64,000 nucleotides of DNA from Melioribacteraceae bacterium (GTDB taxonomy: Bacteria > Bacteroidota > Ignavibacteria > Ignavibacteriales > Melioribacteraceae), in NCBI GenBank assembly GCA_022181065.1, contig BQMY01000083.1, forward strand, positions 1 through 64,000, written 5' to 3'. This document shows, piece after piece, positions 1-64,000 of the stretch. The notes below the pieces were generated by a model. It saw nothing but the letters and a program-made list of their open reading frames with translations, did no database searches and was not told where the DNA came from. How positions within the stretch are numbered: the first letter of the stretch is position 1; the number at the start of each line of letters is the position of its first letter. The position numbers and the translations under genes were made by a program.

Positions 1-777
1 ACAAAGTGGTTTGGTATAACCTCCACTGGCGGAAATGGACCCGGTCTCTACTACTTCAATGAAAATGGAACCCTCAATGATCTCGATGATGATGTCTGGG
101 GTGTTATCAAATCAACCGACGGTTTATCTAACAACGTTGTTACTGATATTTCTATCGATAACCGTGGCGAAATTTGGGTTGGTACAACCGAAGGTATTAC
201 TGTGATAATTGACCCGGCAAACCCAACATCAAGAATGCAGAGCGTGTTTCCTTTAAGAACACAATCAATAACTTGTATTGAGGTTGATCCCCTTAACAGA
301 AAGTGGGTCGGAACAACACAGGGTGTTTTTGTTGTAAGCTCGGATGGAACCGAACTTATTGAAAATTATACGGTGGATAACAGTCCGATTCCTACCAATA
401 TTATTAAAACTATTACCCTCGATGAAAATAGCGGAAGAGCTTATATCGGTACTGATTTTGGGTTATCCACATTAACTACAATGTCAATCAAACCTGTTGA
501 TAATGCCGGAGATCTTGAAATTTTCCCAAGTCCTTTTATTGTCGGAGAACATGATAATATTTATATTGATAAGCTTGTTAAAGAAAGTTCTATTAAAATA
601 TTATCAATTGACGGCAGACTTATTCGTGAAATGGAAACCATCGGCGGACGACTAGCGAAATGGAATGGTAAGGATGAAAACGGGAATTACGTCGCTTCGG
701 GTATTTATGTAGTTGTAGCTTATGATACAGAAGCCGATAATGTTCAGTTAGGGAAAATTGCCGTAATAAGGAAATAA
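1..777 (+). CDS. Two-component-regulator-type propeller protein with C-terminal T9SS/FlgD-like domain (5' partial)
   Basis: The reading frame is open from the first base, so the N-terminus lies outside the window. The visible part starts with blade-like repeats (KWFGITSTGG, EIWVGTTEGI, RKWVGTTQGVF, AYIGTDFGLS), the pattern of Reg_prop beta-propellers seen in secreted or sensor proteins of Bacteroidota. The last ~85 residues (from about EIFPSPFIVGE to GKIAVIRK, with WNGKDENGNYVASGIY) form an Ig-like FlgD/T9SS type A sorting domain. This suggests export through the type IX system and cell-surface display. The family assignment is from the repeat pattern; the ligand or role is unknown. The gene ends 9 bases before the next start, so the two may be co-transcribed. 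Confidence 0.75.
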   Translation, partial: TKWFGITSTGGNGPGLYYFNENGTLNDLDDDVWGVIKSTDGLSNNVVTDISIDNRGEIWVGTTEGITVIIDPANPTSRMQSVFPLRTQSITCIEVDPLNRKWVGTTQGVFVVSSDGTELIENYTVDNSPIPTNIIKTITLDENSGRAYIGTDFGLSTLTTMSIKPVDNAGDLEIFPSPFIVGEHDNIYIDKLVKESSIKILSIDGRLIREMETIGGRLAKWNGKDENGNYVASGIYVVVAYDTEADNVQLGKIAVIRK

Positions 778-786
778 TCGGTATTT

Positions 787-2745
787 ATGATTGATTTTGT
801 AAATTTATCAATCCAGTATAGTGGTAAATATTTATTTGAAGATATAAATCTTAAGATCAACAAGGAAGATAAAATTGCCCTTGTTGGTGCTAATGGCACC
901 GGTAAATCTACACTTCTTAAGCTACTTACAAATAAAGAACAACCTGAATCAGGAAAAATTGTTGCAAAAAAAAATATCCGAATCGGGTACCTGCCTCAGG
1001 AATTTATCGAATCCAAAGGAAAAACAGTCAAGGAAGAGGTTAAATCGTCTCTTGCGGATATCCTGAATATAGAATCGGAAGAGATAAAAATTCAACGCGA
1101 ACTTGAACTCACATCTGATGAAGAACACCGTCATGAGCTTGTACACGAACTGGCAGAAATTCATGAATTGAAAGAACGTGTTGACTATTACACACTCGAT
1201 TCACGTATAGAGAAAGTGTTGCAGGGTCTGGGATTCTCCAATAACGACCTTAACCGTTTGACAGATGAATTTTCAGGCGGCTGGCAGATGAGAATCCAGC
1301 TCGCGAAAATATTGCTTTCCAGCAATGATATTATACTGCTTGATGAGCCAACTAACCATCTTGACATGGACTCACTTCGTTGGTTGATTGACTTTCTGGT
1401 AAGTTACAAAGGAAGTTTGGTCATCGTATCCCACGATAAATACTTTGTAAATAAAGTCACAAATAAAACTCTAGAAATCTTTAATCGCAAGGTTAGTTTT
1501 TATAACGGGAAATATGATGCATATCTTCGTTTTAAAGAAGAGCGTGATATACAGCTTGTTAAAGATTACGAAGCACAGAAACAAAAAATCAAGGATACTC
1601 AAAAATTTATTGAACGTTTCAGATATAAGGCAACAAAGGCAAAGCAGGTGCAAAGTCGAGTTAAGCAGCTCGAAAAGCTTGATGATATTGAACTGCCCGA
1701 TTCCGAGAAAAAAATAAATGTCAAATTTCCCGAGCCTGCCAAAAGTGGTGTTATCCCTGTAGAAGTAAGACATTTATATAAATCGTATGGTGCCAACAAG
1801 GTGCTGAACGATGTAAACATTGTAATCGAACGTGGTGATAAAATCGCGCTCGTAGGTCCCAACGGTGCAGGAAAAACAACTCTCGCAAAGATACTCGCGG
1901 ACAAGCTGGCTCCATCTTCTGGTGAAATTGTTGTCGGGCACAACGCTGCAATATCCTACTATGCTCAGGAAGTTGCGGATGATCTTAATCTTACCCTCGA
2001 TGTAATTGATGCCGTCGCTGAAGCGGCAACAGACAAAACACCCGGTGAACTAAGAAATCTGCTTGGTTCGTTTCTCTTCAGTGATGATGATATATTCAAA
2101 AAAGTACAGGTGCTTTCCGGTGGTGAAAAAAGCAGAGTTGCTATCGCCAAGATTTTACTTCAAAAAGCCAACGTTGTAATTCTTGACGAACCAACAAACC
2201 ATCTCGATATAACCTCAAAAGCTATATTACAGAAAGCTCTGATAGATTTTTCCGGCGCGATTATTCTTGTATCTCACGATGTTGATTTTCTTGAACCAAT
2301 CGTAAATAAAGTAATAGAAATCAGGGATGGTGGATATAGAATTTTTCATGGCGGAATTGATTATTATCTTCAAAAGACACAAGAGTTAAAGCAGTCTGAA
2401 CAATCTCGTGTTTCAACAACGAACCTTGCGGATTCCCAACTATCTAAAAAAGAACAAAAAAGAGTTGAAGCCGAGTTACGCCAGAAAAGGTATAAAAGCA
2501 CTAAAGACTTAAAAAAAAGCATCGAAGAAATTGAGCTGAAAATTTCCAAAGCTGAAGAAGAAAAAGATGAAATAGAAACTCAATTGGCTGATGACTCTTT
2601 ATACAGAGATGCGGAGAAAGCAAAATCAATCAATGCCGATTATGCGAAAATAAAAGCCCGGCTGGAACAACTTTACGCCAACTGGGCTGAAATCTCTGAA
2701 AAACTGGAGACAATTGAAAAAGAATTTGAGGATTTGTCAGGATAA
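787..2745 (+). CDS. ABC-F family ATP-binding protein
   Basis: The protein has 652 residues and two ABC ATPase domains without membrane segments. The first has Walker A GANGTGKST (near residue 34), signature FSGGWQMR and Walker B ILLDEPTNHLD. The second has Walker A GPNGAGKTT (near 355), signature LSGGEKSR and VVILDEPTNHLD. Between them is the charged helical linker of ABC-F proteins, and the last ~100 residues are a Lys/Glu-rich coiled coil (ABC_tran_CTD type). ABC-F proteins act on the ribosome as translation factors or antibiotic-protection proteins; Uup- and YheS-like members have this length and C-terminal coiled coil. Which subfamily this is cannot be settled from sequence alone. It runs convergently into the ROK kinase gene and overlaps its 3' end by 9 bases. 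Confidence 0.93.
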   Translation: MIDFVNLSIQYSGKYLFEDINLKINKEDKIALVGANGTGKSTLLKLLTNKEQPESGKIVAKKNIRIGYLPQEFIESKGKTVKEEVKSSLADILNIESEEIKIQRELELTSDEEHRHELVHELAEIHELKERVDYYTLDSRIEKVLQGLGFSNNDLNRLTDEFSGGWQMRIQLAKILLSSNDIILLDEPTNHLDMDSLRWLIDFLVSYKGSLVIVSHDKYFVNKVTNKTLEIFNRKVSFYNGKYDAYLRFKEERDIQLVKDYEAQKQKIKDTQKFIERFRYKATKAKQVQSRVKQLEKLDDIELPDSEKKINVKFPEPAKSGVIPVEVRHLYKSYGANKVLNDVNIVIERGDKIALVGPNGAGKTTLAKILADKLAPSSGEIVVGHNAAISYYAQEVADDLNLTLDVIDAVAEAATDKTPGELRNLLGSFLFSDDDIFKKVQVLSGGEKSRVAIAKILLQKANVVILDEPTNHLDITSKAILQKALIDFSGAIILVSHDVDFLEPIVNKVIEIRDGGYRIFHGGIDYYLQKTQELKQSEQSRVSTTNLADSQLSKKEQKRVEAELRQKRYKSTKDLKKSIEEIELKISKAEEEKDEIETQLADDSLYRDAEKAKSINADYAKIKARLEQLYANWAEISEKLETIEKEFEDLSG

Positions 2746-3699
2746 AAATTCTTCAGCGAGTGACAAGCCACCATAAAGCGGAGCATCATCACCCAACTCC
2801 GTTACGACTATTTTGCAAGCCTCACCCGGCTCTTTCAACACGGCTTTCCTGAATGCTTTTTCAATATTCGATTTCATGTAGTCACCCATCGCTTCTACTA
2901 CACCACCGCCAAGCACTATCGTGTCAATATTTGTAAGGGTAACTATGCTGCCCAATACCGTACCGATAATATCACAAGCTTCCTTTACTCGTTTTACAGC
3001 TACTTTATCTTTTTCGGCAACAGCGGTGGCGAGAACCTTACTTTTAATTCCTTTCTTGCCTGCTAATTTGGTAATAATGCTATCCTGCCCGTCTTTAATA
3101 TCTTTTTTAATTAAATTTACAATTCCGGTCCTGCTGGCAAGAGTTTCGAACGAAGTACTTCCCTTTTTACCCGAAGCCAGGTTTCCCTGATCATCAATAC
3201 GCATATGACCAATTTCACCTGCGAAATAAGTAGAACCTCTGAACAAAGCATTATTAAATATTAATGCGCCACCTATACCTGTACCCACAAAAACTACGAG
3301 CATGTTATTTACATCATTCTTGAATTCAAAATATTTTATCCCCAATGCAGCGAGATTAACATCATTTTCAATCAACACCGGAATATTAAAATTTTTCTCA
3401 ACTGCTTCTTTTATATTATAATTTTCAATTCCGAGATTGGGAGCATTACCAATTATTCCTGTTATCGGGTTTACTGTCCCCGGTACTCCCATAGCTATTG
3501 CGCGAATATCATCTTCTTTCAAAGAAGATTGTTCCAAAACACTTTTTACCGTACCGGTGATTAGTTCAACCAGATATTCATGACCCTTACTCATATCAGT
3601 AGGAACTTTGTCTCGCGCTACAATATTCGCATTTTCGTCAATCAGCGCGGTTAAAATTTTGGTACCCCCAAGATCGATGGTAATAATATGTTTTTTCAA
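2737..3699 (-). CDS. ROK family sugar kinase (glucokinase-like)
   Basis: The protein has 320 residues and starts with the phosphate-binding motif IDLGGTK. The central ROK region VFVGTGIGGALIF and GEIGHMRI supplies the expected sugar-contacting Glu-His. The usual ROK zinc motif (CxCGxxGCxE) after GEIGH is absent and replaced by LASGKKGSTSFE, so this is a zinc-less variant. It probably phosphorylates glucose or a related sugar with ATP in the cytoplasm; the exact substrate is inferred. The start codon is TTG at 3699, with AGGGA about 7 bases upstream and an in-frame stop just before, so no ATG alternative exists. The 3' end overlaps the convergent ABC-F gene. Confidence 0.88.
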   Translation of the reverse strand: MKKHIITIDLGGTKILTALIDENANIVARDKVPTDMSKGHEYLVELITGTVKSVLEQSSLKEDDIRAIAMGVPGTVNPITGIIGNAPNLGIENYNIKEAVEKNFNIPVLIENDVNLAALGIKYFEFKNDVNNMLVVFVGTGIGGALIFNNALFRGSTYFAGEIGHMRIDDQGNLASGKKGSTSFETLASRTGIVNLIKKDIKDGQDSIITKLAGKKGIKSKVLATAVAEKDKVAVKRVKEACDIIGTVLGSIVTLTNIDTIVLGGGVVEAMGDYMKSNIEKAFRKAVLKEPGEACKIVVTELGDDAPLYGGLSLAEEFLS

Positions 3700-3800
3700 T
3701 TTTTTATCCCTGGAATGTTTTGTTCATTAGGTTATTAATATTTTGCATTGTATCTATAAGTTATTAAAATAATTTTATTGATCAAACGAGCAATATAGCA

Positions 3801-4574
3801 ATGCGGGAAAAAGCACTTAAAAGGTTCGGGCAAAATTTTCTTACAGATCAAAATGTTATTTCGAATATTCTGGATATTCTACCTGCTAATTCATCCTGTA
3901 GTGTGTTGGAAATCGGACCCGGTAAAGGCGCGCTCACAGGCGGATTGATAGAACGATTCAGAGGTTATATCGGAGTTGATATTGATCCCGGAATGATCTC
4001 GGAACTAACTGCAAAATTCCCGAAAAATAAATTTGTAAACGCCGACATCCTGCAATTTAACATCGATGATTTAAATATCTCGCGAAAAATTGCGGTTGTG
4101 GGAAATATACCATATAATATATCAACTCCAATTTTATTTTATTTATGCGGTAACATTAATAGAATTTATTCAGCAACCTTGATGGTGCAAAAAGAAACTG
4201 CGCTGAGAATCAGCGCGGCATTTGGCACAAAAGATTACAACGCCTCAAACGTAATTATCAACAATTTTTGTGAACTGAAACTACACTTTGATGTATCCAG
4301 AAATTCGTTCACGCCCCGACCTAATGTTGATTCGGCTGTAATCTCGCTTAACTTTGGTGATACTGTTCACTCGCTTGATTATATCGTGTCATACATAGAT
4401 ATAGTAAAAAGCGCGTTTACTTCCCGACGTAAAGTTTTGAAAAATTCACCATTGAATAAAAAATATGGTTTCGCTAATTTTGAAAGTCTGAATAAATATC
4501 TTCTCAAAAGAGCAGAGGAGCTTTCGCCGGACGACTATCATTTTATCACGAACACAATATTAGAATGCAGGTAA
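3801..4574 (+). CDS. rsmA: 16S rRNA (adenine1518/1519-N6)-dimethyltransferase
   Basis: The 257-residue protein is a typical RsmA/KsgA. It opens with FGQNFLTDQNVI, has the SAM-binding motif VLEIGPGKGALT, the catalytic motif GNIPYNIS (NxPY class), and FTPRPNVDSAVI, the family's later signature. It dimethylates two adjacent adenosines in helix 45 of 16S rRNA during small-subunit maturation. Its length is close to the family norm. It starts at an ATG 101 bases downstream of the divergent ROK gene. Its stop codon overlaps the start region of mgtE, which suggests translational coupling. Confidence 0.96.
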   Translation: MREKALKRFGQNFLTDQNVISNILDILPANSSCSVLEIGPGKGALTGGLIERFRGYIGVDIDPGMISELTAKFPKNKFVNADILQFNIDDLNISRKIAVVGNIPYNISTPILFYLCGNINRIYSATLMVQKETALRISAAFGTKDYNASNVIINNFCELKLHFDVSRNSFTPRPNVDSAVISLNFGDTVHSLDYIVSYIDIVKSAFTSRRKVLKNSPLNKKYGFANFESLNKYLLKRAEELSPDDYHFITNTILECR

Positions 4575-4576
4575 TA

Positions 4577-5965
4577 ATGGAAAACTTGGTCATCAATAAA
4601 CGCAGAGAGGTAATTCAGGTAGATCGAGAGTTAATATCCAATCTTTCTAATTTGATAAAAGATCAGGCTTCTCAGAATATCCTCGGTATTTTTGCCGATA
4701 TCCATCCCGCTGATATTGCCGAAATAATAAACCATCTTGATGCTGATGACGCTTCTTACGCTTTTTCAATTCTCGATACCGAAACCGCAGGCGAAGTGGT
4801 TACCGAACTCGATGAAAATCTACGTGATAAAATACTCTCCAGATTCGATGCTAAAACAATTACCGATATCATCGATGAACTTGATACTGATGACGCTACC
4901 GACATTGTCAGCACTTTACCCGAACCTCTTGCCGAACACGTACTTGAAAACATAGACGAAGAAGATTCGGCAGATGTAAAGGAACTGCTAAAATACCCTG
5001 AGGACTCTGCCGGTGGTATCATGAGCAGTGATTTTGTCTATGTGAGCGACAAGGCAAATGTAAAAGACGCTATCAGGCAGGTTCGGTTAAATGCGGAAGA
5101 TTTTGAAAATATCTATCATATTTATGTTCTGAAACAGGATGACACACTTGTTGGCGTTGTAGGATTGAAAGCTCTCCTGATAAATCCGTTAAAAAAGCGG
5201 GTTATAGACATAATGAAAGAAGACCTCATTTATGTATCCCCCTACGATGACCAGGAAGAAGTCGCAGAAGTAATGGATAAGTATGATCTTGTTTCTATCC
5301 CTGTTGTCAATGAAAATAAAAAGATGTTAGGTAGAATCACCGTTGATGACGTTATCGATGTTATTAATGAAGAGGCCACGGAAGATATCCAGAAAATCGC
5401 CGGTCTTTCTGAAGAACAGGAATCATCCGACTCTGTCTTCAGAATTACACGTATTCGTCTCCCCTGGCTTATAATCGCACTTGTGATGGAGTTCCTTGCC
5501 GCTATGTTACTCTCCTCCTATGAAGAGTTTATCAGACAATTTTATATCGCGACATTTTTCATACCGGTAGTAATGGCTATGGGTGGCAGTTCCGGAACTC
5601 AGGCGGCTATTGTGATGGTACGAGCAATTGGCACAAGGGATGTTTGGCTTGCGGATAACCTTCGCAAGTTATTCAAGGAATTTCTTGTATCATTGCTAAA
5701 CGGACTCGCATGCGGTGCGCTACTTCTGCTGGGGACGGTGCTTGTGTTTAATGATACCGTTAGCGTTAACTTCTCAATAATTCTTTCAATTGCTTTACTG
5801 GTGATTATTGTATTCGCTACAATGGTCGGAGCAAGCATTCCACTCTTTCTTCGTAAACTTGGAACAGACCCGGCTATCGCAACAGGTCCATTTGTTACAA
5901 CGACAAATGATATACTTGGCTTGCTGATTTATCTCTCTTTTATCAGTATCTTCTATTTCTCCTGA
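4577..5965 (+). CDS. mgtE: Magnesium transporter MgtE
   Basis: The protein has about 462 residues in MgtE order. A helical N domain with Asp/Glu-rich repeats (DIHPADIAEIINHLD, DELDTDDATDIV) is followed by two CBS domains (about residues 135-255, ending in the VDDVIDVINEEATEDI linker). A five-helix membrane domain comes last, with PVVMAMGGSSGTQA and the terminal DPAIATGPFVTTTNDILG, which form the Mg2+ channel. MgtE admits Mg2+ and is gated by cytoplasmic Mg2+ binding to the N/CBS domains. I prefer the ATG at 4577, because AGG lies 5 bases upstream; an in-frame ATG at 4565 overlaps rsmA and has no ribosome-binding site. Confidence 0.95.
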   Translation: MENLVINKRREVIQVDRELISNLSNLIKDQASQNILGIFADIHPADIAEIINHLDADDASYAFSILDTETAGEVVTELDENLRDKILSRFDAKTITDIIDELDTDDATDIVSTLPEPLAEHVLENIDEEDSADVKELLKYPEDSAGGIMSSDFVYVSDKANVKDAIRQVRLNAEDFENIYHIYVLKQDDTLVGVVGLKALLINPLKKRVIDIMKEDLIYVSPYDDQEEVAEVMDKYDLVSIPVVNENKKMLGRITVDDVIDVINEEATEDIQKIAGLSEEQESSDSVFRITRIRLPWLIIALVMEFLAAMLLSSYEEFIRQFYIATFFIPVVMAMGGSSGTQAAIVMVRAIGTRDVWLADNLRKLFKEFLVSLLNGLACGALLLLGTVLVFNDTVSVNFSIILSIALLVIIVFATMVGASIPLFLRKLGTDPAIATGPFVTTTNDILGLLIYLSFISIFYFS

Positions 5966-5982
5966 TTACAGATGGTAAGTAG

Positions 5983-6924
5983 ATGAGCAAAATCATACGA
6001 TTGCTGAAATATTTTACTCCGGTTGATCTGGTTGTAATAACATCATATCTGTTGCTTACTTTAACGCATCTGGTTTTCCATGACAAAATCGCCGGATGGT
6101 ATGAATTCGCTTTTTATAACATTCTGGCGATATTATTAATATTTGTGATCGCTTTTTTTGACAGAAATCTTCGTCATCCTGTCTGGACAAACCTGCATAA
6201 CTGGTATTTGATATTGTTTGTGCTGCTTACATTCAAACAAATATACTTTATGGTTGACCCGATCAGAGGAACCATCATCGATCAATTGCTGATAAATTGG
6301 GATTATGCTATTTTTGGCGTAAATCCAACACAATGGCTTCACCAATACTCTTTCCCGCTCCTAACCGAGTTATTGCAGATTGTATATTCAACATTCTTCT
6401 TTTTGCCGGTTATATTGGGTTATGATCTTTTGAGAAACAACAGGATTGAAGCGTTTAACTTTACCGCGTTTATGATTGTGTACGGTTTTATGCTTTCATT
6501 TATTGGATATTTTTTATTTCCGGCAATTGGACCACGATTTACGCTTCATCAGTTCGAAATGACAAATATTGAGCTTCCCGGGTTATTTCTGACCAATTTT
6601 TTGAGAGAAATTATTAATACAGCAGAAGGTGTTCCATCAGGAACTATTAACCCAATTCAGGTCGTTCAAAGAGATGTATTTCCCAGTGGACATACTCAAA
6701 TGACTTTGATTGCTATGATTCTAGCGGTGAAGTACAAAGTGAAATCTGCAAAATTTATTGTGCCGGTTGGTACTTTACTTATTTTTTCAACTGTATATCT
6801 GAGATATCACTATGTTGTGGATGTAATTGCCGGAATAATTTTTATGGTATTTACGTTTGCGACAGGTAAATATATCTACAAATACTGGAAGGAATTCAGG
6901 GGTGCCGAGTTCAACACCCCGTAA
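5983..6924 (+). CDS. PAP2 superfamily membrane protein (inositolphosphotransferase/Aur1-like)
   Basis: The 313-residue protein has several hydrophobic membrane segments. It carries two of the three phosphatase motifs of the PAP2 family: FPSGHTQ (motif 2) and YLRYHYVVDVIAG (motif 3, with the catalytic His and Asp). This form of motif 3 and the N-terminal membrane layout resemble the Aur1/Ipt1-like subgroup, which transfers or removes lipid-linked phosphate groups, rather than small soluble phosphatases. The substrate is not predictable. It follows mgtE by 17 bases and is probably in the same transcript (rsmA-mgtE-PAP2). Confidence 0.8.
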   Translation: MSKIIRLLKYFTPVDLVVITSYLLLTLTHLVFHDKIAGWYEFAFYNILAILLIFVIAFFDRNLRHPVWTNLHNWYLILFVLLTFKQIYFMVDPIRGTIIDQLLINWDYAIFGVNPTQWLHQYSFPLLTELLQIVYSTFFFLPVILGYDLLRNNRIEAFNFTAFMIVYGFMLSFIGYFLFPAIGPRFTLHQFEMTNIELPGLFLTNFLREIINTAEGVPSGTINPIQVVQRDVFPSGHTQMTLIAMILAVKYKVKSAKFIVPVGTLLIFSTVYLRYHYVVDVIAGIIFMVFTFATGKYIYKYWKEFRGAEFNTP

Positions 6925-6929
6925 AATTG

Positions 6930-7250
6930 TTATTTTGCGTTATCGACTTTTTTAACCGATTCAACAATAATATTAAAATAACGGTCGAGTGAACAATTCG
7001 CGTCATCGCGTAAAGAGCAATGACCATTTTCATCTCTGCCATTACATTCTTTACATACGGTATCTTTGAGTTTTTTATAATAATCCTCAAAATATTCGCT
7101 ATCTACCTTCTGAACTACATCTATTATTTGGGGAAGGTATATTTTTATTGCGCAGGTCTCTTTATTGGTAAGTTCACAATCGCCATCTTCATTTGAATCG
7201 GCGCAAATAGAACAAACAGATTCGCGTATTTCGTTATAATATTTTTCCAT
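6930..7250 (-). CDS. Small cysteine-rich protein with a duplicated CxxC-x8-C-x7-C motif
   Basis: The 106-residue protein has no signal peptide or membrane segment. It contains the same cysteine pattern twice: CSICADSNEDGDC then ELTNKETC, and CKECNGRDENGHC then SLRDDANC. Each is CxxC-x8-C-x7-C, and each is followed by a similar helical stretch (IYLPQIIDVVQKVDS and RYFNIIVESVKKVDN). This is an internal duplication with eight cysteines, suited to binding two metal ions or iron-sulfur clusters. I do not recognise the family. It is divergent from menG and convergent with the PAP2 gene, five bases from that gene's end. A role in quinone or redox metabolism from the menG neighbour is only a guess. 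Confidence 0.7.
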   Translation of the reverse strand: MEKYYNEIRESVCSICADSNEDGDCELTNKETCAIKIYLPQIIDVVQKVDSEYFEDYYKKLKDTVCKECNGRDENGHCSLRDDANCSLDRYFNIIVESVKKVDNAK

Positions 7251-7327
7251 AATGTTTCTCCCTGTTATGTTTGAAATTTACCAAACAACAGAGGGAATTT
7301 CAAGAAAATAAGGACTCACAATCTGAT

Positions 7328-8008
7328 ATGGATAAAAAGAAACAGGTAAAAAGAATTTTTGATTCAATATCACACAAGTACGACTTCCTCAATCATCTCC
7401 TAAGCGCGGGAATTGATTTCTATTGGCGAAAAAAAGCTCTTAAACTCTCCGGTGTCAATCAAGATACGATACTACTGGATGTTGCATGCGGAACGGGTGA
7501 CTTCTCAATTGCGGCGCGTAAAAGAGGTGTCTCCAATGTATTTGGTGCCGACTTGTCATTTAATATGCTCCGATATTTTGACAAGAAGGATGAAGCCATT
7601 CGCGGCAAAATAGTGCAGTCTGTGGCTGAAGAGATACCCTTCAGGGATGAAGTTTTTACAAATATCACGGTTGGCTTTGGAGTAAGGAATTTTTACGATA
7701 TCCCTGCCGGCTTAAGATCGTTTCACCGAATATTAAAGAAAGGCGGCAAAGCGACAATTCTCGAATTCAGGCTACCCGAAAAGGGATTCCTGAGATTTAT
7801 GTACATGTTTTATTTTAATAATGTATTGCCGCTGATTGGAAGATTCTTCTCGAAAGACCGGGAAGCTTATACTTATTTGCCCGAGTCGGTTGATAAGTTC
7901 GATAAAGAAGTTGATGTTGAAAAGATATTGTATGAGTCGGGATTTAAATCTGTAAAAACCTACTCACTTACATTTGGTATTGTTAACGTCATTATAGGCG
8001 AGAAATAA
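7328..8008 (+). CDS. menG: Demethylmenaquinone methyltransferase
   Basis: The ~226-residue protein begins MDKKKQVKRIFDSISHKYDFLNHLLS, a typical UbiE/MenG N-terminus. It has the SAM motif LLDVACGTGDFSIAA and the UbiE signatures VGFGVRNF and RILKKGGKATILEF. It C-methylates demethylmenaquinone (or the equivalent ubiquinone precursor) in the last step of quinone synthesis; menaquinone is expected in this lineage. I chose the ATG at 7328, preceded by AAGGA about 13 bases upstream, which fits the family length. The frame stays open to a TTG at 7271 without a ribosome-binding site, giving a 245-residue alternative. Confidence 0.93.
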   Translation: MDKKKQVKRIFDSISHKYDFLNHLLSAGIDFYWRKKALKLSGVNQDTILLDVACGTGDFSIAARKRGVSNVFGADLSFNMLRYFDKKDEAIRGKIVQSVAEEIPFRDEVFTNITVGFGVRNFYDIPAGLRSFHRILKKGGKATILEFRLPEKGFLRFMYMFYFNNVLPLIGRFFSKDREAYTYLPESVDKFDKEVDVEKILYESGFKSVKTYSLTFGIVNVIIGEK

Positions 8009-8011
8009 ATA

Positions 8012-8201
8012 GCAGCTCCCTTTGAAGGTAGCTGCAGTCTGTTGACAAAGTCATTTCGTTACAAAGTCCTCCTTCGAAGGAGGTGGATTCCGACGGATGT
8101 CGGAAGACGGAGGATGATTTATTGCATTTTTTTTGACTTTTGGTCATCCCCCATCACAAAATCCGCCGTTGGCGGAGTGATTTCCCCCTTCAAAAGGGGG
8201 A
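8012..8201. repeat. Cluster of five short palindromes (REP/MITE-like intergenic element)
   Basis: Five GC-rich inverted repeats follow each other in 190 bases: GCAGCT...AGCTGC (8012-8035, with inner CCTT/AAGG), the perfect 16-base palindrome CCTCCTTCGAAGGAGG (8068-8083), TTCCGAC-ggat-GTCGGAA (8088-8105), TCCGCC-gtt-GGCGGA (8162-8176) and TCCCCCTT-caa-AAGGGGGA (8183-8201). No ORF is present. The first hairpin lies 3 bases after the menG stop and may terminate it. The rest looks like a dispersed palindromic element; no other copy occurs in this window. Confidence 0.6.
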
Positions 8202-8261
8202 CGTAAAAATCACTTGGGTTTTCAACGATCTCAAGCTTCCTTAGTCAGCGAGCTGTTAAAC

Positions 8262-9074
8262 TTATTTTACGATATCATATGAAGTAAGGGTTTCCCTGTA
8301 AACCGAAAGAGTATCATCGAGATTAAATTCGCCACCTGACAACGCATTGACCAATAGACCACTCCCCTCAACCATCGTAAGTCCAATATTTTGGATGTAC
8401 CAGCCGTAACCGGTATAAGTTCTTGCTTCAGGTTCAAACAAGTTAGCGGGATCATCCGGAATTCTTAATGTTACATCATATTTTATCTTTACAGCCTCTG
8501 TTGGAATTCCATTCGTCGCAGGTGTAGTGATCGATTCTACTCCATCATAACTTGCGCTCAAATCCACAATTGATAGAGTAAACCCGATAGATGGAATATC
8601 AAGGTTTAATTTGTAGCCATCCCAAAATTTGCCATCCTCCAATGGGGTGGAAAAGACATTTATCTCGGGATCAGCCACTATATCAATCAAAGTTGCCAAT
8701 GTATCGTCTATCTCTAAAATTGCATCCGCGAGTCCGAGTGTATCGACATAAAAATATACTCCTGTTTCACTCCTGCGAAAATATGTTTCGGGATCATCAC
8801 CTGCCGGAGCAGGTTGCAGAACATTTCTCTGCACATAATATTCAGTGCCTCCAACATTTGACCCACCAACTATATTTGCCGTACGAGTACCATACGGGAA
8901 GTAGGAATTAGTTGCAACATCAAATGTATCGACCGCAAATACAAATTGAGAACCCGCTTCACCCGGGTAATAAGCCGCGGCACCTGTGTCTTCTTCACTT
9001 GAAGCGGGATTTTGATCATCCTCGCAACCATATATAAAGAGAAATATACCGAGTAACATCAGTAATTTCTTCAT
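8262..9074 (-). CDS. Putative lipoprotein of unknown function
   Basis: The 270-residue protein starts with a lipoprotein signal peptide, MKKLLMLLGIFLFIYGC, with the acylated Cys at residue 17, followed by an acidic stretch (EDDQNPASSEEDTG). The body is beta-rich (for example YYPGEAGSQFVFAVD, RTYTGYGWYIQNIGLTMVEG) and has no motif I recognise. It is likely anchored in the outer membrane, facing the periplasm or the surface. It is the last gene of a tight leftward operon uvrA - AhpD-like - rdgB - this gene, with a 2-base gap to rdgB. The partners are cytoplasmic, so they say little about its role. Confidence 0.75.
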   Translation of the reverse strand: MKKLLMLLGIFLFIYGCEDDQNPASSEEDTGAAAYYPGEAGSQFVFAVDTFDVATNSYFPYGTRTANIVGGSNVGGTEYYVQRNVLQPAPAGDDPETYFRRSETGVYFYVDTLGLADAILEIDDTLATLIDIVADPEINVFSTPLEDGKFWDGYKLNLDIPSIGFTLSIVDLSASYDGVESITTPATNGIPTEAVKIKYDVTLRIPDDPANLFEPEARTYTGYGWYIQNIGLTMVEGSGLLVNALSGGEFNLDDTLSVYRETLTSYDIVK

Positions 9075-9076
9075 AA

Positions 9077-9664
9077 TTATAACTCCATTTTACTTAATAT
9101 TTTTTTGAGCGATTCAAACGCTTTGCCTCTATGACTGATTTTATTTTTTTCCTCTGCGGAATATTGTGCTAAAGTATTTTTACTTCCATCAGGTATAAAA
9201 ACCGGATCATAACCAAAACCCTGGTCTCCTGTTTTCTCTGAGATGATCATTCCTTTAAGCTCACCTCTTACTACAAGAATTAAATCACCATCGTAATAAG
9301 CGGCATAACAGACAAAAGCGGCATTGTGTGGTTCCGGAAAAGCTGACAGTTCTTGCAGCAATTTATTGTTGTTATCATCATAGGTGCAATTTTCACCAGC
9401 ATAACGGGCAGAATAAACACCTGGTGCACCATTTAGCTGATCAACTATCAAACCTGAATCATCCGCAATTGCCGGGATTCCTGAAAATTCAAAAATCTCT
9501 TTTGCCTTTTTAATTGCGTTTTCTTCAAATGTCTCTCTGTCTTCTATAACATCAGGAAATGAATCAAAGTTTTCTTTTGATAATATTTCATACGAAGTAT
9601 TTTCAAATATTTTTCGTACTTCGCTTAGTTTCCCTTTATTTCCTGTCGCAAAAACCAGCTTCAT
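9077..9664 (-). CDS. rdgB: XTP/dITP diphosphatase (non-canonical purine NTP pyrophosphatase)
   Basis: The 195-residue protein is a RdgB/HAM1 enzyme. It has the N-terminal substrate-binding stretch LVFATGNKGKLSEV, the metal/catalytic region GIPAIADDSGL with GAPGVYSARYAG, the GYDPVFIP block, and the C-terminal KNKISHRGKA. It hydrolyses dITP, XTP and ITP to monophosphates, keeping damaged purines out of DNA and RNA. The length is normal. It is 2 bases from each neighbour, so it is translationally linked to the AhpD-like gene upstream and the lipoprotein downstream. Confidence 0.96.
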   Translation of the reverse strand: MKLVFATGNKGKLSEVRKIFENTSYEILSKENFDSFPDVIEDRETFEENAIKKAKEIFEFSGIPAIADDSGLIVDQLNGAPGVYSARYAGENCTYDDNNNKLLQELSAFPEPHNAAFVCYAAYYDGDLILVVRGELKGMIISEKTGDQGFGYDPVFIPDGSKNTLAQYSAEEKNKISHRGKAFESLKKILSKMEL

Positions 9665-9666
9665 AA

Positions 9667-10020
9667 TTATCCGTTTTTTCTCTCAAAAATTTCATCCATT
9701 TGTTCAACAGCAAACCTTAAATGCGGGATCACTATCGATCCCCCAACGATCAGCGCGATATTAAATGTTTCATGAAGTTCCTGCTCTGTAGCTCCTGCTT
9801 CAATTGCCTTATCAATATGATATAATATACAATCATTACACCTTAATACCATTGAAGCAACTAGTCCCATTAATTCCTTCGATTTTTTTGGTAATGCGCC
9901 ATCAATATATGCCTTGTTATCAAGCGCGAAGAATTTTTTATAATCCCTGAAATCGCTGCCCAATATCCGGTCATTCATTTTTTGCCGGTGTTCTCTGAAC
10001 TCATCTATATTTTTCCCCAT
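9667..10020 (-). CDS. Carboxymuconolactone decarboxylase/AhpD-like protein
   Basis: The 117-residue protein belongs to the CMD/AhpD fold family. It carries the redox motif CNDCILYH (CxxC followed by His three residues later) and the helical AIEAGATEQELHETFNIALIVGGSIVIPHL stretch typical of these small hexameric proteins. The CxxC-x3-H arrangement suggests peroxidase or thiol-disulfide activity rather than lactone decarboxylation. The substrate is unknown. It lies between uvrA (7-base gap) and rdgB (2-base gap), which is consistent with a damage- or oxidant-related operon. Confidence 0.85.
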   Translation of the reverse strand: MGKNIDEFREHRQKMNDRILGSDFRDYKKFFALDNKAYIDGALPKKSKELMGLVASMVLRCNDCILYHIDKAIEAGATEQELHETFNIALIVGGSIVIPHLRFAVEQMDEIFERKNG

Positions 10021-10027
10021 AGACTCC

Positions 10028-12865
10028 TCAAGTTAATTTTAACTCTTTTTTCAAAAACTTACCTGTTAAACTTTTATTATTATTTGCCACCTCTTGAGGT
10101 GTACCAAAGCAGACAATTTCTCCTCCAAATTCACCACCACCGGGACCAAGATCAATAATCCTGTCCGCTACTTTTATTACATCCAGGTTATGTTCAACAA
10201 TTACCACTGTATTACCTTTGTCAACAAGCTTGTTCAATACTTTTAGTAAAATTCTCACATCTTCAAAATGTAACCCGGTTGTTGGTTCATCAAGAATATA
10301 CAAAGTTTTTCCGGTACTGACTTTGCTCAACTCGGTAGCAAGTTTTACTCTCTGGGCTTCCCCACCCGAAAGTGTGGTTGCTTGCTGTCCAAGCTTAATA
10401 TAACCAAGACCTACATCATTAATCGCTTTGATTTTTCGTTTAATTCTCGGATGATCTTCAAAAAACGACAATGCTTCTTCAACGGTCATTTCAAGAATAT
10501 CTGAAATCGATTTGGTATTATATAATATTTCAAGTGTTTCGTGATTATAACGTTTACCATTACAAACTTCGCATAGCACATAAACATCGGGGAGGAAATT
10601 CATCTCAATTTTTTTAAGTCCATCCCCCTGACATTCTTCGCATCGACCACCCTTTACATTAAAACTGAATCTGCCGGGCTGATAACCTCTAACTTTGGAT
10701 TCAGGCAGTTGGGCGAACAAATCTCTGATAAATGTGAATAAGCCCGTGTATGTAGCCGGATTTGAACGAGGAGTTCTGCCAATTGGTGATTGATCTATTT
10801 CAATGATCTTGTCAATTTCCTCCAATCCCGTGATCGAGTCATATTTAAGGGGCACTACTTTTGAGTTATAAATTTTCCTCATCAAAATGTTAACCAGAGT
10901 TTCATTAATCAGGGTAGATTTTCCGCTTCCGCTAACGCCGGTAACTGCCGTCAATGTACCCAAATCGATCTCAAGATTTACCGACTTCAGGTTGTTTCCC
11001 TCCGCCCCGGTAAGGATAATTTTTTTACCATTTCCTTCACGACGCTTTTCAGGAATCTCTATCTGTTTCTGATCCCGCAAATATTGAATAGTAAGTGAAT
11101 CTGTACCATTAACATTTGCAAGCAGATCAGTAGTAGATTCAGATATCATCAATTCCCCGCCATGTTCGCCGGCTCTCGGACCAAGGTCAATGATATGATC
11201 AGATTTTTCAATCGTTTCGCGATCATGTTCCACCACGATAACAGTATTGCCTATATCGCGCAGTCGTTTGAGAGATTCAATCAGTTTCACATTGTCGCTT
11301 TGGTGAAGACCGATACTTGGTTCATCCAGCACATACAAAACACCTGCTAACTGTGAGCCAATCTGAGTTGCAAGACGGATGCGCTGGGATTCTCCACCGG
11401 AAAGGGTTCTCGCGGAGCGGTTAAGTGTGAGATAATCCAGACCAACATTCAGTAAAAAATCGAGACGAGAACGTATCTCTTTTAAGATTTGTCGGGAAAT
11501 TATTTCTTCTCTTTCTGTTTGCTTCAATTCATTAAAAAATTCTTTTGCCCTCCGGATCGATAAGGCACTCACTTCACTAATATTCCGTTCCTGAAACTTG
11601 ACCGAAAGCGATTCCTTTTTCAGTCTTCCGCCATTGCAAGTGGAACAGACCTGGGTATTCATATAAGCTTCCGCCCAGTCACGGATCTTGTTTGAGGATG
11701 TATTGTTGTAATAGTGTTTAATATAGTTTATCACCCCATTAAACTTGTGCATGTAGGTTACTGCTTTGCCTCCCCCGAACGTGTATTTAAACGGAATTTT
11801 CTCATCACTGCCATGCAGCAGGATTTCAAATTGTTCCTCGGTCAGTTTGTCAAGTGGAGTATCAAAATCAAATCCATACTTCTCACCAACTCCTTCTAAC
11901 TGATTGAAAAACCAGATATTTCGGGGTTTGCCAAGTGCTGAAATACCCTCATCCCGAATGGATTTAGATTTATCAGGGATTATCAAACTAACATCTAGCT
12001 CACGTTTTTCACCAAGTCCGTCACAATCGGGACAAGAGCCATACGGTGAGTTGAATGAAAATGAATTTGGAGCCAGTTCCTGATAACTTATTCCGCAATG
12101 AAGACAAGCCAGATGTCTGCTGAATAGTTGATCTTCCTTACCAATATTAACTATCAGGTTACCATTTCCGTAATTGAGGGCAATTTCCACCGACTCGCTT
12201 ATCCGGAACCTTGCCGATTCGCTCACTTTTATTCGATCAACCAAAATTTCAATGTTGTGCAGTTTATAACGGTCAATCTTATAGCCCGGGGTGAGTTCAA
12301 TCACTTCACCATCTACTCGCACTCGCAAGAATCCATCATCGGCAATCTCCTCAAAAAGCTCCCTGTAATGACCTTTACGTCCTCTTACAACAGGCGCAAA
12401 GAGTAAAATCTTCTTATTGTCGAAGTTTTTGAGTATAAAATCTACCATCTGATCAGCGGATTGTTTCTCAACAGGTCTGCCGCAGCTATAGCATGTAGGT
12501 TTGCCAACACGCGCATAAAGCAAACGCATATAGTCATAAATCTCTGTAACTGTACCAACAGTTGAGCGAGGATTTCCGGCGGTGGCTTTTTGTTCTATCG
12601 AGATTGCGGGACTTAATCCTTCGATTAAATCAACATCAGGTTTTTCGAGCATATCAAGAAACTGACGCGCATACGCGGAGAGGGACTCTATATAGCGTCT
12701 CTGCCCTTCCGCGTATATAGTATCAAACGCGAGAGAGGATTTCCCTGAACCCGAAAGTCCGGTAATTACAACAAATTTATTACGAGGAATCTCAAGGTCT
12801 ATATCCTTCAGATTGTGTTCTCTCGCGCCTTTAATTATTATTTTATTATGGTTTTTCATCTGCAT
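10028..12865 (-). CDS. uvrA: Excinuclease ABC subunit A
   Basis: The protein has about 945 residues and is a complete UvrA. It has two ABC ATPase halves with Walker [12 protein letters not shown] and [11 protein letters not shown], signatures [13 protein letters not shown] and [13 protein letters not shown], and Walker [11 protein letters not shown] and [10 protein letters not shown]. Zinc-binding cysteines appear in CYSCGR, CLHCG/CPDCDG and [14 protein letters not shown]. It finds bulky DNA lesions and loads UvrB in nucleotide excision repair. The open frame extends to a TTG at 12886, but ATG 12865 (or 12859, giving [16 protein letters not shown]) fits the family better. It heads the operon with the AhpD-like gene, rdgB and the lipoprotein. 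Confidence 0.97.
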
Positions 12866-12945
12866 TTTTTGGAAAAGTTCAAACAATTAGTTTACTTAAG
12901 TAGCTGCTTAAAATCAAACTTTGTTTTATAATATTTCTCTCTTTT

Positions 12946-13575
12946 ATGGAATACATTAAATCTATCAAAACAATCGAAGAACCGAACGAATTCACTTTTA
13001 AGGAGAAAGGCTCGACTTTTATCGGCAGAGTATATCATTCCGAGTCCGGTGAGGGATCTCGAGAGTTAATAAACTCGGATAAAAAAGAGCATTACAACGC
13101 AACTCATGTCTGTTCTGCCTACAAGCAACTGGATGGTGAATTTAAGTACAGCGATGATGGTGAACCCAACGGCACTGCCGGAATACGAATATTTAACGCT
13201 ATTCAACATTTTGATCTCACAAATGTATGTGTCACAGTTATAAGGTACTACGGGGGGACGAAACTGGGCGTTGGTCCGCTGGGTAAGGCATATTACTACG
13301 CGGCTCATGAGGTGCTCAGAGATTCAGAGATTTTAACAAAAGTAAATTACAGTTTGTACCGTGTTGCTTACGATTACGATTTTGTAAACTCAATTCATCA
13401 TTTTCTTTCAATGTTCAGGTGCAAAATTGAAAATAATCTGTTTTTGGAGAAACCCGCCCTTGATTTCCTGATACTTCCCGAGAATGTAGCAGCCCTGCAG
13501 GAAAAATTGCAGGAAGTATCGAATGGTAAAATTGTTTTGGAGTTAAAGAAAGAGAATATTTTTATCCGCGAATAA
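12946..13575 (+). CDS. YigZ/IMPACT family protein
   Basis: The 209-residue protein has the IMPACT/YigZ signatures FKEKGSTFIGRV, YSDDGEPNGTAGIRI and VIRYYGGTKLGVGPLGKAY, followed by the small C-terminal domain (DUF1949 type). Family members are conserved in bacteria, and the eukaryotic homologue IMPACT affects translation control through GCN2. The bacterial function is unclear. The gene is divergent from uvrA and separated from it by about 80 bases. Confidence 0.92.
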   Translation: MEYIKSIKTIEEPNEFTFKEKGSTFIGRVYHSESGEGSRELINSDKKEHYNATHVCSAYKQLDGEFKYSDDGEPNGTAGIRIFNAIQHFDLTNVCVTVIRYYGGTKLGVGPLGKAYYYAAHEVLRDSEILTKVNYSLYRVAYDYDFVNSIHHFLSMFRCKIENNLFLEKPALDFLILPENVAALQEKLQEVSNGKIVLELKKENIFIRE

Positions 13576-13601
13576 AAAACCCGGGTTACCACGCCCGGGT
13601 T
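13574..13601 (-). terminator. Rho-independent terminator for ackA
   Basis: The hairpin AACCCGGG (13578-13585), loop TTACCACG, CCCGGGTT (13594-13601) is followed on the minus strand by six T. It lies 49 bases past the ackA stop and touches the yigZ-family stop codon on the other strand, so it may serve both genes. Confidence 0.8.
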
Positions 13602-13649
13602 ATAGCCTTATTATATCCTTCATAGAGGTAATATGAAGAAACTTATATA

Positions 13650-14855
13650 CTAATTATCGTTATTATTCACGATTTCTTCAGTGTCAAGTGCAATTACTAA
13701 TTCTTCATCGGTTCTGATACGCATAACTTTTGTGCCCGAATCTTCTGTTGTGAGAATGCAATCACCTTCAGGATTTTTATTTTTCTCAGCGTCAAGATTA
13801 ATCCCGAGATATTCCATTTCTTTACAAACCCATTCTCTTACCAGGTCAGAATTTTCGCCAATACCGCCTGTAAAAACAAGTGCGTCAATTCCACCCATCG
13901 CTGCCGCGTAAGCACCAACATATTTTTTTATTTTATAAGCAAAAACATTAAAAGCTGTAGTTGATTTTTGATCACCGGTTATAACACCTTCTTCAATTTC
14001 ACGCATATCGCTGCTAACTCCGCTTAAACCAAGAAGACCGCTATGCTTGTTCAACAAGGTGTTAATTTCTGCCATATTCAAACCTTCCTGACCCATGATA
14101 TAGGTTATAAGAGAAGGATCGATATCACCGCACCTGGTTCCCATCAAAAGACCTTCCAGTGGAGTAAATCCCATTGTAGTATCAATTGATTTACCTTCTT
14201 TAACAGCAGCCATGCTTGCCCCGTTCCCCAAATGAGCAGTAACAATTTTTAATTCTTCATAAGGTCGGTCTAAAATTTCGGCACACCTTTTTGAAACAAA
14301 TCTGTGAGAAGTGCCATGGAAGCCGTATCTTCTTATTTTATAACGTTTGTAAAGCTCCATCGGAAGACCATACAAATATGCATAGTCAGGCATTGATGTG
14401 TGGAAAGAAGTATCAAAAACGCCACACTGAGGTGTATTTGGTAAGTGAGCCTTACAAGCTTCAATACCCTTTATGTTCGGAGGATTGTGCAGCGGAGCAA
14501 GCTCAATATTATCTTTAAGCGCCTGCATAACCTGATCGGTGATAAGTACAGAACCGGAGAATGTTTCTCCACCATGAACAACTCTGTGTCCAACAGCGTC
14601 AATTTCACTTTTATCTTTAATAACACCATGGTTAGGGCTTAAAAGTACAGCAAGCACATATTCTATGGCGATAGTATGATCGAGTATTTCACCTACAATC
14701 CTTATTTTGTCTTTTCCATTGGGTGCATGCGTAAGAACCGCGCTACCCATACCAATTCTTTCAACAAGACCTTTAGCCTCAACAATTTTTTTCGCTGAAT
14801 CAATAAACTGATATTTTATGGAAGAACTACCACAATTAAGAACTAATATTTTCAT
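13650..14855 (-). CDS. ackA: Acetate kinase
   Basis: The 401-residue protein is a full-length acetate kinase. It starts MKILVLNCGSSSIKYQ and contains VGHRVVHGG, FDTSFHTSMPDYAYLYGLP, RRYGFHGTSH, TAHLGNGASMAAV, GFTPLEGLLMGTRCGDIDP and VFTGGIGENS, which build the ATP and acetate sites. It converts acetyl phosphate and ADP to acetate and ATP, or the reverse. No pta gene is adjacent. It is 14 bases downstream of the 3-hydroxyacyl-CoA dehydrogenase gene, so the two form an acyl-CoA/acetate metabolism pair, and a clear terminator follows it. Confidence 0.97.
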   Translation of the reverse strand: MKILVLNCGSSSIKYQFIDSAKKIVEAKGLVERIGMGSAVLTHAPNGKDKIRIVGEILDHTIAIEYVLAVLLSPNHGVIKDKSEIDAVGHRVVHGGETFSGSVLITDQVMQALKDNIELAPLHNPPNIKGIEACKAHLPNTPQCGVFDTSFHTSMPDYAYLYGLPMELYKRYKIRRYGFHGTSHRFVSKRCAEILDRPYEELKIVTAHLGNGASMAAVKEGKSIDTTMGFTPLEGLLMGTRCGDIDPSLITYIMGQEGLNMAEINTLLNKHSGLLGLSGVSSDMREIEEGVITGDQKSTTAFNVFAYKIKKYVGAYAAAMGGIDALVFTGGIGENSDLVREWVCKEMEYLGINLDAEKNKNPEGDCILTTEDSGTKVMRIRTDEELVIALDTEEIVNNNDN

Positions 14856-14869
14856 TTTTTCCCCAAACT

Positions 14870-15805
14870 TTATTTAATCATTTTTCCATCAGAATCATAC
14901 TTGAAGAAGCCCTCACCGGTCTTTCTTCCCAATTTTCTTTCTCTAACCAATTTTCTTAAAATCGGACAAGGACGATAACGAGGCTCTCCCAAAGTCTGCC
15001 ATAGACCTTCCATCCATGCCAACACTTCATCGAGACCCATTGAATCTGCCATTTCCAATGGACCCTGCTGGAAATTATATCCCAATTTCATTGCTGTGTC
15101 AATATCCTGAGCGGTGGCAACACCTTCGAGAAGTATATACATAGCTTCATTCAACAAAGGCACAATTGCGCGTGTAGTAACAAACCCCGGATATTCATAA
15201 ACTTCTACCGCGGTTTTTTTAATTTTTGATGCAAACTGCTTCATTTTTTCAACTGTGTCATCCGAAGTATCAAGTGCTCTTACCAGTTCAACAAGAGCGA
15301 CTTTTGGTACCGGATTATGAAAATGCATTCCAATAATCTTATCACTTCTTTCGGTCACTTCTGAAATTTTTGTAAGACTGAGGGTTGACGTATTGGATAT
15401 AAATATTGTATCAGGCTGCGCCAATTTATCCAATGTTTTGAAAATACTTTTTTTGGTTTCGATATTTTCCTCAACAGCTTCAATGATAAGGTCAGCATCC
15501 TTCACAGATTCAATCTCGAGTGACCACTTAATTCTGCTGAGTATCGATTTCTTTTCACTACCAGTCATTGCCCATCTTGCAATTTCTCTATCCATTCCTG
15601 CAGCAATAGTATTTTTCGCAGCCTCAAGATGTTTTTCACCTTTTTCAATAATAATTACATCCAATCCCGCGGCGGCAACTGTATGAGCAATTCCCTGCCC
15701 CATAACACCGGCGCCTATAATAGCTACTGTTTCTATTCTATCAGAATCTTCATTTTTAGCAACCCCGTCAAGAAGGTCTTCTAATCTTAATTTTTCGTCA
15801 CTCAT
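14870..15805 (-). CDS. 3-hydroxyacyl-CoA (3-hydroxybutyryl-CoA) dehydrogenase
   Basis: The 311-residue protein has the NAD-binding motif VAIIGAGVMGQGIAHTVAAAG near residue 27. It also has the catalytic region ISNTSTLSLTKIS and IGMHFHNPVPKVALVE (catalytic His), and the C-terminal dimerisation domain ending GLDEVLAWMEGLW and GRKTGEGFFKY. It oxidises (S)-3-hydroxyacyl-CoA to 3-oxoacyl-CoA with NAD+ in beta-oxidation or butyrate-type pathways. A 25-residue N-terminal extension (MSDEKLRLEDLLDGVAKN) precedes the Rossmann fold, which is slightly longer than usual. It is co-directional with ackA, 14 bases apart. Confidence 0.93.
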   Translation of the reverse strand: MSDEKLRLEDLLDGVAKNEDSDRIETVAIIGAGVMGQGIAHTVAAAGLDVIIIEKGEKHLEAAKNTIAAGMDREIARWAMTGSEKKSILSRIKWSLEIESVKDADLIIEAVEENIETKKSIFKTLDKLAQPDTIFISNTSTLSLTKISEVTERSDKIIGMHFHNPVPKVALVELVRALDTSDDTVEKMKQFASKIKKTAVEVYEYPGFVTTRAIVPLLNEAMYILLEGVATAQDIDTAMKLGYNFQQGPLEMADSMGLDEVLAWMEGLWQTLGEPRYRPCPILRKLVRERKLGRKTGEGFFKYDSDGKMIK

Positions 15806-15894
15806 TTTGGTTCCTGATTTAATATCTTTTTTACAATATCTTCGAATTATATCTATAAAATTAAATAGTAAGCGTTAACTTTATGTTAAATAAA

Positions 15895-15940
15895 ATGGTA
15901 TAAGCCAGCCAAGGTTATAACTTAGCAAAACTTATACCAT
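15895..15940 (-). terminator. Long-loop hairpin downstream of the ABC permease gene
   Basis: Perfect 10-base arms ATGGTATAAG (15895-15904) and CTTATACCAT (15931-15940) flank a 26-base loop. On the minus strand the hairpin is followed by TTTTATTTAAC. It lies 36 bases past the ABC permease stop and upstream of the 3-hydroxyacyl-CoA dehydrogenase gene, so it is probably a terminator. An operator role cannot be excluded. Confidence 0.45.
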
Positions 15941-15975
15941 AATATTTTTCTCGATTTGAAGGGGAATCTAAAGTT

Positions 15976-16809
15976 TTAGAAGTCTTTTTTATTAAAAATA
16001 ATAATCGAACTCGAAATAGTGAGAATTAGTATAATTGAATTATATAGTAGCGGCAGCAAAGATTCAGGTGTTGTACCTGTTGCCAACTCCAACGATATCC
16101 TGCCGAGTTCTGTAGTTTGCGGGATAATATAATACAATATTTCTATCACCATATTCCATGTTTCGCCAAGAAATTGCGAAAAACTTCCTCTGCTTTCGAG
16201 GATTGGACTTAATACAAAGAAAAAGAGATAGCTGAGCATCATTGCCAAAATTGAACTTCTGGTCAATATTCCCACCAGAATTATCAAGGTATAAAGAACC
16301 ATAAAAGTAAATGTTATGGTAAAGGAAACCAGCAGAAAATCTGCCGACCAGACATTAAGACCCAGCCCTAACAGCACCCAAATACCAACCACTATATAGA
16401 AAATATTCAGGAATACTACTGCCGTTCCACCAAAAAACTTGCCCAAAATTAATTCTGCTCTCGCAATCGGTTTGCTCAGGAAAAGATCGATATTTCCCTT
16501 TTCAAGAAGCGAAGGAATAAATCCGGAAACAGCGAAAATGGAAAGGAAAAGTCCTATACCATAAAGAGGAATAGTAAACAGAGCTTTGATGCCGGTCGCC
16601 AGTTCGGTTTTAACATCAACGAGCTGACCATCAACACGAGTTTTCATATCAAACGCGCCAACCAAATCCATTGCGTCTGTTGAAAAGAGGAGCAATGCCA
16701 GTATTACAAGTGAAAAAGTTGAAACTCCGGCAAAAACAAGTATAATCCTGCGGGCAAATGCTTCCTTTATAGTAAATTTCGTTACATGATAGATGTTATA
16801 CATCCCCAT
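15976..16809 (-). CDS. ABC-2 type transporter permease
   Basis: The ~277-residue membrane protein has about six hydrophobic segments. It has the ABC-2 permease pattern of an N-terminal cytoplasmic helix (YNIYHVTKFTIKEAFARRI), a long extracytoplasmic loop after TM1, and GNIDLFLSKPIARAELILGKFFGG in the first cytoplasmic loop. It should form the membrane half of an exporter with the ATPase encoded immediately upstream. The start at 16809 has a strong AAGGAGG 6 bases upstream; an open frame to 16854 would overlap the ATPase much further. The resulting 14-base overlap implies coupled translation. The substrate is unknown. Confidence 0.9.
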   Translation of the reverse strand: MGMYNIYHVTKFTIKEAFARRIILVFAGVSTFSLVILALLLFSTDAMDLVGAFDMKTRVDGQLVDVKTELATGIKALFTIPLYGIGLFLSIFAVSGFIPSLLEKGNIDLFLSKPIARAELILGKFFGGTAVVFLNIFYIVVGIWVLLGLGLNVWSADFLLVSFTITFTFMVLYTLIILVGILTRSSILAMMLSYLFFFVLSPILESRGSFSQFLGETWNMVIEILYYIIPQTTELGRISLELATGTTPESLLPLLYNSIILILTISSSIIIFNKKDF

Positions 16810-17740
16810 TTTTCCCCTCCTTACCTGTAATAATTTCAAGGAAAGAATCTTCAAGCGTTCTTTTCTGCTTCGTAATTTCCATTATCTGTTTCTCTTCCCT
16901 GCGTATAAGATCGATCAACGAATTTAATTCCGAACTATCCTTTGTCGAAAATATAATTTTGGTCCGATTGCATTTCAATCCGGCAAATGATCCTGTTGCT
17001 TTTTGCTTAAACTCTTCTTCCAGCGGAGAATCAAGAGTAATCTTGTATTCATCATTGTCTGATGTTAGTTCGCCAACAGTCCCCTCGGTAATTAACTCAC
17101 CTTTATTCAAGACCGCAACTCTGTCACAAATTAGCTCAACTTCTGAAAGGAGATGGCTGTTAAGAAAAACGGTTTTCCCATCATCTTTCATTCTCTTAAT
17201 AATATCACGGATCTCCTTTCTTCCGAGCGGATCAACTCCATCAGTCGGTTCATCAAGGAAAACCAGTTCAGGATCATTTACGAGCGCCTGTGCAAGTCCA
17301 ATTCTCTGCAGCATACCTTTAGAATAATTTTTCAGTTTTGTTTTCCGCCACTTTTCCATATCAACCAGTTTTAAAAGATCATTTATTCGTTGATCCAGAT
17401 CCGGTTTGTCATAACCACCTAACTGAGCAAAAAAGTGAAGTATCTCCTCTCCTTTCATAAAAGGTGGATATTTGTGATTTTCCGCTAGATAGCCCACTTT
17501 TTTTCTAATCTGATAGTTAGATATATCCTCACCCAAAATATTCGCTTCACCAAGCGTTTTGTGTGTTATACCGAGCAGGATTTTAATCAAGGTTGTTTTA
17601 CCGGCTCCGTTTGGACCCAGTAGCCCGTATATAACTCCGGGATCTACGGTAAGATCAAGAGATTGCAGCGCGACAACTTCTTTCTGCCTAATTCCTGAAG
17701 AATAGACTTTCCTCAAAGATTTTACTTCAATAGCATTCAT
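16796..17740 (-). CDS. ABC transporter ATP-binding protein
   Basis: The 314-residue ATPase has Walker A GLLGPNGAGKTTLIK, Q-loop region VGYLAENHKYPPFM, signature YSKGMLQRIGLAQAL, Walker B LVFLDEPTDGVDP and the switch His in FLNSHLLSEVE. The last ~90 residues form the extra C-terminal domain common in ABC-2 exporters such as the NatA/CcmA type. With the overlapping permease it forms a two-gene exporter operon. The cargo cannot be deduced; candidates in this class include drugs, lipids and Na+. Confidence 0.93.
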   Translation of the reverse strand: MNAIEVKSLRKVYSSGIRQKEVVALQSLDLTVDPGVIYGLLGPNGAGKTTLIKILLGITHKTLGEANILGEDISNYQIRKKVGYLAENHKYPPFMKGEEILHFFAQLGGYDKPDLDQRINDLLKLVDMEKWRKTKLKNYSKGMLQRIGLAQALVNDPELVFLDEPTDGVDPLGRKEIRDIIKRMKDDGKTVFLNSHLLSEVELICDRVAVLNKGELITEGTVGELTSDNDEYKITLDSPLEEEFKQKATGSFAGLKCNRTKIIFSTKDSSELNSLIDLIRREEKQIMEITKQKRTLEDSFLEIITGKEGKNGDV

Positions 17741-17885
17741 GTTTTCTCAATTTTATTTTTTTAGACGCGGTAAATTTGGAAAGTTCCATATTATTAACTT
17801 TCATCCTCCGGCTTAAAGAATATTTAATAACAATTAACAACTTAGTTTATTATTTTCGGTCAGACGAAAATATATAGGAGTGCTA

Positions 17886-19430
17886 ATGCTTTTTCTCAAG
17901 TTTTTTGTTTTGCTAACCATATTATCCTTCTCACTGAACGCACAAGTAGTTAAAGGTTATATTTTTCATGATACTAATTCTAACAGGGTATTAGATTCCG
18001 GAGAGGAAAAAATACCAGATGTTTTACTCTCAAATGGAAGGGACTTCACAACTTCAGATACGAACGGCTTCTACTCGATCGATGTAAAGGACGGAGATAT
18101 TATATTTGTTGTAAAACCCGCAGATTACAATACATATGTTGACGAACTCAATATCCCCCGTTTTTACTATATCTACAAACCGGAAGGATCACCTGAATTA
18201 AAGTATGGCGGTATAAAGCCAACCGGTGCGATACCAGAAAATGTGAACTTCCCTCTATATAAAATAGAAAAGCAGGAAAAGATCAAGTTCCTTGCCTTTG
18301 GTGACCCACAGCCGGGAAGTGACAAACATCTTGATTATATGCGAGATGATGTTATTTCCGAAGTAGTGGGAAGTGACGCTGATTTTGTTATTGCACTGGG
18401 AGATATAGTCTCTGATAATCTGTCACTTTATACCAGATATAACGAAATAATGAAAACAATAGGAATTCCAATTTATAATGTACCCGGCAACCACGACATG
18501 GATTACGATGCTAAATCTGATGAAAATGCTCTGGATACATTCAAGGAGACATTTGGTCCGGCGAACTATTCTTTTAATGTTGGTGATTTGCATATTGTAG
18601 TGCTTGATAATATTATCTATTATGGTGAAGGTAAAGCCGGCAATTATGACGCTTCTTTCAATGATCAACAATTGGAATGGTTAATGAAAGACCTTTCATA
18701 CGTCCCGAACGATAAACGGGTCATTCTTACCATGCATGGACCAATCTATAATTACAGAGCTGAAAAATTCTCAGTCAATATGACTGAAGATTTTCTTGAT
18801 GTTATATCAGGTAAAGAAAATTTACTCGTGCTTTCAGGACATTACCACACTAATGAAAATTTATGGCTAACGAAAGAAAATGGGTGGAGCGGTGACAAAC
18901 CTCTGCATAATATTATATGCGGAGCTATTTGCGGCTCATGGTGGAGAGGACCGATAGATGATCGTGGACTTCCGGTGGCTGATCAGAGAGACGGTGTACC
19001 AAATGGTCACCTTGTATTTAACTTCGATAAAATCAACTATACCTATAAGTTCAAAGCCGCCCGATTTCCTGAAGATTATCAGATGAAGATTTCCCTCCCG
19101 AAAGGTAATATAAAAGCTGATTCAACTTCTTCACTTAATATTTATGTTAATGTATTTAACGCTGACAATAACTGGAATGTAAAATGCTCCCTCGATAACT
19201 CCCCGATAACGTTGGAAGCTACATTGGAGAAAGATCCTCAAGCTGTGGAACTTTACGAAAAAGACCCATCCGTATGGGCAGGCTGGATAAAACCGGTTAA
19301 AACAGGTCACCTTTACAAAGCAAACATCGGCAAAAAACTGGAAAAAGGTATCCACAAAATAATCGTTACAGCCACCGATCCTTTTGGTGAAATATATACT
19401 GCTACCCGCCTGATTGAGGTTATCGATTAA
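17886..19430 (+). CDS. Secreted calcineurin-like metallophosphoesterase
   Basis: The ~514-residue protein starts with a signal peptide ending near SFSLNAQ. An N-terminal Ig/SdrD-like domain follows (VVKGYIFHDTNSNRVLDSGEEKIPDV). Then comes the metallophosphoesterase core with FGDPQPG, ALGDIVSDN, VPGNHDMD, the later TMHGP, and SGHYHTNEN, covering all metal-ligand motifs. A C-terminal beta domain (about residues 390-514) completes the MetallophosN-core-MetallophosC architecture of Bacteroidota periplasmic or secreted phosphoesterases. The substrate is unknown. ATG 17886 is preferred because AGGAG lies 5 bases upstream; a GTG at 17880 overlaps that site. Confidence 0.9.
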   Translation: MLFLKFFVLLTILSFSLNAQVVKGYIFHDTNSNRVLDSGEEKIPDVLLSNGRDFTTSDTNGFYSIDVKDGDIIFVVKPADYNTYVDELNIPRFYYIYKPEGSPELKYGGIKPTGAIPENVNFPLYKIEKQEKIKFLAFGDPQPGSDKHLDYMRDDVISEVVGSDADFVIALGDIVSDNLSLYTRYNEIMKTIGIPIYNVPGNHDMDYDAKSDENALDTFKETFGPANYSFNVGDLHIVVLDNIIYYGEGKAGNYDASFNDQQLEWLMKDLSYVPNDKRVILTMHGPIYNYRAEKFSVNMTEDFLDVISGKENLLVLSGHYHTNENLWLTKENGWSGDKPLHNIICGAICGSWWRGPIDDRGLPVADQRDGVPNGHLVFNFDKINYTYKFKAARFPEDYQMKISLPKGNIKADSTSSLNIYVNVFNADNNWNVKCSLDNSPITLEATLEKDPQAVELYEKDPSVWAGWIKPVKTGHLYKANIGKKLEKGIHKIIVTATDPFGEIYTATRLIEVID

Positions 19431-19441
19431 ACAATTTTAAT

Positions 19442-19464
19442 GAGTCCGGATAATTTCCGGACTC
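19442..19464 (+). terminator. Terminator-like hairpin after the metallophosphoesterase gene
   Basis: GAGTCCGGA (19442-19450) pairs with TCCGGACTC (19456-19464) across a 5-base loop, 11 bases past the stop codon. It is followed by TGTTTACA, a weak T-tract. Confidence 0.6.
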
Positions 19465-19526
19465 TGTTTACAACCATTCTTTGATTTTGGTTTGAAATCT
19501 GGTACACGATTATTATTTTGATATTG

Positions 19527-19553
19527 AATTAAGAATGATTTTAATTCTTAATT
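19527..19553. promoter_or_regulatory. Inverted repeat upstream of the ricin-type lectin gene
   Basis: AATTAAGAAT (19527-19536) and ATTCTTAATT (19544-19553) are perfect 10-base arms with a 7-base spacer. The element lies 60-86 bases before the start of the secreted lectin-like gene and past the preceding terminator. Its position suggests an operator or 5'-UTR hairpin; the regulator is unknown. Confidence 0.35.
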
Positions 19554-19612
19554 AAAAGACAATAACTAATTGTTATCTTATTTATCTATAATTAAAAATC
19601 GGGCAGGTATTT

Positions 19613-20539
19613 ATGTATAACCAACTTATGGCATCACTATTAATACTGATGCTTTCTACAACATTATTTTCACAGGACGCAACAAAATTATTCGACAGAA
19701 GAGGATACCTCATTCAGTCGGCAATGAACTACGGAGTTGATAATGGTGGTTACTGGGATATTCCGGGTCACCCGAAAAAAATCGAAAAAAGTATGAATAT
19801 TCAGGTTTGGGATCTTGATAAAGATAAAGACCGCAAGTATTACATGGTTGCTTCAGATATCGAAGGATATTACGAAATCAAACCGGGTTGGCAAAAAGGT
19901 ATAAGAATTGATGTTGCCGGTGGTGCTCCAAATATGAATAAAAATGGCGCGAATATCGCAACATGGAGTAAGAACAGTAAGGAATGGCAGAAATTCCGTT
20001 TTAAACATCTTGGTGAGGGTAAATTCAAGATATACACAACTTCAGGAATGGTTGTATGCCTCGATGGAAGGAAATCAGTCAACGGCACAAACGTACACTT
20101 GTGGGAAGATCATGAGGGTGCATGGATGGAGTGGTATTTGATAGACCCGTCAACGAAAAAACCGTTTATACCGGTTTCAATTCAACCTTATTCAAAATCT
20201 GCACCGGAGTTTTTCCAGAGAAACAAGGACAAAACTTTCATTTACGATATGCAGCTTGCTTTCGTTGAAGGTAGCAAAGGTACAGCGACTGTGGCATCGG
20301 TTGAAGGTAACGTTGTAAAATTAAATGTAACCGCAGAGGGTATTGACCATACAAATGGACAGAAAGTAACAAAAGAATTTGTTCTTACCCTGAATCATAA
20401 AGATGGTAAATACATCAATGGCAACTGGGATTGTATGGAATGCGGACAGGGTGAATTAAGAATTGAGCCGGATGGCAGGCAGGTACTTACGTTAAGCGGA
20501 GAGCAACACGCTCTCGATATTATTCTTGATATAGAATAA
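19613..20539 (+). CDS. Secreted ricin-type (RICIN-like) beta-trefoil protein
   Basis: The 308-residue protein has a signal peptide (about residues 1-20, ending TTLFSQ). A ricin-like module of about 150 residues follows: GGYWDIPGHPKKI, KWQ-type QKFRFKHLGEGKFKIY, VVCLDGRKSVNGTNVHLW, EDHEGAWMEWYLID. This module is clearly homologous to the two in the 770-residue protein at 27232-29544, down to GTNVHLWEDHEGxWMEW. A second domain of ~110 residues (TFIYDMQLAFVEGSKGTATV to GQGELRIEPDGRQVL, with CMECG) has no family I recognise. Unlike its two larger relatives it lacks the helical C-terminal domain. A carbohydrate-binding role is inferred from the fold only. GCAGG lies 6 bases before the ATG. Confidence 0.75.
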   Translation: MYNQLMASLLILMLSTTLFSQDATKLFDRRGYLIQSAMNYGVDNGGYWDIPGHPKKIEKSMNIQVWDLDKDKDRKYYMVASDIEGYYEIKPGWQKGIRIDVAGGAPNMNKNGANIATWSKNSKEWQKFRFKHLGEGKFKIYTTSGMVVCLDGRKSVNGTNVHLWEDHEGAWMEWYLIDPSTKKPFIPVSIQPYSKSAPEFFQRNKDKTFIYDMQLAFVEGSKGTATVASVEGNVVKLNVTAEGIDHTNGQKVTKEFVLTLNHKDGKYINGNWDCMECGQGELRIEPDGRQVLTLSGEQHALDIILDIE

Positions 20540-20561
20540 AAGTTTTTGGATTTACCAGATT

Positions 20562-20582
20562 GGGAGGGTTACCGACCCTCCC
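20562..20582. terminator. Hairpin between convergent lectin and GH5 genes
   Basis: GGGAGGGT (20562-20569) pairs with ACCCTCCC (20575-20582) across a 5-base loop. It lies 23 bases past one stop and 60 bases past the convergent one. There is no strong T-tract on either strand, so its efficiency as an intrinsic terminator is uncertain. Confidence 0.5.
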
Positions 20583-20641
20583 CTGCAAAAAATTGAATAA
20601 TTTACACCTTGTACCGGACACTCAGTACTTGCCACTCAGAA

Positions 20642-22576
20642 CTATTTTAAATAACTCATTTTTCTTACTATTCTCATGCCTTCTCCCTCCAGAGCATAAA
20701 AATAAACGCCACTTGAGAGATTGTATTTGGCAGCATTAAGTGTATGTTTAATGGTACCTCCCCCAATAATATTTTCCCGAAGTACCACCACCTTTTCACC
20801 CAGTGTATTATAAAGGACAAGGTTATAATTCTCTCCATTTTCAATAGAAAATGATATTGTAGTTACAGGGTTAAATGGATTTGGGTAATTCTGTTCAAGA
20901 CTGAATGTTTCCGGTTTTTCTTCATTATCAGAGATCGATAATGTAGTTTCATCCACAATCCTGATATTATCAAACATAAATGTCATGCCATCGAAAGCAT
21001 GATGCTCGGCAACTATCTCGATCAGATCGATAGCACTCCAGTCAAAAAGACCCGCTGGTTCAAACCAGCCGTTCTCCCAGGCACCCTTTTCTTCAAATTC
21101 CCAGAGGGGAACAGTCACTTTTTGCCACTCATTATCCCATGAAACATAACTTTCATCGAGAGTAAAACCCATCCTCCAGGGATGATCAGCAGGATATTCT
21201 GTATCTGTGTCAAGAAAACGAATATCCATTTTCGCGCCGGGTGAATCACCTTTTACCCACATATCAAAAAAGAAATTGTTATCGAGTAGATAGGATAAAT
21301 CTTTATCTCGAGTAAAATCCATTCTCAAAGACGAATACTGTGCCCCACCGGTCCATGATATAGCAAACTCCCCAAACTTGGGAGAATCGCTATTATATAA
21401 ATTGAGCCCCTCCGGACCGTAACCATTGAAAGAAATTGCGCTACCAAAATAATCCTCATACAGCAGGATGTTTGTACTGTCGGGGGTTTGTACATACTCA
21501 AACTGGGGCGGAACGTTTAGATCGAGAGCTTCCAATAATGGTACATTTAAGTCGTAGTTAAATAACTCGTTCGTACCTTTTTCAAATAAACCAAATCCTC
21601 CCTGATAGTCCCATGTGGTCCAGGCAATATTGTAATTCTCAAAATAATCCTTGACCTTCTCATACCAGTAAACACGATCAACGTTATTACTTTCAGGAAT
21701 ATACACCCCGAACTCACCACAAAACAGTGGAACATTCCGCTGGTTTCCAAACTGCACGGCTTTAAGTATGAGCTGAACAACGTTCAGGGTAGTCCCTGAA
21801 TTTTGGTAGTTTTGTAATTCACCCTCTACCCATGTTCCCAAAAGTGAAGGTGGGCATTCGGGCATATTGTTCGCGTTGTATGGGAAAGGTACTCCACCGA
21901 TGGGCTCAAGTGAAGGGTCGGTCCAGCTTGCCCCTTGATGTGTGAACAAAAACGGGTCGTAAAAATGGAAAGTATAAATCAATTTATCATCTTCATATTC
22001 AGGCATATATTGCAAATTATGAAAGCTGTTCCATCCGGCTGGACCTACAACAATATAGTGGGTGGTATCGACCTCTCTGATAGCGTCAATAACCTCACCC
22101 TGAATTTCGCCCCAAATAGCGTCATCAATCCCATGAGGTTCATTCAATATTTCATAATAAATTTTTGAGTAAGAATTCTTATAGCGATCGGCTACATTTC
22201 GCCAGACCGGAACGAGTACATCGCCAATATCGGGAGAAGTGGGAATATCCACATCAAAGGTATGGTTGTCCAGAATCAAATGAATATCCACTTCTTCTGC
22301 CCACTCAACTATTTTATCAAGAAAATAGACAAATAGCGGATCGAGTTCATAATCCGGTGCACCGGTTGTCATGTCGTTTAACCGGATAGGTAACCTGATT
22401 ACATCACAACCAAGCGATTTGATATTTTCAAAATCCTCTTTGGTGTATTTACTGAAATGAATCTGATACGGACTTGAAGTCTGTAGCCATCCGCTCAGGT
22501 TAACTCCCCTGCTGAAAGGTACTTCCTGCGCGATGATTGAGGCTGTTAAAAATAAAAACAAGAGTATTTTCATCAT
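20642..22576 (-). CDS. GH5-type endoglucanase with carbohydrate-binding-like domain and T9SS sorting domain
   Basis: The 644-residue secreted enzyme has a signal peptide (ending SIIAQ). A GH5 TIM barrel (about 20-365) opens with FSRGVNLSGWLQ; Glu146 in EILNEPHG is the likely acid/base and Glu288 in FCGEFGVY the likely nucleophile. Next comes a beta-sandwich domain (about 375-550; SFNGYGPEGLNLYNSD, FMFDNIRIVDE) resembling CBM11-like modules. The T9SS tail from FSLEQNYPNPFNPVTT to the Lys C-terminus sends it to the surface. GH5 enzymes cleave beta-1,4- or other beta-linked glucans or mannans; the exact substrate is not readable. It stands alone, convergent with the lectin gene, about 12 kb from the main glucan locus. 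Confidence 0.9.
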   Translation of the reverse strand: MMKILLFLFLTASIIAQEVPFSRGVNLSGWLQTSSPYQIHFSKYTKEDFENIKSLGCDVIRLPIRLNDMTTGAPDYELDPLFVYFLDKIVEWAEEVDIHLILDNHTFDVDIPTSPDIGDVLVPVWRNVADRYKNSYSKIYYEILNEPHGIDDAIWGEIQGEVIDAIREVDTTHYIVVGPAGWNSFHNLQYMPEYEDDKLIYTFHFYDPFLFTHQGASWTDPSLEPIGGVPFPYNANNMPECPPSLLGTWVEGELQNYQNSGTTLNVVQLILKAVQFGNQRNVPLFCGEFGVYIPESNNVDRVYWYEKVKDYFENYNIAWTTWDYQGGFGLFEKGTNELFNYDLNVPLLEALDLNVPPQFEYVQTPDSTNILLYEDYFGSAISFNGYGPEGLNLYNSDSPKFGEFAISWTGGAQYSSLRMDFTRDKDLSYLLDNNFFFDMWVKGDSPGAKMDIRFLDTDTEYPADHPWRMGFTLDESYVSWDNEWQKVTVPLWEFEEKGAWENGWFEPAGLFDWSAIDLIEIVAEHHAFDGMTFMFDNIRIVDETTLSISDNEEKPETFSLEQNYPNPFNPVTTISFSIENGENYNLVLYNTLGEKVVVLRENIIGGGTIKHTLNAAKYNLSSGVYFYALEGEGMRIVRKMSYLK

Positions 22577-22673
22577 GAAAAGCTCATCTAATTTTTACGA
22601 ATACACATTTTATTATAAGATCAATATATATGTTATTAAAAATGATAACATAATTTGTTTTCTTATTAGTCTG

Positions 22674-24500
22674 TCATTGTAATTTGGTTAATAATTCAGC
22701 AGCCGGTGTAAATTCAGGATAAGTTTGAATCAAATTATCAAGTATTCCCTTAGCCTCTACGATCTTTCTGTTATCAATAAGTAATTTGGCATACGTAAGA
22801 TAGAAATTAGCTTTCTGGTTATGTGAAATCTCCGGTGCCGAAATCGCCTTCTCAATCGCTTTTATCGCACCATCCAGGTTGCCTGTCATCCGTTCAGCCA
22901 ATGCAAGATGATAATAATAAATCCCGCGAGAATTGATATTTCTGACAGCTTTTTTTGAAACAGCTTTTACAACTCCCCATGCGTTGATAGCTTTTGCGGT
23001 TTCAATTATATCGTCATAAATACGTTTCTTATCAGGGTATATTTCAAGAATCGTCTGATATTCGAGAATGGCTTTTTTAATATCACCTGAACTCTTGTAA
23101 TAAATAGCCATCTCCTCGTGAGCTTTACCCCAAACATGGTGTTCGAACAGAAATGATTTTGCGATTTGCGCGGTTTCTCTATTTACGATAGGAGGATATA
23201 GAGAATAATCAACCTTATTATTGCCGAAAGGCCAGCTATGTTTTAATTTGTAAATTTTTAAACCACCAATTTCCCAGTCGAGTCCTGTAACCAATTCCGG
23301 AGTCAACGAATAAACTTTGTTTTCGATTCGCGGGAGTATATTCATTTTTGTAATCGCGTTTCTGAACTCATTCGCCATGATACGATACCCATTCGGGTTG
23401 GGATGAAGATGATCGCAGAAGAGAGAATTTCCGGGAATGCCTTTGGGTGAGAAATGACGAAACGCTTTTATCATATCAACGTAGCGGATAGCATACTTTC
23501 CGGACAGACTGTCAACTATTTCTGAAGTTCTGAAAATCGCGCGAAAAGGTACCAGATCATTATCGCGCGCGAGCCGGAACAAAGAGTATGCTCTGAGTGA
23601 ATCTCCTTTTGTCAGCATATCAACTGCCAATCGGAAAATTTTGGAACTGTTCGTAGAATCAGCCTTATCCATATTGTAAGAGTCGAGTGGTGGCTGATCT
23701 TTAAGATTACTTACCAAATTACTAACAATAAGTGGCACATTATTTTCGTTTAACTTATTAATAATAATTTCGAGATTTTCAGAAAAATTTTCGAGAGTTA
23801 CAGCTCGCAGGTCTGAATCCGCGGCGATAAACTGATCAGCAACAACTTTCTCCATCACAGTGGTTTTGTCAGCGTCATCTGCTTTACCTGAAAATTGATT
23901 CAATAATGCTATTATCATCTGTGTGACGCGGAATTTACGAAGTTCGAGTACAAATCTGATAAATCCACCACTATTCCCTACCGAAATGGTTGAGCCGGTT
24001 CCATACGCCCCATAAAACTCATTGTGCCCCATATATATTATAATTAAATCAGGTTCGTGTTCCAGAACGTCCGGTATCCAGTCAAGCACCGTAAAACTGT
24101 TTACGGCTGACAAACCGAGGTTAATTACTTCAAATTTCCTGTCGGGGTAATCTTCTTCAAGAATCAATTCAAGTTGTTTCGGGAACGGCACTGTCATTTC
24201 ATAGGGGAAGCCCGCGGTTGTTGAACCGCCGAGACAAAAAATCCTGAAAGTATTTTCACTCTTTTCAGCTTCAAATTCTTGCGGATAAATATTTGGTACA
24301 GGCATAATATTTTTATTGAAGTAACGCTCACCAACATTCGAGTTAACCCGAACTACTTTACCATCTTCCATGAATAACGGCTGCTGCGGGAAAATATCAA
24401 ACGTAACTAAAAGCAATTCAAGAATAACAAAAAATACTATCGGAATTAAAACCGTAAAGACTGTAAAAATCAATTTTTTCGAAGAAGCGTTTTTCCTCAT
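22674..24500 (-). CDS. SGNH/GDSL hydrolase with C-terminal TPR repeats
   Basis: The 608-residue protein has one N-terminal membrane helix (LIFTVFTVLIPIVFFVILELLL). A large SGNH domain follows: block I FCLGGSTTAGFP with the nucleophile Ser, oxyanion Asn/His region NLGLSAVN and MGHNEFYGAYG, and block V CDHLHPNPNGY with the catalytic Asp-His. The last ~150 residues are tetratricopeptide-like helical pairs (WGKAHEEMAIYYKSSGDIKKAI, YHLALAERMTGNLDGAIKAI, ANFYLTYAKLLIDNRKIVEAKGIL). It is probably anchored in the inner membrane with the domains outside, acting as an esterase or acetyltransferase on a cell-envelope glycan. That role is an inference; the partner held by the TPRs is unknown. Confidence 0.85.
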   Translation of the reverse strand: MRKNASSKKLIFTVFTVLIPIVFFVILELLLVTFDIFPQQPLFMEDGKVVRVNSNVGERYFNKNIMPVPNIYPQEFEAEKSENTFRIFCLGGSTTAGFPYEMTVPFPKQLELILEEDYPDRKFEVINLGLSAVNSFTVLDWIPDVLEHEPDLIIIYMGHNEFYGAYGTGSTISVGNSGGFIRFVLELRKFRVTQMIIALLNQFSGKADDADKTTVMEKVVADQFIAADSDLRAVTLENFSENLEIIINKLNENNVPLIVSNLVSNLKDQPPLDSYNMDKADSTNSSKIFRLAVDMLTKGDSLRAYSLFRLARDNDLVPFRAIFRTSEIVDSLSGKYAIRYVDMIKAFRHFSPKGIPGNSLFCDHLHPNPNGYRIMANEFRNAITKMNILPRIENKVYSLTPELVTGLDWEIGGLKIYKLKHSWPFGNNKVDYSLYPPIVNRETAQIAKSFLFEHHVWGKAHEEMAIYYKSSGDIKKAILEYQTILEIYPDKKRIYDDIIETAKAINAWGVVKAVSKKAVRNINSRGIYYYHLALAERMTGNLDGAIKAIEKAISAPEISHNQKANFYLTYAKLLIDNRKIVEAKGILDNLIQTYPEFTPAAELLTKLQ

Positions 24501-24999
24501 GACAATGCCTGTTTTGAAGAAGTTTTCATGTTCTAATAATCGGAGTTAATAAAATAAGAAAATATAACTCAATAATTCCTGGAATGAAATGGAATCGCAT
24601 TGAATGGTAAGCAAATGTAAATTTTGCTTCGGTTTGACTCCGCTGTCTTTCCCATTTCACCTGTGAAATGATTGTAATTTTTACTATACAATTTTCCGCA
24701 AAAGTGTACGATTTCAACTTGTATCGTCACATTATTATGTAACGAAGATGGGATAGTCTAAATATTCCACAAAATAAATTAGTGGCATAATTTATGACTA
24801 TTCAATTATTAATCAAATAATACTTTAGTCACTAATTTCTAAATAAAAAAAAATAAAAATCGTTTAGATGAATTAACCAAATTTCATTTAAATAATTAAC
24901 TGATTATTAAATCTGGTTATCTTAATTGAAACTGGTTTTAAATAATTTTATTTTTTATTAACCCGTAATTTACTTTAGTAAAAAGTCAAGGGAGAAGAT
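24501..24999. other. AT-rich intergenic region between divergent genes, with two short motifs
   Basis: This 499-base stretch holds no convincing gene; the only longer minus-strand frame is short and lacks a ribosome-binding site. It contains the perfect inverted repeat CATTTCAC-ct-GTGAAATG (24653-24670), a possible operator, and the motif GTGGCATAATTTATGA (24782-24797). That motif recurs with one mismatch before the gene at 27232. The last 150 bases before the propeller gene are almost pure A/T and probably contain its promoter. Confidence 0.5.
24782..24797 (+). promoter_or_regulatory. Shared upstream motif, copy 1
   Basis: GTGGCATAATTTATGA lies 218 bases before the start at 25000. A copy with a single mismatch is found at 27142-27157, 90 bases before the related gene at 27232. 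Two related genes sharing a 15/16 match in otherwise dissimilar AT-rich leaders suggests a common regulatory site. Confidence 0.4.
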
Positions 25000-26874
25000 A
25001 TGCGAAAACTTTTAAACTGGATTACAGCATCTTTATTTCTTTTAATAGCAGCTGAATTGTTTTCACAGAGTCCAAGTGTAACATGGTCAGCTAATAATTG
25101 GCCCAAAGGAATATCTGAAACAGTCACGTATGAAGTTAACGGTAATCATTATGAATTAATGATTTCACCTGATAATGGTAAAGCGTGGATCAAGGAATTA
25201 CTTCCGAATGGAACTGAAGGCAAAAATGTGTATTATACCGACAAATGGGAAAAAGGTATAAATTGTGCGGCGGCCTATAGCGCCGGTGGCAATACATACT
25301 TTTTCCTTTCCAATCCAAAAAATGGACATGCGTGGATTAACAAGGTTGATAAAAATGGCAAAAAAGGGAATTGGACATGGAAAGGAACTGATTGGTACAA
25401 GGGAATAAGTGAAGCTGAAATAGCTCAGGTTGGCGATAAAAATATCCTGATCCTGTCTCAGCCTAAACCCGGAAATATCTGGCACATAGAATTGACTGAT
25501 GATGGCAAAATTGGCAAATTTCTTAATGCCAAGATACAATGGAAAAACGTTCATTCTATTTCTTCCTGGAATGCAGGACCAAATACCTATGTTTTGTATA
25601 TCAGTGGAAATGGTGAAGCATGGATCAATAAACTCAATGAGGATGGCTCTTTAGGAGAGGAAACCTGGAGAACTAAAGGATGGAATAAAAATATTACCGC
25701 TTCAACCACCTACCAATTCGCGGGCAAGAACCATGTTCTTCTTTCCAGACCCGAAGCAGGCAAAGCCTGGATATCAGAACTCACAGATGATGGTAAAATT
25801 GGAAAACATTGGTGGAAAACCAGTCATTGGCAGAAAGGTATTCAGGGCGTCGCTGCTTATAATGTTGACGGAGTCCCCTATCTGTTTTTATCGAACCCTG
25901 AAACCGGCTGGGCATGGATATTTAATAATATTGGATATTTGCCAAAAAATTTAAACCAGGCGAAACAATTAAATGGTACTTATAGTAAGTTGCTGGAGAC
26001 TGAAAATAAGCTTGCGAGTTTCAGAAACAAAATCCGAAAGGAAATGCTCCCTTCTCTATACTCTCTCGATAATCTTGATGCCAAACTTAATGATACCGAG
26101 AGGAGGATTGATGATTACATGACTGCATTGGAGCCTTTAAATATCGTACCATTTGTAAAAAGAGTATCCAAACTGGTATCCAGTACATTAAATACAGTTA
26201 ATAATCAGATAAAAAAGGCACATTCTTTAAGCGCGAACATGAATAAAACAACTGTTAAGCCAACAGAAAAAAATACATACGGTGCTTTCGCAGCAACGAA
26301 TAATGCTAACCACGCCATATTGATGCTGATGAGCAAATATATTCAGGCTGATAACAGCGGCGCTGATGCCTCTGTCATCAACAAATTAAACCGGCAGGAA
26401 TCCGCTATCGCCGAAGAAACCAGCAGATTAAATGGTGAAACAAATAAACTCTCAAAAATTAGTAGTCACATTAAAAAAATTCAAAAGCCTGTAAACAAAA
26501 TCAAAGGTGGTATTAAAAAAGTAGAAAGTAAACTGAAGAAAGTAGATAATTTCATTGCTAAAGTGAACAATGCGCTGGAGAAAAAATTCGAGAAGAAAAT
26601 CTTGAGGAAGAAAATAAGTATCAGTGTAAGAGATATAATTGATGGTAAGAAAAAAATGAATGGTGCTGTGAAAAAAGCAGCTAAAAAATTCGCGATGAAA
26701 TTACTTAGTCCGGTACTTGACAAAGTAAAAATAGATTTCGATGCTTTTCCCGGTAAGAAAGAAATTGAGAGCGCGTTTAAGGAAATCAAGCAAAAAAGCG
26801 CTGAAATAGTTGACGCAAGTAAAGTACTTGATAAATGCGCGCAGAATCTGGTTAGGCTAAACGGACAAATATGA
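25000..26874 (+). CDS. Secreted protein: six propeller-like repeats plus helical C-terminal domain
   Basis: The 624-residue protein has a signal peptide (ending AAELFSQ). Residues ~25-310 hold six repeats of about 47 residues, each with W-x-KGI, a hydrophobic strand, and a G-x-AWI-x-x-L turn (KAWIKEL, HAWINKV, NIWHIEL, EAWINKL, KAWISEL, WAWIFNN); this looks like a six-bladed propeller or lectin repeat. Residues ~320-624 are long amphipathic, Lys-rich helices with a conserved KKILRKKISISVRDI segment. The helical half is homologous to that of the 770-residue protein at 27232, including VPFVKRV matching LPLIGPA and ISVRDI matching ISLRDV. I do not recognise the family. GGGAG lies 6 bases upstream of the ATG. 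The combination suggests binding to a surface glycan followed by a membrane or self-assembly function, which is speculative. Confidence 0.75.
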   Translation: MRKLLNWITASLFLLIAAELFSQSPSVTWSANNWPKGISETVTYEVNGNHYELMISPDNGKAWIKELLPNGTEGKNVYYTDKWEKGINCAAAYSAGGNTYFFLSNPKNGHAWINKVDKNGKKGNWTWKGTDWYKGISEAEIAQVGDKNILILSQPKPGNIWHIELTDDGKIGKFLNAKIQWKNVHSISSWNAGPNTYVLYISGNGEAWINKLNEDGSLGEETWRTKGWNKNITASTTYQFAGKNHVLLSRPEAGKAWISELTDDGKIGKHWWKTSHWQKGIQGVAAYNVDGVPYLFLSNPETGWAWIFNNIGYLPKNLNQAKQLNGTYSKLLETENKLASFRNKIRKEMLPSLYSLDNLDAKLNDTERRIDDYMTALEPLNIVPFVKRVSKLVSSTLNTVNNQIKKAHSLSANMNKTTVKPTEKNTYGAFAATNNANHAILMLMSKYIQADNSGADASVINKLNRQESAIAEETSRLNGETNKLSKISSHIKKIQKPVNKIKGGIKKVESKLKKVDNFIAKVNNALEKKFEKKILRKKISISVRDIIDGKKKMNGAVKKAAKKFAMKLLSPVLDKVKIDFDAFPGKKEIESAFKEIKQKSAEIVDASKVLDKCAQNLVRLNGQI

Positions 26875-26901
26875 TATTTAATCACTAAATATTATTGCAA
26901 A

Positions 26902-27046
26902 CTTAAGACCCGGGCAGAATAACCGGTTTTTATACTTATTCAGTATCCCTGTATCCAGATTGTTTTAGTACCACTCATCTGCCGGTCTTAAGATATGCAA
27001 AAATACAGCGTCTGCTATATTAAGCACATTGTGCAAAATAACAGAC
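26902..27046. repeat. Two nested inverted repeats in the 357-base gap 26875-27231
   Basis: The first pair is CTTAAGACCcGGGCAGA (26902-26918) against TCTGCCGGTCTTAAG (26978-26992), imperfect arms separated by 59 bases. The second is a nested hairpin, GTCTG-c-TAT ... GCACA-t-TGTGC ... ATA-a-CAGAC (27010-27046). The first may terminate the preceding gene; together they may also be a small structured RNA or a miniature mobile element. No coding region is seen in this gap. The remainder up to 27231 is AT-rich and includes the shared upstream motif. Confidence 0.4.
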
Positions 27047-27141
27047 ATAATCAGTCGCAATTCTTTTTTCAGGATTAGACGAAATTGGTTAATTAATTTA
27101 AATGACAATCATATCTTAATAATATAAGCGCATAATTACTT

Positions 27142-27157
27142 GTGGCACAATTTATGA
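27142..27157 (+). promoter_or_regulatory. Shared upstream motif, copy 2
   Basis: GTGGCACAATTTATGA matches 15 of 16 bases of the motif at 24782-24797 and lies 90 bases before the start of the related gene at 27232. Confidence 0.4.
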
Positions 27158-27231
27158 TCATATAAATTCCCGGAATAAGAAATTAAATATTTAGATAACT
27201 TCATTATAAACAAATTATTCAAGGTTATAAG

Positions 27232-29544
27232 ATGATAAAATATTCCTTTATTCTTTTTATTTTGTTTGCACAAATTTGCATATTGGCTCAGGAAATTGAA
27301 ATTCCATCAAGATGGTTTTTTGTAAAATCAGCTCTGGAAGACGGCAAAGGTGATCGAGGATACTTTGATATTCCTGGTCATCCAAAAAAACTAAAAGATG
27401 CCAACGGACTGGAATTATGGAGCAATCCGGATGACGGTCGTGACAGACAATTCAAATTCGAAAAACAGTCTGATGGTACGTATATAATTTATTGTCGTGC
27501 CGGCAGAAATACTCATGTAGTTGCTCAGGAGAATAATAAGCCGGGAAACGGTACCGATGTAAGAGTGATAAATAAAAAGTTTGGTAACCATAAAAAGTGG
27601 CGTGTTAAACATTTGGGTGATGGCCGTTTTAAGTTTTATGGAAAAAACAATTATGTAATTTGTGCTGATGCAAGAAAATCCGGTAATGGTACAAACGTCC
27701 ACTTATGGGAAGATCATGAAGGGCCATGGATGGAATGGGTGCTTATTGAACGTGGAGGCAATAAAAGACGAAAATTTGTACCAACTGTTAAAGCTAAACA
27801 GACTGAAGTTAGCATAAACGAGGGTAAGGCAAAATCAGGTTTATTCCAGCTTATACCAGATAAATGGTTTGGTGTTCAGACTGCCATGGAAAAGCAGGTA
27901 CCTAATAGTTACAAAGGAAGCTGGGATGTACCGGGTGATCCTGAAAGAGTTAATGGAAAAGCTGACCTTTGGTCATGGAATCTAAAAGGGTTTAAAGCCC
28001 CGGACGTTCTGTTTAAGTTCGAAAAGCAGAGCGACGGTTCTTATTATATTTATTCAAAAATGGGCTATCCAAACTATGTTTGTCAGGTTGCCAAAAGCAA
28101 TTCAGCAAATGGTACAAGTTTCGAAATAGCTAAAAAAGATGGTTCTGCAAAGCAAAAGTTTTATGTTTTTACTAACCTGACAGGTGGTATAAAAGTTTAT
28201 TCGCATGATGGCTATGTTGTTTGTCTTGATGGCAGAAGCTCAGAAAATAAATCCAATATTCATATGTGGGAAGCACATAGTGGTAACTGGACAGAATGGA
28301 GCTTAATTGATCCTGAAACGGGCTCAAAATTTACTCTTAAGCCTGCCATTAATCTTGATCATATTAAAGCAAAAAAAACAACAGGCCCTAATGCAGATAA
28401 ACTATTAAGAGATATAGATAATGCATATGCAGAGCTGTTTAAGTCAGCCGGAAACATATCAGGACTTACATCAAGCGCAAAAAAGGTAAATGGTGTATTA
28501 AACAAGTTTACATCTGTATCCGACAGACTAAGCGAGATGGAAAACAAAGTAGCTAATACACGCAAGGCGCTCCTGGCCGTTAAGCATCTTCCTTTAATAG
28601 GACCCGCGGCAACACCAGTAACATTAACTCTAAAGTCAACGGGTGCAACAATTAATAAAGCTCTGACCAAAGTACAGAGTTTTGAACAGCCTGTAATTCG
28701 TCCGGTATCTGATAAAACCAATTCGTTGGAAGATGTTTCATCATTAACAAATGAATATCTTGGTCAGATAGCTGAGCAGCTCTTGTTACTTAAGATGCAG
28801 ACAGTTGACAAATGTAATTGTATAGCAAGTACAAATAATTCTGCTGCAAAGGCAAATTTCGAAAAAAATGCAACAGAAGTAAGTAAAACAGTTAACAAAA
28901 TTGCTCCTGCACTACAAACCTCTAACAAGCTGGTAGCTGATGCCCGTAAATTTAGCGATACCTTTAAGCCTATAGGCAATACAATTGATAAAGCCGTAAA
29001 CAGCACCAATAAATTTATGAACGTATTTGGTAAAACTGAAAAAGCTGCCAATAAAATTAATGACGTTCTTGATAAACGATTTAAGAAAAAATACCTGAAA
29101 AAGACTGTTATAAATATTAGTCTGCGAGATGTACTGACAGCAGGCGGTGCATTTAAGAAAGCTAAAAAATGGCTTAAGAAGCTAAAAATAGATATAGACA
29201 AATGGGCCAGAAAAGCCTTAAAACCGGTCACAAATCAGCTTGGTGAAAAAATACCTTCTGTGCCAAATCTTGATCAGTATTTTGGTGTTGTGAACAGTCT
29301 AAAAGCTAAGGGCGACAATATTAAGGATCAGTTAAACCTTGTTAAGAAATTTAAAGACGAACTTGAGAATGTAAGAACCGGACTTCAGAATGATATAATA
29401 AACAAAGTTGCTGGTTCAGATTGTAACTCAGGTAAAACAACTAAGGCTGCGTCTGCTTCCGGCAGCAAAAAAAAGGATAAAAAAAAGCCTGAAATCAAAT
29501 CTGTAAAAGATCTCGAAAACTGGTTGAAAAAACAGAAGAAGTAA
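27232..29544 (+). CDS. Secreted protein: two ricin-type modules plus helical C-terminal domain
   Basis: The 770-residue protein has a signal peptide (ending ICILAQ). Two ricin-like modules follow (about 24-178 and 205-360), each with a D(I/V)PG(H/D)P start, FKFEKQSDG(T/S)Y, and a closing (N/S)HxW E-H-x-G-x-W-x-EW-x-LI. Residues ~370-720 are a long helical domain with VKHLPLIGPAATPV, KKYLKKTVINISLRDV and WARKALKPVTNQLGEKIPS. The tail is Lys-rich (KKKDKKKPEIKS). The ricin modules match the 308-residue protein at 19613 and the helical part matches the protein at 25000, so it links the two. Ricin folds usually bind sugars; the helical part is unassigned. The start has AAGG 8 bases upstream, and a hairpin terminator follows. 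Confidence 0.78.
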   Translation: MIKYSFILFILFAQICILAQEIEIPSRWFFVKSALEDGKGDRGYFDIPGHPKKLKDANGLELWSNPDDGRDRQFKFEKQSDGTYIIYCRAGRNTHVVAQENNKPGNGTDVRVINKKFGNHKKWRVKHLGDGRFKFYGKNNYVICADARKSGNGTNVHLWEDHEGPWMEWVLIERGGNKRRKFVPTVKAKQTEVSINEGKAKSGLFQLIPDKWFGVQTAMEKQVPNSYKGSWDVPGDPERVNGKADLWSWNLKGFKAPDVLFKFEKQSDGSYYIYSKMGYPNYVCQVAKSNSANGTSFEIAKKDGSAKQKFYVFTNLTGGIKVYSHDGYVVCLDGRSSENKSNIHMWEAHSGNWTEWSLIDPETGSKFTLKPAINLDHIKAKKTTGPNADKLLRDIDNAYAELFKSAGNISGLTSSAKKVNGVLNKFTSVSDRLSEMENKVANTRKALLAVKHLPLIGPAATPVTLTLKSTGATINKALTKVQSFEQPVIRPVSDKTNSLEDVSSLTNEYLGQIAEQLLLLKMQTVDKCNCIASTNNSAAKANFEKNATEVSKTVNKIAPALQTSNKLVADARKFSDTFKPIGNTIDKAVNSTNKFMNVFGKTEKAANKINDVLDKRFKKKYLKKTVINISLRDVLTAGGAFKKAKKWLKKLKIDIDKWARKALKPVTNQLGEKIPSVPNLDQYFGVVNSLKAKGDNIKDQLNLVKKFKDELENVRTGLQNDIINKVAGSDCNSGKTTKAASASGSKKKDKKKPEIKSVKDLENWLKKQKK

Positions 29545-29577
29545 TACCGGATGTTTCTTAAATATAATTAACATTTA

Positions 29578-29602
29578 CCCTGCCTTCTTAAAAAAGGCAG
29601 GG
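29578..29602 (+). terminator. Hairpin terminator after the 770-residue lectin/helical gene
   Basis: CCCTGCCTT (29578-29586) pairs with AAGGCAGGG (29594-29602) across a 7-base loop, 34 bases past the stop, followed by GCTCTTGTT. Confidence 0.65.
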
Positions 29603-29620
29603 GCTCTTGTTAACCTATAA

Positions 29621-29942
29621 ATGGAAATAAAAATGATCAGACAAGAATGTCACCTTTTAATATTTTCTCTTTTCGTCATGGTTAATTTGTCTGTGCAGAC
29701 ATTCAAGAATCCATCGTACGAATGGTTAAAAGAGCTCTAAAACCAGTTAATAAAAAACCTGGAGAAAAGCTTCCGGCTTGTTCCGAATATGAATAAATAT
29801 TACAAAGAGCTGATAAGTTAAAGGTCAGCTAAATGAAATGACTGATGCTGCATATCTGGCTGATGAATATAAAAAGAAAGTTGCAGATCTTAAAAGTGTA
29901 TTACAGGGTACAAAAGAAAAAGAGTTCCTTACAAATAGATAA
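29621..29942 (+). pseudogene. Decayed, internally deleted copy of the lectin/helical-domain gene
   Basis: ATG 29621 opens a 39-codon frame with a signal-peptide-like start (HLLIFSLFVMVNLSVQ). After a frame change near 29698, the DNA encodes DIQESIVRMVKRALKPVNKK then PGEKLPACSEYE and a stop. This matches DIDKWARKALKPVTNQLGEKIPSVPNLDQY of the protein ending at 29544. The match continues past the stop (ILQRADKLK), shifts frame once more near 29820, and reads GQLNEMTDAAYLADEYKKKV to a stop at 29942, equivalent to DQLNLVKKFKDELENV. So one signal region is joined to the last part of the helical domain, with the lectin part missing and at least two frameshifts plus a stop. This is inactivation by deletion and decay. 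Confidence 0.7.
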
Positions 29943-30021
29943 GAAATCCTGTTTTAGTGACTCGTTCTGAAGAAAAATTGATTGTGGTAATTTAATGCAA
30001 TCGAATGTGTGGTTCCCTGGA

Positions 30022-30861
30022 CTAAGATGTGGTCTTCTTAAATTTAAGAAAGTAATACTTGAGCAAATTCTTCATGCTTATGTATTCGAGAAATTTAATC
30101 TGAAATCGTGAAAAAAGATTATTACCGGTCATCTCCTTTCCCGCAGCATTGAGGTATGTAAATGTTGGAAGTGTATTTTTTGTTACATCCATAATATGAG
30201 ATACTTCAAATCCGGTCTTAGCCGATATTTTCTTGTATTTTGATATAGTGTAACGAAGATCAAAATCACCAAAATAACTCGCCCTCTGATTTTTCCAAAT
30301 CAGATATTTACCTAACTTAAAATTCTCCGCGGAAATAAAATCAGAAATTATAAACTGCCCTTCAGGTTTCAATACCCTGTTCACCTCTTTAAAGTATGCT
30401 TCCCGATCACTAAAATGAAAAATAGCCTCAACTGTAAAAAGAATATCAACTGAGGCAGACGCAAAAGGTAGTTTAACAGCATCACCGGTAACATAAAATA
30501 TATTATTCCGGTTGTCTGGATTTATATGATTTTTTGCATGAACAAGCTGTCGGATATCAATATTCAAACCGACAATTGTTTTATTAGCTGAATTTTTATT
30601 AAGAAAATCAATTGTTCCACCAAAACCACAAGCGATATCAGCAATTACAGATTCATTAGAGGGCTCTGCCAGTTTTACAAGCTGTTCTACAAGAGCTTCC
30701 TGAGCATCAGCGTACTCTTTCGCGGTAACTTTATTTTTATGCGGATTCTCCCAATATCCCCAATGGATATTTTTACTAAATGCCTCTGATAATTCACTGT
30801 CCTTTTCGGAAAATTTTTTCAGAACATGATCGAAATAGGGTAGATTAATTTTTTTTGCCAT
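30022..30861 (-). CDS. Class I SAM-dependent methyltransferase
   Basis: The 279-residue protein has the SAM-binding motif VIADIACGFGGTIDFL near residue 68. It also has acidic loop VGLNIDIRQL, motif ILFTVEAIFHFSD and RVLKPEGQFIISDFIS, the layout of UbiE/sterol-type small-molecule methyltransferases. The substrate is unknown. It starts 3 bases after the stop of the acyltransferase-like gene, so the two are translationally coupled and may modify the same metabolite. No membrane segment or signal peptide is present. Confidence 0.88.
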   Translation of the reverse strand: MAKKINLPYFDHVLKKFSEKDSELSEAFSKNIHWGYWENPHKNKVTAKEYADAQEALVEQLVKLAEPSNESVIADIACGFGGTIDFLNKNSANKTIVGLNIDIRQLVHAKNHINPDNRNNIFYVTGDAVKLPFASASVDILFTVEAIFHFSDREAYFKEVNRVLKPEGQFIISDFISAENFKLGKYLIWKNQRASYFGDFDLRYTISKYKKISAKTGFEVSHIMDVTKNTLPTFTYLNAAGKEMTGNNLFSRFQIKFLEYISMKNLLKYYFLKFKKTTS

Positions 30862-30864
30862 AGA

Positions 30865-31671
30865 TTAGCCATTATTCAGATTTATATCGTTAATATGTTT
30901 ATCCAATCCTTTATATAACACTGAAATATTTTTCTTTACCTGATTCATAAAACCGGCTACATCGGCTCCATCAACTACAATGTGATCAGCAGAAACAGTA
31001 AGTTTCAGAAAAGTTCTTTCTACAAACTCTCCCCTTATCTTTACAACTTTTTGAGAAGTTGAGCCTAAAAATACGGCGGATGTATGAAACGGAATGCCAT
31101 TGTTCCAGGCGTCGGCGGTAAACAACATATTATTTACGACCAGGGTAGAGCCCATAATCTTGTCATGAATAACCGGAAAATATCTTAAAGTATTGTAATA
31201 AGCCATTCTCAAAAACTGAGGGAATTTCAAAAAAAACTTCAGTTCGTTACTATCCATTTGTTTTCCAGGTTTGAATTGCTCAATCTCATTTTGGATTTCA
31301 AATGGGGATTTAAAATTGAATTCCCTGATATATTGTGGAAGTAACAATCCCTCACCATTATGCTCATAAATTGTTGGAAGCATTGCTGATAATTTTCCGG
31401 GAGAATAATATCTGTTTCCTAAACCTTTAACAGCCGCCATTCTGGGAAAATCATTGTATGCTCTTCCGATACAAAAAAGCGCATAACTATATAGCGAAAG
31501 ATTAATCTTTTTTTCTCTTCTAAGAGTCTTTAAAGTTTTACGAACCTCGGTAATATCAACTTCAGAGATTGAAGTAACAATCCTTTTCTTTTTAGATAGC
31601 TTGAGAGCATCAAGAGTGAGTTTTCGTATAAGATGATCTTTGTATTTGAGACATGAATTACTTTGCTTCAT
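30865..31671 (-). CDS. Stand-alone E2-type (2-oxoacid dehydrogenase) acyltransferase domain protein
   Basis: The 268-residue protein resembles the catalytic domain of E2 acyltransferases and of chloramphenicol acetyltransferase. The N-terminal half has KKRIVTSISEVDITEVRK and the C-terminal half has the active-site motif SADHIVVDGADVAGFM with His230 and Asp234 in the H-x3-DG arrangement. There is no lipoyl domain and no peripheral-subunit-binding domain, and no E1 or E3 gene is nearby. It is therefore unlikely to work in a dehydrogenase complex and more likely transfers an acyl group to or from CoA on a small molecule. It is paired with the methyltransferase gene 3 bases downstream. Confidence 0.75.
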   Translation of the reverse strand: MKQSNSCLKYKDHLIRKLTLDALKLSKKKRIVTSISEVDITEVRKTLKTLRREKKINLSLYSYALFCIGRAYNDFPRMAAVKGLGNRYYSPGKLSAMLPTIYEHNGEGLLLPQYIREFNFKSPFEIQNEIEQFKPGKQMDSNELKFFLKFPQFLRMAYYNTLRYFPVIHDKIMGSTLVVNNMLFTADAWNNGIPFHTSAVFLGSTSQKVVKIRGEFVERTFLKLTVSADHIVVDGADVAGFMNQVKKNISVLYKGLDKHINDINLNNG

Positions 31672-31761
31672 TACAGTTTAATTCCTGCTCTGGATTATTT
31701 ATTCATTTATGAAATATATGAATAACTGCCGATAGAATAAAACCAAAGAATGCACATAAAA

Positions 31762-31789
31762 AAAGCCCGAACAAAATCACCCGGGCTTT
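31762..31789 (-). terminator. Rho-independent terminator after the lamin-tail T9SS gene
   Basis: AAAGCCCG (31762-31769) pairs with CGGGCTTT (31782-31789). On the minus strand the stem runs into seven T. It lies 25 bases past the stop of the gene at 31815-33161. Confidence 0.85.
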
Positions 31790-31814
31790 CAAAATCATAA
31801 AAATGATTAAATGT

Positions 31815-33161
31815 TTATTTGATAAGCATCATTTTTCTGCTTTGTGCGAATTCACCTGCGGAAATTGAATAAACATAGATACCGGAGGTTAACTGAGAGG
31901 CATCGAAATTTATAGTATGATAACCTGCATCCATAGCGGTGTTGACAAGTTCAGCGACTTCCTGACCAAGCATGTTGTAAACAACTACTTTTACATCAGA
32001 TGCAACAGGAAGAGCGAAGTTGATTGTAGTGGACGGGTTGAATGGATTTGGATAGTTCTGACCCAATTCAAATGATTCCGGAGTACCAAATGATACTTCA
32101 ACTACATCAGAATATTCAACAGCACCATCAAAATCGACTTGTTTTAATCTGTACTGATAATTACCTGTAGCTTCCGGATAGTCAGTAAATGAATATTTCT
32201 GAATTTCTGAAGTTGTACCATTACCTTCAACAAATGCGATATTTACAAACTGACCATCTTCAGATGCTCTTTCAACTTCAAATCCTTTATTGTTAGTTTC
32301 TGTAGCTGTACTCCAGTCAAGGATAACGCTATTTTCAGAAACTGAAACTGCAAATGAGCTTAGTTCAACCGGTACGCCACCATCCACAATACCAGGATTA
32401 GGTTCTGTGTATGTTGTATCCCATGAAGTTAAAATATCTTCGGTTGTCTCATCATGACCTGTAATTCCGTTACCACCTGTTAAAGTTTCACCGGTTTCAA
32501 AAACAATGCGTTTTGCGGTGAACCCAAACCCGGGATCAGAATCAGGCATCGGCATGGTGAACGCATCAGCTAAATACGTAGACGCGTCTGTATCCGCGTC
32601 AGGACCATCAACACTAACGTCTGTTTTATTAGCAATCATATTGGTTGTGCTTGGTGTACCAAGAAAAACCATATCCACATCCTGTACCAGATCACTTACG
32701 CCATCCCAGTAGAACAATGTAGTCTGCTCACCACTATTGGTTAGACCACTGCTGGATACTGTAAATTCAGAAAGCATATCAGGTGTGTCATCTGTACCCT
32801 TGATCTCGTAATCAGCGGCAATACCGTAATTGGCAAAAAAACCCGCACCATCAAAAGCGATTGTTATCACCTGACCATTTGCAATCATGGCTCCGTCAGG
32901 AAATTTAACGATAAAATCAGATGTGCCTATATCAGGAGTGGGACCAGCACCGAATAAACCCGGGAAAAGCGCATAGTCCATATCATCAGATAAATAATAA
33001 TTTGTAAGATCAACCGCTGAACCGGTAAAGTTTGCTATTTCAATAAACTCACCATCTGTAGGTGTTAAACATGCCTCTGTTAGCAGAAGGTGATCCACCT
33101 GGGCAAAAAGGTTAAAACTTAAAAAAAGTGTTGCTGCAACTAGTAGATTTCTAATTTTCAT
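31815..33161 (-). CDS. Lamin-tail domain protein with T9SS sorting domain
   Basis: The 448-residue secreted protein has a signal peptide (ending NLFAQ). A lamin-tail (LTD)-type domain follows (LLTEACLTPTDGEFIEIANFTGSAVDLTNYYLSDD). Next is a fibronectin-III-like segment common before T9SS tails (PVELSSFAVSVSENSVILDW, GFEVERASEDGQF, YQYRLKQVDFDG). The sorting domain runs from FELGQNYPNPFNPSTTINF to SRKMMLIK. LTD domains in bacteria are found in surface and extracellular proteins, often with nucleases or adhesins. No catalytic domain is present here. It is monocistronic, with its own terminator. Confidence 0.85.
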   Translation of the reverse strand: MKIRNLLVAATLFLSFNLFAQVDHLLLTEACLTPTDGEFIEIANFTGSAVDLTNYYLSDDMDYALFPGLFGAGPTPDIGTSDFIVKFPDGAMIANGQVITIAFDGAGFFANYGIAADYEIKGTDDTPDMLSEFTVSSSGLTNSGEQTTLFYWDGVSDLVQDVDMVFLGTPSTTNMIANKTDVSVDGPDADTDASTYLADAFTMPMPDSDPGFGFTAKRIVFETGETLTGGNGITGHDETTEDILTSWDTTYTEPNPGIVDGGVPVELSSFAVSVSENSVILDWSTATETNNKGFEVERASEDGQFVNIAFVEGNGTTSEIQKYSFTDYPEATGNYQYRLKQVDFDGAVEYSDVVEVSFGTPESFELGQNYPNPFNPSTTINFALPVASDVKVVVYNMLGQEVAELVNTAMDAGYHTINFDASQLTSGIYVYSISAGEFAQSRKMMLIK

Positions 33162-33324
33162 CTAGTCTCCTTTTATTTGGTTAAATAGTTATTTTATAAT
33201 TTCAACGCTCAAGGTTATGAATTTTTTTGCAAACAAAAAACCTAAAAATCTTTCACAGCCGAACAGATTTAGTTTCATCTTTGTTTCGCGTCAAATATGC
33301 GATAATATTGTAATACATTTCAAA

Positions 33325-34206
33325 TTAATTATCAAATTTTGGTCTTACCATACCTTCAAGTCCGACCATCTCTATTAAATCTCTGTACGTAATCGACTTC
33401 ACATTATTTTTTACCAGCGCCGCCCGGAATTCTTCCGAAAGCAGACTCTTCAACTCTCCTTCACGGTGTTTACTCATCTCCTTCAATCCAAACGAATTCA
33501 TGTCGATCATCGCTGCAAGTTCAGGAGTATCATATCCAACGTGAGTAACCTGCAGATTTATTCCCGGTTCAAGTTTTTCAATTACAGATACAAGTGCTTC
33601 ATCTTTCTTGCCCAGATTTGCACCGTAAGTATCATTTGAATATTTCTCGCCAAAATACATCGAAATCGCAAGTCCGTATTCTTCAGCAAGATTTTCTGCA
33701 AGTGTTCTTGTCTCTTCAGTCTGGACTGCGGCACCCATATGAAAATCCATATAGTCAATCTTTATCCCCGAGTTCATTGCCCTGTCTAACTGAGCTCTTA
33801 GTTCTTTTTCTATTTCATCAATTTTCGGGTTGTTGGCAAAAAGTTTTGAGCGCGAAGGGAAAAAATATCCATATTCATCGACAAGACCTGGAACAGCATC
33901 CTTACCGCTAATCGGTCCCCACCTGTAATTTTTCCATTCTGCATTAAGTGTTAAATGGATTCCCACGCTTACTTCGGGGTGTTCCTTAAGTATATCAACC
34001 GCCTCCTGATACCAGGGGCATACAAACATTATTGATACCGAAGATGGTAACCCCGATTCTATTACCTCTTTTACAGCCATGTTTACGCTATGACTCATCC
34101 CGAAATCATCCATTCTCACAAGATGGTACCTGGTATCCGGGTCTATCCCGCTTTGCGAAAAAAGTAATGAGAAACAGAATAACAGAAATAAAACCATTTT
34201 TTTCAT
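33325..34206 (-). CDS. YdjC/ChbG-type carbohydrate deacetylase, secreted
   Basis: The ~293-residue protein has a signal peptide (FLLFCFSLLFSQ) and a YdjC-fold deacetylase domain. The metal-binding motif RMDDFGMSHSVN holds the Asp pair, and VGIHLTLNAEW and QVTHVGYDTPEL supply further His. YdjC/ChbG enzymes remove acetyl groups from sugars such as chitooligosaccharides. Here the export signal is unusual compared with cytoplasmic ChbG and points to periplasmic or extracellular glycans. I prefer ATG 34206; a GTG at 34215 is possible. It follows the terminator of the large phosphorylase-like gene, so it is probably a separate unit. Confidence 0.87.
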   Translation of the reverse strand: MKKMVLFLLFCFSLLFSQSGIDPDTRYHLVRMDDFGMSHSVNMAVKEVIESGLPSSVSIMFVCPWYQEAVDILKEHPEVSVGIHLTLNAEWKNYRWGPISGKDAVPGLVDEYGYFFPSRSKLFANNPKIDEIEKELRAQLDRAMNSGIKIDYMDFHMGAAVQTEETRTLAENLAEEYGLAISMYFGEKYSNDTYGANLGKKDEALVSVIEKLEPGINLQVTHVGYDTPELAAMIDMNSFGLKEMSKHREGELKSLLSEEFRAALVKNNVKSITYRDLIEMVGLEGMVRPKFDN

Positions 34207-34268
34207 GTTAACCACTAATTCTCTTCTGATATTTTTGATTGAATTTACTAATAATAATAGAGATAAAA

Positions 34269-34294
34269 AAGCCTGAGCATTACTGTTCAGGCTT
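34269..34294 (-). terminator. Rho-independent terminator after the phosphorylase-like gene
   Basis: AAGCCTGA (34269-34276) pairs with TCAGGCTT (34287-34294), followed on the minus strand by six T. It lies 36 bases past the stop of the 1154-residue gene. Confidence 0.85.
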
Positions 34295-34330
34295 ATTATA
34301 ACACATCATTGCAAAGACAGGTAATACATA

Positions 34331-37300
34331 TTATCTTTTGCCTGATTCATCGAAATAAACTTCAACTTTACGGATTATGTTCTCTCTCTTAAAAATTGAT
34401 TGACTCATTTTTTTACTTATGGATAACTCATCAAATTCTTTGATTTCGCCATCCCTACTTGTCACGACCACCTTATTATCTTTTCCCAGTTTGTATATTA
34501 CCGGTAACTGACAGAGAGTGAAAGCAAGTGAATTTGTATCACAATCCAGTTCACTTTTAACTCCGGAAAGATCATAATAAACAAATTTTTCACGATCCGT
34601 TAAAAACTCATCGGTATTAAGTAATGAAGGATTAAAAGTTATCTTTGAATTCTCTACAATTACACCCAGTTCACCTATTCTTGAAAGAATATCCTCTTTT
34701 ACCTGACCGGTCATTCCAGGCTGCTGAACGCCAGTAAATGAAGGAGTATGAGAATATGGATCAGTTGGAAACGCGCCATATTTATTGGGTGCTTTTTCCG
34801 CGCCAATACCTTTTTTGATATCGTAAAAATTTTTTTCAAGAGCGTCAAGGTCACTCTTGTCCGCACTTTCTTTCTCTGCTTTTCTGTAGTTCTCATAAAC
34901 AGCAAGCAGCAATTTTGAGACCATATGCCAATAAATTGATCCCAAACCTTCATATTTGTAGAATGTATTTGCCCTGCCGGTAAACTCTTCATGATCAAAT
35001 GTATCTTCATAAATTTCCAGCAGCAGAGTTTTATCACTTTTTACAAGTTCTGAATAGACTGCTTTGTCAAGCATTTCTAACTTATTCTGTAATGCGTCAG
35101 AATTAATGAGATCACTCTGAAAATGATAATTTCCAACGCTATCTTTATAAATGACGCTTTGATCAGAATTTTGAAGCATTTTTTCGACCAGTTTTGAACC
35201 TTCAAGTTTATCAGGTTGAATTATGTTTTTCTCCCGAAACAATGGTAGTCTCTTGAACGGATAGAGGATATAACTATTCTGGTCTTCACGGTAGAGCGAA
35301 CTGGATTTTAAGGTTTTCAGCAGATGAAGTGTTTCTTTGGTAGAAAGATAACCGGAACTCAGAACAGCAACTTGTCCTTCAAGCATTTCGTAAAGATGAA
35401 GAACCTTCATCTCCTTTTCTGAAATAGAAAGTACGTTGTAAGCGTTGTATAAACCATCCCTTCGCTTATTAACTTTTATAGTGTTATCTATAGAAGTTAG
35501 TGAGGCATCTATTAATTCAATAATCTGATCTTTCTTAATATCCTGCTCTCTACCGGAAAAACCGTTTTTATAAATTTTATTTCTGTATTCTGAAGCAATC
35601 TTCCCAAATTCATCAACTATAATTTTGCGTTCTGCATTTGTTATAGTTGAAACATCAACACCTCCAAATTCCTTTAACACTTTAGATATTCCAATAAATA
35701 AACTGTGCAATTCCGCGGATATTTTGTACTCTGCTTGTTCATGCTCTGAAACAAATTTTTTAATAAAGTTCAGGTATCTTCTTAAATAATAGAGCGTAAC
35801 CATTGAAACCCCATAACCCACTAACGCGTTATTAGCGTCATTCCATTCAGGGCGCTGGGTATTCATCCAGATTCCTCCACCGGGAACGAAATTCGACATT
35901 TTTACGAGTCCGGTGAGCAATAATTTTTCAATCAGATTTACCTGAACAAGTTTCTGGTCTTCCCATTTAAGGTATTTTGTGTCCCATCCGTATTTCTCAG
36001 CTTCATCTCTTAATCTGTGGTTAAGGTCTTCATCAAAAACAATAGTATCTCGGGGATTTTTCAGAATCTCATCATAACTTTTGATTCGATACGGTACATT
36101 AGCAAATGAGAACAGCTTTTTATTTACAAAATATTCAAGAGCGCCGGGATTAAATTCCCTGGATAATTCAAGAAGTTTCAGCAAATAAATTACCTGATGA
36201 TCACCCCAGTAACCAATATTTGCCCACGGATTGTGAGGCTCCAAATCTTCCCAGTCGAAACCGTCACGAAATATTCTGTAAGGATTGTAACCATCCGCGG
36301 TAGTGTTATTAAGAAATTTTGTGATCATTGACTCTGTAAATCCCGGGTACGAGAAAGCGAGGGCTTCCCAGTTTTGGAAAACATCGCGCCAATTCCCCTG
36401 ATAATTGAGCACAACTTCGTCGTTTTCATCTCTAACATCAATCGAGAAGTTATTCCACGGTCTGCTCGGGTCACCATGTCTTCTGCTGAACGTGAGGGGC
36501 AGATATTCTAAAGTAAGACGTGTAAAATGAGGGTCATCCAATTTCTCTACCTTCGCAAGCAGGTCTGAGTGCAATAATTTTCCCGGCAAGTTACTAAAGA
36601 AAGCATTGTGAGTTTTCAGCACATAAGGATTGGCATTTTTAATGAAACTAATAAAATCATCTTTCATAATGTTGTAGCCATCAGGGAAAATGCCGCCCCG
36701 CATTACATTAAATAATACGTTGGAGAAATGTCGCGCTGAAAGAAGTCTATTGGAAGTGAGCTGGATTCCATCTGAAGAAGAAATAATTTTTCTTATACCT
36801 TCCGATGTAGCCTTAATTTCCTGATAAATATCAGATTTGAGGTTCGAATCAGAGCTAATTTCATTCAATTTCACCAGATCGCCGGCATTCTGATTTATTT
36901 CAGCAAGAATAAACCAGTCAGATGAAGATTTCGGTTTTAATTCTAAATTTGAATTTATTATGTACGCACCCTTTATCCCTTTGGAATCAGCTTCCTCATT
37001 TATTGCCAGGTTTTTTCTGAATCTATCAATTTGCTTTACACTAAGGAGTATTTTATCTCTGACAATTCCTGAACTGAACACTGTTGTCGCGATAAGGGAC
37101 TCACTAGGCTGAGCGCGATCTGATGGAATTGAGCTGAGTGAAAAAACTCCAATCCCACTTTCTTTCATCAATTCATTTTTTTTGTAACCGTCAACAAGTG
37201 TACTGAATTCATTTTGAAGTTGTCTATAAATACCGGAAGGGAGAATGTTTCTTATACCGTCTAAAATTTCCAGCTCAATTTTATCGTCACTAAAACTTCT

Positions 37301-37795
37301 AATCTCCGAAAACTTAATAAAGCCGTATTTCTCGCTGGTTGTCCATCCATATCGGAAATTCAACTTGAGATCATGATTTATCTCTTCAAATATTATTTTT
37401 GTACCGGTAATATCTTTATAGAGATTTCTCTCTAAATCGTAGAGTCCGTTCATAGCGTAAAAAAATGGTTCCCACAAAATAAACTTGTCTCCGGAACGCG
37501 CTTTAATCAATGTTTGACCACCCGTATGCGAATGCGCGTCATGTAAAGCGTCATCATTAGTATAGGGAAACAATGCATTGTCAGGATTTTTTCTCCCTGC
37601 CGTCAAACCACCATTGCTAGAAATATACATCCAGTGATCGGTAGGACTAACAATACTTACAAGAAATGGATCCATGTTATCGTAATTAGAAATCTTGTAA
37701 TATGTTTCGCCATTTTCGGTTACAAATTCACCTTTAACGGATTTCTCATAAAACCTTGAATTCTGTTCTCCAAGAACAATATTTGTATTTTTCAT
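34331..37795 (-). CDS. Probable beta-1,3-oligoglucan phosphorylase (GH149-like)
   Basis: The 1154-residue protein has no signal peptide and is cytoplasmic. Its N-terminal beta-sandwich region has HWMYISSNGGLTAGRKNPDN, the kind of start seen in GH94-related phosphorylases. The (alpha/alpha)6-barrel part has NPWANIGYWGDHQVIYLL, in which Asp532 is the candidate general acid, and GGIWMNTQRPEWNDANNALV. Size and layout fit GH149, whose known members reversibly phosphorolyse beta-1,3-glucan oligosaccharides to glucose 1-phosphate; GH161 or an unassigned GH94 relative is possible. It is downstream of the beta-1,3-glucanase operon, separated from it by a terminator. It would spare ATP during laminarin-oligosaccharide use. 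The family call is from recall of size and motifs plus context. Confidence 0.65.
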   Translation of the reverse strand: MKNTNIVLGEQNSRFYEKSVKGEFVTENGETYYKISNYDNMDPFLVSIVSPTDHWMYISSNGGLTAGRKNPDNALFPYTNDDALHDAHSHTGGQTLIKARSGDKFILWEPFFYAMNGLYDLERNLYKDITGTKIIFEEINHDLKLNFRYGWTTSEKYGFIKFSEIRSFSDDKIELEILDGIRNILPSGIYRQLQNEFSTLVDGYKKNELMKESGIGVFSLSSIPSDRAQPSESLIATTVFSSGIVRDKILLSVKQIDRFRKNLAINEEADSKGIKGAYIINSNLELKPKSSSDWFILAEINQNAGDLVKLNEISSDSNLKSDIYQEIKATSEGIRKIISSSDGIQLTSNRLLSARHFSNVLFNVMRGGIFPDGYNIMKDDFISFIKNANPYVLKTHNAFFSNLPGKLLHSDLLAKVEKLDDPHFTRLTLEYLPLTFSRRHGDPSRPWNNFSIDVRDENDEVVLNYQGNWRDVFQNWEALAFSYPGFTESMITKFLNNTTADGYNPYRIFRDGFDWEDLEPHNPWANIGYWGDHQVIYLLKLLELSREFNPGALEYFVNKKLFSFANVPYRIKSYDEILKNPRDTIVFDEDLNHRLRDEAEKYGWDTKYLKWEDQKLVQVNLIEKLLLTGLVKMSNFVPGGGIWMNTQRPEWNDANNALVGYGVSMVTLYYLRRYLNFIKKFVSEHEQAEYKISAELHSLFIGISKVLKEFGGVDVSTITNAERKIIVDEFGKIASEYRNKIYKNGFSGREQDIKKDQIIELIDASLTSIDNTIKVNKRRDGLYNAYNVLSISEKEMKVLHLYEMLEGQVAVLSSGYLSTKETLHLLKTLKSSSLYREDQNSYILYPFKRLPLFREKNIIQPDKLEGSKLVEKMLQNSDQSVIYKDSVGNYHFQSDLINSDALQNKLEMLDKAVYSELVKSDKTLLLEIYEDTFDHEEFTGRANTFYKYEGLGSIYWHMVSKLLLAVYENYRKAEKESADKSDLDALEKNFYDIKKGIGAEKAPNKYGAFPTDPYSHTPSFTGVQQPGMTGQVKEDILSRIGELGVIVENSKITFNPSLLNTDEFLTDREKFVYYDLSGVKSELDCDTNSLAFTLCQLPVIYKLGKDNKVVVTSRDGEIKEFDELSISKKMSQSIFKRENIIRKVEVYFDESGKR

Positions 37796-37846
37796 TATAT
37801 CTCAAAAATGTAATTATTATCTTTTTATTGATCGTTTAAAATAGCA

Positions 37847-37876
37847 AAAACCGGCACTCATCAAAGTGCCGGTTTT
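37847..37876 (-). terminator. Strong hairpin terminator at the end of the glucan operon
   Basis: AAAACCGGCACT (37847-37858) pairs with AGTGCCGGTTTT (37865-37876) across a 6-base loop. It lies 13 bases past the stop of the T9SS glycan-binding gene and 51 bases before the phosphorylase-like start, so it divides the operon or attenuates read-through. Confidence 0.85.
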
Positions 37877-37889
37877 ACACTTACTAATT

Positions 37890-39746
37890 CTATTTAATCA
37901 GGATCATCTTTTTGATTGAAGAATAATTTCCTGCTGTTACTGAATAGAAATATATTCCGGATGTAAGATCTGAAGCGTCAAAATTGAATTCATACGATCC
38001 TGCATTCATATAACTGTTCACCAAAGTTGCAACTTCCTGTCCAAGTGTATTATACACAGACAACTTGACGTTGTTTGCTTCAGGAAGGTTGAATCTAATT
38101 TTCGTTGACGGGTTGAATGGATTAGGATAATTTTGCTCGAGAGAAAACTCATCAGGAACAACATTCGCCACTTCCTCCAAACTGGTCACGCCTGAATGAA
38201 AAAGCACATTATCAACATATACTGTATTTGGTGTAGCTACAATGATAAGCTGCGCAAGATTCGCGCGTGATGCTAATCCCGTAAAATCTGACAACGGCAA
38301 ATCAAAGGTTAACCACTCACCATTTGCAGCGCCGGGGAATGAATTGAGATCAAATGCCAATTCATGCTCAGAGTCATCACCACCCTGATAACCGTTATCA
38401 GCTCCAAAATCGACCAATTTAACTTTAAAGTCTGATGGTGTCGCTGTTGGTGCTTGTACCCAAACATTCATGTGGAAATTTGTCATACTGGTAGCATCGA
38501 TTGTTTCAGTAGTAAACTCAATACCTGCATAGTTAATATTAGTATACATTTTGGTATCGTCACCTTCAATCTGGACATCAGCAACATCAGCTTCGTCCCA
38601 ATCTGTTGACCATGTATCAACATTAACATCATTATAAGCGTTGCTGAATAAAGACATCACACTGGAAGCGGGAATTGTTGGAGTTGGAGCGGCTTCTGCA
38701 GGCTCGGTAAGTCCCGGTTCGCCGGTATAGAAGAAAATGTTATCAACGTAGATTGTTCCATTTCCTTCAAACTTCATCTGAAATACATCAGCAAGATCAA
38801 CACTACCAAAAGAACTCAAGGCAATATCAGCACTAACCCATGATTCATTTACTACTGGCGGAACCAAAGCAACTGACTGTTCATTTCCACCGGGACTTAT
38901 TAAAAAGACAGATAAAGCTTCGGAATTTGGAGTCCAGTAGTCGATATGCAGATAACCCATTCCGGCTGCTGTAAGATTTTGATTACTTCCGAACTCAATT
39001 CCCTGCCAATTTAAATTACCATAAACCATCGCGGAATCACCCTGAATATCTACAAAGGAAAAAGTTGTTGATTGTCCCCATCCCGGATTCAGGTTTGTGC
39101 CTTCAATATCATCATAAGCATCACTATATACAGATACGACATTTTCTGAAGCAAATGCCGGAGTTGGTGCAGGGGTAGTTGGTTCCGGTAATGTTACTAC
39201 TACCCCATCCGGTACTTCAATATTATCAATATAAATTACATGCTCTCCCGGTCTTTCATAAAAATCGGGAATAATTACCAACTGATTGTATGTATTACCA
39301 ATAACCTGAGTGAAATCAAAAGTGATTTCTTCCCACTGATTAACAAGTGTGTTCTCACTGGTTAATTCCAGTGGAGTTCCTGTTGCGCCTTCAATCTTGA
39401 AATGTATAGGACTTGTAGCAGGTTTATATACCATCATTTTTATGATCGCATTAGTTGCATCTACCGTGAATTCGCCATCATCACTGGTGAGGAAGAGTGC
39501 CCAAGGATTTCCTGTTTGTCTTGCGGTAAATTTGGCGACAGTTGCTGAAGTATTTATTCCTCCGGGCGCGGGATTCGCGACAAATTCGAGAGGAGGATTA
39601 TCATCATTTTCCGATACAATCCAGTTCCAGTCTGCACCGACTCCATTTGGCTCAAAATCTATATCATGCAATGCCTGAGCATAAAAATTATTGCTAACAG
39701 CAAATAGAATTACCATTGCTGTTAAGTATTTAACTAACTTTCTCAT
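37890..39746 (-). CDS. Secreted multi-module glycan-binding protein with T9SS sorting domain
   Basis: The 618-residue protein has a signal peptide (ending NNFYAQ). First is a CBM4/9-like beta-sandwich (about 25-180; DFEPNGVGADWNWIVSENDD, YIDNIEVPDG). A type-B module follows (about 200-345; VVSVYSDAYDDIEG, NPGWGQS, LISPGGNEQSV, IYVDNIFFY) and then a type-A module (about 360-520; LFSNAYNDVNVDTW, FKVKLVDFGADNGYQGGDD, VYVDNVLFH). The T9SS tail starts FSLEQNYPNPFNPSTK. The A and B modules recur in the 809-residue lipoprotein of the same operon. No catalytic residues are seen, so it is probably a surface glucan-binding protein or scaffold. It is the last gene before the strong terminator. Confidence 0.8.
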   Translation of the reverse strand: MRKLVKYLTAMVILFAVSNNFYAQALHDIDFEPNGVGADWNWIVSENDDNPPLEFVANPAPGGINTSATVAKFTARQTGNPWALFLTSDDGEFTVDATNAIIKMMVYKPATSPIHFKIEGATGTPLELTSENTLVNQWEEITFDFTQVIGNTYNQLVIIPDFYERPGEHVIYIDNIEVPDGVVVTLPEPTTPAPTPAFASENVVSVYSDAYDDIEGTNLNPGWGQSTTFSFVDIQGDSAMVYGNLNWQGIEFGSNQNLTAAGMGYLHIDYWTPNSEALSVFLISPGGNEQSVALVPPVVNESWVSADIALSSFGSVDLADVFQMKFEGNGTIYVDNIFFYTGEPGLTEPAEAAPTPTIPASSVMSLFSNAYNDVNVDTWSTDWDEADVADVQIEGDDTKMYTNINYAGIEFTTETIDATSMTNFHMNVWVQAPTATPSDFKVKLVDFGADNGYQGGDDSEHELAFDLNSFPGAANGEWLTFDLPLSDFTGLASRANLAQLIIVATPNTVYVDNVLFHSGVTSLEEVANVVPDEFSLEQNYPNPFNPSTKIRFNLPEANNVKLSVYNTLGQEVATLVNSYMNAGSYEFNFDASDLTSGIYFYSVTAGNYSSIKKMILIK

Positions 39747-39803
39747 TGTTACTCCAATCGTTGATTTAAAAAATTTGTACTTATGCGAAACCTGATATTA
39801 TTC

Positions 39804-40925
39804 TTAGTTGCGCAATTTCAAAAAATTAGTAAACGATGCTTTCGGTGTTCTATCCTCATAGAACACTCCCCAGTGCTTCTCGATTTCATTTGGACCTGAA
39901 TTTTCTCCTCCTCCCTTCCAGGGTTCATCGAAAGCCTCAAACAAGAATGTTGTAACTTTATTTTTATGTATCCACTCATCAAGTTTTAATAGAAATTTTT
40001 CCTGAGCTTCAACACTTACTTCACCCTTTACAAGAGAGCCTTGCTCACCATCTCCCTTTTTCTCGGGGTTGTATGTGGTTGCCCAACCGATCTCACCAAG
40101 CACTATTTCATAATCTTCATGCATCGTTTTGATCTGGTTAGTATAAATATCTTCCAGCCATACTATCGACTCATCGAGTGTCTTGCCATTCCACAACGGA
40201 TAGATATGGCAAACAATAAAATCCAGCTCGGCGGCAACTATTTTACTCTCCGGTTTATTCCAGAAATTATAGTCATCAGCAACTGTAACAGGTACTTCAG
40301 TATTATTTCTAACGTAACGGATGTATTTAACAAGATTTTCCATCTCCATGTTGTGGAAGGACCAGAAAACCTGAGTCTCATTTCCCACGTTGATCGCTGC
40401 AATTATATCTTTATATTTGTTCCCCAGTTCGATTGCTTTTGCAGTCTGTTCAATATTTGCTGCTTTTCTGCCGGGATTTTTTGTTTCATTTTCCAGCCAT
40501 ACTCCAACCATAACCTTTACAGGAAGCTTCTCTTCAGATATCACCTTTAATATCCGCTCAGTATCACTGTCAGAACCATATACCCGAATCAGATTCCAGT
40601 ATTGTTTGAGAATGTTCAAATCTTCCAGTATTTCTGCTTCAGAAGGTCCTTTTACCCCGGGTGCCTGACCTTCACGGTAGCATCCGTAGGAAATCGCGTT
40701 GCCAATCCACTTTTCGTCCATATATGAACTGAAACTTCTCTTTTTGAACGGCTTTTCTATTTCGGGATAAATGTCTTTCTGCATGTTTTCAGTAATATTC
40801 TTCATTGATTCCGACTCGATATTTGACTTTTTTTCATCTTCATTGTTTTTATTGGCGTTACATCCTGTAAACAGAAAAATAGATAGTATTATTAACGCCT
40901 GTATGATTCTGCTTTTTATGGTCAT
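39804..40925 (-). CDS. GH17-like beta-1,3-glucan-active lipoprotein
   Basis: The 373-residue protein has a lipoprotein signal (IFLFTGC, Cys22) and a charged linker. A compact GH17-type TIM barrel follows (about 70-370). Candidate acid/base is Glu183 in INVGNETQVF and nucleophile Glu278 in VLGEIGWAT; AISYGCYREGQAPG marks the barrel start. Bacterial GH17 enzymes act on beta-1,3-glucans as hydrolases or transglycosylases. The lipid anchor places it on the outer membrane, either face. A paralogue without a signal peptide is encoded four genes upstream in the operon (43824-44720), so the pair probably works on both sides of the membranes. Confidence 0.87.
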   Translation of the reverse strand: MTIKSRIIQALIILSIFLFTGCNANKNNEDEKKSNIESESMKNITENMQKDIYPEIEKPFKKRSFSSYMDEKWIGNAISYGCYREGQAPGVKGPSEAEILEDLNILKQYWNLIRVYGSDSDTERILKVISEEKLPVKVMVGVWLENETKNPGRKAANIEQTAKAIELGNKYKDIIAAINVGNETQVFWSFHNMEMENLVKYIRYVRNNTEVPVTVADDYNFWNKPESKIVAAELDFIVCHIYPLWNGKTLDESIVWLEDIYTNQIKTMHEDYEIVLGEIGWATTYNPEKKGDGEQGSLVKGEVSVEAQEKFLLKLDEWIHKNKVTTFLFEAFDEPWKGGGENSGPNEIEKHWGVFYEDRTPKASFTNFLKLRN

Positions 40926-40948
40926 CTGAAACCCTGATATTTTATGCC

Positions 40949-42109
40949 TTATTTAATTTCTGAAGCGGAAACGAACTCAATTTTGAAATACTTGTCATCG
41001 ATGTATTCCACACCTTCACTTGTGATATAATTTTTACAATTATTCAGAGTGTTCTCCGTTTCATCAAATTTTCTGCCTGCCCACTTGCCACAGAGAGTGA
41101 TGTTAAAGACCATCTTCAGATTAACGAACTTGCATTCGTTATATCCCTCACAACTACTGCACTGCCAGTCCTGATGTACCGTTTCATCACATCCGGCATT
41201 TGTGTTAAGAAATTCCACTCTGTTTTTCAGATTCGATTTATTCCAACTTTCAGGATCAGGCTGTGTGCTTAGTGGTCCACCTGAATTTCTAACTTCTTCG
41301 TCCGTTTTCCAGTAGTAAAAACTGATTGAATTTGCATCCCAGAGACATGCAAATGTGCCTTCAGGAGACTCAACTTCATATGGTTCACCACTACATCCGG
41401 CATTAGGGTCTGTTTCATTCCCGTTGGCACAATTTATTATTTCACCATTGTTGTTCCATTCCGAATCACACATTTGCGGACAAGTATGAATAGTATTGTG
41501 AATTATATTATCACCATTTATTGTCTCGATAATATCAACTTCACCGGCGGCAGGCCAATCAGTACAGTTCACCGGACTCGGGGTCTCATAATATCTTCCC
41601 TTTCCGGAATACTTATCGACCAATTCATCATCAATCTTTTCCTCACCTTCGTACAACCATTCGGATTGCCGACTACCATTTAACCACCACGCAGGCCATA
41701 CTCCTTTTTCTGACGGGAATTTCCCTTTGAACACAAACAGTATCTTTTTTACTCCGGAGTTCAGATTATAATAAGGTTTTGAGGTGAACCTGAAAGAATC
41801 ATAACTTGAGTTGTCATCTCTATATTTTATATAGCCTCTCAAGCCATCTTCTTTCAACGAAATCATATCACTATTTTTCCACTGAACTCTATCATACACA
41901 ACATCCCCCTCAGTGGGGTCATCATGAGGAAACGTGGTAAAAAAGAACTCCTTAAAGTTTTCCATTTTTATATCGTTATTCTCAAAATCAAGTCTGAAAA
42001 ACTTGTTCTCAAACTCTGATGCCGCATTTTCCTGAGCAAGGTTACTTATTCCGCTACCAAATAGCATCAGAAGACATAAAACATTTGTGGTGAATTTTTT
42101 CGTATTCAT
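40949..42109 (-). CDS. GH16 family glucanase, secreted
   Basis: The ~386-residue protein has a signal peptide (LCLLMLFGSGISNLAQ) and a GH16 jelly-roll domain. The catalytic motif WPAAGEVDIIETING has Glu190 (nucleophile), Asp192 and Glu195 (acid/base) in the E-x-D-x-x-E layout. VWPAWWLNGS before it is also typical. It is Cys-rich after the active site (CPQMCDSEW, CSSCEGYNECKF), unusual for bacterial GH16 and similar in style to eukaryotic or fungal-type members. ATG 42109 gives a clean signal peptide and a 16-base gap after GH30; a longer frame from 42151 would overlap GH30. Probable role: endo-cleavage of beta-1,3 or mixed-linkage glucan. Confidence 0.88.
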   Translation of the reverse strand: MNTKKFTTNVLCLLMLFGSGISNLAQENAASEFENKFFRLDFENNDIKMENFKEFFFTTFPHDDPTEGDVVYDRVQWKNSDMISLKEDGLRGYIKYRDDNSSYDSFRFTSKPYYNLNSGVKKILFVFKGKFPSEKGVWPAWWLNGSRQSEWLYEGEEKIDDELVDKYSGKGRYYETPSPVNCTDWPAAGEVDIIETINGDNIIHNTIHTCPQMCDSEWNNNGEIINCANGNETDPNAGCSGEPYEVESPEGTFACLWDANSISFYYWKTDEEVRNSGGPLSTQPDPESWNKSNLKNRVEFLNTNAGCDETVHQDWQCSSCEGYNECKFVNLKMVFNITLCGKWAGRKFDETENTLNNCKNYITSEGVEYIDDKYFKIEFVSASEIK

Positions 42110-42125
42110 TTTGCCAACGTTATTA

Positions 42126-43799
42126 TTAAAGCTGAATTTGTATTGTTTCAACAGAATTTGCTTTCATTTTAACCGGAGCATATTGCTCATCAACCTGAAG
42201 ATTTAGTTCAATTTCTTCTTTAGTAGTGTTAAGCAATTGTATCGATAAAACTCCGTCCTTGCTAAGAGTGGCGCAAGCATGGAGATCATCACTTCCCAAT
42301 CCATCTATGATCTTTTCGGTTTTAACTGCTCTGTCACCGGGTCGTATAGTTTTACTAAACTGTGCCAGCACATGATAAATTGGTGTGTAATAAACGTTCT
42401 GTGTTTCTGTATCGATCATGATCGGCGCACCACAGAAATTACCAACATGGTTCGGACCACCATTTTTGTCGAGCACTACATTCCAGTCAATCCACCCTTT
42501 TAACCAGTGATCGATGCTAACGATAATATTTCGGGCATAACGATGAACCGGTGTGTAGATAGGATGATCTTCTACTTTAAGACCCTGCCATGTGGCTGAA
42601 TAACCCCAATCAGTAGCGTTATCATTCCACCAGAAAGAATCATTATCAAACCAGTCTTTTTCCTTAAAACGTTCAGGGTCTGTAATTCCACCCGGCGCGT
42701 CTTTACCAAGATCATCAATACAACCTTCGGTGTGGATGATAGCTTTATCAGGGAATTTTGCGTTCACTCTTTCAAATACATCTTCATATACCTTGAATGT
42801 GCTCTCATACCAGTGCACAGCAGTACCATAAACATATTTAGCTGTTTCTTCATCACCGAGGATTACATCAGTCCAATGCTCAAGACCATCTCTGTTCTGA
42901 TCATAAACAAGAAGCTTTACATCTTTGAATCTGCTGTTATGAAGTTTTGGACCCAGATATTTTTTAACAAATTCATTTTGGCTCTCAGGAGTAAAATGCA
43001 TGCTTTCCCACTGACCATTATTACCATGAGGCTCGTTTACAGGCGTTAAACTCCATACATCAACACCTTCTTTCTTATATTCTTCGAGATATTTTACAAG
43101 ATAATCAGCGTATAACTCCTCATACTCCGGCTTCAACATACCACCGGTTCCCTGATGATTATTTTCAGGTGTACCCTTGATAAACCATTCTTCTATATCT
43201 TTCATCCAGTATGGGGCGGTCCAGGCGGAAGCGACAATTCTTAATTCATCATCTTTCTGATTCTTCTTTATTGCCATTGCTTCTTTGATCATAGGTAGCA
43301 AATCATAATCAGGAGCTTTTACACCTTGATATTTATCAGTATCAAATCCTCTTTTATCGGGCTCAAGGGTAAAAGATTCCATTTCTGTATCACCAACTTT
43401 GTCCAGATAGGAGTATTTCCCTTCAACACTGAAATCGCATGAGCCGATATGAGTTCTTGTAAGTGAGAAATTTGCGCCTTTTTCACCGAAAATATTCTCC
43501 ATTACTTCTTTACGCAGTTCTACATCAAGGTGAGCAAGAACAAAAGCGGAAGATTCAGTAAATGATGATCCGATACCATCCATTTCCTGTTTTAGCTCAT
43601 TTGTATTTATTTTCAGGATATTACCTTTAGACACTTGTCCACTAGTAAATTCCACATTATCTCGTTTCGCGAGTTTGTCACCTTCTTCGGATGTAACGAG
43701 ACGTAAACTTGTTGTCAGCTGCTTTTTTTCAACTTTACACGAAGTAATAAATAACGCAGTTACTAAAATCATCGGCAGAACCATAAATAATTTCATCAT
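42126..43799 (-). CDS. GH30 family glucanase lipoprotein (beta-1,6-glucanase/glucosylceramidase-like)
   Basis: The 557-residue protein has a lipoprotein signal (ALFITSC, Cys21) and a full GH30 domain. It opens with QEMDGIGSSFTESSAFVL and has RTHIGSCDFS, ASAWTAPYWMK, the acid/base Glu256 in LTPVNEPHGN and the nucleophile Glu358 in IIHTEGC. The C-terminal ~80 residues are the small beta-sandwich of GH30. GH30 members near laminarin operons often remove beta-1,6 side glucose units or cleave beta-1,6-glucan, which complements GH16 and GH17 here. That specificity is inferred from context. It is 24 bases after the cytoplasmic GH17 gene and 16 before GH16. Confidence 0.92.
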   Translation of the reverse strand: MMKLFMVLPMILVTALFITSCKVEKKQLTTSLRLVTSEEGDKLAKRDNVEFTSGQVSKGNILKINTNELKQEMDGIGSSFTESSAFVLAHLDVELRKEVMENIFGEKGANFSLTRTHIGSCDFSVEGKYSYLDKVGDTEMESFTLEPDKRGFDTDKYQGVKAPDYDLLPMIKEAMAIKKNQKDDELRIVASAWTAPYWMKDIEEWFIKGTPENNHQGTGGMLKPEYEELYADYLVKYLEEYKKEGVDVWSLTPVNEPHGNNGQWESMHFTPESQNEFVKKYLGPKLHNSRFKDVKLLVYDQNRDGLEHWTDVILGDEETAKYVYGTAVHWYESTFKVYEDVFERVNAKFPDKAIIHTEGCIDDLGKDAPGGITDPERFKEKDWFDNDSFWWNDNATDWGYSATWQGLKVEDHPIYTPVHRYARNIIVSIDHWLKGWIDWNVVLDKNGGPNHVGNFCGAPIMIDTETQNVYYTPIYHVLAQFSKTIRPGDRAVKTEKIIDGLGSDDLHACATLSKDGVLSIQLLNTTKEEIELNLQVDEQYAPVKMKANSVETIQIQL

Positions 43800-43823
43800 A
43801 AAACTCTCTTTCTATTTATTCGC

Positions 43824-44720
43824 TTATTTTGAGTGACCAAATTTGAGATACCTATCCTTATCCCAGAGTCCCCAATATGCTCCTACATCACCTTCTTTTT
43901 CAATTTTCCATGTTTCATCAAAACTTGAAAAATAAAAGACATCAACTTTTTGAGCATTTGCCCAGGAGTAAGTATTGATAAAATAACGCAGGGCGTTTTC
44001 GTATGAAGGAACTGCGGCTCTATCCGGTGTGCCGACATTTGGCCAACCTGTTTCACTAATAATAACTTTCTTGCCATTAGCTGCCTCTTTTGCCAGATAA
44101 TACATGTTCTTCATGTAAGCAAGTGAATGCTCAACAGGATAGCCTTCCCAGAATGGGTAACAGTTAGCCATGATCACATCACATACTTTTACCAGACGAG
44201 GATGATTCACAAATTCATAATACGCGTCAACGTAACCAACGGGAATATCTGTAACTTCCTTTTTAACTCTGTGAATATATTTTATCAGATCGTCCTCGCT
44301 AATATCACCGCGAAGAAGAACCTCGTTACCTATAGCGATTATATCCGCATATCCTTTTTTGGCTACTTCGATCACGCTTTTTATCTCTTCTTCGTTCTTT
44401 TCCAAATCATCACCTATCCAGGCACCAACGAGGGTTTTTATCCCGTATTTACGGGCAACCTTGGGTATCAGCTCATTACCGTCCACACAGGAAAAAGATC
44501 TCACCCAACCAACATGCGGTTTCAATACTTTCATTCTATCATCTATCTGTTCTTCGCTTAATATTGATCCGGGTTGCTGTCCTTCGAGATAGGCGCTGAA
44601 AGAAATTCCATGAATTCCGTTATCCAGTATTTCTAAAAATGCTTTTTCGAGTTCAGATTTTTCTCTGGTACCAAAATCGAAATTTGATAAATAACTATTA
44701 TGTGAATGTAAACTTGACAT
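43824..44720 (-). CDS. Cytoplasmic GH17-like glycoside hydrolase
   Basis: The 298-residue protein has no signal peptide or lipobox. It has a GH17-type barrel with GISFSAYLEGQQPGS at the start, candidate acid/base Glu133 in IIAIGNEVLLRG and nucleophile Glu223 in KVIISETGWPNVG. These match the plant/fungal-like GH17 signature better than its lipoprotein paralogue at 39804-40925. As an intracellular enzyme it probably trims or transfers imported beta-1,3-gluco-oligosaccharides. It lies directly downstream of the usp-like gene (16 bases) and upstream of GH30. Confidence 0.88.
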   Translation of the reverse strand: MSSLHSHNSYLSNFDFGTREKSELEKAFLEILDNGIHGISFSAYLEGQQPGSILSEEQIDDRMKVLKPHVGWVRSFSCVDGNELIPKVARKYGIKTLVGAWIGDDLEKNEEEIKSVIEVAKKGYADIIAIGNEVLLRGDISEDDLIKYIHRVKKEVTDIPVGYVDAYYEFVNHPRLVKVCDVIMANCYPFWEGYPVEHSLAYMKNMYYLAKEAANGKKVIISETGWPNVGTPDRAAVPSYENALRYFINTYSWANAQKVDVFYFSSFDETWKIEKEGDVGAYWGLWDKDRYLKFGHSK

Positions 44721-44736
44721 ATTTCCTCATCTAACT

Positions 44737-45225
44737 TTAATCGTTAATATTATGCACTACCAAAACAGGAAGTTTTGATTTGTGCAAAACCCGGTTAACT
44801 GTATCCCCAATGGTTGAATCTTCATTTCCAGATCTACCCTTGAAGCCCATTACAATCAAATCGCATTTATTCTCCTCAGCCACCTTGAGAATAGTTTTTA
44901 CCGGATTGCCGCGTTCAACAAGAATGTTGTTCTGGTCGAGAACTTCATCACCAAATTCTTCAATAATTTTATTCACAATATCTTTTTGAACATTTGTGGT
45001 GAAATCTTTTGCTTCGGAAAACTTCTTTTCAACGCTCGGAAGTCTTTCTAATCCCACATCAAACGTTAGCAGGTCAATCAGTTCAGTATTGAGAACATGC
45101 AGGAACGTCAACCTGGCTTTGTACTGATTAGCAATATTGAACGCATGGTAAAAAACATCTTTCCAATTCTGTGAAAACTCTGTTGTGTACAGAATATGCT
45201 CATATTTAATTTCAGGGGTTTTCAT
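44737..45225 (-). CDS. Universal stress protein (UspA family)
   Basis: The 162-residue protein has the USP fold pattern. YEHILYTTEFS opens strand 1, DLIVMGFKGRSGNEDSTIGDTVNRVL is the nucleotide-binding G-x2-G-x9-G-type loop, and KLPVLVVHN closes. It is cytoplasmic and probably ATP-binding. It sits in the middle of the glucan operon, between the sugar-binding lipoprotein (52 bases) and the intracellular GH17 (16 bases), an unusual place for a stress protein. This may tie energy or nutrient status to glucan use. Confidence 0.92.
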   Translation of the reverse strand: MKTPEIKYEHILYTTEFSQNWKDVFYHAFNIANQYKARLTFLHVLNTELIDLLTFDVGLERLPSVEKKFSEAKDFTTNVQKDIVNKIIEEFGDEVLDQNNILVERGNPVKTILKVAEENKCDLIVMGFKGRSGNEDSTIGDTVNRVLHKSKLPVLVVHNIND

Positions 45226-45277
45226 AACTCCTCTACATTTAATTCAGAAGAAAACAGACAACCATGTTTCTTTCTAA

Positions 45278-46306
45278 TTACATTACCAAATATTTCTCGG
45301 GTATATCCGTATAGCCCCAAGCCCTTAGCTGACGCGACCAGCCACCAAGATTTTCAATACTGACCGGTATCGGCTTGAGTCTTATGATTTCCTTAACTTC
45401 TTCTTTTTCGTGAAGTTTCTCTACGATAGTCTCAACCGATATTTTTCCCCAACGGAATGTTGGCTGACCCAAAAGCAGCTGTACATAATTCTGCTCAACA
45501 TACTTAAGCTGTACTGGCAGAGCATCAATCGCGACTATTTTTATTTTTCCCGGTTCAATAATATCCATCAATTTATCCCCAAAAAGAGGCCAACTGCCAA
45601 CCATAGCCCACCCTATAAGATCCGGATACATTTTGTGAACACTATCCATGAGAGCAATAGCATCAACTTCATTTTCAGGATGATAATAAGTTCCAACGTT
45701 ATCCATATCCGGATAATCAGCTAATGCATTCTGAATACCATTAATTCTTTTTTTCAGATTTGGTGCGTCCTGATTTCCACCTAAAATCGCGATCTTACCT
45801 TTTCCTTCTGTTAATTCCGCCAATTTGTCGGCTAACATTTCACCCATCTTCTCGTCATCCGGACCGTAAAAGGTAAATCTTTTCGACTCGGGAGCATCGC
45901 TATCAAAAGTCATAACTTCAACTCCGGCATCAACAGCCGCGTTAATCGCGGAAGTAAGAGAATCCCTGTCCGAACATGAAACTATTATTGCGTCAGCGTT
46001 TTCTCTTACAGCTTTTCTGATAATTTCAACCTGTCTATTAGCGTCTTCCGTTGCAGGGGTTTCCCAGTCAACTTCAACATGCAGCATACTATATTTTTCA
46101 GAGAGTTCTTCGGCTGCCTGCAAAGCTCCTTTTTTTGCTGTGGTAAAAACAGGGTTATCAGAGCTTTTCGCGATCATTGTAATTCGGAGAGTATCAACAC
46201 CTTCCGGATCAATATCGGCAAGTTCCTCAGAAATCTCCTGACAGCCACCAAACATGGCAAAAGAAATTCCCACTAAAAGCACTATGATGAAATTTGACAA
46301 TTTCAT
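45278..46306 (-). CDS. Periplasmic sugar-binding lipoprotein (ribose/LacI-type fold)
   Basis: The ~342-residue protein has a lipoprotein signal (ISFAMFGGC) and a type I periplasmic-binding fold. Seen are RITMIAKSSDNPVFTTAKKGALQAAEEL, ADAIIVSCSDRDSLTSAI, GVEVMTFDSDAPES, GKIAILGGNQDAPNLKKRINGI and IVAIDALPVQLKYVEQNYVQLLLGQP, as in ribose/xylose ABC-binding proteins. No ABC permease or ATPase gene is present in the operon; the next gene upstream is a symporter. It may hand sugars to that symporter or act as a sensor. ATG 46306 has AAGGA 7 bases upstream; the longer frame to 46411 would lack a signal peptide start. Confidence 0.87.
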   Translation of the reverse strand: MKLSNFIIVLLVGISFAMFGGCQEISEELADIDPEGVDTLRITMIAKSSDNPVFTTAKKGALQAAEELSEKYSMLHVEVDWETPATEDANRQVEIIRKAVRENADAIIVSCSDRDSLTSAINAAVDAGVEVMTFDSDAPESKRFTFYGPDDEKMGEMLADKLAELTEGKGKIAILGGNQDAPNLKKRINGIQNALADYPDMDNVGTYYHPENEVDAIALMDSVHKMYPDLIGWAMVGSWPLFGDKLMDIIEPGKIKIVAIDALPVQLKYVEQNYVQLLLGQPTFRWGKISVETIVEKLHEKEEVKEIIRLKPIPVSIENLGGWSRQLRAWGYTDIPEKYLVM

Positions 46307-46349
46307 TTTAAATCCTTCAAAATTAGTTTTAAGGCTTTTCCACATATAC

Positions 46350-47825
46350 TTACTCACTCGAAAGTGCTGCGCTGACCGGCGCGGTTTTAGCTTTTCGTTT
46401 TTCAAGTTCACTTCTTATTTCAAGCGCTCTTTCTTCAGTGATTTTGAATGAAGCTACCGAAATTATAGCAATCAATGCCGCAGCTGCCGGAATGAACACA
46501 TCCACAATGCGCATCCAGAAGAAAGTTGACGAGGATTGGGCTCCTCCCAATTCCACTTCAAAACCTGTTGCATTCAGTAAATATCCCGATAAACCAAATG
46601 CGAGAGCCATACCAAGTTTAACCATCCACCAGTAAATAGATCCGAACATACCTTCACGTCTCTCACCGGTTTCCAACTCGTCAAGGTCACAAACGTCAGC
46701 GATCATCGAACCCATAAGGGTAAACAATGCGCCCATACCAACAGCTATCATTGGTGCGGGAAGCAATACCTTCCACGGCGCCATAGGATCATAGCTGAAC
46801 CATTTTAGCAAACTGCCGATCATAGTGATTGAAGTTGCGAGTATGAAAGTTTTACGTTTCCCTATTTTAGAGGATATCCAGGTAACAGCCGCAATAGCCA
46901 TTAACGTTGAAATAGTATTTATGGTACCAAACAATCCCATATATTTGGCGCCCATATCATTGTCTCCACCGGAAACATAAAATATGGTAATGTATGAGCT
47001 GAAAGCACCAACAAGCATGATACCGTTAAACAGAAAGAATGTACCAGCGCAAAGTTTAAGAAATTCGGGTCTTTTTACAGTAGTTACTAATCCCTTCAGA
47101 AATTCGGCTACATTCTTCTTAATACCTTCCAGCATGCTTATCTTCTTCTCGCCGGAATCCGCGTCAACAGCAACAAACTTTTCCTTGAGGAAGATTGCCG
47201 GAACAGCACCCACAATCGCGACAAACACACCAATGACAATCGCAAGAGTTCGCGCACCTTCAACAGAATCGGAAAACAGCCTGTCATTTTCCATAATAGC
47301 GTAAAACCACGGCAGCGATATCCACGCAAACTGCCCCATAAAATTCATCACACCCATCAGCCGGGTTCGCTCGTGATAATCTGTGGTAAGTTCATATCCG
47401 AGTGCCACCCACGGTGTAGCGAACATTGTGTAGAACAGATAGAAAATGATCGAGCCGATCAGGAAAAACCAGAAATAAAACATCTCGCTATTTCCAGGTG
47501 GAAGCTGCCACATCAAGGCAAACATCAGTCCCACAGCAATAGCGCCGATAAAAATATATGGTCTTCTTCTTCCATAGCGGGATCTGGTTTTATCAGATAT
47601 GTACCCCATGACAGGGTCGGTGATCGCGTCAGTCAGACGAGGAATTGCCTGCAGAGTACCAACTAATGCGGGATTTATACCTAAACCAACGTTCAAAACT
47701 ATCGACATAAACCCGATAGCACCCCCCAAAAGATTATTTACTATACCACCCAAACCATAAGCAAACATCTGACCGTTTGATAATTTATCCTTTTGGGGTG
47801 TTTGTTGACTATTTTTTGCGCTCAT
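46350..47825 (-). CDS. GPH-family sugar:cation symporter (MFS superfamily)
   Basis: The 491-residue protein has about 12 membrane segments. The GPH motifs are MGYISDKTRSRYGRRRPYIF after TM2 and the central ELTTDYHERTRLMGVMNF. The C-terminal half has DVCDLDELETGERREGMFGS, a hallmark of melibiose/xyloside-type carriers. These carriers import glycosides with Na+ or H+ across the inner membrane. It is the only inner-membrane sugar transporter in the glucan locus, so it probably imports gluco-oligosaccharides or glucose released outside. It lies 67 bases after the GH16 gene. Confidence 0.92.
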   Translation of the reverse strand: MSAKNSQQTPQKDKLSNGQMFAYGLGGIVNNLLGGAIGFMSIVLNVGLGINPALVGTLQAIPRLTDAITDPVMGYISDKTRSRYGRRRPYIFIGAIAVGLMFALMWQLPPGNSEMFYFWFFLIGSIIFYLFYTMFATPWVALGYELTTDYHERTRLMGVMNFMGQFAWISLPWFYAIMENDRLFSDSVEGARTLAIVIGVFVAIVGAVPAIFLKEKFVAVDADSGEKKISMLEGIKKNVAEFLKGLVTTVKRPEFLKLCAGTFFLFNGIMLVGAFSSYITIFYVSGGDNDMGAKYMGLFGTINTISTLMAIAAVTWISSKIGKRKTFILATSITMIGSLLKWFSYDPMAPWKVLLPAPMIAVGMGALFTLMGSMIADVCDLDELETGERREGMFGSIYWWMVKLGMALAFGLSGYLLNATGFEVELGGAQSSSTFFWMRIVDVFIPAAAALIAIISVASFKITEERALEIRSELEKRKAKTAPVSAALSSE

Positions 47826-47892
47826 AAAAACTCCGAATTTCCATATGAAATTAAGTGATCATTCATCCAGATTGATTTAGTGAAATTCATAA

Positions 47893-48720
47893 TTACAATG
47901 CTTTATAAACTCTCACATAATCTATGTACATCTTCTGCGGAAATGGTGTTTCGCTTGTAGGAAATCCTACATAATTACCACCCACTGCAACATTAAGTAT
48001 CATGAAGAATGAGTTATCAAACACCCATTCACCGGAAAGATCACCCGGTTCCAATTCCTGAAACATTTCGTCATCAACATAAAATCTGATATAATCTTCA
48101 CCCCACTCAACTGCAAACAAATGGAAATCCACATCAAATCTGTCATTTTCAAACCCGTATGTTTTCGATACACCGCCACCACCTGAATATCCGGGTCCAT
48201 GAACTGTTGAATGTACCAGATAGGGTTGCTGTCCTCTATATTCCATGATATCTATTTCGCCACACTGCGGCCATCCAATGGTTGAAACATCAGTACCCAA
48301 AAGCCAGAAAGCAGGCCATAAACCGGGACCGTAAGGCAGTTTTATTCTGGCTTCAAACCTGCCGTATGTCTGCTCAAACAATCCCTGAGTCTTTATTCTC
48401 GCGGAAGAGAATGCCTGCCCGCCAAAAGCCTCTCTGATGGCGGTAATTACCAGATTACCATCTCCATCGAGTGAAACATTTTCCGGACGATCAGTATAAT
48501 ATTGTAATTCCTGGTTTCCCCATCCGTTGTCACCGGTGCCAATGTCATAAGTCCATTTTGTTGAATCTGGTGATTCGCCTGCCTGACCATTAAATTCATC
48601 CGACCAAACGAGCTGATATTCGGGTATTTCAGGATCGGTAGAACTGTCACAGGATATCATTGTGAACAGGAACAAAAAACCTGTTACGGCTAAAAGTGTG
48701 GTTCTTATTTTCGTTTTCAT
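47893..48720 (-). CDS. GH16 endo-beta-1,3-glucanase (laminarinase) lipoprotein
   Basis: The 275-residue protein has a lipoprotein signal (LFTMISC, Cys24) and a single GH16 domain. It starts LVWSDEFNGQAGESPDSTKW, has NGWGNQELQYYTDRPENV, GPGLWPAFWLLG and the catalytic PQCGEIDIMEYRG with Glu155, Asp157 and Glu160. It ends in FFMILNVAVGGNYVGFP and YIDYVRVYKAL. This is the GH16_3-type laminarinase pattern (beta-bulge E-I-D-I-M-E), the best-defined endo-acting enzyme in the operon. It probably makes oligosaccharides from laminarin at the cell surface. Confidence 0.95.
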   Translation of the reverse strand: MKTKIRTTLLAVTGFLFLFTMISCDSSTDPEIPEYQLVWSDEFNGQAGESPDSTKWTYDIGTGDNGWGNQELQYYTDRPENVSLDGDGNLVITAIREAFGGQAFSSARIKTQGLFEQTYGRFEARIKLPYGPGLWPAFWLLGTDVSTIGWPQCGEIDIMEYRGQQPYLVHSTVHGPGYSGGGGVSKTYGFENDRFDVDFHLFAVEWGEDYIRFYVDDEMFQELEPGDLSGEWVFDNSFFMILNVAVGGNYVGFPTSETPFPQKMYIDYVRVYKAL

Positions 48721-48770
48721 AAAATCTCCAGATACTTCTGAATTGTTTTATAATAAAATTTCTGATTTGT

Positions 48771-50018
48771 TTACTTCAATACTGCAGGAGCAGAACTCCT
48801 TGTTAATAATTCGGGCTCAATAAACGCCTGTTCAATTGCCAAAGTAGCCGCACCAATCGCTATTCCTTTTGAGCCCAATTCACTAACTTTTAACCGAGTC
48901 TTGGGAATTGTACTCACCAAAGCTGTGTCATTGATAGTCTTGCGTATAGGGTCCAACAATATGTCACCCAAACGGGCAAAGCTGCCACCAATTATTATCA
49001 TTTCAGGATTCATCATATTTACCAGACTTACAATTGCCGTAGTAAGATATTCTGTCGCCTCATTTACAATCTGTAAAGCAAGCGGATCGTCCGCAAGTGC
49101 AGCGTTTTCTATCTCCAGGATACCCGAATCCCCAATATGTAAAGGACTTTCAGGATATAATTCCGATAATGACGCTATTCTCGCTTTTAAAGCCCAGATT
49201 GACAATACCGTTGCGAGGCATCCTCTTAACCCGCATCCGCAGAGTTTACCGTTTGGGTCTATCGGCATGTGGCTCATTTCCCCGGCAATACCTTTTGCTC
49301 CTCTGTATAGTTTACCGCCGAATACAAAACCTGCGCCGATACCACTTGAAAGCTTGATATAAATAAGATCATTCACGTCTTTTGTTGTGGTCCACCAGTT
49401 TTCGGCAAGCGCGCCAAGGTTTGCGTCATTATCGAGATAAACAGGAACCTGATATTTTTCGCGCAATCGCTCAAGACCACTCTTACCATGCCATGCCGGA
49501 ATAATGGTTTCCGACAAATACTCCGGATGAAAAGGATCAACAGGACTCGGTACCGCAACTCCGATGCTTAAAAGTTTGTCATAACCGTATTTTTGAGATG
49601 CAAGACATTCATTACATAACTGATCTATAATTTTATAAGTACCACTCGCATCTTCTCTTGCCGGGAAATCCTTCTCATTCCAGAATAATAGATTTCCACG
49701 CAAATCTGTCATGGCAACAGAAACATGAGAGGCACCAATATCAATTCCCAGAATAACTTTGGCTTCATCCTGGAACTCCAAAACAATCGGCTTTCTGCCT
49801 CCGCTTGATTCACCGCTCCCTACTTCGGCTAACAACCCGGTAGGTAGCAGTTCCTTGATAATTTCAGTAACGGTGGAACGAGACAAGTTCAATTGACGCG
49901 CGATCTCAGCTCGTGAAATCTGAGATTCGCGCCAGATTAATCTTAATATCTTGTCTTTTAGAGTGAAACCATTCTGCTTATCAATTTCTGTTTCTATGTT
50001 ACTATTTATATTATTCAT
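48771..50018 (-). CDS. ROK family transcriptional regulator (NagC/XylR-type)
   Basis: The 415-residue protein has an N-terminal winged helix-turn-helix (ISRAEIARQLNLSRSTVTEIIKEL, about residues 33-56), then GRKPIVLEF, then a ROK fold. The fold includes LGIDIGASHVSVAM, GIGAGFVFGGKLYRGAKGIAGEMSHMPI and the zinc motif LCGCGLRGCLATV. ROK regulators usually repress sugar genes and are released by a bound sugar or sugar phosphate. It is third in the glucan operon, so autoregulation is likely. The palindrome over the promoter at 55882-55906 is a candidate operator. Confidence 0.93.
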   Translation of the reverse strand: MNNINSNIETEIDKQNGFTLKDKILRLIWRESQISRAEIARQLNLSRSTVTEIIKELLPTGLLAEVGSGESSGGRKPIVLEFQDEAKVILGIDIGASHVSVAMTDLRGNLLFWNEKDFPAREDASGTYKIIDQLCNECLASQKYGYDKLLSIGVAVPSPVDPFHPEYLSETIIPAWHGKSGLERLREKYQVPVYLDNDANLGALAENWWTTTKDVNDLIYIKLSSGIGAGFVFGGKLYRGAKGIAGEMSHMPIDPNGKLCGCGLRGCLATVLSIWALKARIASLSELYPESPLHIGDSGILEIENAALADDPLALQIVNEATEYLTTAIVSLVNMMNPEMIIIGGSFARLGDILLDPIRKTINDTALVSTIPKTRLKVSELGSKGIAIGAATLAIEQAFIEPELLTRSSAPAVLK

Positions 50019-50049
50019 ATCTGTACTTTAGTAAATCCGCCTGGTTTGC

Positions 50050-52479
50050 TTATTTATGAAAAAGGATATTGTCAACATAAACCGTAGGAATAGTTTCTCC
50101 AACAAGAATCAACTGGGCTAAATGACCTTTGGTTGTTAAACCTGTAAAGTCACCAAGTGGAATATCAAAAGTGATCCACTGCCCCGTTGCCAATGCAGGA
50201 GTTGATGATGCGTTGAATGTGAGTTCGTGCTCAACATCATCACCACCATCAAAAGCACCGTCAGCACCAAAATCAACCAGCTTTATCTTGAATACATTTG
50301 GCAATGCCGTTGGATCAGGTGTCCATATATCCATACGGAAATGGGTCAAACCGGAGGCATCAACCGTTTGTGAAGTAAATTCGATACCGGCAAATACAAG
50401 ATTGCTGTACAATTTTGTATCATCACCCGCAACCTGAACATCAGCCACATCGGCATCATCCCAATCAGCTGACCAGGTATCAACTGTGTTATTAGTGTAT
50501 GCATTACTGTATAATGAAATCACATCACCTGCAGGATAAGTTGGTGTTGGTGCCGCTGAAGTTGGTTCACTACCTCCACCTCCACCACCGCCGGTGTTGA
50601 AGTAAATATTGTCAAGATATATATCACCATTTCCATCCGACTTAAGCTGGATAACATCTGTTAAATCAACCGATGCAAAAGATGTAATTGGAATATCCAC
50701 AGTTTGCCATCCGGTTGTAGGCACCGAAACTGAATATGCCTGTTCTACAGGTCCGGGACTTATCAGATAGAAATTAAATTCTGTCGAATTTTCTGTCCAG
50801 ATATCAAGATGAAGTGACCCCATACCGGAAACATCTATACTACTTGCCAACTCAATACCCTGGTAATCGAAACCGGCGTATTTCAAGGTGTTGTTTCCTG
50901 AAATTGATATTTCGGAGGCTGCTGTAGCCTGACCCCAGCTTGGGAAATAGTTTGCCCCAACATTGGTATATGCATCACTATAAATTGAGATTACATCTGC
51001 CGAGTTAGCAGTTGGAGTTGGCGCCGGTTCAGTCGGTTCACCACTACCACCGCCGCCGCCGCCGCTGCCGTCGTCATAGAAGTAAACGTTGTCAACATAA
51101 ACTGTATTCGGGTCTCCCGAAATAACCAATTGTCCCAAGTGACCTTTTGTGGTCAAACCTGTGAACGCGGATAGGGGTACATCAAGACTCACCCACTCTT
51201 CTGTGGCTAATGCTGGAGTTGTACTCGCGGTAAAGGTCAGTTCGTGCGATGCATCATCTCCACCATCATAAGCGCCATCAGCACCAAAATCAACCAGAAG
51301 AACTTTAAATTCAGCGGGAAGATCAGTTGCGTCAGGTGTCCATATATCCATGTGGAATCTGGTCATTGAAGAAGCATCGATGGTCTGAGAGGCAAATTCA
51401 ATACCATTAAAATTGAGTTTTGTATATAATTTTACATCATCTCCGGCAATCTGAATCTCTTCATACTCGGTAGTAGAAAACTCCCAGTAAGTTGCCCAGG
51501 TATCAACGGGAACATTAGTATAAGCATTACTGAACATTGAAATCACATCCGCAGCAGGTACTGTTGGAGCCGGCGCAGGTTGTGCAGGCGCAGGTCTTGC
51601 TTCCCCGACATTAAGAGTAATCGAACCATCAGCATCAACACCAGCAAGCTGCGCTGTAATTACAGCAGTACCCATTGAAATTGCTGAAATTTGACCATAC
51701 TCATCAACTGTCGCGACTGATTCATCGGATGAAGTATAAGTGAAATACGCAGGTGCCGCGTCAATTCTCTTATCAGTTCCATCAGGGAAATTATAAGTTA
51801 CGAAAGTTCCTCCTATTGGGAGCAAATCACCAATAGCCGCGTCAATATTCTGATCCTGTTGCTCAAGAATCGAAGGTCTGGGGTGAGCTAACAATCCTGT
51901 TTTTTCATATTTCACTTCGTCAAACCAAATTGTATATCCACTCCCATCTTCAGGACCTTCAGAGTAGAAAAACATTCCTCTTTCCGCAACCCATTTTGAG
52001 GGGTCAGGAATAGGGATGTAATATTTTTTCCAGTTAGCGTTTATCTTCATTCCGGAGCGAGTAGCCTGATACTTTGCTTCACCAAGATCATTACCAATTC
52101 CAAGGACATCTATCTCTGCAGGTTTAGTGGCTTTTGCCCGGAAAGTCAAAGCGTCAAAACCCGAGAGATTACGACCCACACTGGTGTAGTAAACACCACC
52201 GGCATAAGCACCGTAAGGGTCTTCAAAATCGGGCACTTCAATTTTCATAGATGAAGAGCCGCTGTATTTAACTTCGGTATCAACATCAAAAGCGTCCACA
52301 CGTGAACCGCCAAATGCCGCGTAATTCAATCCTGAACTAAACCCGTCAATAAATACTTCAGGTACACTCGGATATTCTGCGGGTTCCAAAATATCGGGGT
52401 CTCTTTCACAGCCTGCTAACACAAATAAAAACAAGAGTGTCAGGCCGAACGTTTTAATAACTAAATTTCTCTTTATCAT
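50050..52479 (-). CDS. Multi-module surface glycan-binding lipoprotein
   Basis: The ~809-residue protein has a lipoprotein signal (LLFLFVLAGC). A CBM11/CIA30-like domain comes first (about 40-200; YAAFGGSRVDAFDV, SGSSSMKIEVPDFEDP). An Ig-like BIG2 domain follows (about 210-295; FTYTSSDESVATVDEYGQIS). Then come three repeated modules in the order A-B-A: ISMFSNAYTNVPVDTW, ISIYSDAYTNVG and ISLYSNAYTNNTVDTW, each ending VYVDN or IYLDN. Linkers are Pro/Ala- and Gly-rich (SGGGGGGSG). The A and B modules also occur in the T9SS protein at 37890. No catalytic domain is seen. It is 24 bases after the barrel-fused glycosidase and is probably its capture partner. ATG 52479 has GGAG 6 bases upstream; the GTG at 52491 overlaps it. 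Confidence 0.82.
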   Translation of the reverse strand: MIKRNLVIKTFGLTLLFLFVLAGCERDPDILEPAEYPSVPEVFIDGFSSGLNYAAFGGSRVDAFDVDTEVKYSGSSSMKIEVPDFEDPYGAYAGGVYYTSVGRNLSGFDALTFRAKATKPAEIDVLGIGNDLGEAKYQATRSGMKINANWKKYYIPIPDPSKWVAERGMFFYSEGPEDGSGYTIWFDEVKYEKTGLLAHPRPSILEQQDQNIDAAIGDLLPIGGTFVTYNFPDGTDKRIDAAPAYFTYTSSDESVATVDEYGQISAISMGTAVITAQLAGVDADGSITLNVGEARPAPAQPAPAPTVPAADVISMFSNAYTNVPVDTWATYWEFSTTEYEEIQIAGDDVKLYTKLNFNGIEFASQTIDASSMTRFHMDIWTPDATDLPAEFKVLLVDFGADGAYDGGDDASHELTFTASTTPALATEEWVSLDVPLSAFTGLTTKGHLGQLVISGDPNTVYVDNVYFYDDGSGGGGGGSGEPTEPAPTPTANSADVISIYSDAYTNVGANYFPSWGQATAASEISISGNNTLKYAGFDYQGIELASSIDVSGMGSLHLDIWTENSTEFNFYLISPGPVEQAYSVSVPTTGWQTVDIPITSFASVDLTDVIQLKSDGNGDIYLDNIYFNTGGGGGGGSEPTSAAPTPTYPAGDVISLYSNAYTNNTVDTWSADWDDADVADVQVAGDDTKLYSNLVFAGIEFTSQTVDASGLTHFRMDIWTPDPTALPNVFKIKLVDFGADGAFDGGDDVEHELTFNASSTPALATGQWITFDIPLGDFTGLTTKGHLAQLILVGETIPTVYVDNILFHK

Positions 52480-52503
52480 TAGTAACTCCACTGATTAAAT
52501 TTT

Positions 52504-55500
52504 CTACATACCAAAGTTGAAATGTAAATATGTACGTATCTCCCATTCATTACCGTCTGAATAGCCGGGAGCCGTTGGATCACATTCAGCCTCACCCGTT
52601 ACACTTAAAGAGTGAACCGGACAGTATCGTGGAGAATATTCATTTAGTGAACGCCAGGCGCCTCTTACACCAAGTCTTGTTTGAGGAAGATCAAACCAGT
52701 CGGGCATTCCGAACTGGACTGAAACATCTGCAACCAATTGGAGTGGATATGTAAGGTTAAAATCGCGATGATAATCGTATGGACCCCAATCGTTAATTTT
52801 CACCTGAGTTAAAATTTTGAAATCTTTCACAGCAAGGCGGATATCAGCACCATAACGATGGATTAGTCGCGCGTCACTACCGTTTGATTCACCTTCGCCA
52901 GCATACACGTTGGCAATTAAACCATAACCGGGAGCCAGTTTGGAAACTATTCTGCTGTGGAATTCCCATAGATCTCTCGCGGGAGGTGCTCCGGGGAACG
53001 CAAATATTGTTCGTCCATCAGCAAGAATACCAATCCTCGCGTCACGGGTCGTAGGTTGATGCCTTAAAACAACACCGGCACTAACAGCTAATTTAGCATC
53101 TTCTCTTACATCACTATCCCATGCATACATCCATGTCGCGGGAGTTGGATCATAGGTGATCAACAACTCACCTGCGGTTGTTTCCCTGTTACCCAAAACA
53201 GCAAACGGATCGGATAGTATATTCCTTGGTCTTCCGGGAGCAGGCACAGTGTTCGGAATAGGACCTTCGATAGGTTTTTGCCACATAAAGTTTGGAGCGA
53301 TCTGGAAATCACCCATAATTACAGCCATACCGGTAAGTAAACTGTACTGGTTACCCAGTCCGCTGTTTTTTAATCTCCAACCCGTAAAGGTTAATGACTG
53401 ATTTACACCACCATCAGCGACCAAACCTTGCGCGGCACCTTCGGCATACCAGTTCCATCTGCCACTCTGGAAAGTTATTTTTGCCTTACCGCCAAAAGCG
53501 TCGGATGCTTTAATTTTATCTTGTAATATTCTGTAATTACCATCTGTTCCATCGGCAATCTGAAAAACTTCACCTTCTTTTGTACTACCTGACCAAATAC
53601 CACCAACTTCAAAGCCAAACGCGCCATATTCAGTTGCCATGTGCACGGTTGCTCTTCTGGTAGGTGGGACAGGAACCGCAAATGAACTTACCGCCTCACC
53701 CTGCTCGTCGAGGTCTTCATGGTAAATACCTGTAATTTCAACCGGACCAACGTCACGTGAATATTTAACAAGAACCGCGGGATTCGCTCCCCACCATAAT
53801 TCAGGTCCGAAAGCTACCTTTAATCCGTCTAATTGTTTTTTACCAGCAACCTCAAAACCAAGTGGCGCGTTACCGTTATAAATATCTATGTTAGGACCAT
53901 AGTTAGCTTCAGGATATAGCCCAAAGAAATCCCCTTCATAACCCCAGTGATAGTGACCTGTACGATAGAAACCGTCCAACTTGAACCATTTGTGATCCCA
54001 TGCGACACTAGCTCTGTAAACTTTAACTCTTTCAATACCATCAACAGTTACAGTACCATCGGTTGATTCAAGTGTTTTGGGTCTTCCCCTGTTCTCATAA
54101 AAGATTTCATCTATAGGATTAGTGGGCACATGACCCAACACGTTTAATGCAACTTTACCTCTGATATTAGTTGCAGGATTTGCCTCCATCTCCGCGTAAA
54201 AAGATTGCAGATGGTCAAAACCAAGAAATTGCGGATAATCTGTTCTTCCGGTTACTCTTTCATCAGGAGTCGAAATTTTATCGCCACCGGTACTGAACGT
54301 CTCAAATTGCATCCTCAATCCGCTCAGCCTTACCGGATTAGTTTCATTTGAACCCAAAGCGGCTTTATCTCCGCGAGCTTTCAGCACATAGGGAGTTGGT
54401 GACAGTTTACTGAAAAAAGCTCTAATTTCTTTTTCACCGATTTTAGAAGATAGCACGTCAAGCGCGTGTATATCCTTTAAAGCATAATATCCCGCTCTCG
54501 GATATAAGTGATACAAACCTCTGCTATCGGTAGGACCTTTAGCACAGACTCCGAACCACTCCTCGTTCATATTGTTTTCACCTTCGATGAAATCGTCAAC
54601 ATAACCACCGTTCGCCCATGAAGCATTATTATCATGAACGTCCAAATTACTGTCCTGTAGATATTTCCACCAGCCGTCGCTGAACTGAAATGTCATTCCA
54701 CCAATAGAATTTCCATATCCGCCATTTCCATAAGCATGTATATATATATCTTCCCAGTTACCGATCAGATATTTTGCCTGCATAGCCTGATCTTCCCGCA
54801 TTTCAACAGCATTGAAAGCATCCGAACCGAACTCGGCAAACATAACGGGAACATCTAACACCTTGGAAGTTCTTTCAAACAGGTCAGTAAATGTTATACC
54901 ACGATAGGCGTTTATCCCGAAAACATCCATGTCAGGTACTTCTTCTGCAATGATATCAAGGAAAAGAAGATCACCGTTACAAATTGATACGGGATGATTA
55001 TCGTCATATTTTTTAATCTCGTTAATTCCCTCATTAAAGAGCTTGTACATGTGTCTTGCTCTAACTGATTCCAGCGTCTCTCCTTCAGGGATATCCTCTG
55101 TTTCAGCACCGCCCCAAAACAAACCGTAGTTGTTTTCGTTACCAAGCATCCACATCAATAAACCCGGCACATCTTTAAATTCCGTAACCATGTCGTTCAC
55201 TTCTTTAAGAAGGATCTCTCTGGTAGCAGGATCCGCGTAATCTGTATTCGTCACATAAGCGCCGTCGATCGTAAGACCGTATCTACCGAAAGAATGGTTA
55301 AGGACTGTATATATTCCGTAATTTTTGTAAATGTATTCAATCCACTTGGGTTGAATACCAACATAAGCTCTGATAACATTAGCCCCCATATTCTTCAGTA
55401 AAGACATTTCTCTGTCAAGAGCTTCCTTAATGATGTCATCGGGCTGATTCCAGATACTGTATGCGTAGTTTTCACCGATTGGGAAGATATCCCAATTCAT

Positions 55501-55656
55501 TCCAAGTACAATGAAATCCTCACCATTTACTTGAAGTTTGTATCCTTTTTCATCGTTAAACACAGAAACCCGGTCAACTTGAGCATTGAGATTAAACGCG
55601 AATAACCCCAACAATACTATTTTAAACCAGGTAGATTTAAGTTGAAACAAGGCCAT
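52504..55656 (-). CDS. Clan GH-A glycoside hydrolase fused to an outer-membrane beta-barrel
   Basis: The 1050-residue protein has a signal peptide (LLGLFAFNLNAQ) and a TIM-barrel glycosidase (about 35-400) of GH2/GH72-like style. Seen are FIVLGMNWDIFPIGENYAYS, ANVIRAYVGIQPKW, candidate acid/base Glu174 in MWMLGNENNYG and candidate nucleophile Glu275 in VPVMFAEFGSDAF. From about residue 480 to the end it shows alternating aromatic/charged beta-strands of an outer-membrane barrel (YRASVAWDHKWFKLDGFYRTG, WNWYAEGAAQGL, WEIRTYLHFNFGM). This would tether catalysis to the membrane and perhaps form a pore. It heads the glucan operon behind the palindromic promoter; GGGAGG lies 5 bases before the ATG. 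The substrate is inferred to be beta-1,3-glucan from context. Confidence 0.78.
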   Translation of the reverse strand: MALFQLKSTWFKIVLLGLFAFNLNAQVDRVSVFNDEKGYKLQVNGEDFIVLGMNWDIFPIGENYAYSIWNQPDDIIKEALDREMSLLKNMGANVIRAYVGIQPKWIEYIYKNYGIYTVLNHSFGRYGLTIDGAYVTNTDYADPATREILLKEVNDMVTEFKDVPGLLMWMLGNENNYGLFWGGAETEDIPEGETLESVRARHMYKLFNEGINEIKKYDDNHPVSICNGDLLFLDIIAEEVPDMDVFGINAYRGITFTDLFERTSKVLDVPVMFAEFGSDAFNAVEMREDQAMQAKYLIGNWEDIYIHAYGNGGYGNSIGGMTFQFSDGWWKYLQDSNLDVHDNNASWANGGYVDDFIEGENNMNEEWFGVCAKGPTDSRGLYHLYPRAGYYALKDIHALDVLSSKIGEKEIRAFFSKLSPTPYVLKARGDKAALGSNETNPVRLSGLRMQFETFSTGGDKISTPDERVTGRTDYPQFLGFDHLQSFYAEMEANPATNIRGKVALNVLGHVPTNPIDEIFYENRGRPKTLESTDGTVTVDGIERVKVYRASVAWDHKWFKLDGFYRTGHYHWGYEGDFFGLYPEANYGPNIDIYNGNAPLGFEVAGKKQLDGLKVAFGPELWWGANPAVLVKYSRDVGPVEITGIYHEDLDEQGEAVSSFAVPVPPTRRATVHMATEYGAFGFEVGGIWSGSTKEGEVFQIADGTDGNYRILQDKIKASDAFGGKAKITFQSGRWNWYAEGAAQGLVADGGVNQSLTFTGWRLKNSGLGNQYSLLTGMAVIMGDFQIAPNFMWQKPIEGPIPNTVPAPGRPRNILSDPFAVLGNRETTAGELLITYDPTPATWMYAWDSDVREDAKLAVSAGVVLRHQPTTRDARIGILADGRTIFAFPGAPPARDLWEFHSRIVSKLAPGYGLIANVYAGEGESNGSDARLIHRYGADIRLAVKDFKILTQVKINDWGPYDYHRDFNLTYPLQLVADVSVQFGMPDWFDLPQTRLGVRGAWRSLNEYSPRYCPVHSLSVTGEAECDPTAPGYSDGNEWEIRTYLHFNFGM

Positions 55657-55684
55657 GCCAACCTCCCTAAAAATTTAATTGGTT

Positions 55685-55713
55685 GAGTTTTGGCAGATTA
55701 GCTCGCCAAACTC
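55685..55713 (-). promoter_or_regulatory. Leader inverted repeat before the glucan operon
   Basis: GAGTTTTGGC (55685-55694) and GCCAAACTC (55705-55713) form a hairpin with one bulged base, 29-57 bases upstream of the barrel-glycosidase start. It may be an operator or a 5'-UTR stem that affects translation or mRNA stability. Confidence 0.4.
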
Positions 55714-55881
55714 GGTTCTGGTATATTGTTATGTCACCATTTGAAGATGTGATCTGTACTAATAATGGTTGTTAACCGAAAAATTATGATTCAGGTAAAA
55801 TTGAAATATTCCAACGCATGGTTAGTACGTATTTACAGCTTGTTTGCTTCCCGAATCATTCTTGCGATAATGAATTTCATC

Positions 55882-55906
55882 ACTTTGTTCGATTACAGAA
55901 CAAAGT
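55882..55906. promoter_or_regulatory. Palindrome overlapping the operon promoter (candidate ROK operator)
   Basis: ACTTTGTTC (55882-55890), spacer GATTACA, GAACAAAGT (55898-55906) is a perfect 9-base dyad. Its right arm covers most of the -7 element of the minus-strand promoter, where a repressor would block transcription. The binding protein is inferred; the ROK regulator inside the operon is the obvious candidate. Confidence 0.5.
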
Positions 55907-55931
55907 TACTTTAATAATATTTTTCTGTCAA
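55901..55931 (-). promoter_or_regulatory. Bacteroidota-type promoter of the glucan operon
   Basis: On the minus strand TTG (55929-55931) and TAACTTTG (55908-55901) are separated by 20 bases. This fits the Bacteroidota consensus of a TTG/TTTG -33 element, 19-21 bases and TAnnTTTG. It would start transcription about 235 bases before the first gene. The rest of the 520-base gap 55657-56176 has no gene that I can support. Confidence 0.55.
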
Positions 55932-56176
55932 GTGAATTATTGGGAATTTTTAATAATTAAGGATTAAATCAAAAAGTAATTAACAAAAACTATCAAAAAC
56001 AGTATTTTTTACTTACTTATTGTAATCCAATCAATGATTCAGGAGATTATTGCGGGAAGAACTTTTCATATAGTACGCGAAATATGTTTTAGAAGCGGAC
56101 ATAAATAAAGGATAGGATGACAAATTAATATTCATTAAATAATTTTTTAATGTTCTCTCTATCTACTCATTCCAAT

Positions 56177-56953
56177 TTATTGATGTTCAGTATTTTCTTG
56201 TAAATTTGTGGTGTCAATTATATACTCGATACCGCCAAGTATATGTCGCGTGAATATTTCATTTGTCCAGCATTCGTTTGTATGACCAATCGCTGTATAA
56301 AATACTTTCCCTCCATCATATTTATGGCACCAAGCAATTGGATGAGATTTTCCGTGGATTCCTCCTTTATAGCTTGTCTCATCTACCTCGAGTAAAACCG
56401 TCACATTCTCGGGAATCGCCTTATAATTATACCATTCATCAGTATGCACCCATTCTTCAGGAAGATATCTATTCGCTTCATGCCGGGGTAAAACGTTATT
56501 GAGTTTTGCAGATTGTATTTCAGGATGGTTCACAAAGCGAGCGCCAACCAATCCTGTGAACCAGTTCCAGTCTTCTTCGGCTAAAATTGCTGCATGCAGA
56601 ATTGCAATTCCGCCGCCATTATTTACAAAACTCTGCAAAACCAATTGTTGCTGATCATCAAAAATATTCCCTCGATTGTTCAAAAATATAATCGCTGAAT
56701 AAGTCTTCAGTTTTGCTTCATTAAAATCATCAGTTTCATTAGCTACTTTTACCCGAAACCCTTCCTCAATTAACATTTCGCCCATTTTTTCTGCCGCAAA
56801 TGCAGTTACATCATGAGGTTTTTGCGAACTATCCATAACAGTGCATATAAGAATACGACCCGTATTTTTTTGTGCTGATAAATCTCCGGAATTAACAATT
56901 ATTAAGGAAAATATTATCGGTATTAAAAAGTAATATTTTTTTGCGCTCATCAT
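56177..56953 (-). CDS. ThuA-like protein, secreted
   Basis: The 258-residue protein has a signal peptide (YYFLIPIIFSLIIVNSGDLSAQ) and a ThuA/class I glutamine-amidotransferase-like fold. Seen are ILICTVMDSSQKPHD, YSAIIFLNNRGNIFDDQQQLVLQSFV, GGGIAILHAAI, EWVHTDEWYNY, HPIAWCHKYDGGKVFYTAIGHTNECW and RHILGGIEYI. The ThuA family is linked to sugar use but its reaction is not settled. It is the last gene of the alginate-type operon, after a 149-base gap, so it may also have its own promoter. Confidence 0.85.
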   Translation of the reverse strand: MMSAKKYYFLIPIIFSLIIVNSGDLSAQKNTGRILICTVMDSSQKPHDVTAFAAEKMGEMLIEEGFRVKVANETDDFNEAKLKTYSAIIFLNNRGNIFDDQQQLVLQSFVNNGGGIAILHAAILAEEDWNWFTGLVGARFVNHPEIQSAKLNNVLPRHEANRYLPEEWVHTDEWYNYKAIPENVTVLLEVDETSYKGGIHGKSHPIAWCHKYDGGKVFYTAIGHTNECWTNEIFTRHILGGIEYIIDTTNLQENTEHQ

Positions 56954-57102
56954 TTAATCACACGTGAATTATTTGGTCTTCCAGCTAAATTTGTGGTCGT
57001 AGTATTTTGTTTATAGTTACAACAATTTTTTTAATATAATATTCTACCAATTACCTGTTATATTCTCATCCATGACAAACTTTGAAACAACGTCAAAGTC
57101 AT

Positions 57103-58758
57103 TTATTTCATTCTTCTTTCCAACTGGTACTTATATAGTGAAGGAACCTCAATTCCCGGTTTATTCATTCCCTCAAAATATGTATTAATGGGATATTCGA
57201 TTGTTATCGGATAGTTTCCGGTGATCCCGACCAATCTCTCGGATGGACTGTCAGTAACTCCCTTGATCCTTATCGTATCTTGTTCCGGATTATCGAACAA
57301 AAATTCGAAATGAACATTCCAGAAAGTAGAAAACGCTGCATGAGAAGGACTCCAGTATTTCGCGCCCCCCATCGTGATCGGTTTATGCTTTGGATCATCC
57401 ACATATACTAAAATGTTATCAAACAGGTTTTGATAATTTAATCCGCTGTGCTGATCGAGTGTCGGCATAGTCGTTACAACACAGTCAGTATAAATACATG
57501 AACGTGAACCAGTATTGAACGTTAAGGAATGCACCACCGGAGCCTGTACGTATAAATCTCGCGCTAGCATGTTGTAACAATCCCCGAAATGAACGGCATA
57601 GTGATACTTTCTGCCGTAAGTGCCAATATTCTCAAAAGTTACGTTTGAACACAAATCGGTCAGTACGCCGCTGTCACCATTCCGAAAATTTACATTACGC
57701 ACCCACGAATGAGTGGTATTTGTAAGATAAATTGCGTTAAATCCATATTCAACATGGTGATATTTGTACTCCTGATATAAAAACTCAAAATTGATATTTT
57801 CAATTCCAACATTGGAAATATACTGCCATTCTGTTATATCAGGCTGCCACTCCGGACGTAAATCATGCAAAAGCGGCTCTTTTATCGTTATTCTATTTCC
57901 TTCAACCGCAACAACAGTTACTTCCTGTTTTGTGAGGGGAATATCAGGTGTTTCCCAATGGCGACTTCCTGTTTTCACATCCTGGTTATCATACAAATAT
58001 TTAACAAGTGATGATTCTTCACCTTCAACATTGTACCAGTTAATCTTCACAATGCTTCCGGGCTGAAGTTTTGATCCATCCTCTACATGAATTTCGTGTT
58101 CCCCTCTTTTCCCTGATTTTATCTTCGCCAGAATATTTTCTTCTGTGTTATATTTCGATAGGTATGCTTTACCTCTTGCGCCGGGATAATTTGTCCAGAT
58201 ATATCCGCCTGACCAAGCATAGAGTGAAAACGGTTCATCAACCCCCCTCGCTTTTTCTCTTTGGCGTTTATCATTTATTTTCAGGTATTCATCCAATTCT
58301 GCGAAGTCTTCCGGTATTGGAAGTTCATTCAGCGCAAGAGGCATATACAATGTAGTACGGTTTTTATCTCCGCTCCTCTCACCCCGCAACACAATGTTGC
58401 TTCTGTTCATATTAACAATTTTTTTCAGGATATATCTACCCGGAGGCAAATAAACCACTACATTATCTTCGATTTCATGCGCCTTTTTAACCGCGGCGAG
58501 GATAGCTTGAGTATCATCCTTTTTATCATTAGGGATGGCTCCAAATTCGGTTACATCCAGGACAGTACCCGTCACATCGGGGATTTCCTCCTCACCCCAT
58601 TTGTATCCCGCAAATGAATAATCGGGCAGGAAATGTTCCTTCTGAACTTCCGCGCTCAATATTTTTGGCATCCATCCCGTGTTGTTTTCCTGACAATCGC
58701 AACCTGCGAACAGCGTTAAAAACAGTGATAATATTATTATGACTAAAAAATTCTTCAA
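57103..58758 (-). CDS. Parallel beta-helix (pectate-lyase-3-like) lipoprotein
   Basis: The 551-residue protein has a lipoprotein signal (FLTLFAGC). Its first repeat region matches the Pectate_lyase_3/GH28-like start: VTEFGAIPNDKKDDTQAILAAVKKAHE, VVVYLPPGRYIL, IVLRGERSGD. Beta-helix rungs follow (VGIENINFEF, HSWVRNVNFRNGDSGVL, NVTFENIGTYGRKYHYAVHFGDCYN). No catalytic residues can be assigned by eye. It is probably a surface polysaccharide lyase or hydrolase for uronic-acid polymers, given KDPG aldolase 17 bases upstream and the PL6 gene in the same operon. Confidence 0.8.
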   Translation of the reverse strand: MKNFLVIIILSLFLTLFAGCDCQENNTGWMPKILSAEVQKEHFLPDYSFAGYKWGEEEIPDVTGTVLDVTEFGAIPNDKKDDTQAILAAVKKAHEIEDNVVVYLPPGRYILKKIVNMNRSNIVLRGERSGDKNRTTLYMPLALNELPIPEDFAELDEYLKINDKRQREKARGVDEPFSLYAWSGGYIWTNYPGARGKAYLSKYNTEENILAKIKSGKRGEHEIHVEDGSKLQPGSIVKINWYNVEGEESSLVKYLYDNQDVKTGSRHWETPDIPLTKQEVTVVAVEGNRITIKEPLLHDLRPEWQPDITEWQYISNVGIENINFEFLYQEYKYHHVEYGFNAIYLTNTTHSWVRNVNFRNGDSGVLTDLCSNVTFENIGTYGRKYHYAVHFGDCYNMLARDLYVQAPVVHSLTFNTGSRSCIYTDCVVTTMPTLDQHSGLNYQNLFDNILVYVDDPKHKPITMGGAKYWSPSHAAFSTFWNVHFEFLFDNPEQDTIRIKGVTDSPSERLVGITGNYPITIEYPINTYFEGMNKPGIEVPSLYKYQLERRMK

Positions 58759-58775
58759 TTTTATGCCCCCTACTA

Positions 58776-59414
58776 TTATTTATTTAAAGAGTTTATTACT
58801 CTTCTCGCGTTATCCTTTATCAAACCGAATTCACCATTTTCAATCGCGGTCTTGTCAATTAAAGCGGAACCAACGCCCACAGCACAAGCACCCGCTCTTA
58901 TCCATTCTCCGCCGTTATTCAGGTTTACACCACCTGTTGGCATAAGTTTAAGAAACGGCATAGGTGCAAGTACACCCTTGAAAAATGCCTGCCCGAGAGT
59001 ATCAGCCGGAAAGACTTTCACTATATCAGCACCCGCTCTGTGCGCAGCAAGTATTTCTGTTGGAGTAAATGCTCCAACCATTGCAGGAACATCATGGTTG
59101 TGCGATTCTTTAATTATCTCTGCGAGAAAAACAGGACTCACCACGAATTCAGCCCCCGCCTCGATCGATTTTTTAGCGTCGTCGCTGCCAAGTACTGAAC
59201 CAACTCCGACAGTAATTTTATCTCCAAATTCTTTCTTCAAATTTGCAATAATCTCAAGCGCATCTGGCGTAGTGAGAGTAATCTCCAGAAGTGAAATCCC
59301 TCCTTCGATAAGCGCCTCCGCCATTCCTTTATAGTTTTTGCTACTGTTAAGTCGCACAACAGCAACAGCTTTTTTATCAAGTACTTCCTGTAATATTTGT
59401 TCTCGCTTACTCAT
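58776..59414 (-). CDS. eda: KDPG aldolase (2-dehydro-3-deoxy-phosphogluconate aldolase)
   Basis: The 212-residue protein starts MSKREQILQEVLDKKAVAVVRL. It has the catalytic Glu in LIEGGISLLEITLTTPDAL, AEFVVSPVF, and the Schiff-base Lys in GADIVKVFPAD, then LMPTGGVNLNN. It splits 2-keto-3-deoxy-6-phosphogluconate into pyruvate and glyceraldehyde 3-phosphate, the last step for alginate- and uronate-derived sugars. ATG 59414 overlaps the upstream lyase stop in ATGAGTAA and has AGGA 8 bases before it; a longer ATG at 59429 is less likely. No KDG kinase or DEH reductase is visible in the window. Confidence 0.95.
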   Translation of the reverse strand: MSKREQILQEVLDKKAVAVVRLNSSKNYKGMAEALIEGGISLLEITLTTPDALEIIANLKKEFGDKITVGVGSVLGSDDAKKSIEAGAEFVVSPVFLAEIIKESHNHDVPAMVGAFTPTEILAAHRAGADIVKVFPADTLGQAFFKGVLAPMPFLKLMPTGGVNLNNGGEWIRAGACAVGVGSALIDKTAIENGEFGLIKDNARRVINSLNK

Positions 59415-61650
59415 CACGAAATTCCTCATAATTGTATTTTTTTAACCCACTCAAAACAACCCTCTTCTCCGACTGTGTTAACTCAAACTCACCACTCCCC
59501 AATAAAGTTATCTCACCAGAATCTCTATCGAGTAGGATATTAAAATCGGGCACATTTATTGCCGCATTACCCAATTTCGCCACATCAAATAACAGAAGAA
59601 ATTCCTTGTTCCCGAAACCATATTCGCACTCTACCACAAATGTTTCGTCCCGAAATTCACTTCTGAAAAATTCCCATCCTGATATTTCCGATTTTTCAAG
59701 ATTCTTTCTCTCATCAATTCTAGTATCAAACTGGCTGAAAGGATAAAGCAGAGTGACAAACTGAGCACTGCTTATACCGTTTTGTTCAAAAAGTATCGAG
59801 CTTTTACCCCAAACTATTGGTGAGTTTGTGTACGAATCAAACTGCTCGAGCTGAATAATTTCGAGTCCGCCTCCATCTGCGGTAGTAGATCGAAAATGAT
59901 TTTCGGTAACTTCACTGTAATAACCTTGCCAGATTTGCTGATAATTTCGCTCTTGGCCGGAATTTAATATATCCTTCACAATGACAAATCCGTCATGGAT
60001 GAAATATATCTTCCTCTCAAAAGAAGCATTTTCATAACTTACAGTTCCCTCGAAAAAATCAAGACCATCAAGATTGAGGTATCCATTTACTTTCGGTTCG
60101 GGAAGTTCCAGAAATTTACCAAATCCCGATCCACCTTTATTTCCCTTCCATTCTCTACCATGAGGAATTGAATCAACCACACAAACATTTTTCGAAAAAG
60201 AATTTTTAAAATAAGGCAGCTCCTCGAGATAATATCTCACCTGATAGTTTGGCAACATAACATTATTGAAAGCGAATAATTGAATTCCCAGCATATCACC
60301 ATGCTGATGATCAGGTTTATTTTCTGACAAACCCGCACTAACTGTTACGACCATCGAGTTATCATCCCAGCCGTTGCGCATTGAATAGTAACCGGTTGAT
60401 GGAAGTGCATTGCTTAAAAATCCGGGTTGTTTCGGTACAATATCCTGTAATTTTTTTCGATCTTCAGGACGAACAAACCAGAACTTATCTGATAATATTT
60501 TATCTGACGCAAAGAATTTAAATGTTGGTTCTTCGAAAAGTACAGTTCCCAAAGCCATGATACTTCCCATCCTTTTGTAGTAAGACCAGGGGTTATCAGT
60601 ATCATCTTGCAGAACAGGTAATGTTTTGTCAGGGTGAGCGAGTACAGTGAGTGCCCCGAACATCCGATAGAACTGGCTGTTAAAAGTATCGGGAAGATCG
60701 ATTTTATTTAACCCGGCAAGGTAGTACACATAAAAATAATTATCTATGTCGCCAATATGGTAATGGATAGATCTTTCAAGCTGAAAACCATCTTCATTAA
60801 CTTCTTTCGTAATATGTTCGGTTAGAAGTTTTTTTGACATTTCAAGCCAGTCAGCACTTTCCTCGAACTCAGGGAAAAGAATAGCGATAAGGGATAACGC
60901 CATTACTCCTTTGGTATGATGATTACCATACCGGAATTTCTCCACTCTGTTGGCCAAATCAACAGCATGATAATAGAAGGTTCGGACAAAAAGAAAGTTG
61001 TCTTCAGGTGTAAAATTACTGTCGGAAAGGAGTAAATTATAGACCCACAACCAGTTAAATACTCTGTACCCGGCTCTGAATGACTCGAATACACTGTTTC
61101 CATCGCGCTCAAATGTGTCTGCTATATATGCTTTCTCAAGCGAAACAGGCATTTCAAGCATGTAATCATACTTTTTTCTATCATTATCAAGTAAATATTC
61201 GAACGCTACATCTACCAGCTTATGCTGACGGGCAAGATGTCGAAGCTCATAAGCCGAAATCATCTTTCCCGAATTGCTTTCCATCGGTAAATTCCAGTCG
61301 CTATCGGGAGGGTATAACTCCATCATACTTTTTGCCCGACGTGCGTGCTGCTTTTGTTTGTCGGGGAAAAACTCACGATAATCTTTTATTTCAGTATCGA
61401 GTTTTGAATGATCGAAGAAGAATCGCTCACTCATTTTAGCCGAAAAATAATTCGCCACCTTCTCGAACGCTGATTTGTGATCACCCGAATTATAGGATTT
61501 TAGTGCTTCTTTTAGTTCCGGCGCTCCGCTAGCGAGTTTTTCAAGCACCATTTTATTTCGATCATCGGTGAATCTGTAATCTTTTGCGGAAACAGGTATA
61601 GACCCGAAGATCATGACCAAAACCACAACTATATAATTTAATCGTCTCAT
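59407..61650 (-). CDS. Heparinase II/III-fold polysaccharide lyase (probable oligoalginate lyase)
   Basis: The 747-residue protein has a signal peptide (MIFGSIPVSAK). An (alpha/alpha) toroid (about 25-380) contains Asn243-His244-His245 in YGNHHTKGV and EDGFQLERSIHYHIGD with Tyr297, the neutralising and catalytic positions of this lyase fold. The C-terminal beta-sandwich (about 400-747) has KPDHQHGDMLGIQLFAF, where a further His is expected. PL17 and PL39 alginate lyases share this architecture; the exact PL family is not clear. With PL6 and KDPG aldolase it likely turns alginate oligomers into unsaturated monomers. It starts directly after the PL6 stop and overlaps eda by 8 bases. Confidence 0.82.
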   Translation of the reverse strand: MRRLNYIVVVLVMIFGSIPVSAKDYRFTDDRNKMVLEKLASGAPELKEALKSYNSGDHKSAFEKVANYFSAKMSERFFFDHSKLDTEIKDYREFFPDKQKQHARRAKSMMELYPPDSDWNLPMESNSGKMISAYELRHLARQHKLVDVAFEYLLDNDRKKYDYMLEMPVSLEKAYIADTFERDGNSVFESFRAGYRVFNWLWVYNLLLSDSNFTPEDNFLFVRTFYYHAVDLANRVEKFRYGNHHTKGVMALSLIAILFPEFEESADWLEMSKKLLTEHITKEVNEDGFQLERSIHYHIGDIDNYFYVYYLAGLNKIDLPDTFNSQFYRMFGALTVLAHPDKTLPVLQDDTDNPWSYYKRMGSIMALGTVLFEEPTFKFFASDKILSDKFWFVRPEDRKKLQDIVPKQPGFLSNALPSTGYYSMRNGWDDNSMVVTVSAGLSENKPDHQHGDMLGIQLFAFNNVMLPNYQVRYYLEELPYFKNSFSKNVCVVDSIPHGREWKGNKGGSGFGKFLELPEPKVNGYLNLDGLDFFEGTVSYENASFERKIYFIHDGFVIVKDILNSGQERNYQQIWQGYYSEVTENHFRSTTADGGGLEIIQLEQFDSYTNSPIVWGKSSILFEQNGISSAQFVTLLYPFSQFDTRIDERKNLEKSEISGWEFFRSEFRDETFVVECEYGFGNKEFLLLFDVAKLGNAAINVPDFNILLDRDSGEITLLGSGEFELTQSEKRVVLSGLKKYNYEEFRDE

Positions 61651-63396
61651 CTATTTCAGATATATAATTTTGTTTGTAATAAGTTTTCCACCGGCATGCA
61701 CAGTATAGAAATAAACTCCACTCGATACGTTTCGGGGAGTCCATCTCACCGAGTGCTCACCTTTTTCGTAAACCTTTTCTGAAATCACCTCTATTTCCCT
61801 TCCAATAAAATCGTGTATAACAACTTTCACTGGCATTTGAGCAGATATCGAAAAAGAAATGTTTGTAACACCATTAAAAGGGTTGGGATAATTATTTTTG
61901 ACAGTAAATCTATAAGGTAAATGATTTTTACTTTTAACAGAAACAGTTGTTTCATCCACCGGTCCCACATCATCCGATGTTAATGGTTTGTTAGTTACTG
62001 CGTCACTGCTATACTCATCCGCGCCAATATCATTAAGATTGTTTCGCATCTGACAATCAATATCTCCAGATACATATTCATAGTCACCTGTCGCCGAATC
62101 GATTGCCGGACTCCCTTCCCCTAATCTCCAAAGATTCCCGCTACCTTCAAGCTCCGGATCAATTTCTATGATCTCGCCCGACTGATAATTCACTCCGATA
62201 CCCGCAGTTCCTTCCGCAAAAAATATGTTGCTGTTCCATTCCATATTAACCGGGGAGGTAATTATTTTCACAAGATCATTTTCTGAGCCACAAACAATGT
62301 TATTGGCAAAAACTACATCTCGGGGCGGTTTGGAATATTTCCCGTTGTTTGTATATCCAATCTCTATCCCGTTAGTATTGTTTACCAACGTATTAAATAC
62401 GATGATTGCTCTATTAATACGGAAATGTTTGGAGTAATTTGAACCGCCGTCATAATCACCGTTTGTTAAGGTAATTGGCGCGTCCCACACAGAGCCGGCA
62501 AGCCCGGTAAAGAAATTATTATATATAATATGATCATCACCGTAAACCCTGATACCACCGGTACCTGCGACCTCCTCTCCAAAAAAGAAATTTCCGTTGA
62601 CTACCGTCCTGTCGCCGTGCCGCAGGCATAATGTTCCTTTACTCCGTCTGAAAGTATTGTAGCGGATAATATTATCACACGTCTTAACCGATATTATTTC
62701 GGGATCACCATTACAATCCTCGAATAAATTGTACTGGACAACAGTATATCCGCTTGAAGGTGACAGTTCACTCCAACCAATACGTATCGATTCTTTTTCA
62801 TTTTCAGCACGCGGATCATTATTCCTGAAATAATTATACTCTATCGTATCCCTTTGAGATGATTGATACACCGGATCAGGACTACCATCTATCGTTATAA
62901 AATTGCCTGGATAAGTTTTGTTTTCAAAAATATTGTGGTCTATTTTATTATCGTGGCTTAATGCGTTTGGATCATCCCAGATTCCGCCAATCAGCACCCA
63001 CTTGACAGATTCTGTTTCCTGAATTCTGAAAATATTATTCGTTATACGAATATGATGCGATGCCTGAAGCTTGACCGCGGTAACATCCTGGCTGGAAAAT
63101 ATAAAGCCGTTAAGTTCGATATAGGAACATTTCCTGAAATCAAAGTACGATTCATTAATCAGCTCAGTTCCGTTCAGGTTCTCAGCTTTAATAACTATTG
63201 GTGCATCAATGGTACCGTTATTACGAATTGTGACGGATCCGTCTGTATCAAATTGTCCGCTTCGTACAACAATTGTATCACCGGGGGAAGCTGAATTTAC
63301 AGCAGATTTAAGTTGCTCATCATTCTGCACAAAAATGGTCTGTGCAGTGAGTAAAAAGGAAATGACCAGCAAACATATCAATACTAATTTACTCAC
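61651..63396 (-). CDS. PL6 alginate lyase with T9SS sorting domain
   Basis: The 581-residue protein has a signal peptide (VISFLLTAQ) and the PL6 parallel beta-helix. Seen are GDTIVVRSGQF, DPEIISVKTCDNIIRYN, RSKGTLCLRHGDRTVVNGNF and TGGIRVYGDDHIIYNNFF. Lys238 and Arg259 are 21 residues apart, the same spacing as the catalytic Lys-Arg pair known in PL6 alginate lyase AlyGC. After ~430 the T9SS tail (NYPNPFNGVTNISF to NKIIYLK) directs it to the surface. It cleaves alginate by beta-elimination. The start is GTG 63396 with AAGGA 8 bases upstream; it follows the esterase-like gene by 2 bases. Confidence 0.93.
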   Translation of the reverse strand: MSKLVLICLLVISFLLTAQTIFVQNDEQLKSAVNSASPGDTIVVRSGQFDTDGSVTIRNNGTIDAPIVIKAENLNGTELINESYFDFRKCSYIELNGFIFSSQDVTAVKLQASHHIRITNNIFRIQETESVKWVLIGGIWDDPNALSHDNKIDHNIFENKTYPGNFITIDGSPDPVYQSSQRDTIEYNYFRNNDPRAENEKESIRIGWSELSPSSGYTVVQYNLFEDCNGDPEIISVKTCDNIIRYNTFRRSKGTLCLRHGDRTVVNGNFFFGEEVAGTGGIRVYGDDHIIYNNFFTGLAGSVWDAPITLTNGDYDGGSNYSKHFRINRAIIVFNTLVNNTNGIEIGYTNNGKYSKPPRDVVFANNIVCGSENDLVKIITSPVNMEWNSNIFFAEGTAGIGVNYQSGEIIEIDPELEGSGNLWRLGEGSPAIDSATGDYEYVSGDIDCQMRNNLNDIGADEYSSDAVTNKPLTSDDVGPVDETTVSVKSKNHLPYRFTVKNNYPNPFNGVTNISFSISAQMPVKVVIHDFIGREIEVISEKVYEKGEHSVRWTPRNVSSGVYFYTVHAGGKLITNKIIYLK

Positions 63397-63398
63397 AA

Positions 63399-64000
63399 TT
63401 ATTGTCCTTCAATTTTAAAATTATCGGTTCTGAAAGGGTAAACAGGAAGACCGGGAGAGTTATATAAATTCACAAGTGGATAGTTCTTCCATGCATAACG
63501 CACAGCTATCGGGTTTTCCACTTCATTACTCCATAACACAATTTTGTCTCCGGATATCTCAGCGTGAGCCGGATAAAAATTCTCGTCCTCACCCGCGATT
63601 TTAAATTCGCGAATATCTTTACTATCGCTCACTCTTAAACCATCATAGACAAAATCAAATGAAACTATCGCTTTATCATCCTTAAATTCAACATCTTTAT
63701 ATACAGGTCCGTTAAACGGTAAATCTATTTTGTAGTAATTTTTTAATGCCTTCAGGGCCAGTCTTCTTCCCACTTCCTGCTTGTTTTTAGGATGGACATC
63801 AAAGGGATCACCAATATCGATCGCGGTTGCCATTCCTGTATTCTCAAGAACAAGAGCTTTTGCCTGTGATTCTCTCAGTGTACCCCAAATCTCACCGTCA
63901 ACGTTATAACTGCTGAGAGCATAATTTGCCAGCTGAACAAAATAAAAGTGTAAATCTTCATTATCAAAATGTGTTCGCCAGTGTTTAATCATACGAGGGA
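63399..64000 (-). CDS. Sialate O-acetylesterase-like protein (N-terminus outside window)
   Basis: Only the last ~200 residues lie in the window; codons for Pro-Arg precede MIKHWRTHF at the edge, so the frame continues. Seen are GTLRESQAKALVLENTGMATAIDIGDP and FDVHPKNKQEVGRRLALKAL, the typical C-terminal SGNH part of sialate O-acetylesterases with the catalytic Asp-x-His (DVHPKN). The ending is the beta-rich domain. Such enzymes remove acetyl groups from sugars. Here the likely target is acetylated alginate, since PL6 follows 2 bases downstream. That target is an inference. Confidence 0.85.
   Translation of the reverse strand, partial: PRMIKHWRTHFDNEDLHFYFVQLANYALSSYNVDGEIWGTLRESQAKALVLENTGMATAIDIGDPFDVHPKNKQEVGRRLALKALKNYYKIDLPFNGPVYKDVEFKDDKAIVSFDFVYDGLRVSDSKDIREFKIAGEDENFYPAHAEISGDKIVLWSNEVENPIAVRYAWKNYPLVNLYNSPGLPVYPFRTDNFKIEGQ

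Follow-up and report, generated by a model that had tools for sequence, protein, structure and literature searches.

A glycoside hydrolase fused to an outer-membrane beta-barrel in a beta-1,3-glucan operon of a Melioribacteraceae bacterium

Laminarin is among the largest algal carbon pools, and its uptake by bacteria is normally credited to SusC/SusD. How, then, might beta-1,3-glucan cross the outer membrane at a laminarin locus that lacks this pair? The question is raised by an operon in the 64,000-nucleotide stretch of contig BQMY01000083.1 that we analysed (the window). Its first gene, here called the GH-barrel gene, encodes a protein known to databases only as an enzyme that cuts sugars, and the outer-membrane barrel of this protein is unannotated. 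The fusion, the fold of the barrel, their conservation and the laminarin-type operon described below rest on calculation.

The fusion gene and its operon

The features of the gene and of the operon are as follows.

52504-55656, minus strand: GH-barrel fusion gene (1050 aa), which opens the operon (ORF, AF2 models, full-length homologues)
55582-55656, minus strand: signal peptide, residues 1-25, without a lipobox Cys (sequence and model helix 3-24)
54442-55578, minus strand: clan GH-A TIM domain, residues ~27-405, GH157/GH158-like; E174 codon at 55135-55137, E275 codon at 54832-54834
52507-54336, minus strand: outer-membrane beta-barrel, residues ~441-1050, 24-26 strands, a new family by sequence
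55882-55906, no strand: palindrome ACTTTGTTC-N7-GAACAAAGT, probable (predicted) ROK operator upstream of the GH-barrel gene
50050-52491, minus strand: surface glycan-binding lipoprotein (SGBP), LAGC lipobox, acidic after the Cys, Big_2, SGBP_B_XBD-like repeats
48771-50018, minus strand: ROK-family regulator
47893-48720, minus strand: GH16 lipoprotein, predicted surface endo-beta-1,3-glucanase
46350-47825, minus strand: MFS_2 sugar transporter, inner membrane
45278-46411, minus strand: periplasmic sugar-binding-protein-like lipoprotein (Peripla_BP_4)
44737-45225, minus strand: universal stress protein (Usp) domain protein, conserved in the operon (cluster 13)
43824-44720, minus strand: GH17 without a signal peptide
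42126-43799, minus strand: GH30
40949-42151, minus strand: GH16-like protein (phmmer matches to beta-1,3(-1,4)-glucanases)
39804-40925, minus strand: GH17-like protein, below the Pfam cut-off
37890-39746, minus strand: protein with a T9SS sorting tail
34331-37795, minus strand: GH149 beta-1,3-oligoglucan phosphorylase (1146 bits to PDB 6hq6)

A strong ribosome-binding site (GGGAGG) and a non-coding stretch of 520 bp lie ahead of the GH-barrel ORF. The signal peptide of the encoded protein ends at about residue 25, and no convincing lipobox was found in its homologues. In the full-length AF2 model (pLDDT 78.1, pTM 0.64), the signal helix is followed by the TIM barrel, by linker helices of low confidence and then by 26 strands (residues 442-1048). 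The linker and some loops had pLDDT values of 44-60, and the mutual arrangement of the GH domain and the barrel is weakly constrained. A sequence-only reading of the window had proposed that a glycoside hydrolase is covalently fused to an outer-membrane barrel in one 1050-residue frame, and both the ORF and the AF2 models bear this out. It had also named two results that would speak against the proposal, namely a C-terminal fold made only of soluble beta-sandwiches and loss of the barrel in all close homologues; a single barrel was predicted instead of the former, and close as well as distant homologues retain it.

By its gene content, the operon is a locus for beta-1,3-glucan (laminarin). Its GH149 protein, whose match 6hq6 is a solved beta-1,3-oligosaccharide phosphorylase, shares 47% identity with a GH149 from another locus. 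The pair of 1154- and 618-residue proteins at 34331-39746 is SusC/SusD-like by size, but this candidate was rejected because the two are actually GH149 and the protein with the T9SS tail. Across loci, the order runs from GH-barrel to SGBP, GH16 and then GH149/GH17/GH30/MFS, and the SGBP gene comes next after the GH-barrel gene in 71 of 81 loci, usually within ~10-30 bp. A Bacteroides finegoldii record has the order GH-barrel, SGBP, GH16, fimbrillin, hypothetical and GH3, without SusCD; its GH-barrel protein (WP_022275059.1) is annotated 'glycoside hydrolase family 2 TIM barrel-domain containing protein'. In Bacteroidota lipoproteins, acidic residues after the lipobox Cys are a signal for surface export. 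The six positions after the lipobox held on average 2.5 acidic residues in the SGBP and 1.9 in GH16, and 0.5-0.7 in GH17 and GH30.

The two halves of the protein and their placement

The strands of the TIM barrel lie at residues 50, 94, 116, 166, 223, 245, 271 and 317 in the AF2 model, in which the core blocks mostly reached pLDDT 85-94 and several loops were far lower. Clan GH-A requires one Glu after strand beta-4 and another at the end of strand beta-7, and E174 and E275 occupy these places. These two residues had been singled out earlier as plausible catalytic glutamates, and their positions, together with their invariance in 65 homologues, uphold that choice. In Pfam, the protein gave only a weak match to the GH2 TIM barrel (PF02836, 27.6 bits). 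GH157 and GH158 contain beta-1,3-glucanases. A profile of the 65 homologues searched against the PDB matched 6pal (BuGH158) with E 6.9e-6 for the whole sequence (i-E 0.0017 for the best stretch) and 9oro (GH158(Pro)) with E 7e-4, both ahead of GH2, and the same profile found no GH157 sequence match at E<1. By structure, VIA-align placed three groups in a tie: LaGH157 (9g4n), with Z 28.2 and an rmsd of 3.1 over 318 residues at 18% identity, the beta-glucuronidases of GH2, and GH158, with Z 27.7. The two Glu of 6pal are matched in the alignment by E174, which N173 precedes, and by E275, giving an Asn-Glu acid/base and a beta-7 nucleophile as in GH158. The catalytic Glu of BuGH158 are E137 and E220 (PMC7157763), with a spacing of 83 residues in both numberings.

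The C-terminal Ig-like domain of GH158 is absent here; in the AF2 model, helices and then the membrane barrel come after the TIM domain. The jelly roll and Ig-like domains of GH2 are also absent, the TIM domain starting directly after the signal peptide, and proper GH2 membership was rejected because these preceding domains are missing. From sequence and fold, we infer that the enzyme half is a clan GH-A member near GH157/GH158, with beta-1,3-glucan as its probable substrate and an activity predicted from the catalytic residues and the fold. The assignment of substrate specificity draws mainly on the operon, since in sequence the domain resembles GH158 only weakly (E 7e-6).

With or without the GH domain, AF2 folded residues 442-1048 into one barrel of 24-26 amphipathic strands; the model of the barrel alone (pLDDT 78.3, pTM 0.75) contained the same elements as the full-length model. 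The strands at 697-704 and 707-714 are poorly amphipathic and may form a hairpin of an outer loop, so that the barrel has either 24 or 26 strands. Mean strand amphipathicity was 2.59, vs. 1.44 +/- 0.22 for shuffles within strands, of which the maximum was 2.20 (n=2000). The protein ends in ...YLHFNFGM, an aromatic-ending strand as in outer-membrane barrels, and the general traits of such barrels are present: an even number of amphipathic strands, short periplasmic turns and long outer loops. Since the matches listed by VIA-align for the full-length model were TIM-barrel enzymes only, the barrel was folded and searched alone. Among the matches listed, its structural neighbours in the PDB were exclusively outer-membrane barrels, including AlgE, OprD/Occ porins, Wzi, chitoporin, maltoporin and the sucrose porin as well as TonB-dependent receptors, FimD/PapC and LptD; the best of those listed were OprD/Occ porins and the alginate exporter AlgE (Z ~16.5; AlgE 16.4). 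The 24-strand usher FimD aligned over the full length of the barrel with Z 13-14. Kinship with LptD, the classical 26-strand barrel, is not claimed, as it ranked only 38 in Foldseek.

No Pfam family covers the barrel, the NCBIfam search returned nothing usable, and no PDB chain matched it by sequence; PF21813 (DUF6882) matched weakly in 6 of the 65 family members (best E 5e-4). Pfam scans of the GH-barrel protein found neither an autotransporter family nor a Plug domain, and the protein lacks the SusC-type combination of a Plug with a 22-strand barrel. The lack of a Pfam family and of a PDB sequence match could suggest that the barrel is a chance product or artefact of prediction and the C-terminal half a soluble beta protein, but one closed barrel was predicted twice, the strands are strongly amphipathic and the structural neighbours listed are outer-membrane barrels throughout, and we regard this explanation as very improbable.

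On which side of the membrane does the enzyme lie? In known barrels, the side of the short turns is periplasmic, and large barrels with N-terminal domains (LptD, FimD, BcsC, PgaA) hold those domains in the periplasm. In the GH-barrel protein, the strand connections on the short side comprise 2, 3, 6, 2, 2, 2, 2, 2, 20, 2, 2 and 12 residues and those on the other side 6-36, with medians of 2 vs. 19 residues (p = 1.3e-4), and AF2 placed both termini on the short-turn side. Short turns and both termini on the periplasmic-type side suggest that the GH domain most likely hangs under the pore in the periplasm. The earlier proposal of an active site over the pore is thus probably to be reversed. Mean conservation of the outer loops was 0.93 for S5-S6, 0.99 for S7-S8 and 0.96 for S23-S24, which is unusual for surface loops and argues for some role, for instance as a constriction, in glycan selection or in docking of a lipoprotein. 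An unplugged pore of 24-26 strands should leak, so that either the loops or the GH domain would have to occlude it.

Conservation, regulation and the SusC/SusD context

Full-length relatives with 75, 72 and 65% identity occur in the same family and order. A contig scan yielded 545 tblastn-confirmed relatives, and 80 loci (L numbers below; G numbers denote genomes) were kept for analysis; in all 80, the match extends over essentially the whole GH-barrel protein, save two at contig edges. The fusion is carried by Ignavibacteria, Flavobacteriia, Saprospiria, Chitinophagales and Bacteroidales, the last including a Bacteroides finegoldii record, and Flavobacterium, Chryseobacterium and Cloacibacterium are among the genera of the 80 loci. 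It also occurs in MAGs assigned to Calditrichia, Zixibacteria/GN15, Neomarinimicrobiota, Gemmatimonas and Thermoanaerobaculia, where MAG taxonomy and single contigs call for caution. Fusion ORF lengths cluster at 1037-1091. A profile of the barrel alone matched 34 of 395 genomes of the phylum and 12 of 391 of the class, always in ORFs of ~1050 residues; no barrel without the enzyme was found in these genomes, contig-edge pieces and one broken frame aside. The check that the sequence-only reading asked for, whether related genomes keep the fusion, is thereby answered: relatives of ~1040 residues retain it across Bacteroidota and in MAGs of other phyla. Cousins with the GH domain only (about 30-35% identity) are lipoproteins beside GH16 and GH3 genes (L121, L122), and such proteins are a plausible source of the enzyme half. 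Distances between GH domains and between barrels are correlated (Mantel r 0.65, 0 of 999 permutations); the two halves evolve together.

The palindrome upstream of the GH-barrel gene has a chance expectation of 0. There is one exact copy in the 4.9-Mb genome, one in the relative G031 and two in the relative G052, each of them at a GH-barrel gene, and copies lie upstream of or near the called GH-barrel start in L012, L013, L014 (twice), L015, L023, L050 and L078 (one mismatch). Most palindrome loci have a ROK gene, L013 and L023 being on short contigs; in L011 and L037, both with a ROK gene, the palindrome was not found within 700 bp upstream. Counted by exact copies, the palindrome marks the GH-barrel operon alone in these genomes. 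A genome-wide search found no second exact copy that would link a distant TonB receptor, so that no distant TonB-dependent receptor shares an exact copy with the operon. In Bacteroidia loci, a Y_Y_Y/LuxR regulator stands upstream in place of the palindrome/ROK arrangement.

The SusC/SusD pair of canonical PULs is missing from the operon. Two models found no SusD in the whole Melioribacteraceae genome (4.9 Mb, rated 100% complete), and none of its 34 TonB plug domains is on the GH-barrel contig, in agreement with the earlier description of a first gene in an operon lacking SusC/SusD. Among 34 fusion-bearing genomes, SusD is wholly absent from 7 and lies within 10 kb of the fusion in only 4, all of family f30. 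In the 80 named loci, 47 of which have at least 8 kb on both sides of the GH-barrel gene, a SusC/SusD pair occurs only in L017 and a distant TonB-receptor-like ORF lies nearby in L074; L081, from Flavobacterium aquatile, showed no SusCD in the 10 kb around the gene. L123 and L125, two of the four with SusD within 10 kb, have the order regulator-SusC-SusD-...-GH-barrel-SGBP-GH16, and some marine flavobacteria carry SusC/SusD 3-7 kb from the GH-barrel gene in the same cluster. The suggestion that the fusion could replace SusC/SusD therefore suits the present operon and about nine tenths of the loci examined but not these marine flavobacteria. The GH-barrel and SusC/SusD are not mutually exclusive, and in L123 and L125 the barrel is not the sole channel.

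Proposed function, alternatives and known systems

We consider it fairly probable that the operon takes up beta-1,3-glucan of the laminarin type through this protein, which would serve as the outer-membrane channel and carry an endo-beta-1,3-glucanase at the periplasmic mouth of the pore. As families and lipoprotein signals suggest, the surface lipoprotein (50050-52491) would hold beta-1,3-glucan while the surface GH16 lipoprotein shortens the chains. The shortened chains would pass the wide barrel, selected by its conserved extracellular loops, without TonB or SusD; such entry is proposed because the protein lacks a plug domain, the genome encodes no SusD and the operon has no second channel for the outer membrane. 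Given the barrel topology, the fold and the catalytic residues, the GH157/GH158-like domain on its short periplasmic linker may cut the arriving chains, and cutting on arrival would keep an inward gradient and prevent back-diffusion. Judging from their families, GH30 and GH17 would then trim the products, the MFS protein would import them, and cytoplasmic GH17 and GH149 would finish degradation via hydrolysis and phosphorolysis.

Another possibility is that the barrel is only an anchor or translocator that displays the GH domain at the surface in an autotransporter-like manner, making the protein a surface glucanase, with uptake via another TonB-dependent receptor. The order of signal, passenger and barrel is that of type Va autotransporters, helix 420-435 before the first strand could span the pore, and the genome encodes 34 TonB plug proteins elsewhere. 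Yet autotransporter barrels have 12 strands and this one 24-26, the pre-barrel helix was of low confidence when the barrel was folded alone, a mere anchor does not need conserved extracellular loops, and there is neither a SusD in the genome nor an exact operator copy at a TBDT; we judge this reading unlikely. The GH domain could also be periplasmic and the barrel a general or auxiliary pore, which admits small oligosaccharides or helps in some habitats while SusC/SusD or another TBDT imports large glucan. SusC/SusD directly upstream in L123 and L125, and near in L017, would fit such a role, which is nevertheless rather doubtful in view of the 7 of 34 fusion-bearing genomes without any SusD, the absence of SusCD within 10 kb in most loci and the Bacteroides finegoldii locus, which has no SusCD although the genus is rich in them.

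That the protein belongs to a machine for glucan synthesis or export of the PgaA/PgaB, BcsC/BcsZ or AlgE type, in which a hydrolase clears the periplasm, appears highly unlikely. AlgE is among the best structural neighbours (Z 16.4), and a porin and a periplasmic hydrolase frequently go together in export systems, but no glycosyltransferase or synthase was found among the recurrent neighbour families scanned with Pfam, and the genes nearby encode catabolic hydrolases, a phosphorylase, an importer and regulators that respond to sugars.

Whether uptake through the GH-barrel channel amounts to a TonB- and SusCD-independent glycan importer, which unites a very large pore and a flow-rectifying hydrolase in one polypeptide, has spread through Bacteroidota and neighbouring phyla and has for a long time appeared in descriptions of laminarin loci solely as an enzyme, 'GH2' or unclassified, seems to us an evenly balanced matter. 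If the family is a channel with an enzyme of its own, many loci for laminarin that have been counted as simple enzyme clusters, or as 'lacking a transporter', do possess one, surveys based on SusC/SusD undercount laminarin loci, and there is a second route for polysaccharide across the outer membrane without TonB energy. The barrel of 24-26 strands, which has no sequence relative of known structure, would also bring in the idea of hydrolysis under a pore as a ratchet.

In the open-access literature, we found no mention of the fused barrel and no published GH-barrel fusion. Muricauda laminarin PULs have a 'GH2 beta-glycosidase' in the place of the GH-barrel gene (PMC13188888), and a bloom study lists 'GH149-GH0-GH16_3' PULs (PMC10108472), whose 'GH0' is probably the GH-barrel gene. 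Bacteroidetes clusters lacking susCD were already noted in the GH149 paper (PMC5827456). The laminarin PULs of marine flavobacteria (Formosa, Muricauda, 'variant 1'/variant B; PMC6246565, PMC13188888, PMC10108472) share with our loci the gene set LuxR/Y_Y_Y, GH16, GH17, GH30, MFS and GH149, but these papers treat the gene as a plain glycosidase and leave the barrel unmentioned, and they describe the loci of the bloom and of Formosa as built on SusCD. BuGH158 (6pal) of GH158 and LaGH157 (9g4n) of GH157 combine the clan GH-A TIM fold with beta-1,3-glucanase activity, as predicted for the TIM domain here, and BuGH158 shares both catalytic Glu positions; however, these enzymes have no barrel and only ~20% sequence identity to the TIM domain. 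The glycoporins (LamB maltoporin, ScrY, chitoporin ChiP, OprD/Occ) are TonB-free oligosaccharide channels and structural neighbours of the barrel, for which a pore function is predicted, but they have 16-18 strands, are trimeric or monomeric and, unlike the GH-barrel protein, carry no fused enzyme. Synthase-dependent exporters (AlgE, PgaA, BcsC) likewise combine a barrel and a periplasmic accessory part near a glycan hydrolase function, although they work in the export direction, their hydrolases are separate and TPR stands where the GH-barrel protein has its GH domain. The atypical non-SusCD cellulose locus of Cytophaga hutchinsonii (chu_1276-1280; PMC12016534) resembles the present operon by description in joining a barrel, SGBP-B-like lipoproteins and an endoglucanase for a beta-glucan, with the difference that barrel (CHU_1276) and endoglucanase (CHU_1280) are separate proteins. 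The MFS-GH17 fusion known from Formosa laminarin loci (PMC6246565) likewise joins a transporter to a beta-1,3-glucan hydrolase in a locus of the same kind, but its transporter is an alpha-helical protein of the inner membrane, unlike that of the GH-barrel fusion.

A putative operator before the GH-barrel gene

A palindrome precedes the gene for the glycosidase-barrel fusion (GH-barrel) and is present as a single copy in this genome.

55882-55906, palindrome ACTTTGTTC-N7-GAACAAAGT

The same palindrome was found upstream of the GH-barrel gene in most ROK-bearing loci, in several phyla, and it is probably the operator of the ROK-family regulator for beta-1,3-glucan.

Neighbouring genes

Between the MFS sugar transporter and GH17 genes (44737-46411), we observed a Peripla_BP_4 lipoprotein, resembling periplasmic sugar-binding proteins, and a protein with a universal stress protein (Usp) domain, with no accompanying ABC transporter; the order MFS-PBP-Usp-GH17-GH30 was also found in loci L011, L012 and L018. 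Upstream of the operon, 57103-63396 looks like an alginate locus, encoding:

PL6-type (chondroitinase B family) protein with a T9SS tail
heparinase II/III-type lyase (PL17-like)
KDPG-aldolase-like protein
pectate-lyase-like protein

Relatives in other genomes

Two GH-only lipoproteins without a barrel showed about 29% identity to the catalytic half, and their genes adjoin GH3 and GH16 genes.

L121:8504-9856, GH-only lipoprotein
L122:9131-10528, GH-only lipoprotein

They possibly represent the ancestral state of this half. In Bacteroides finegoldii, a GH-barrel/SGBP (surface glycan-binding lipoprotein)/GH16/GH3 locus without SusCD was found (L143:11867-22903); its record is labelled 'plasmid 29' and is probably chromosomal, because it carries rpsA and valyl-tRNA synthetase genes. 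In L123 and L125, GH-barrel and SusC/SusD occur together in one locus, making these loci suited to asking whether the two share work by chain length.
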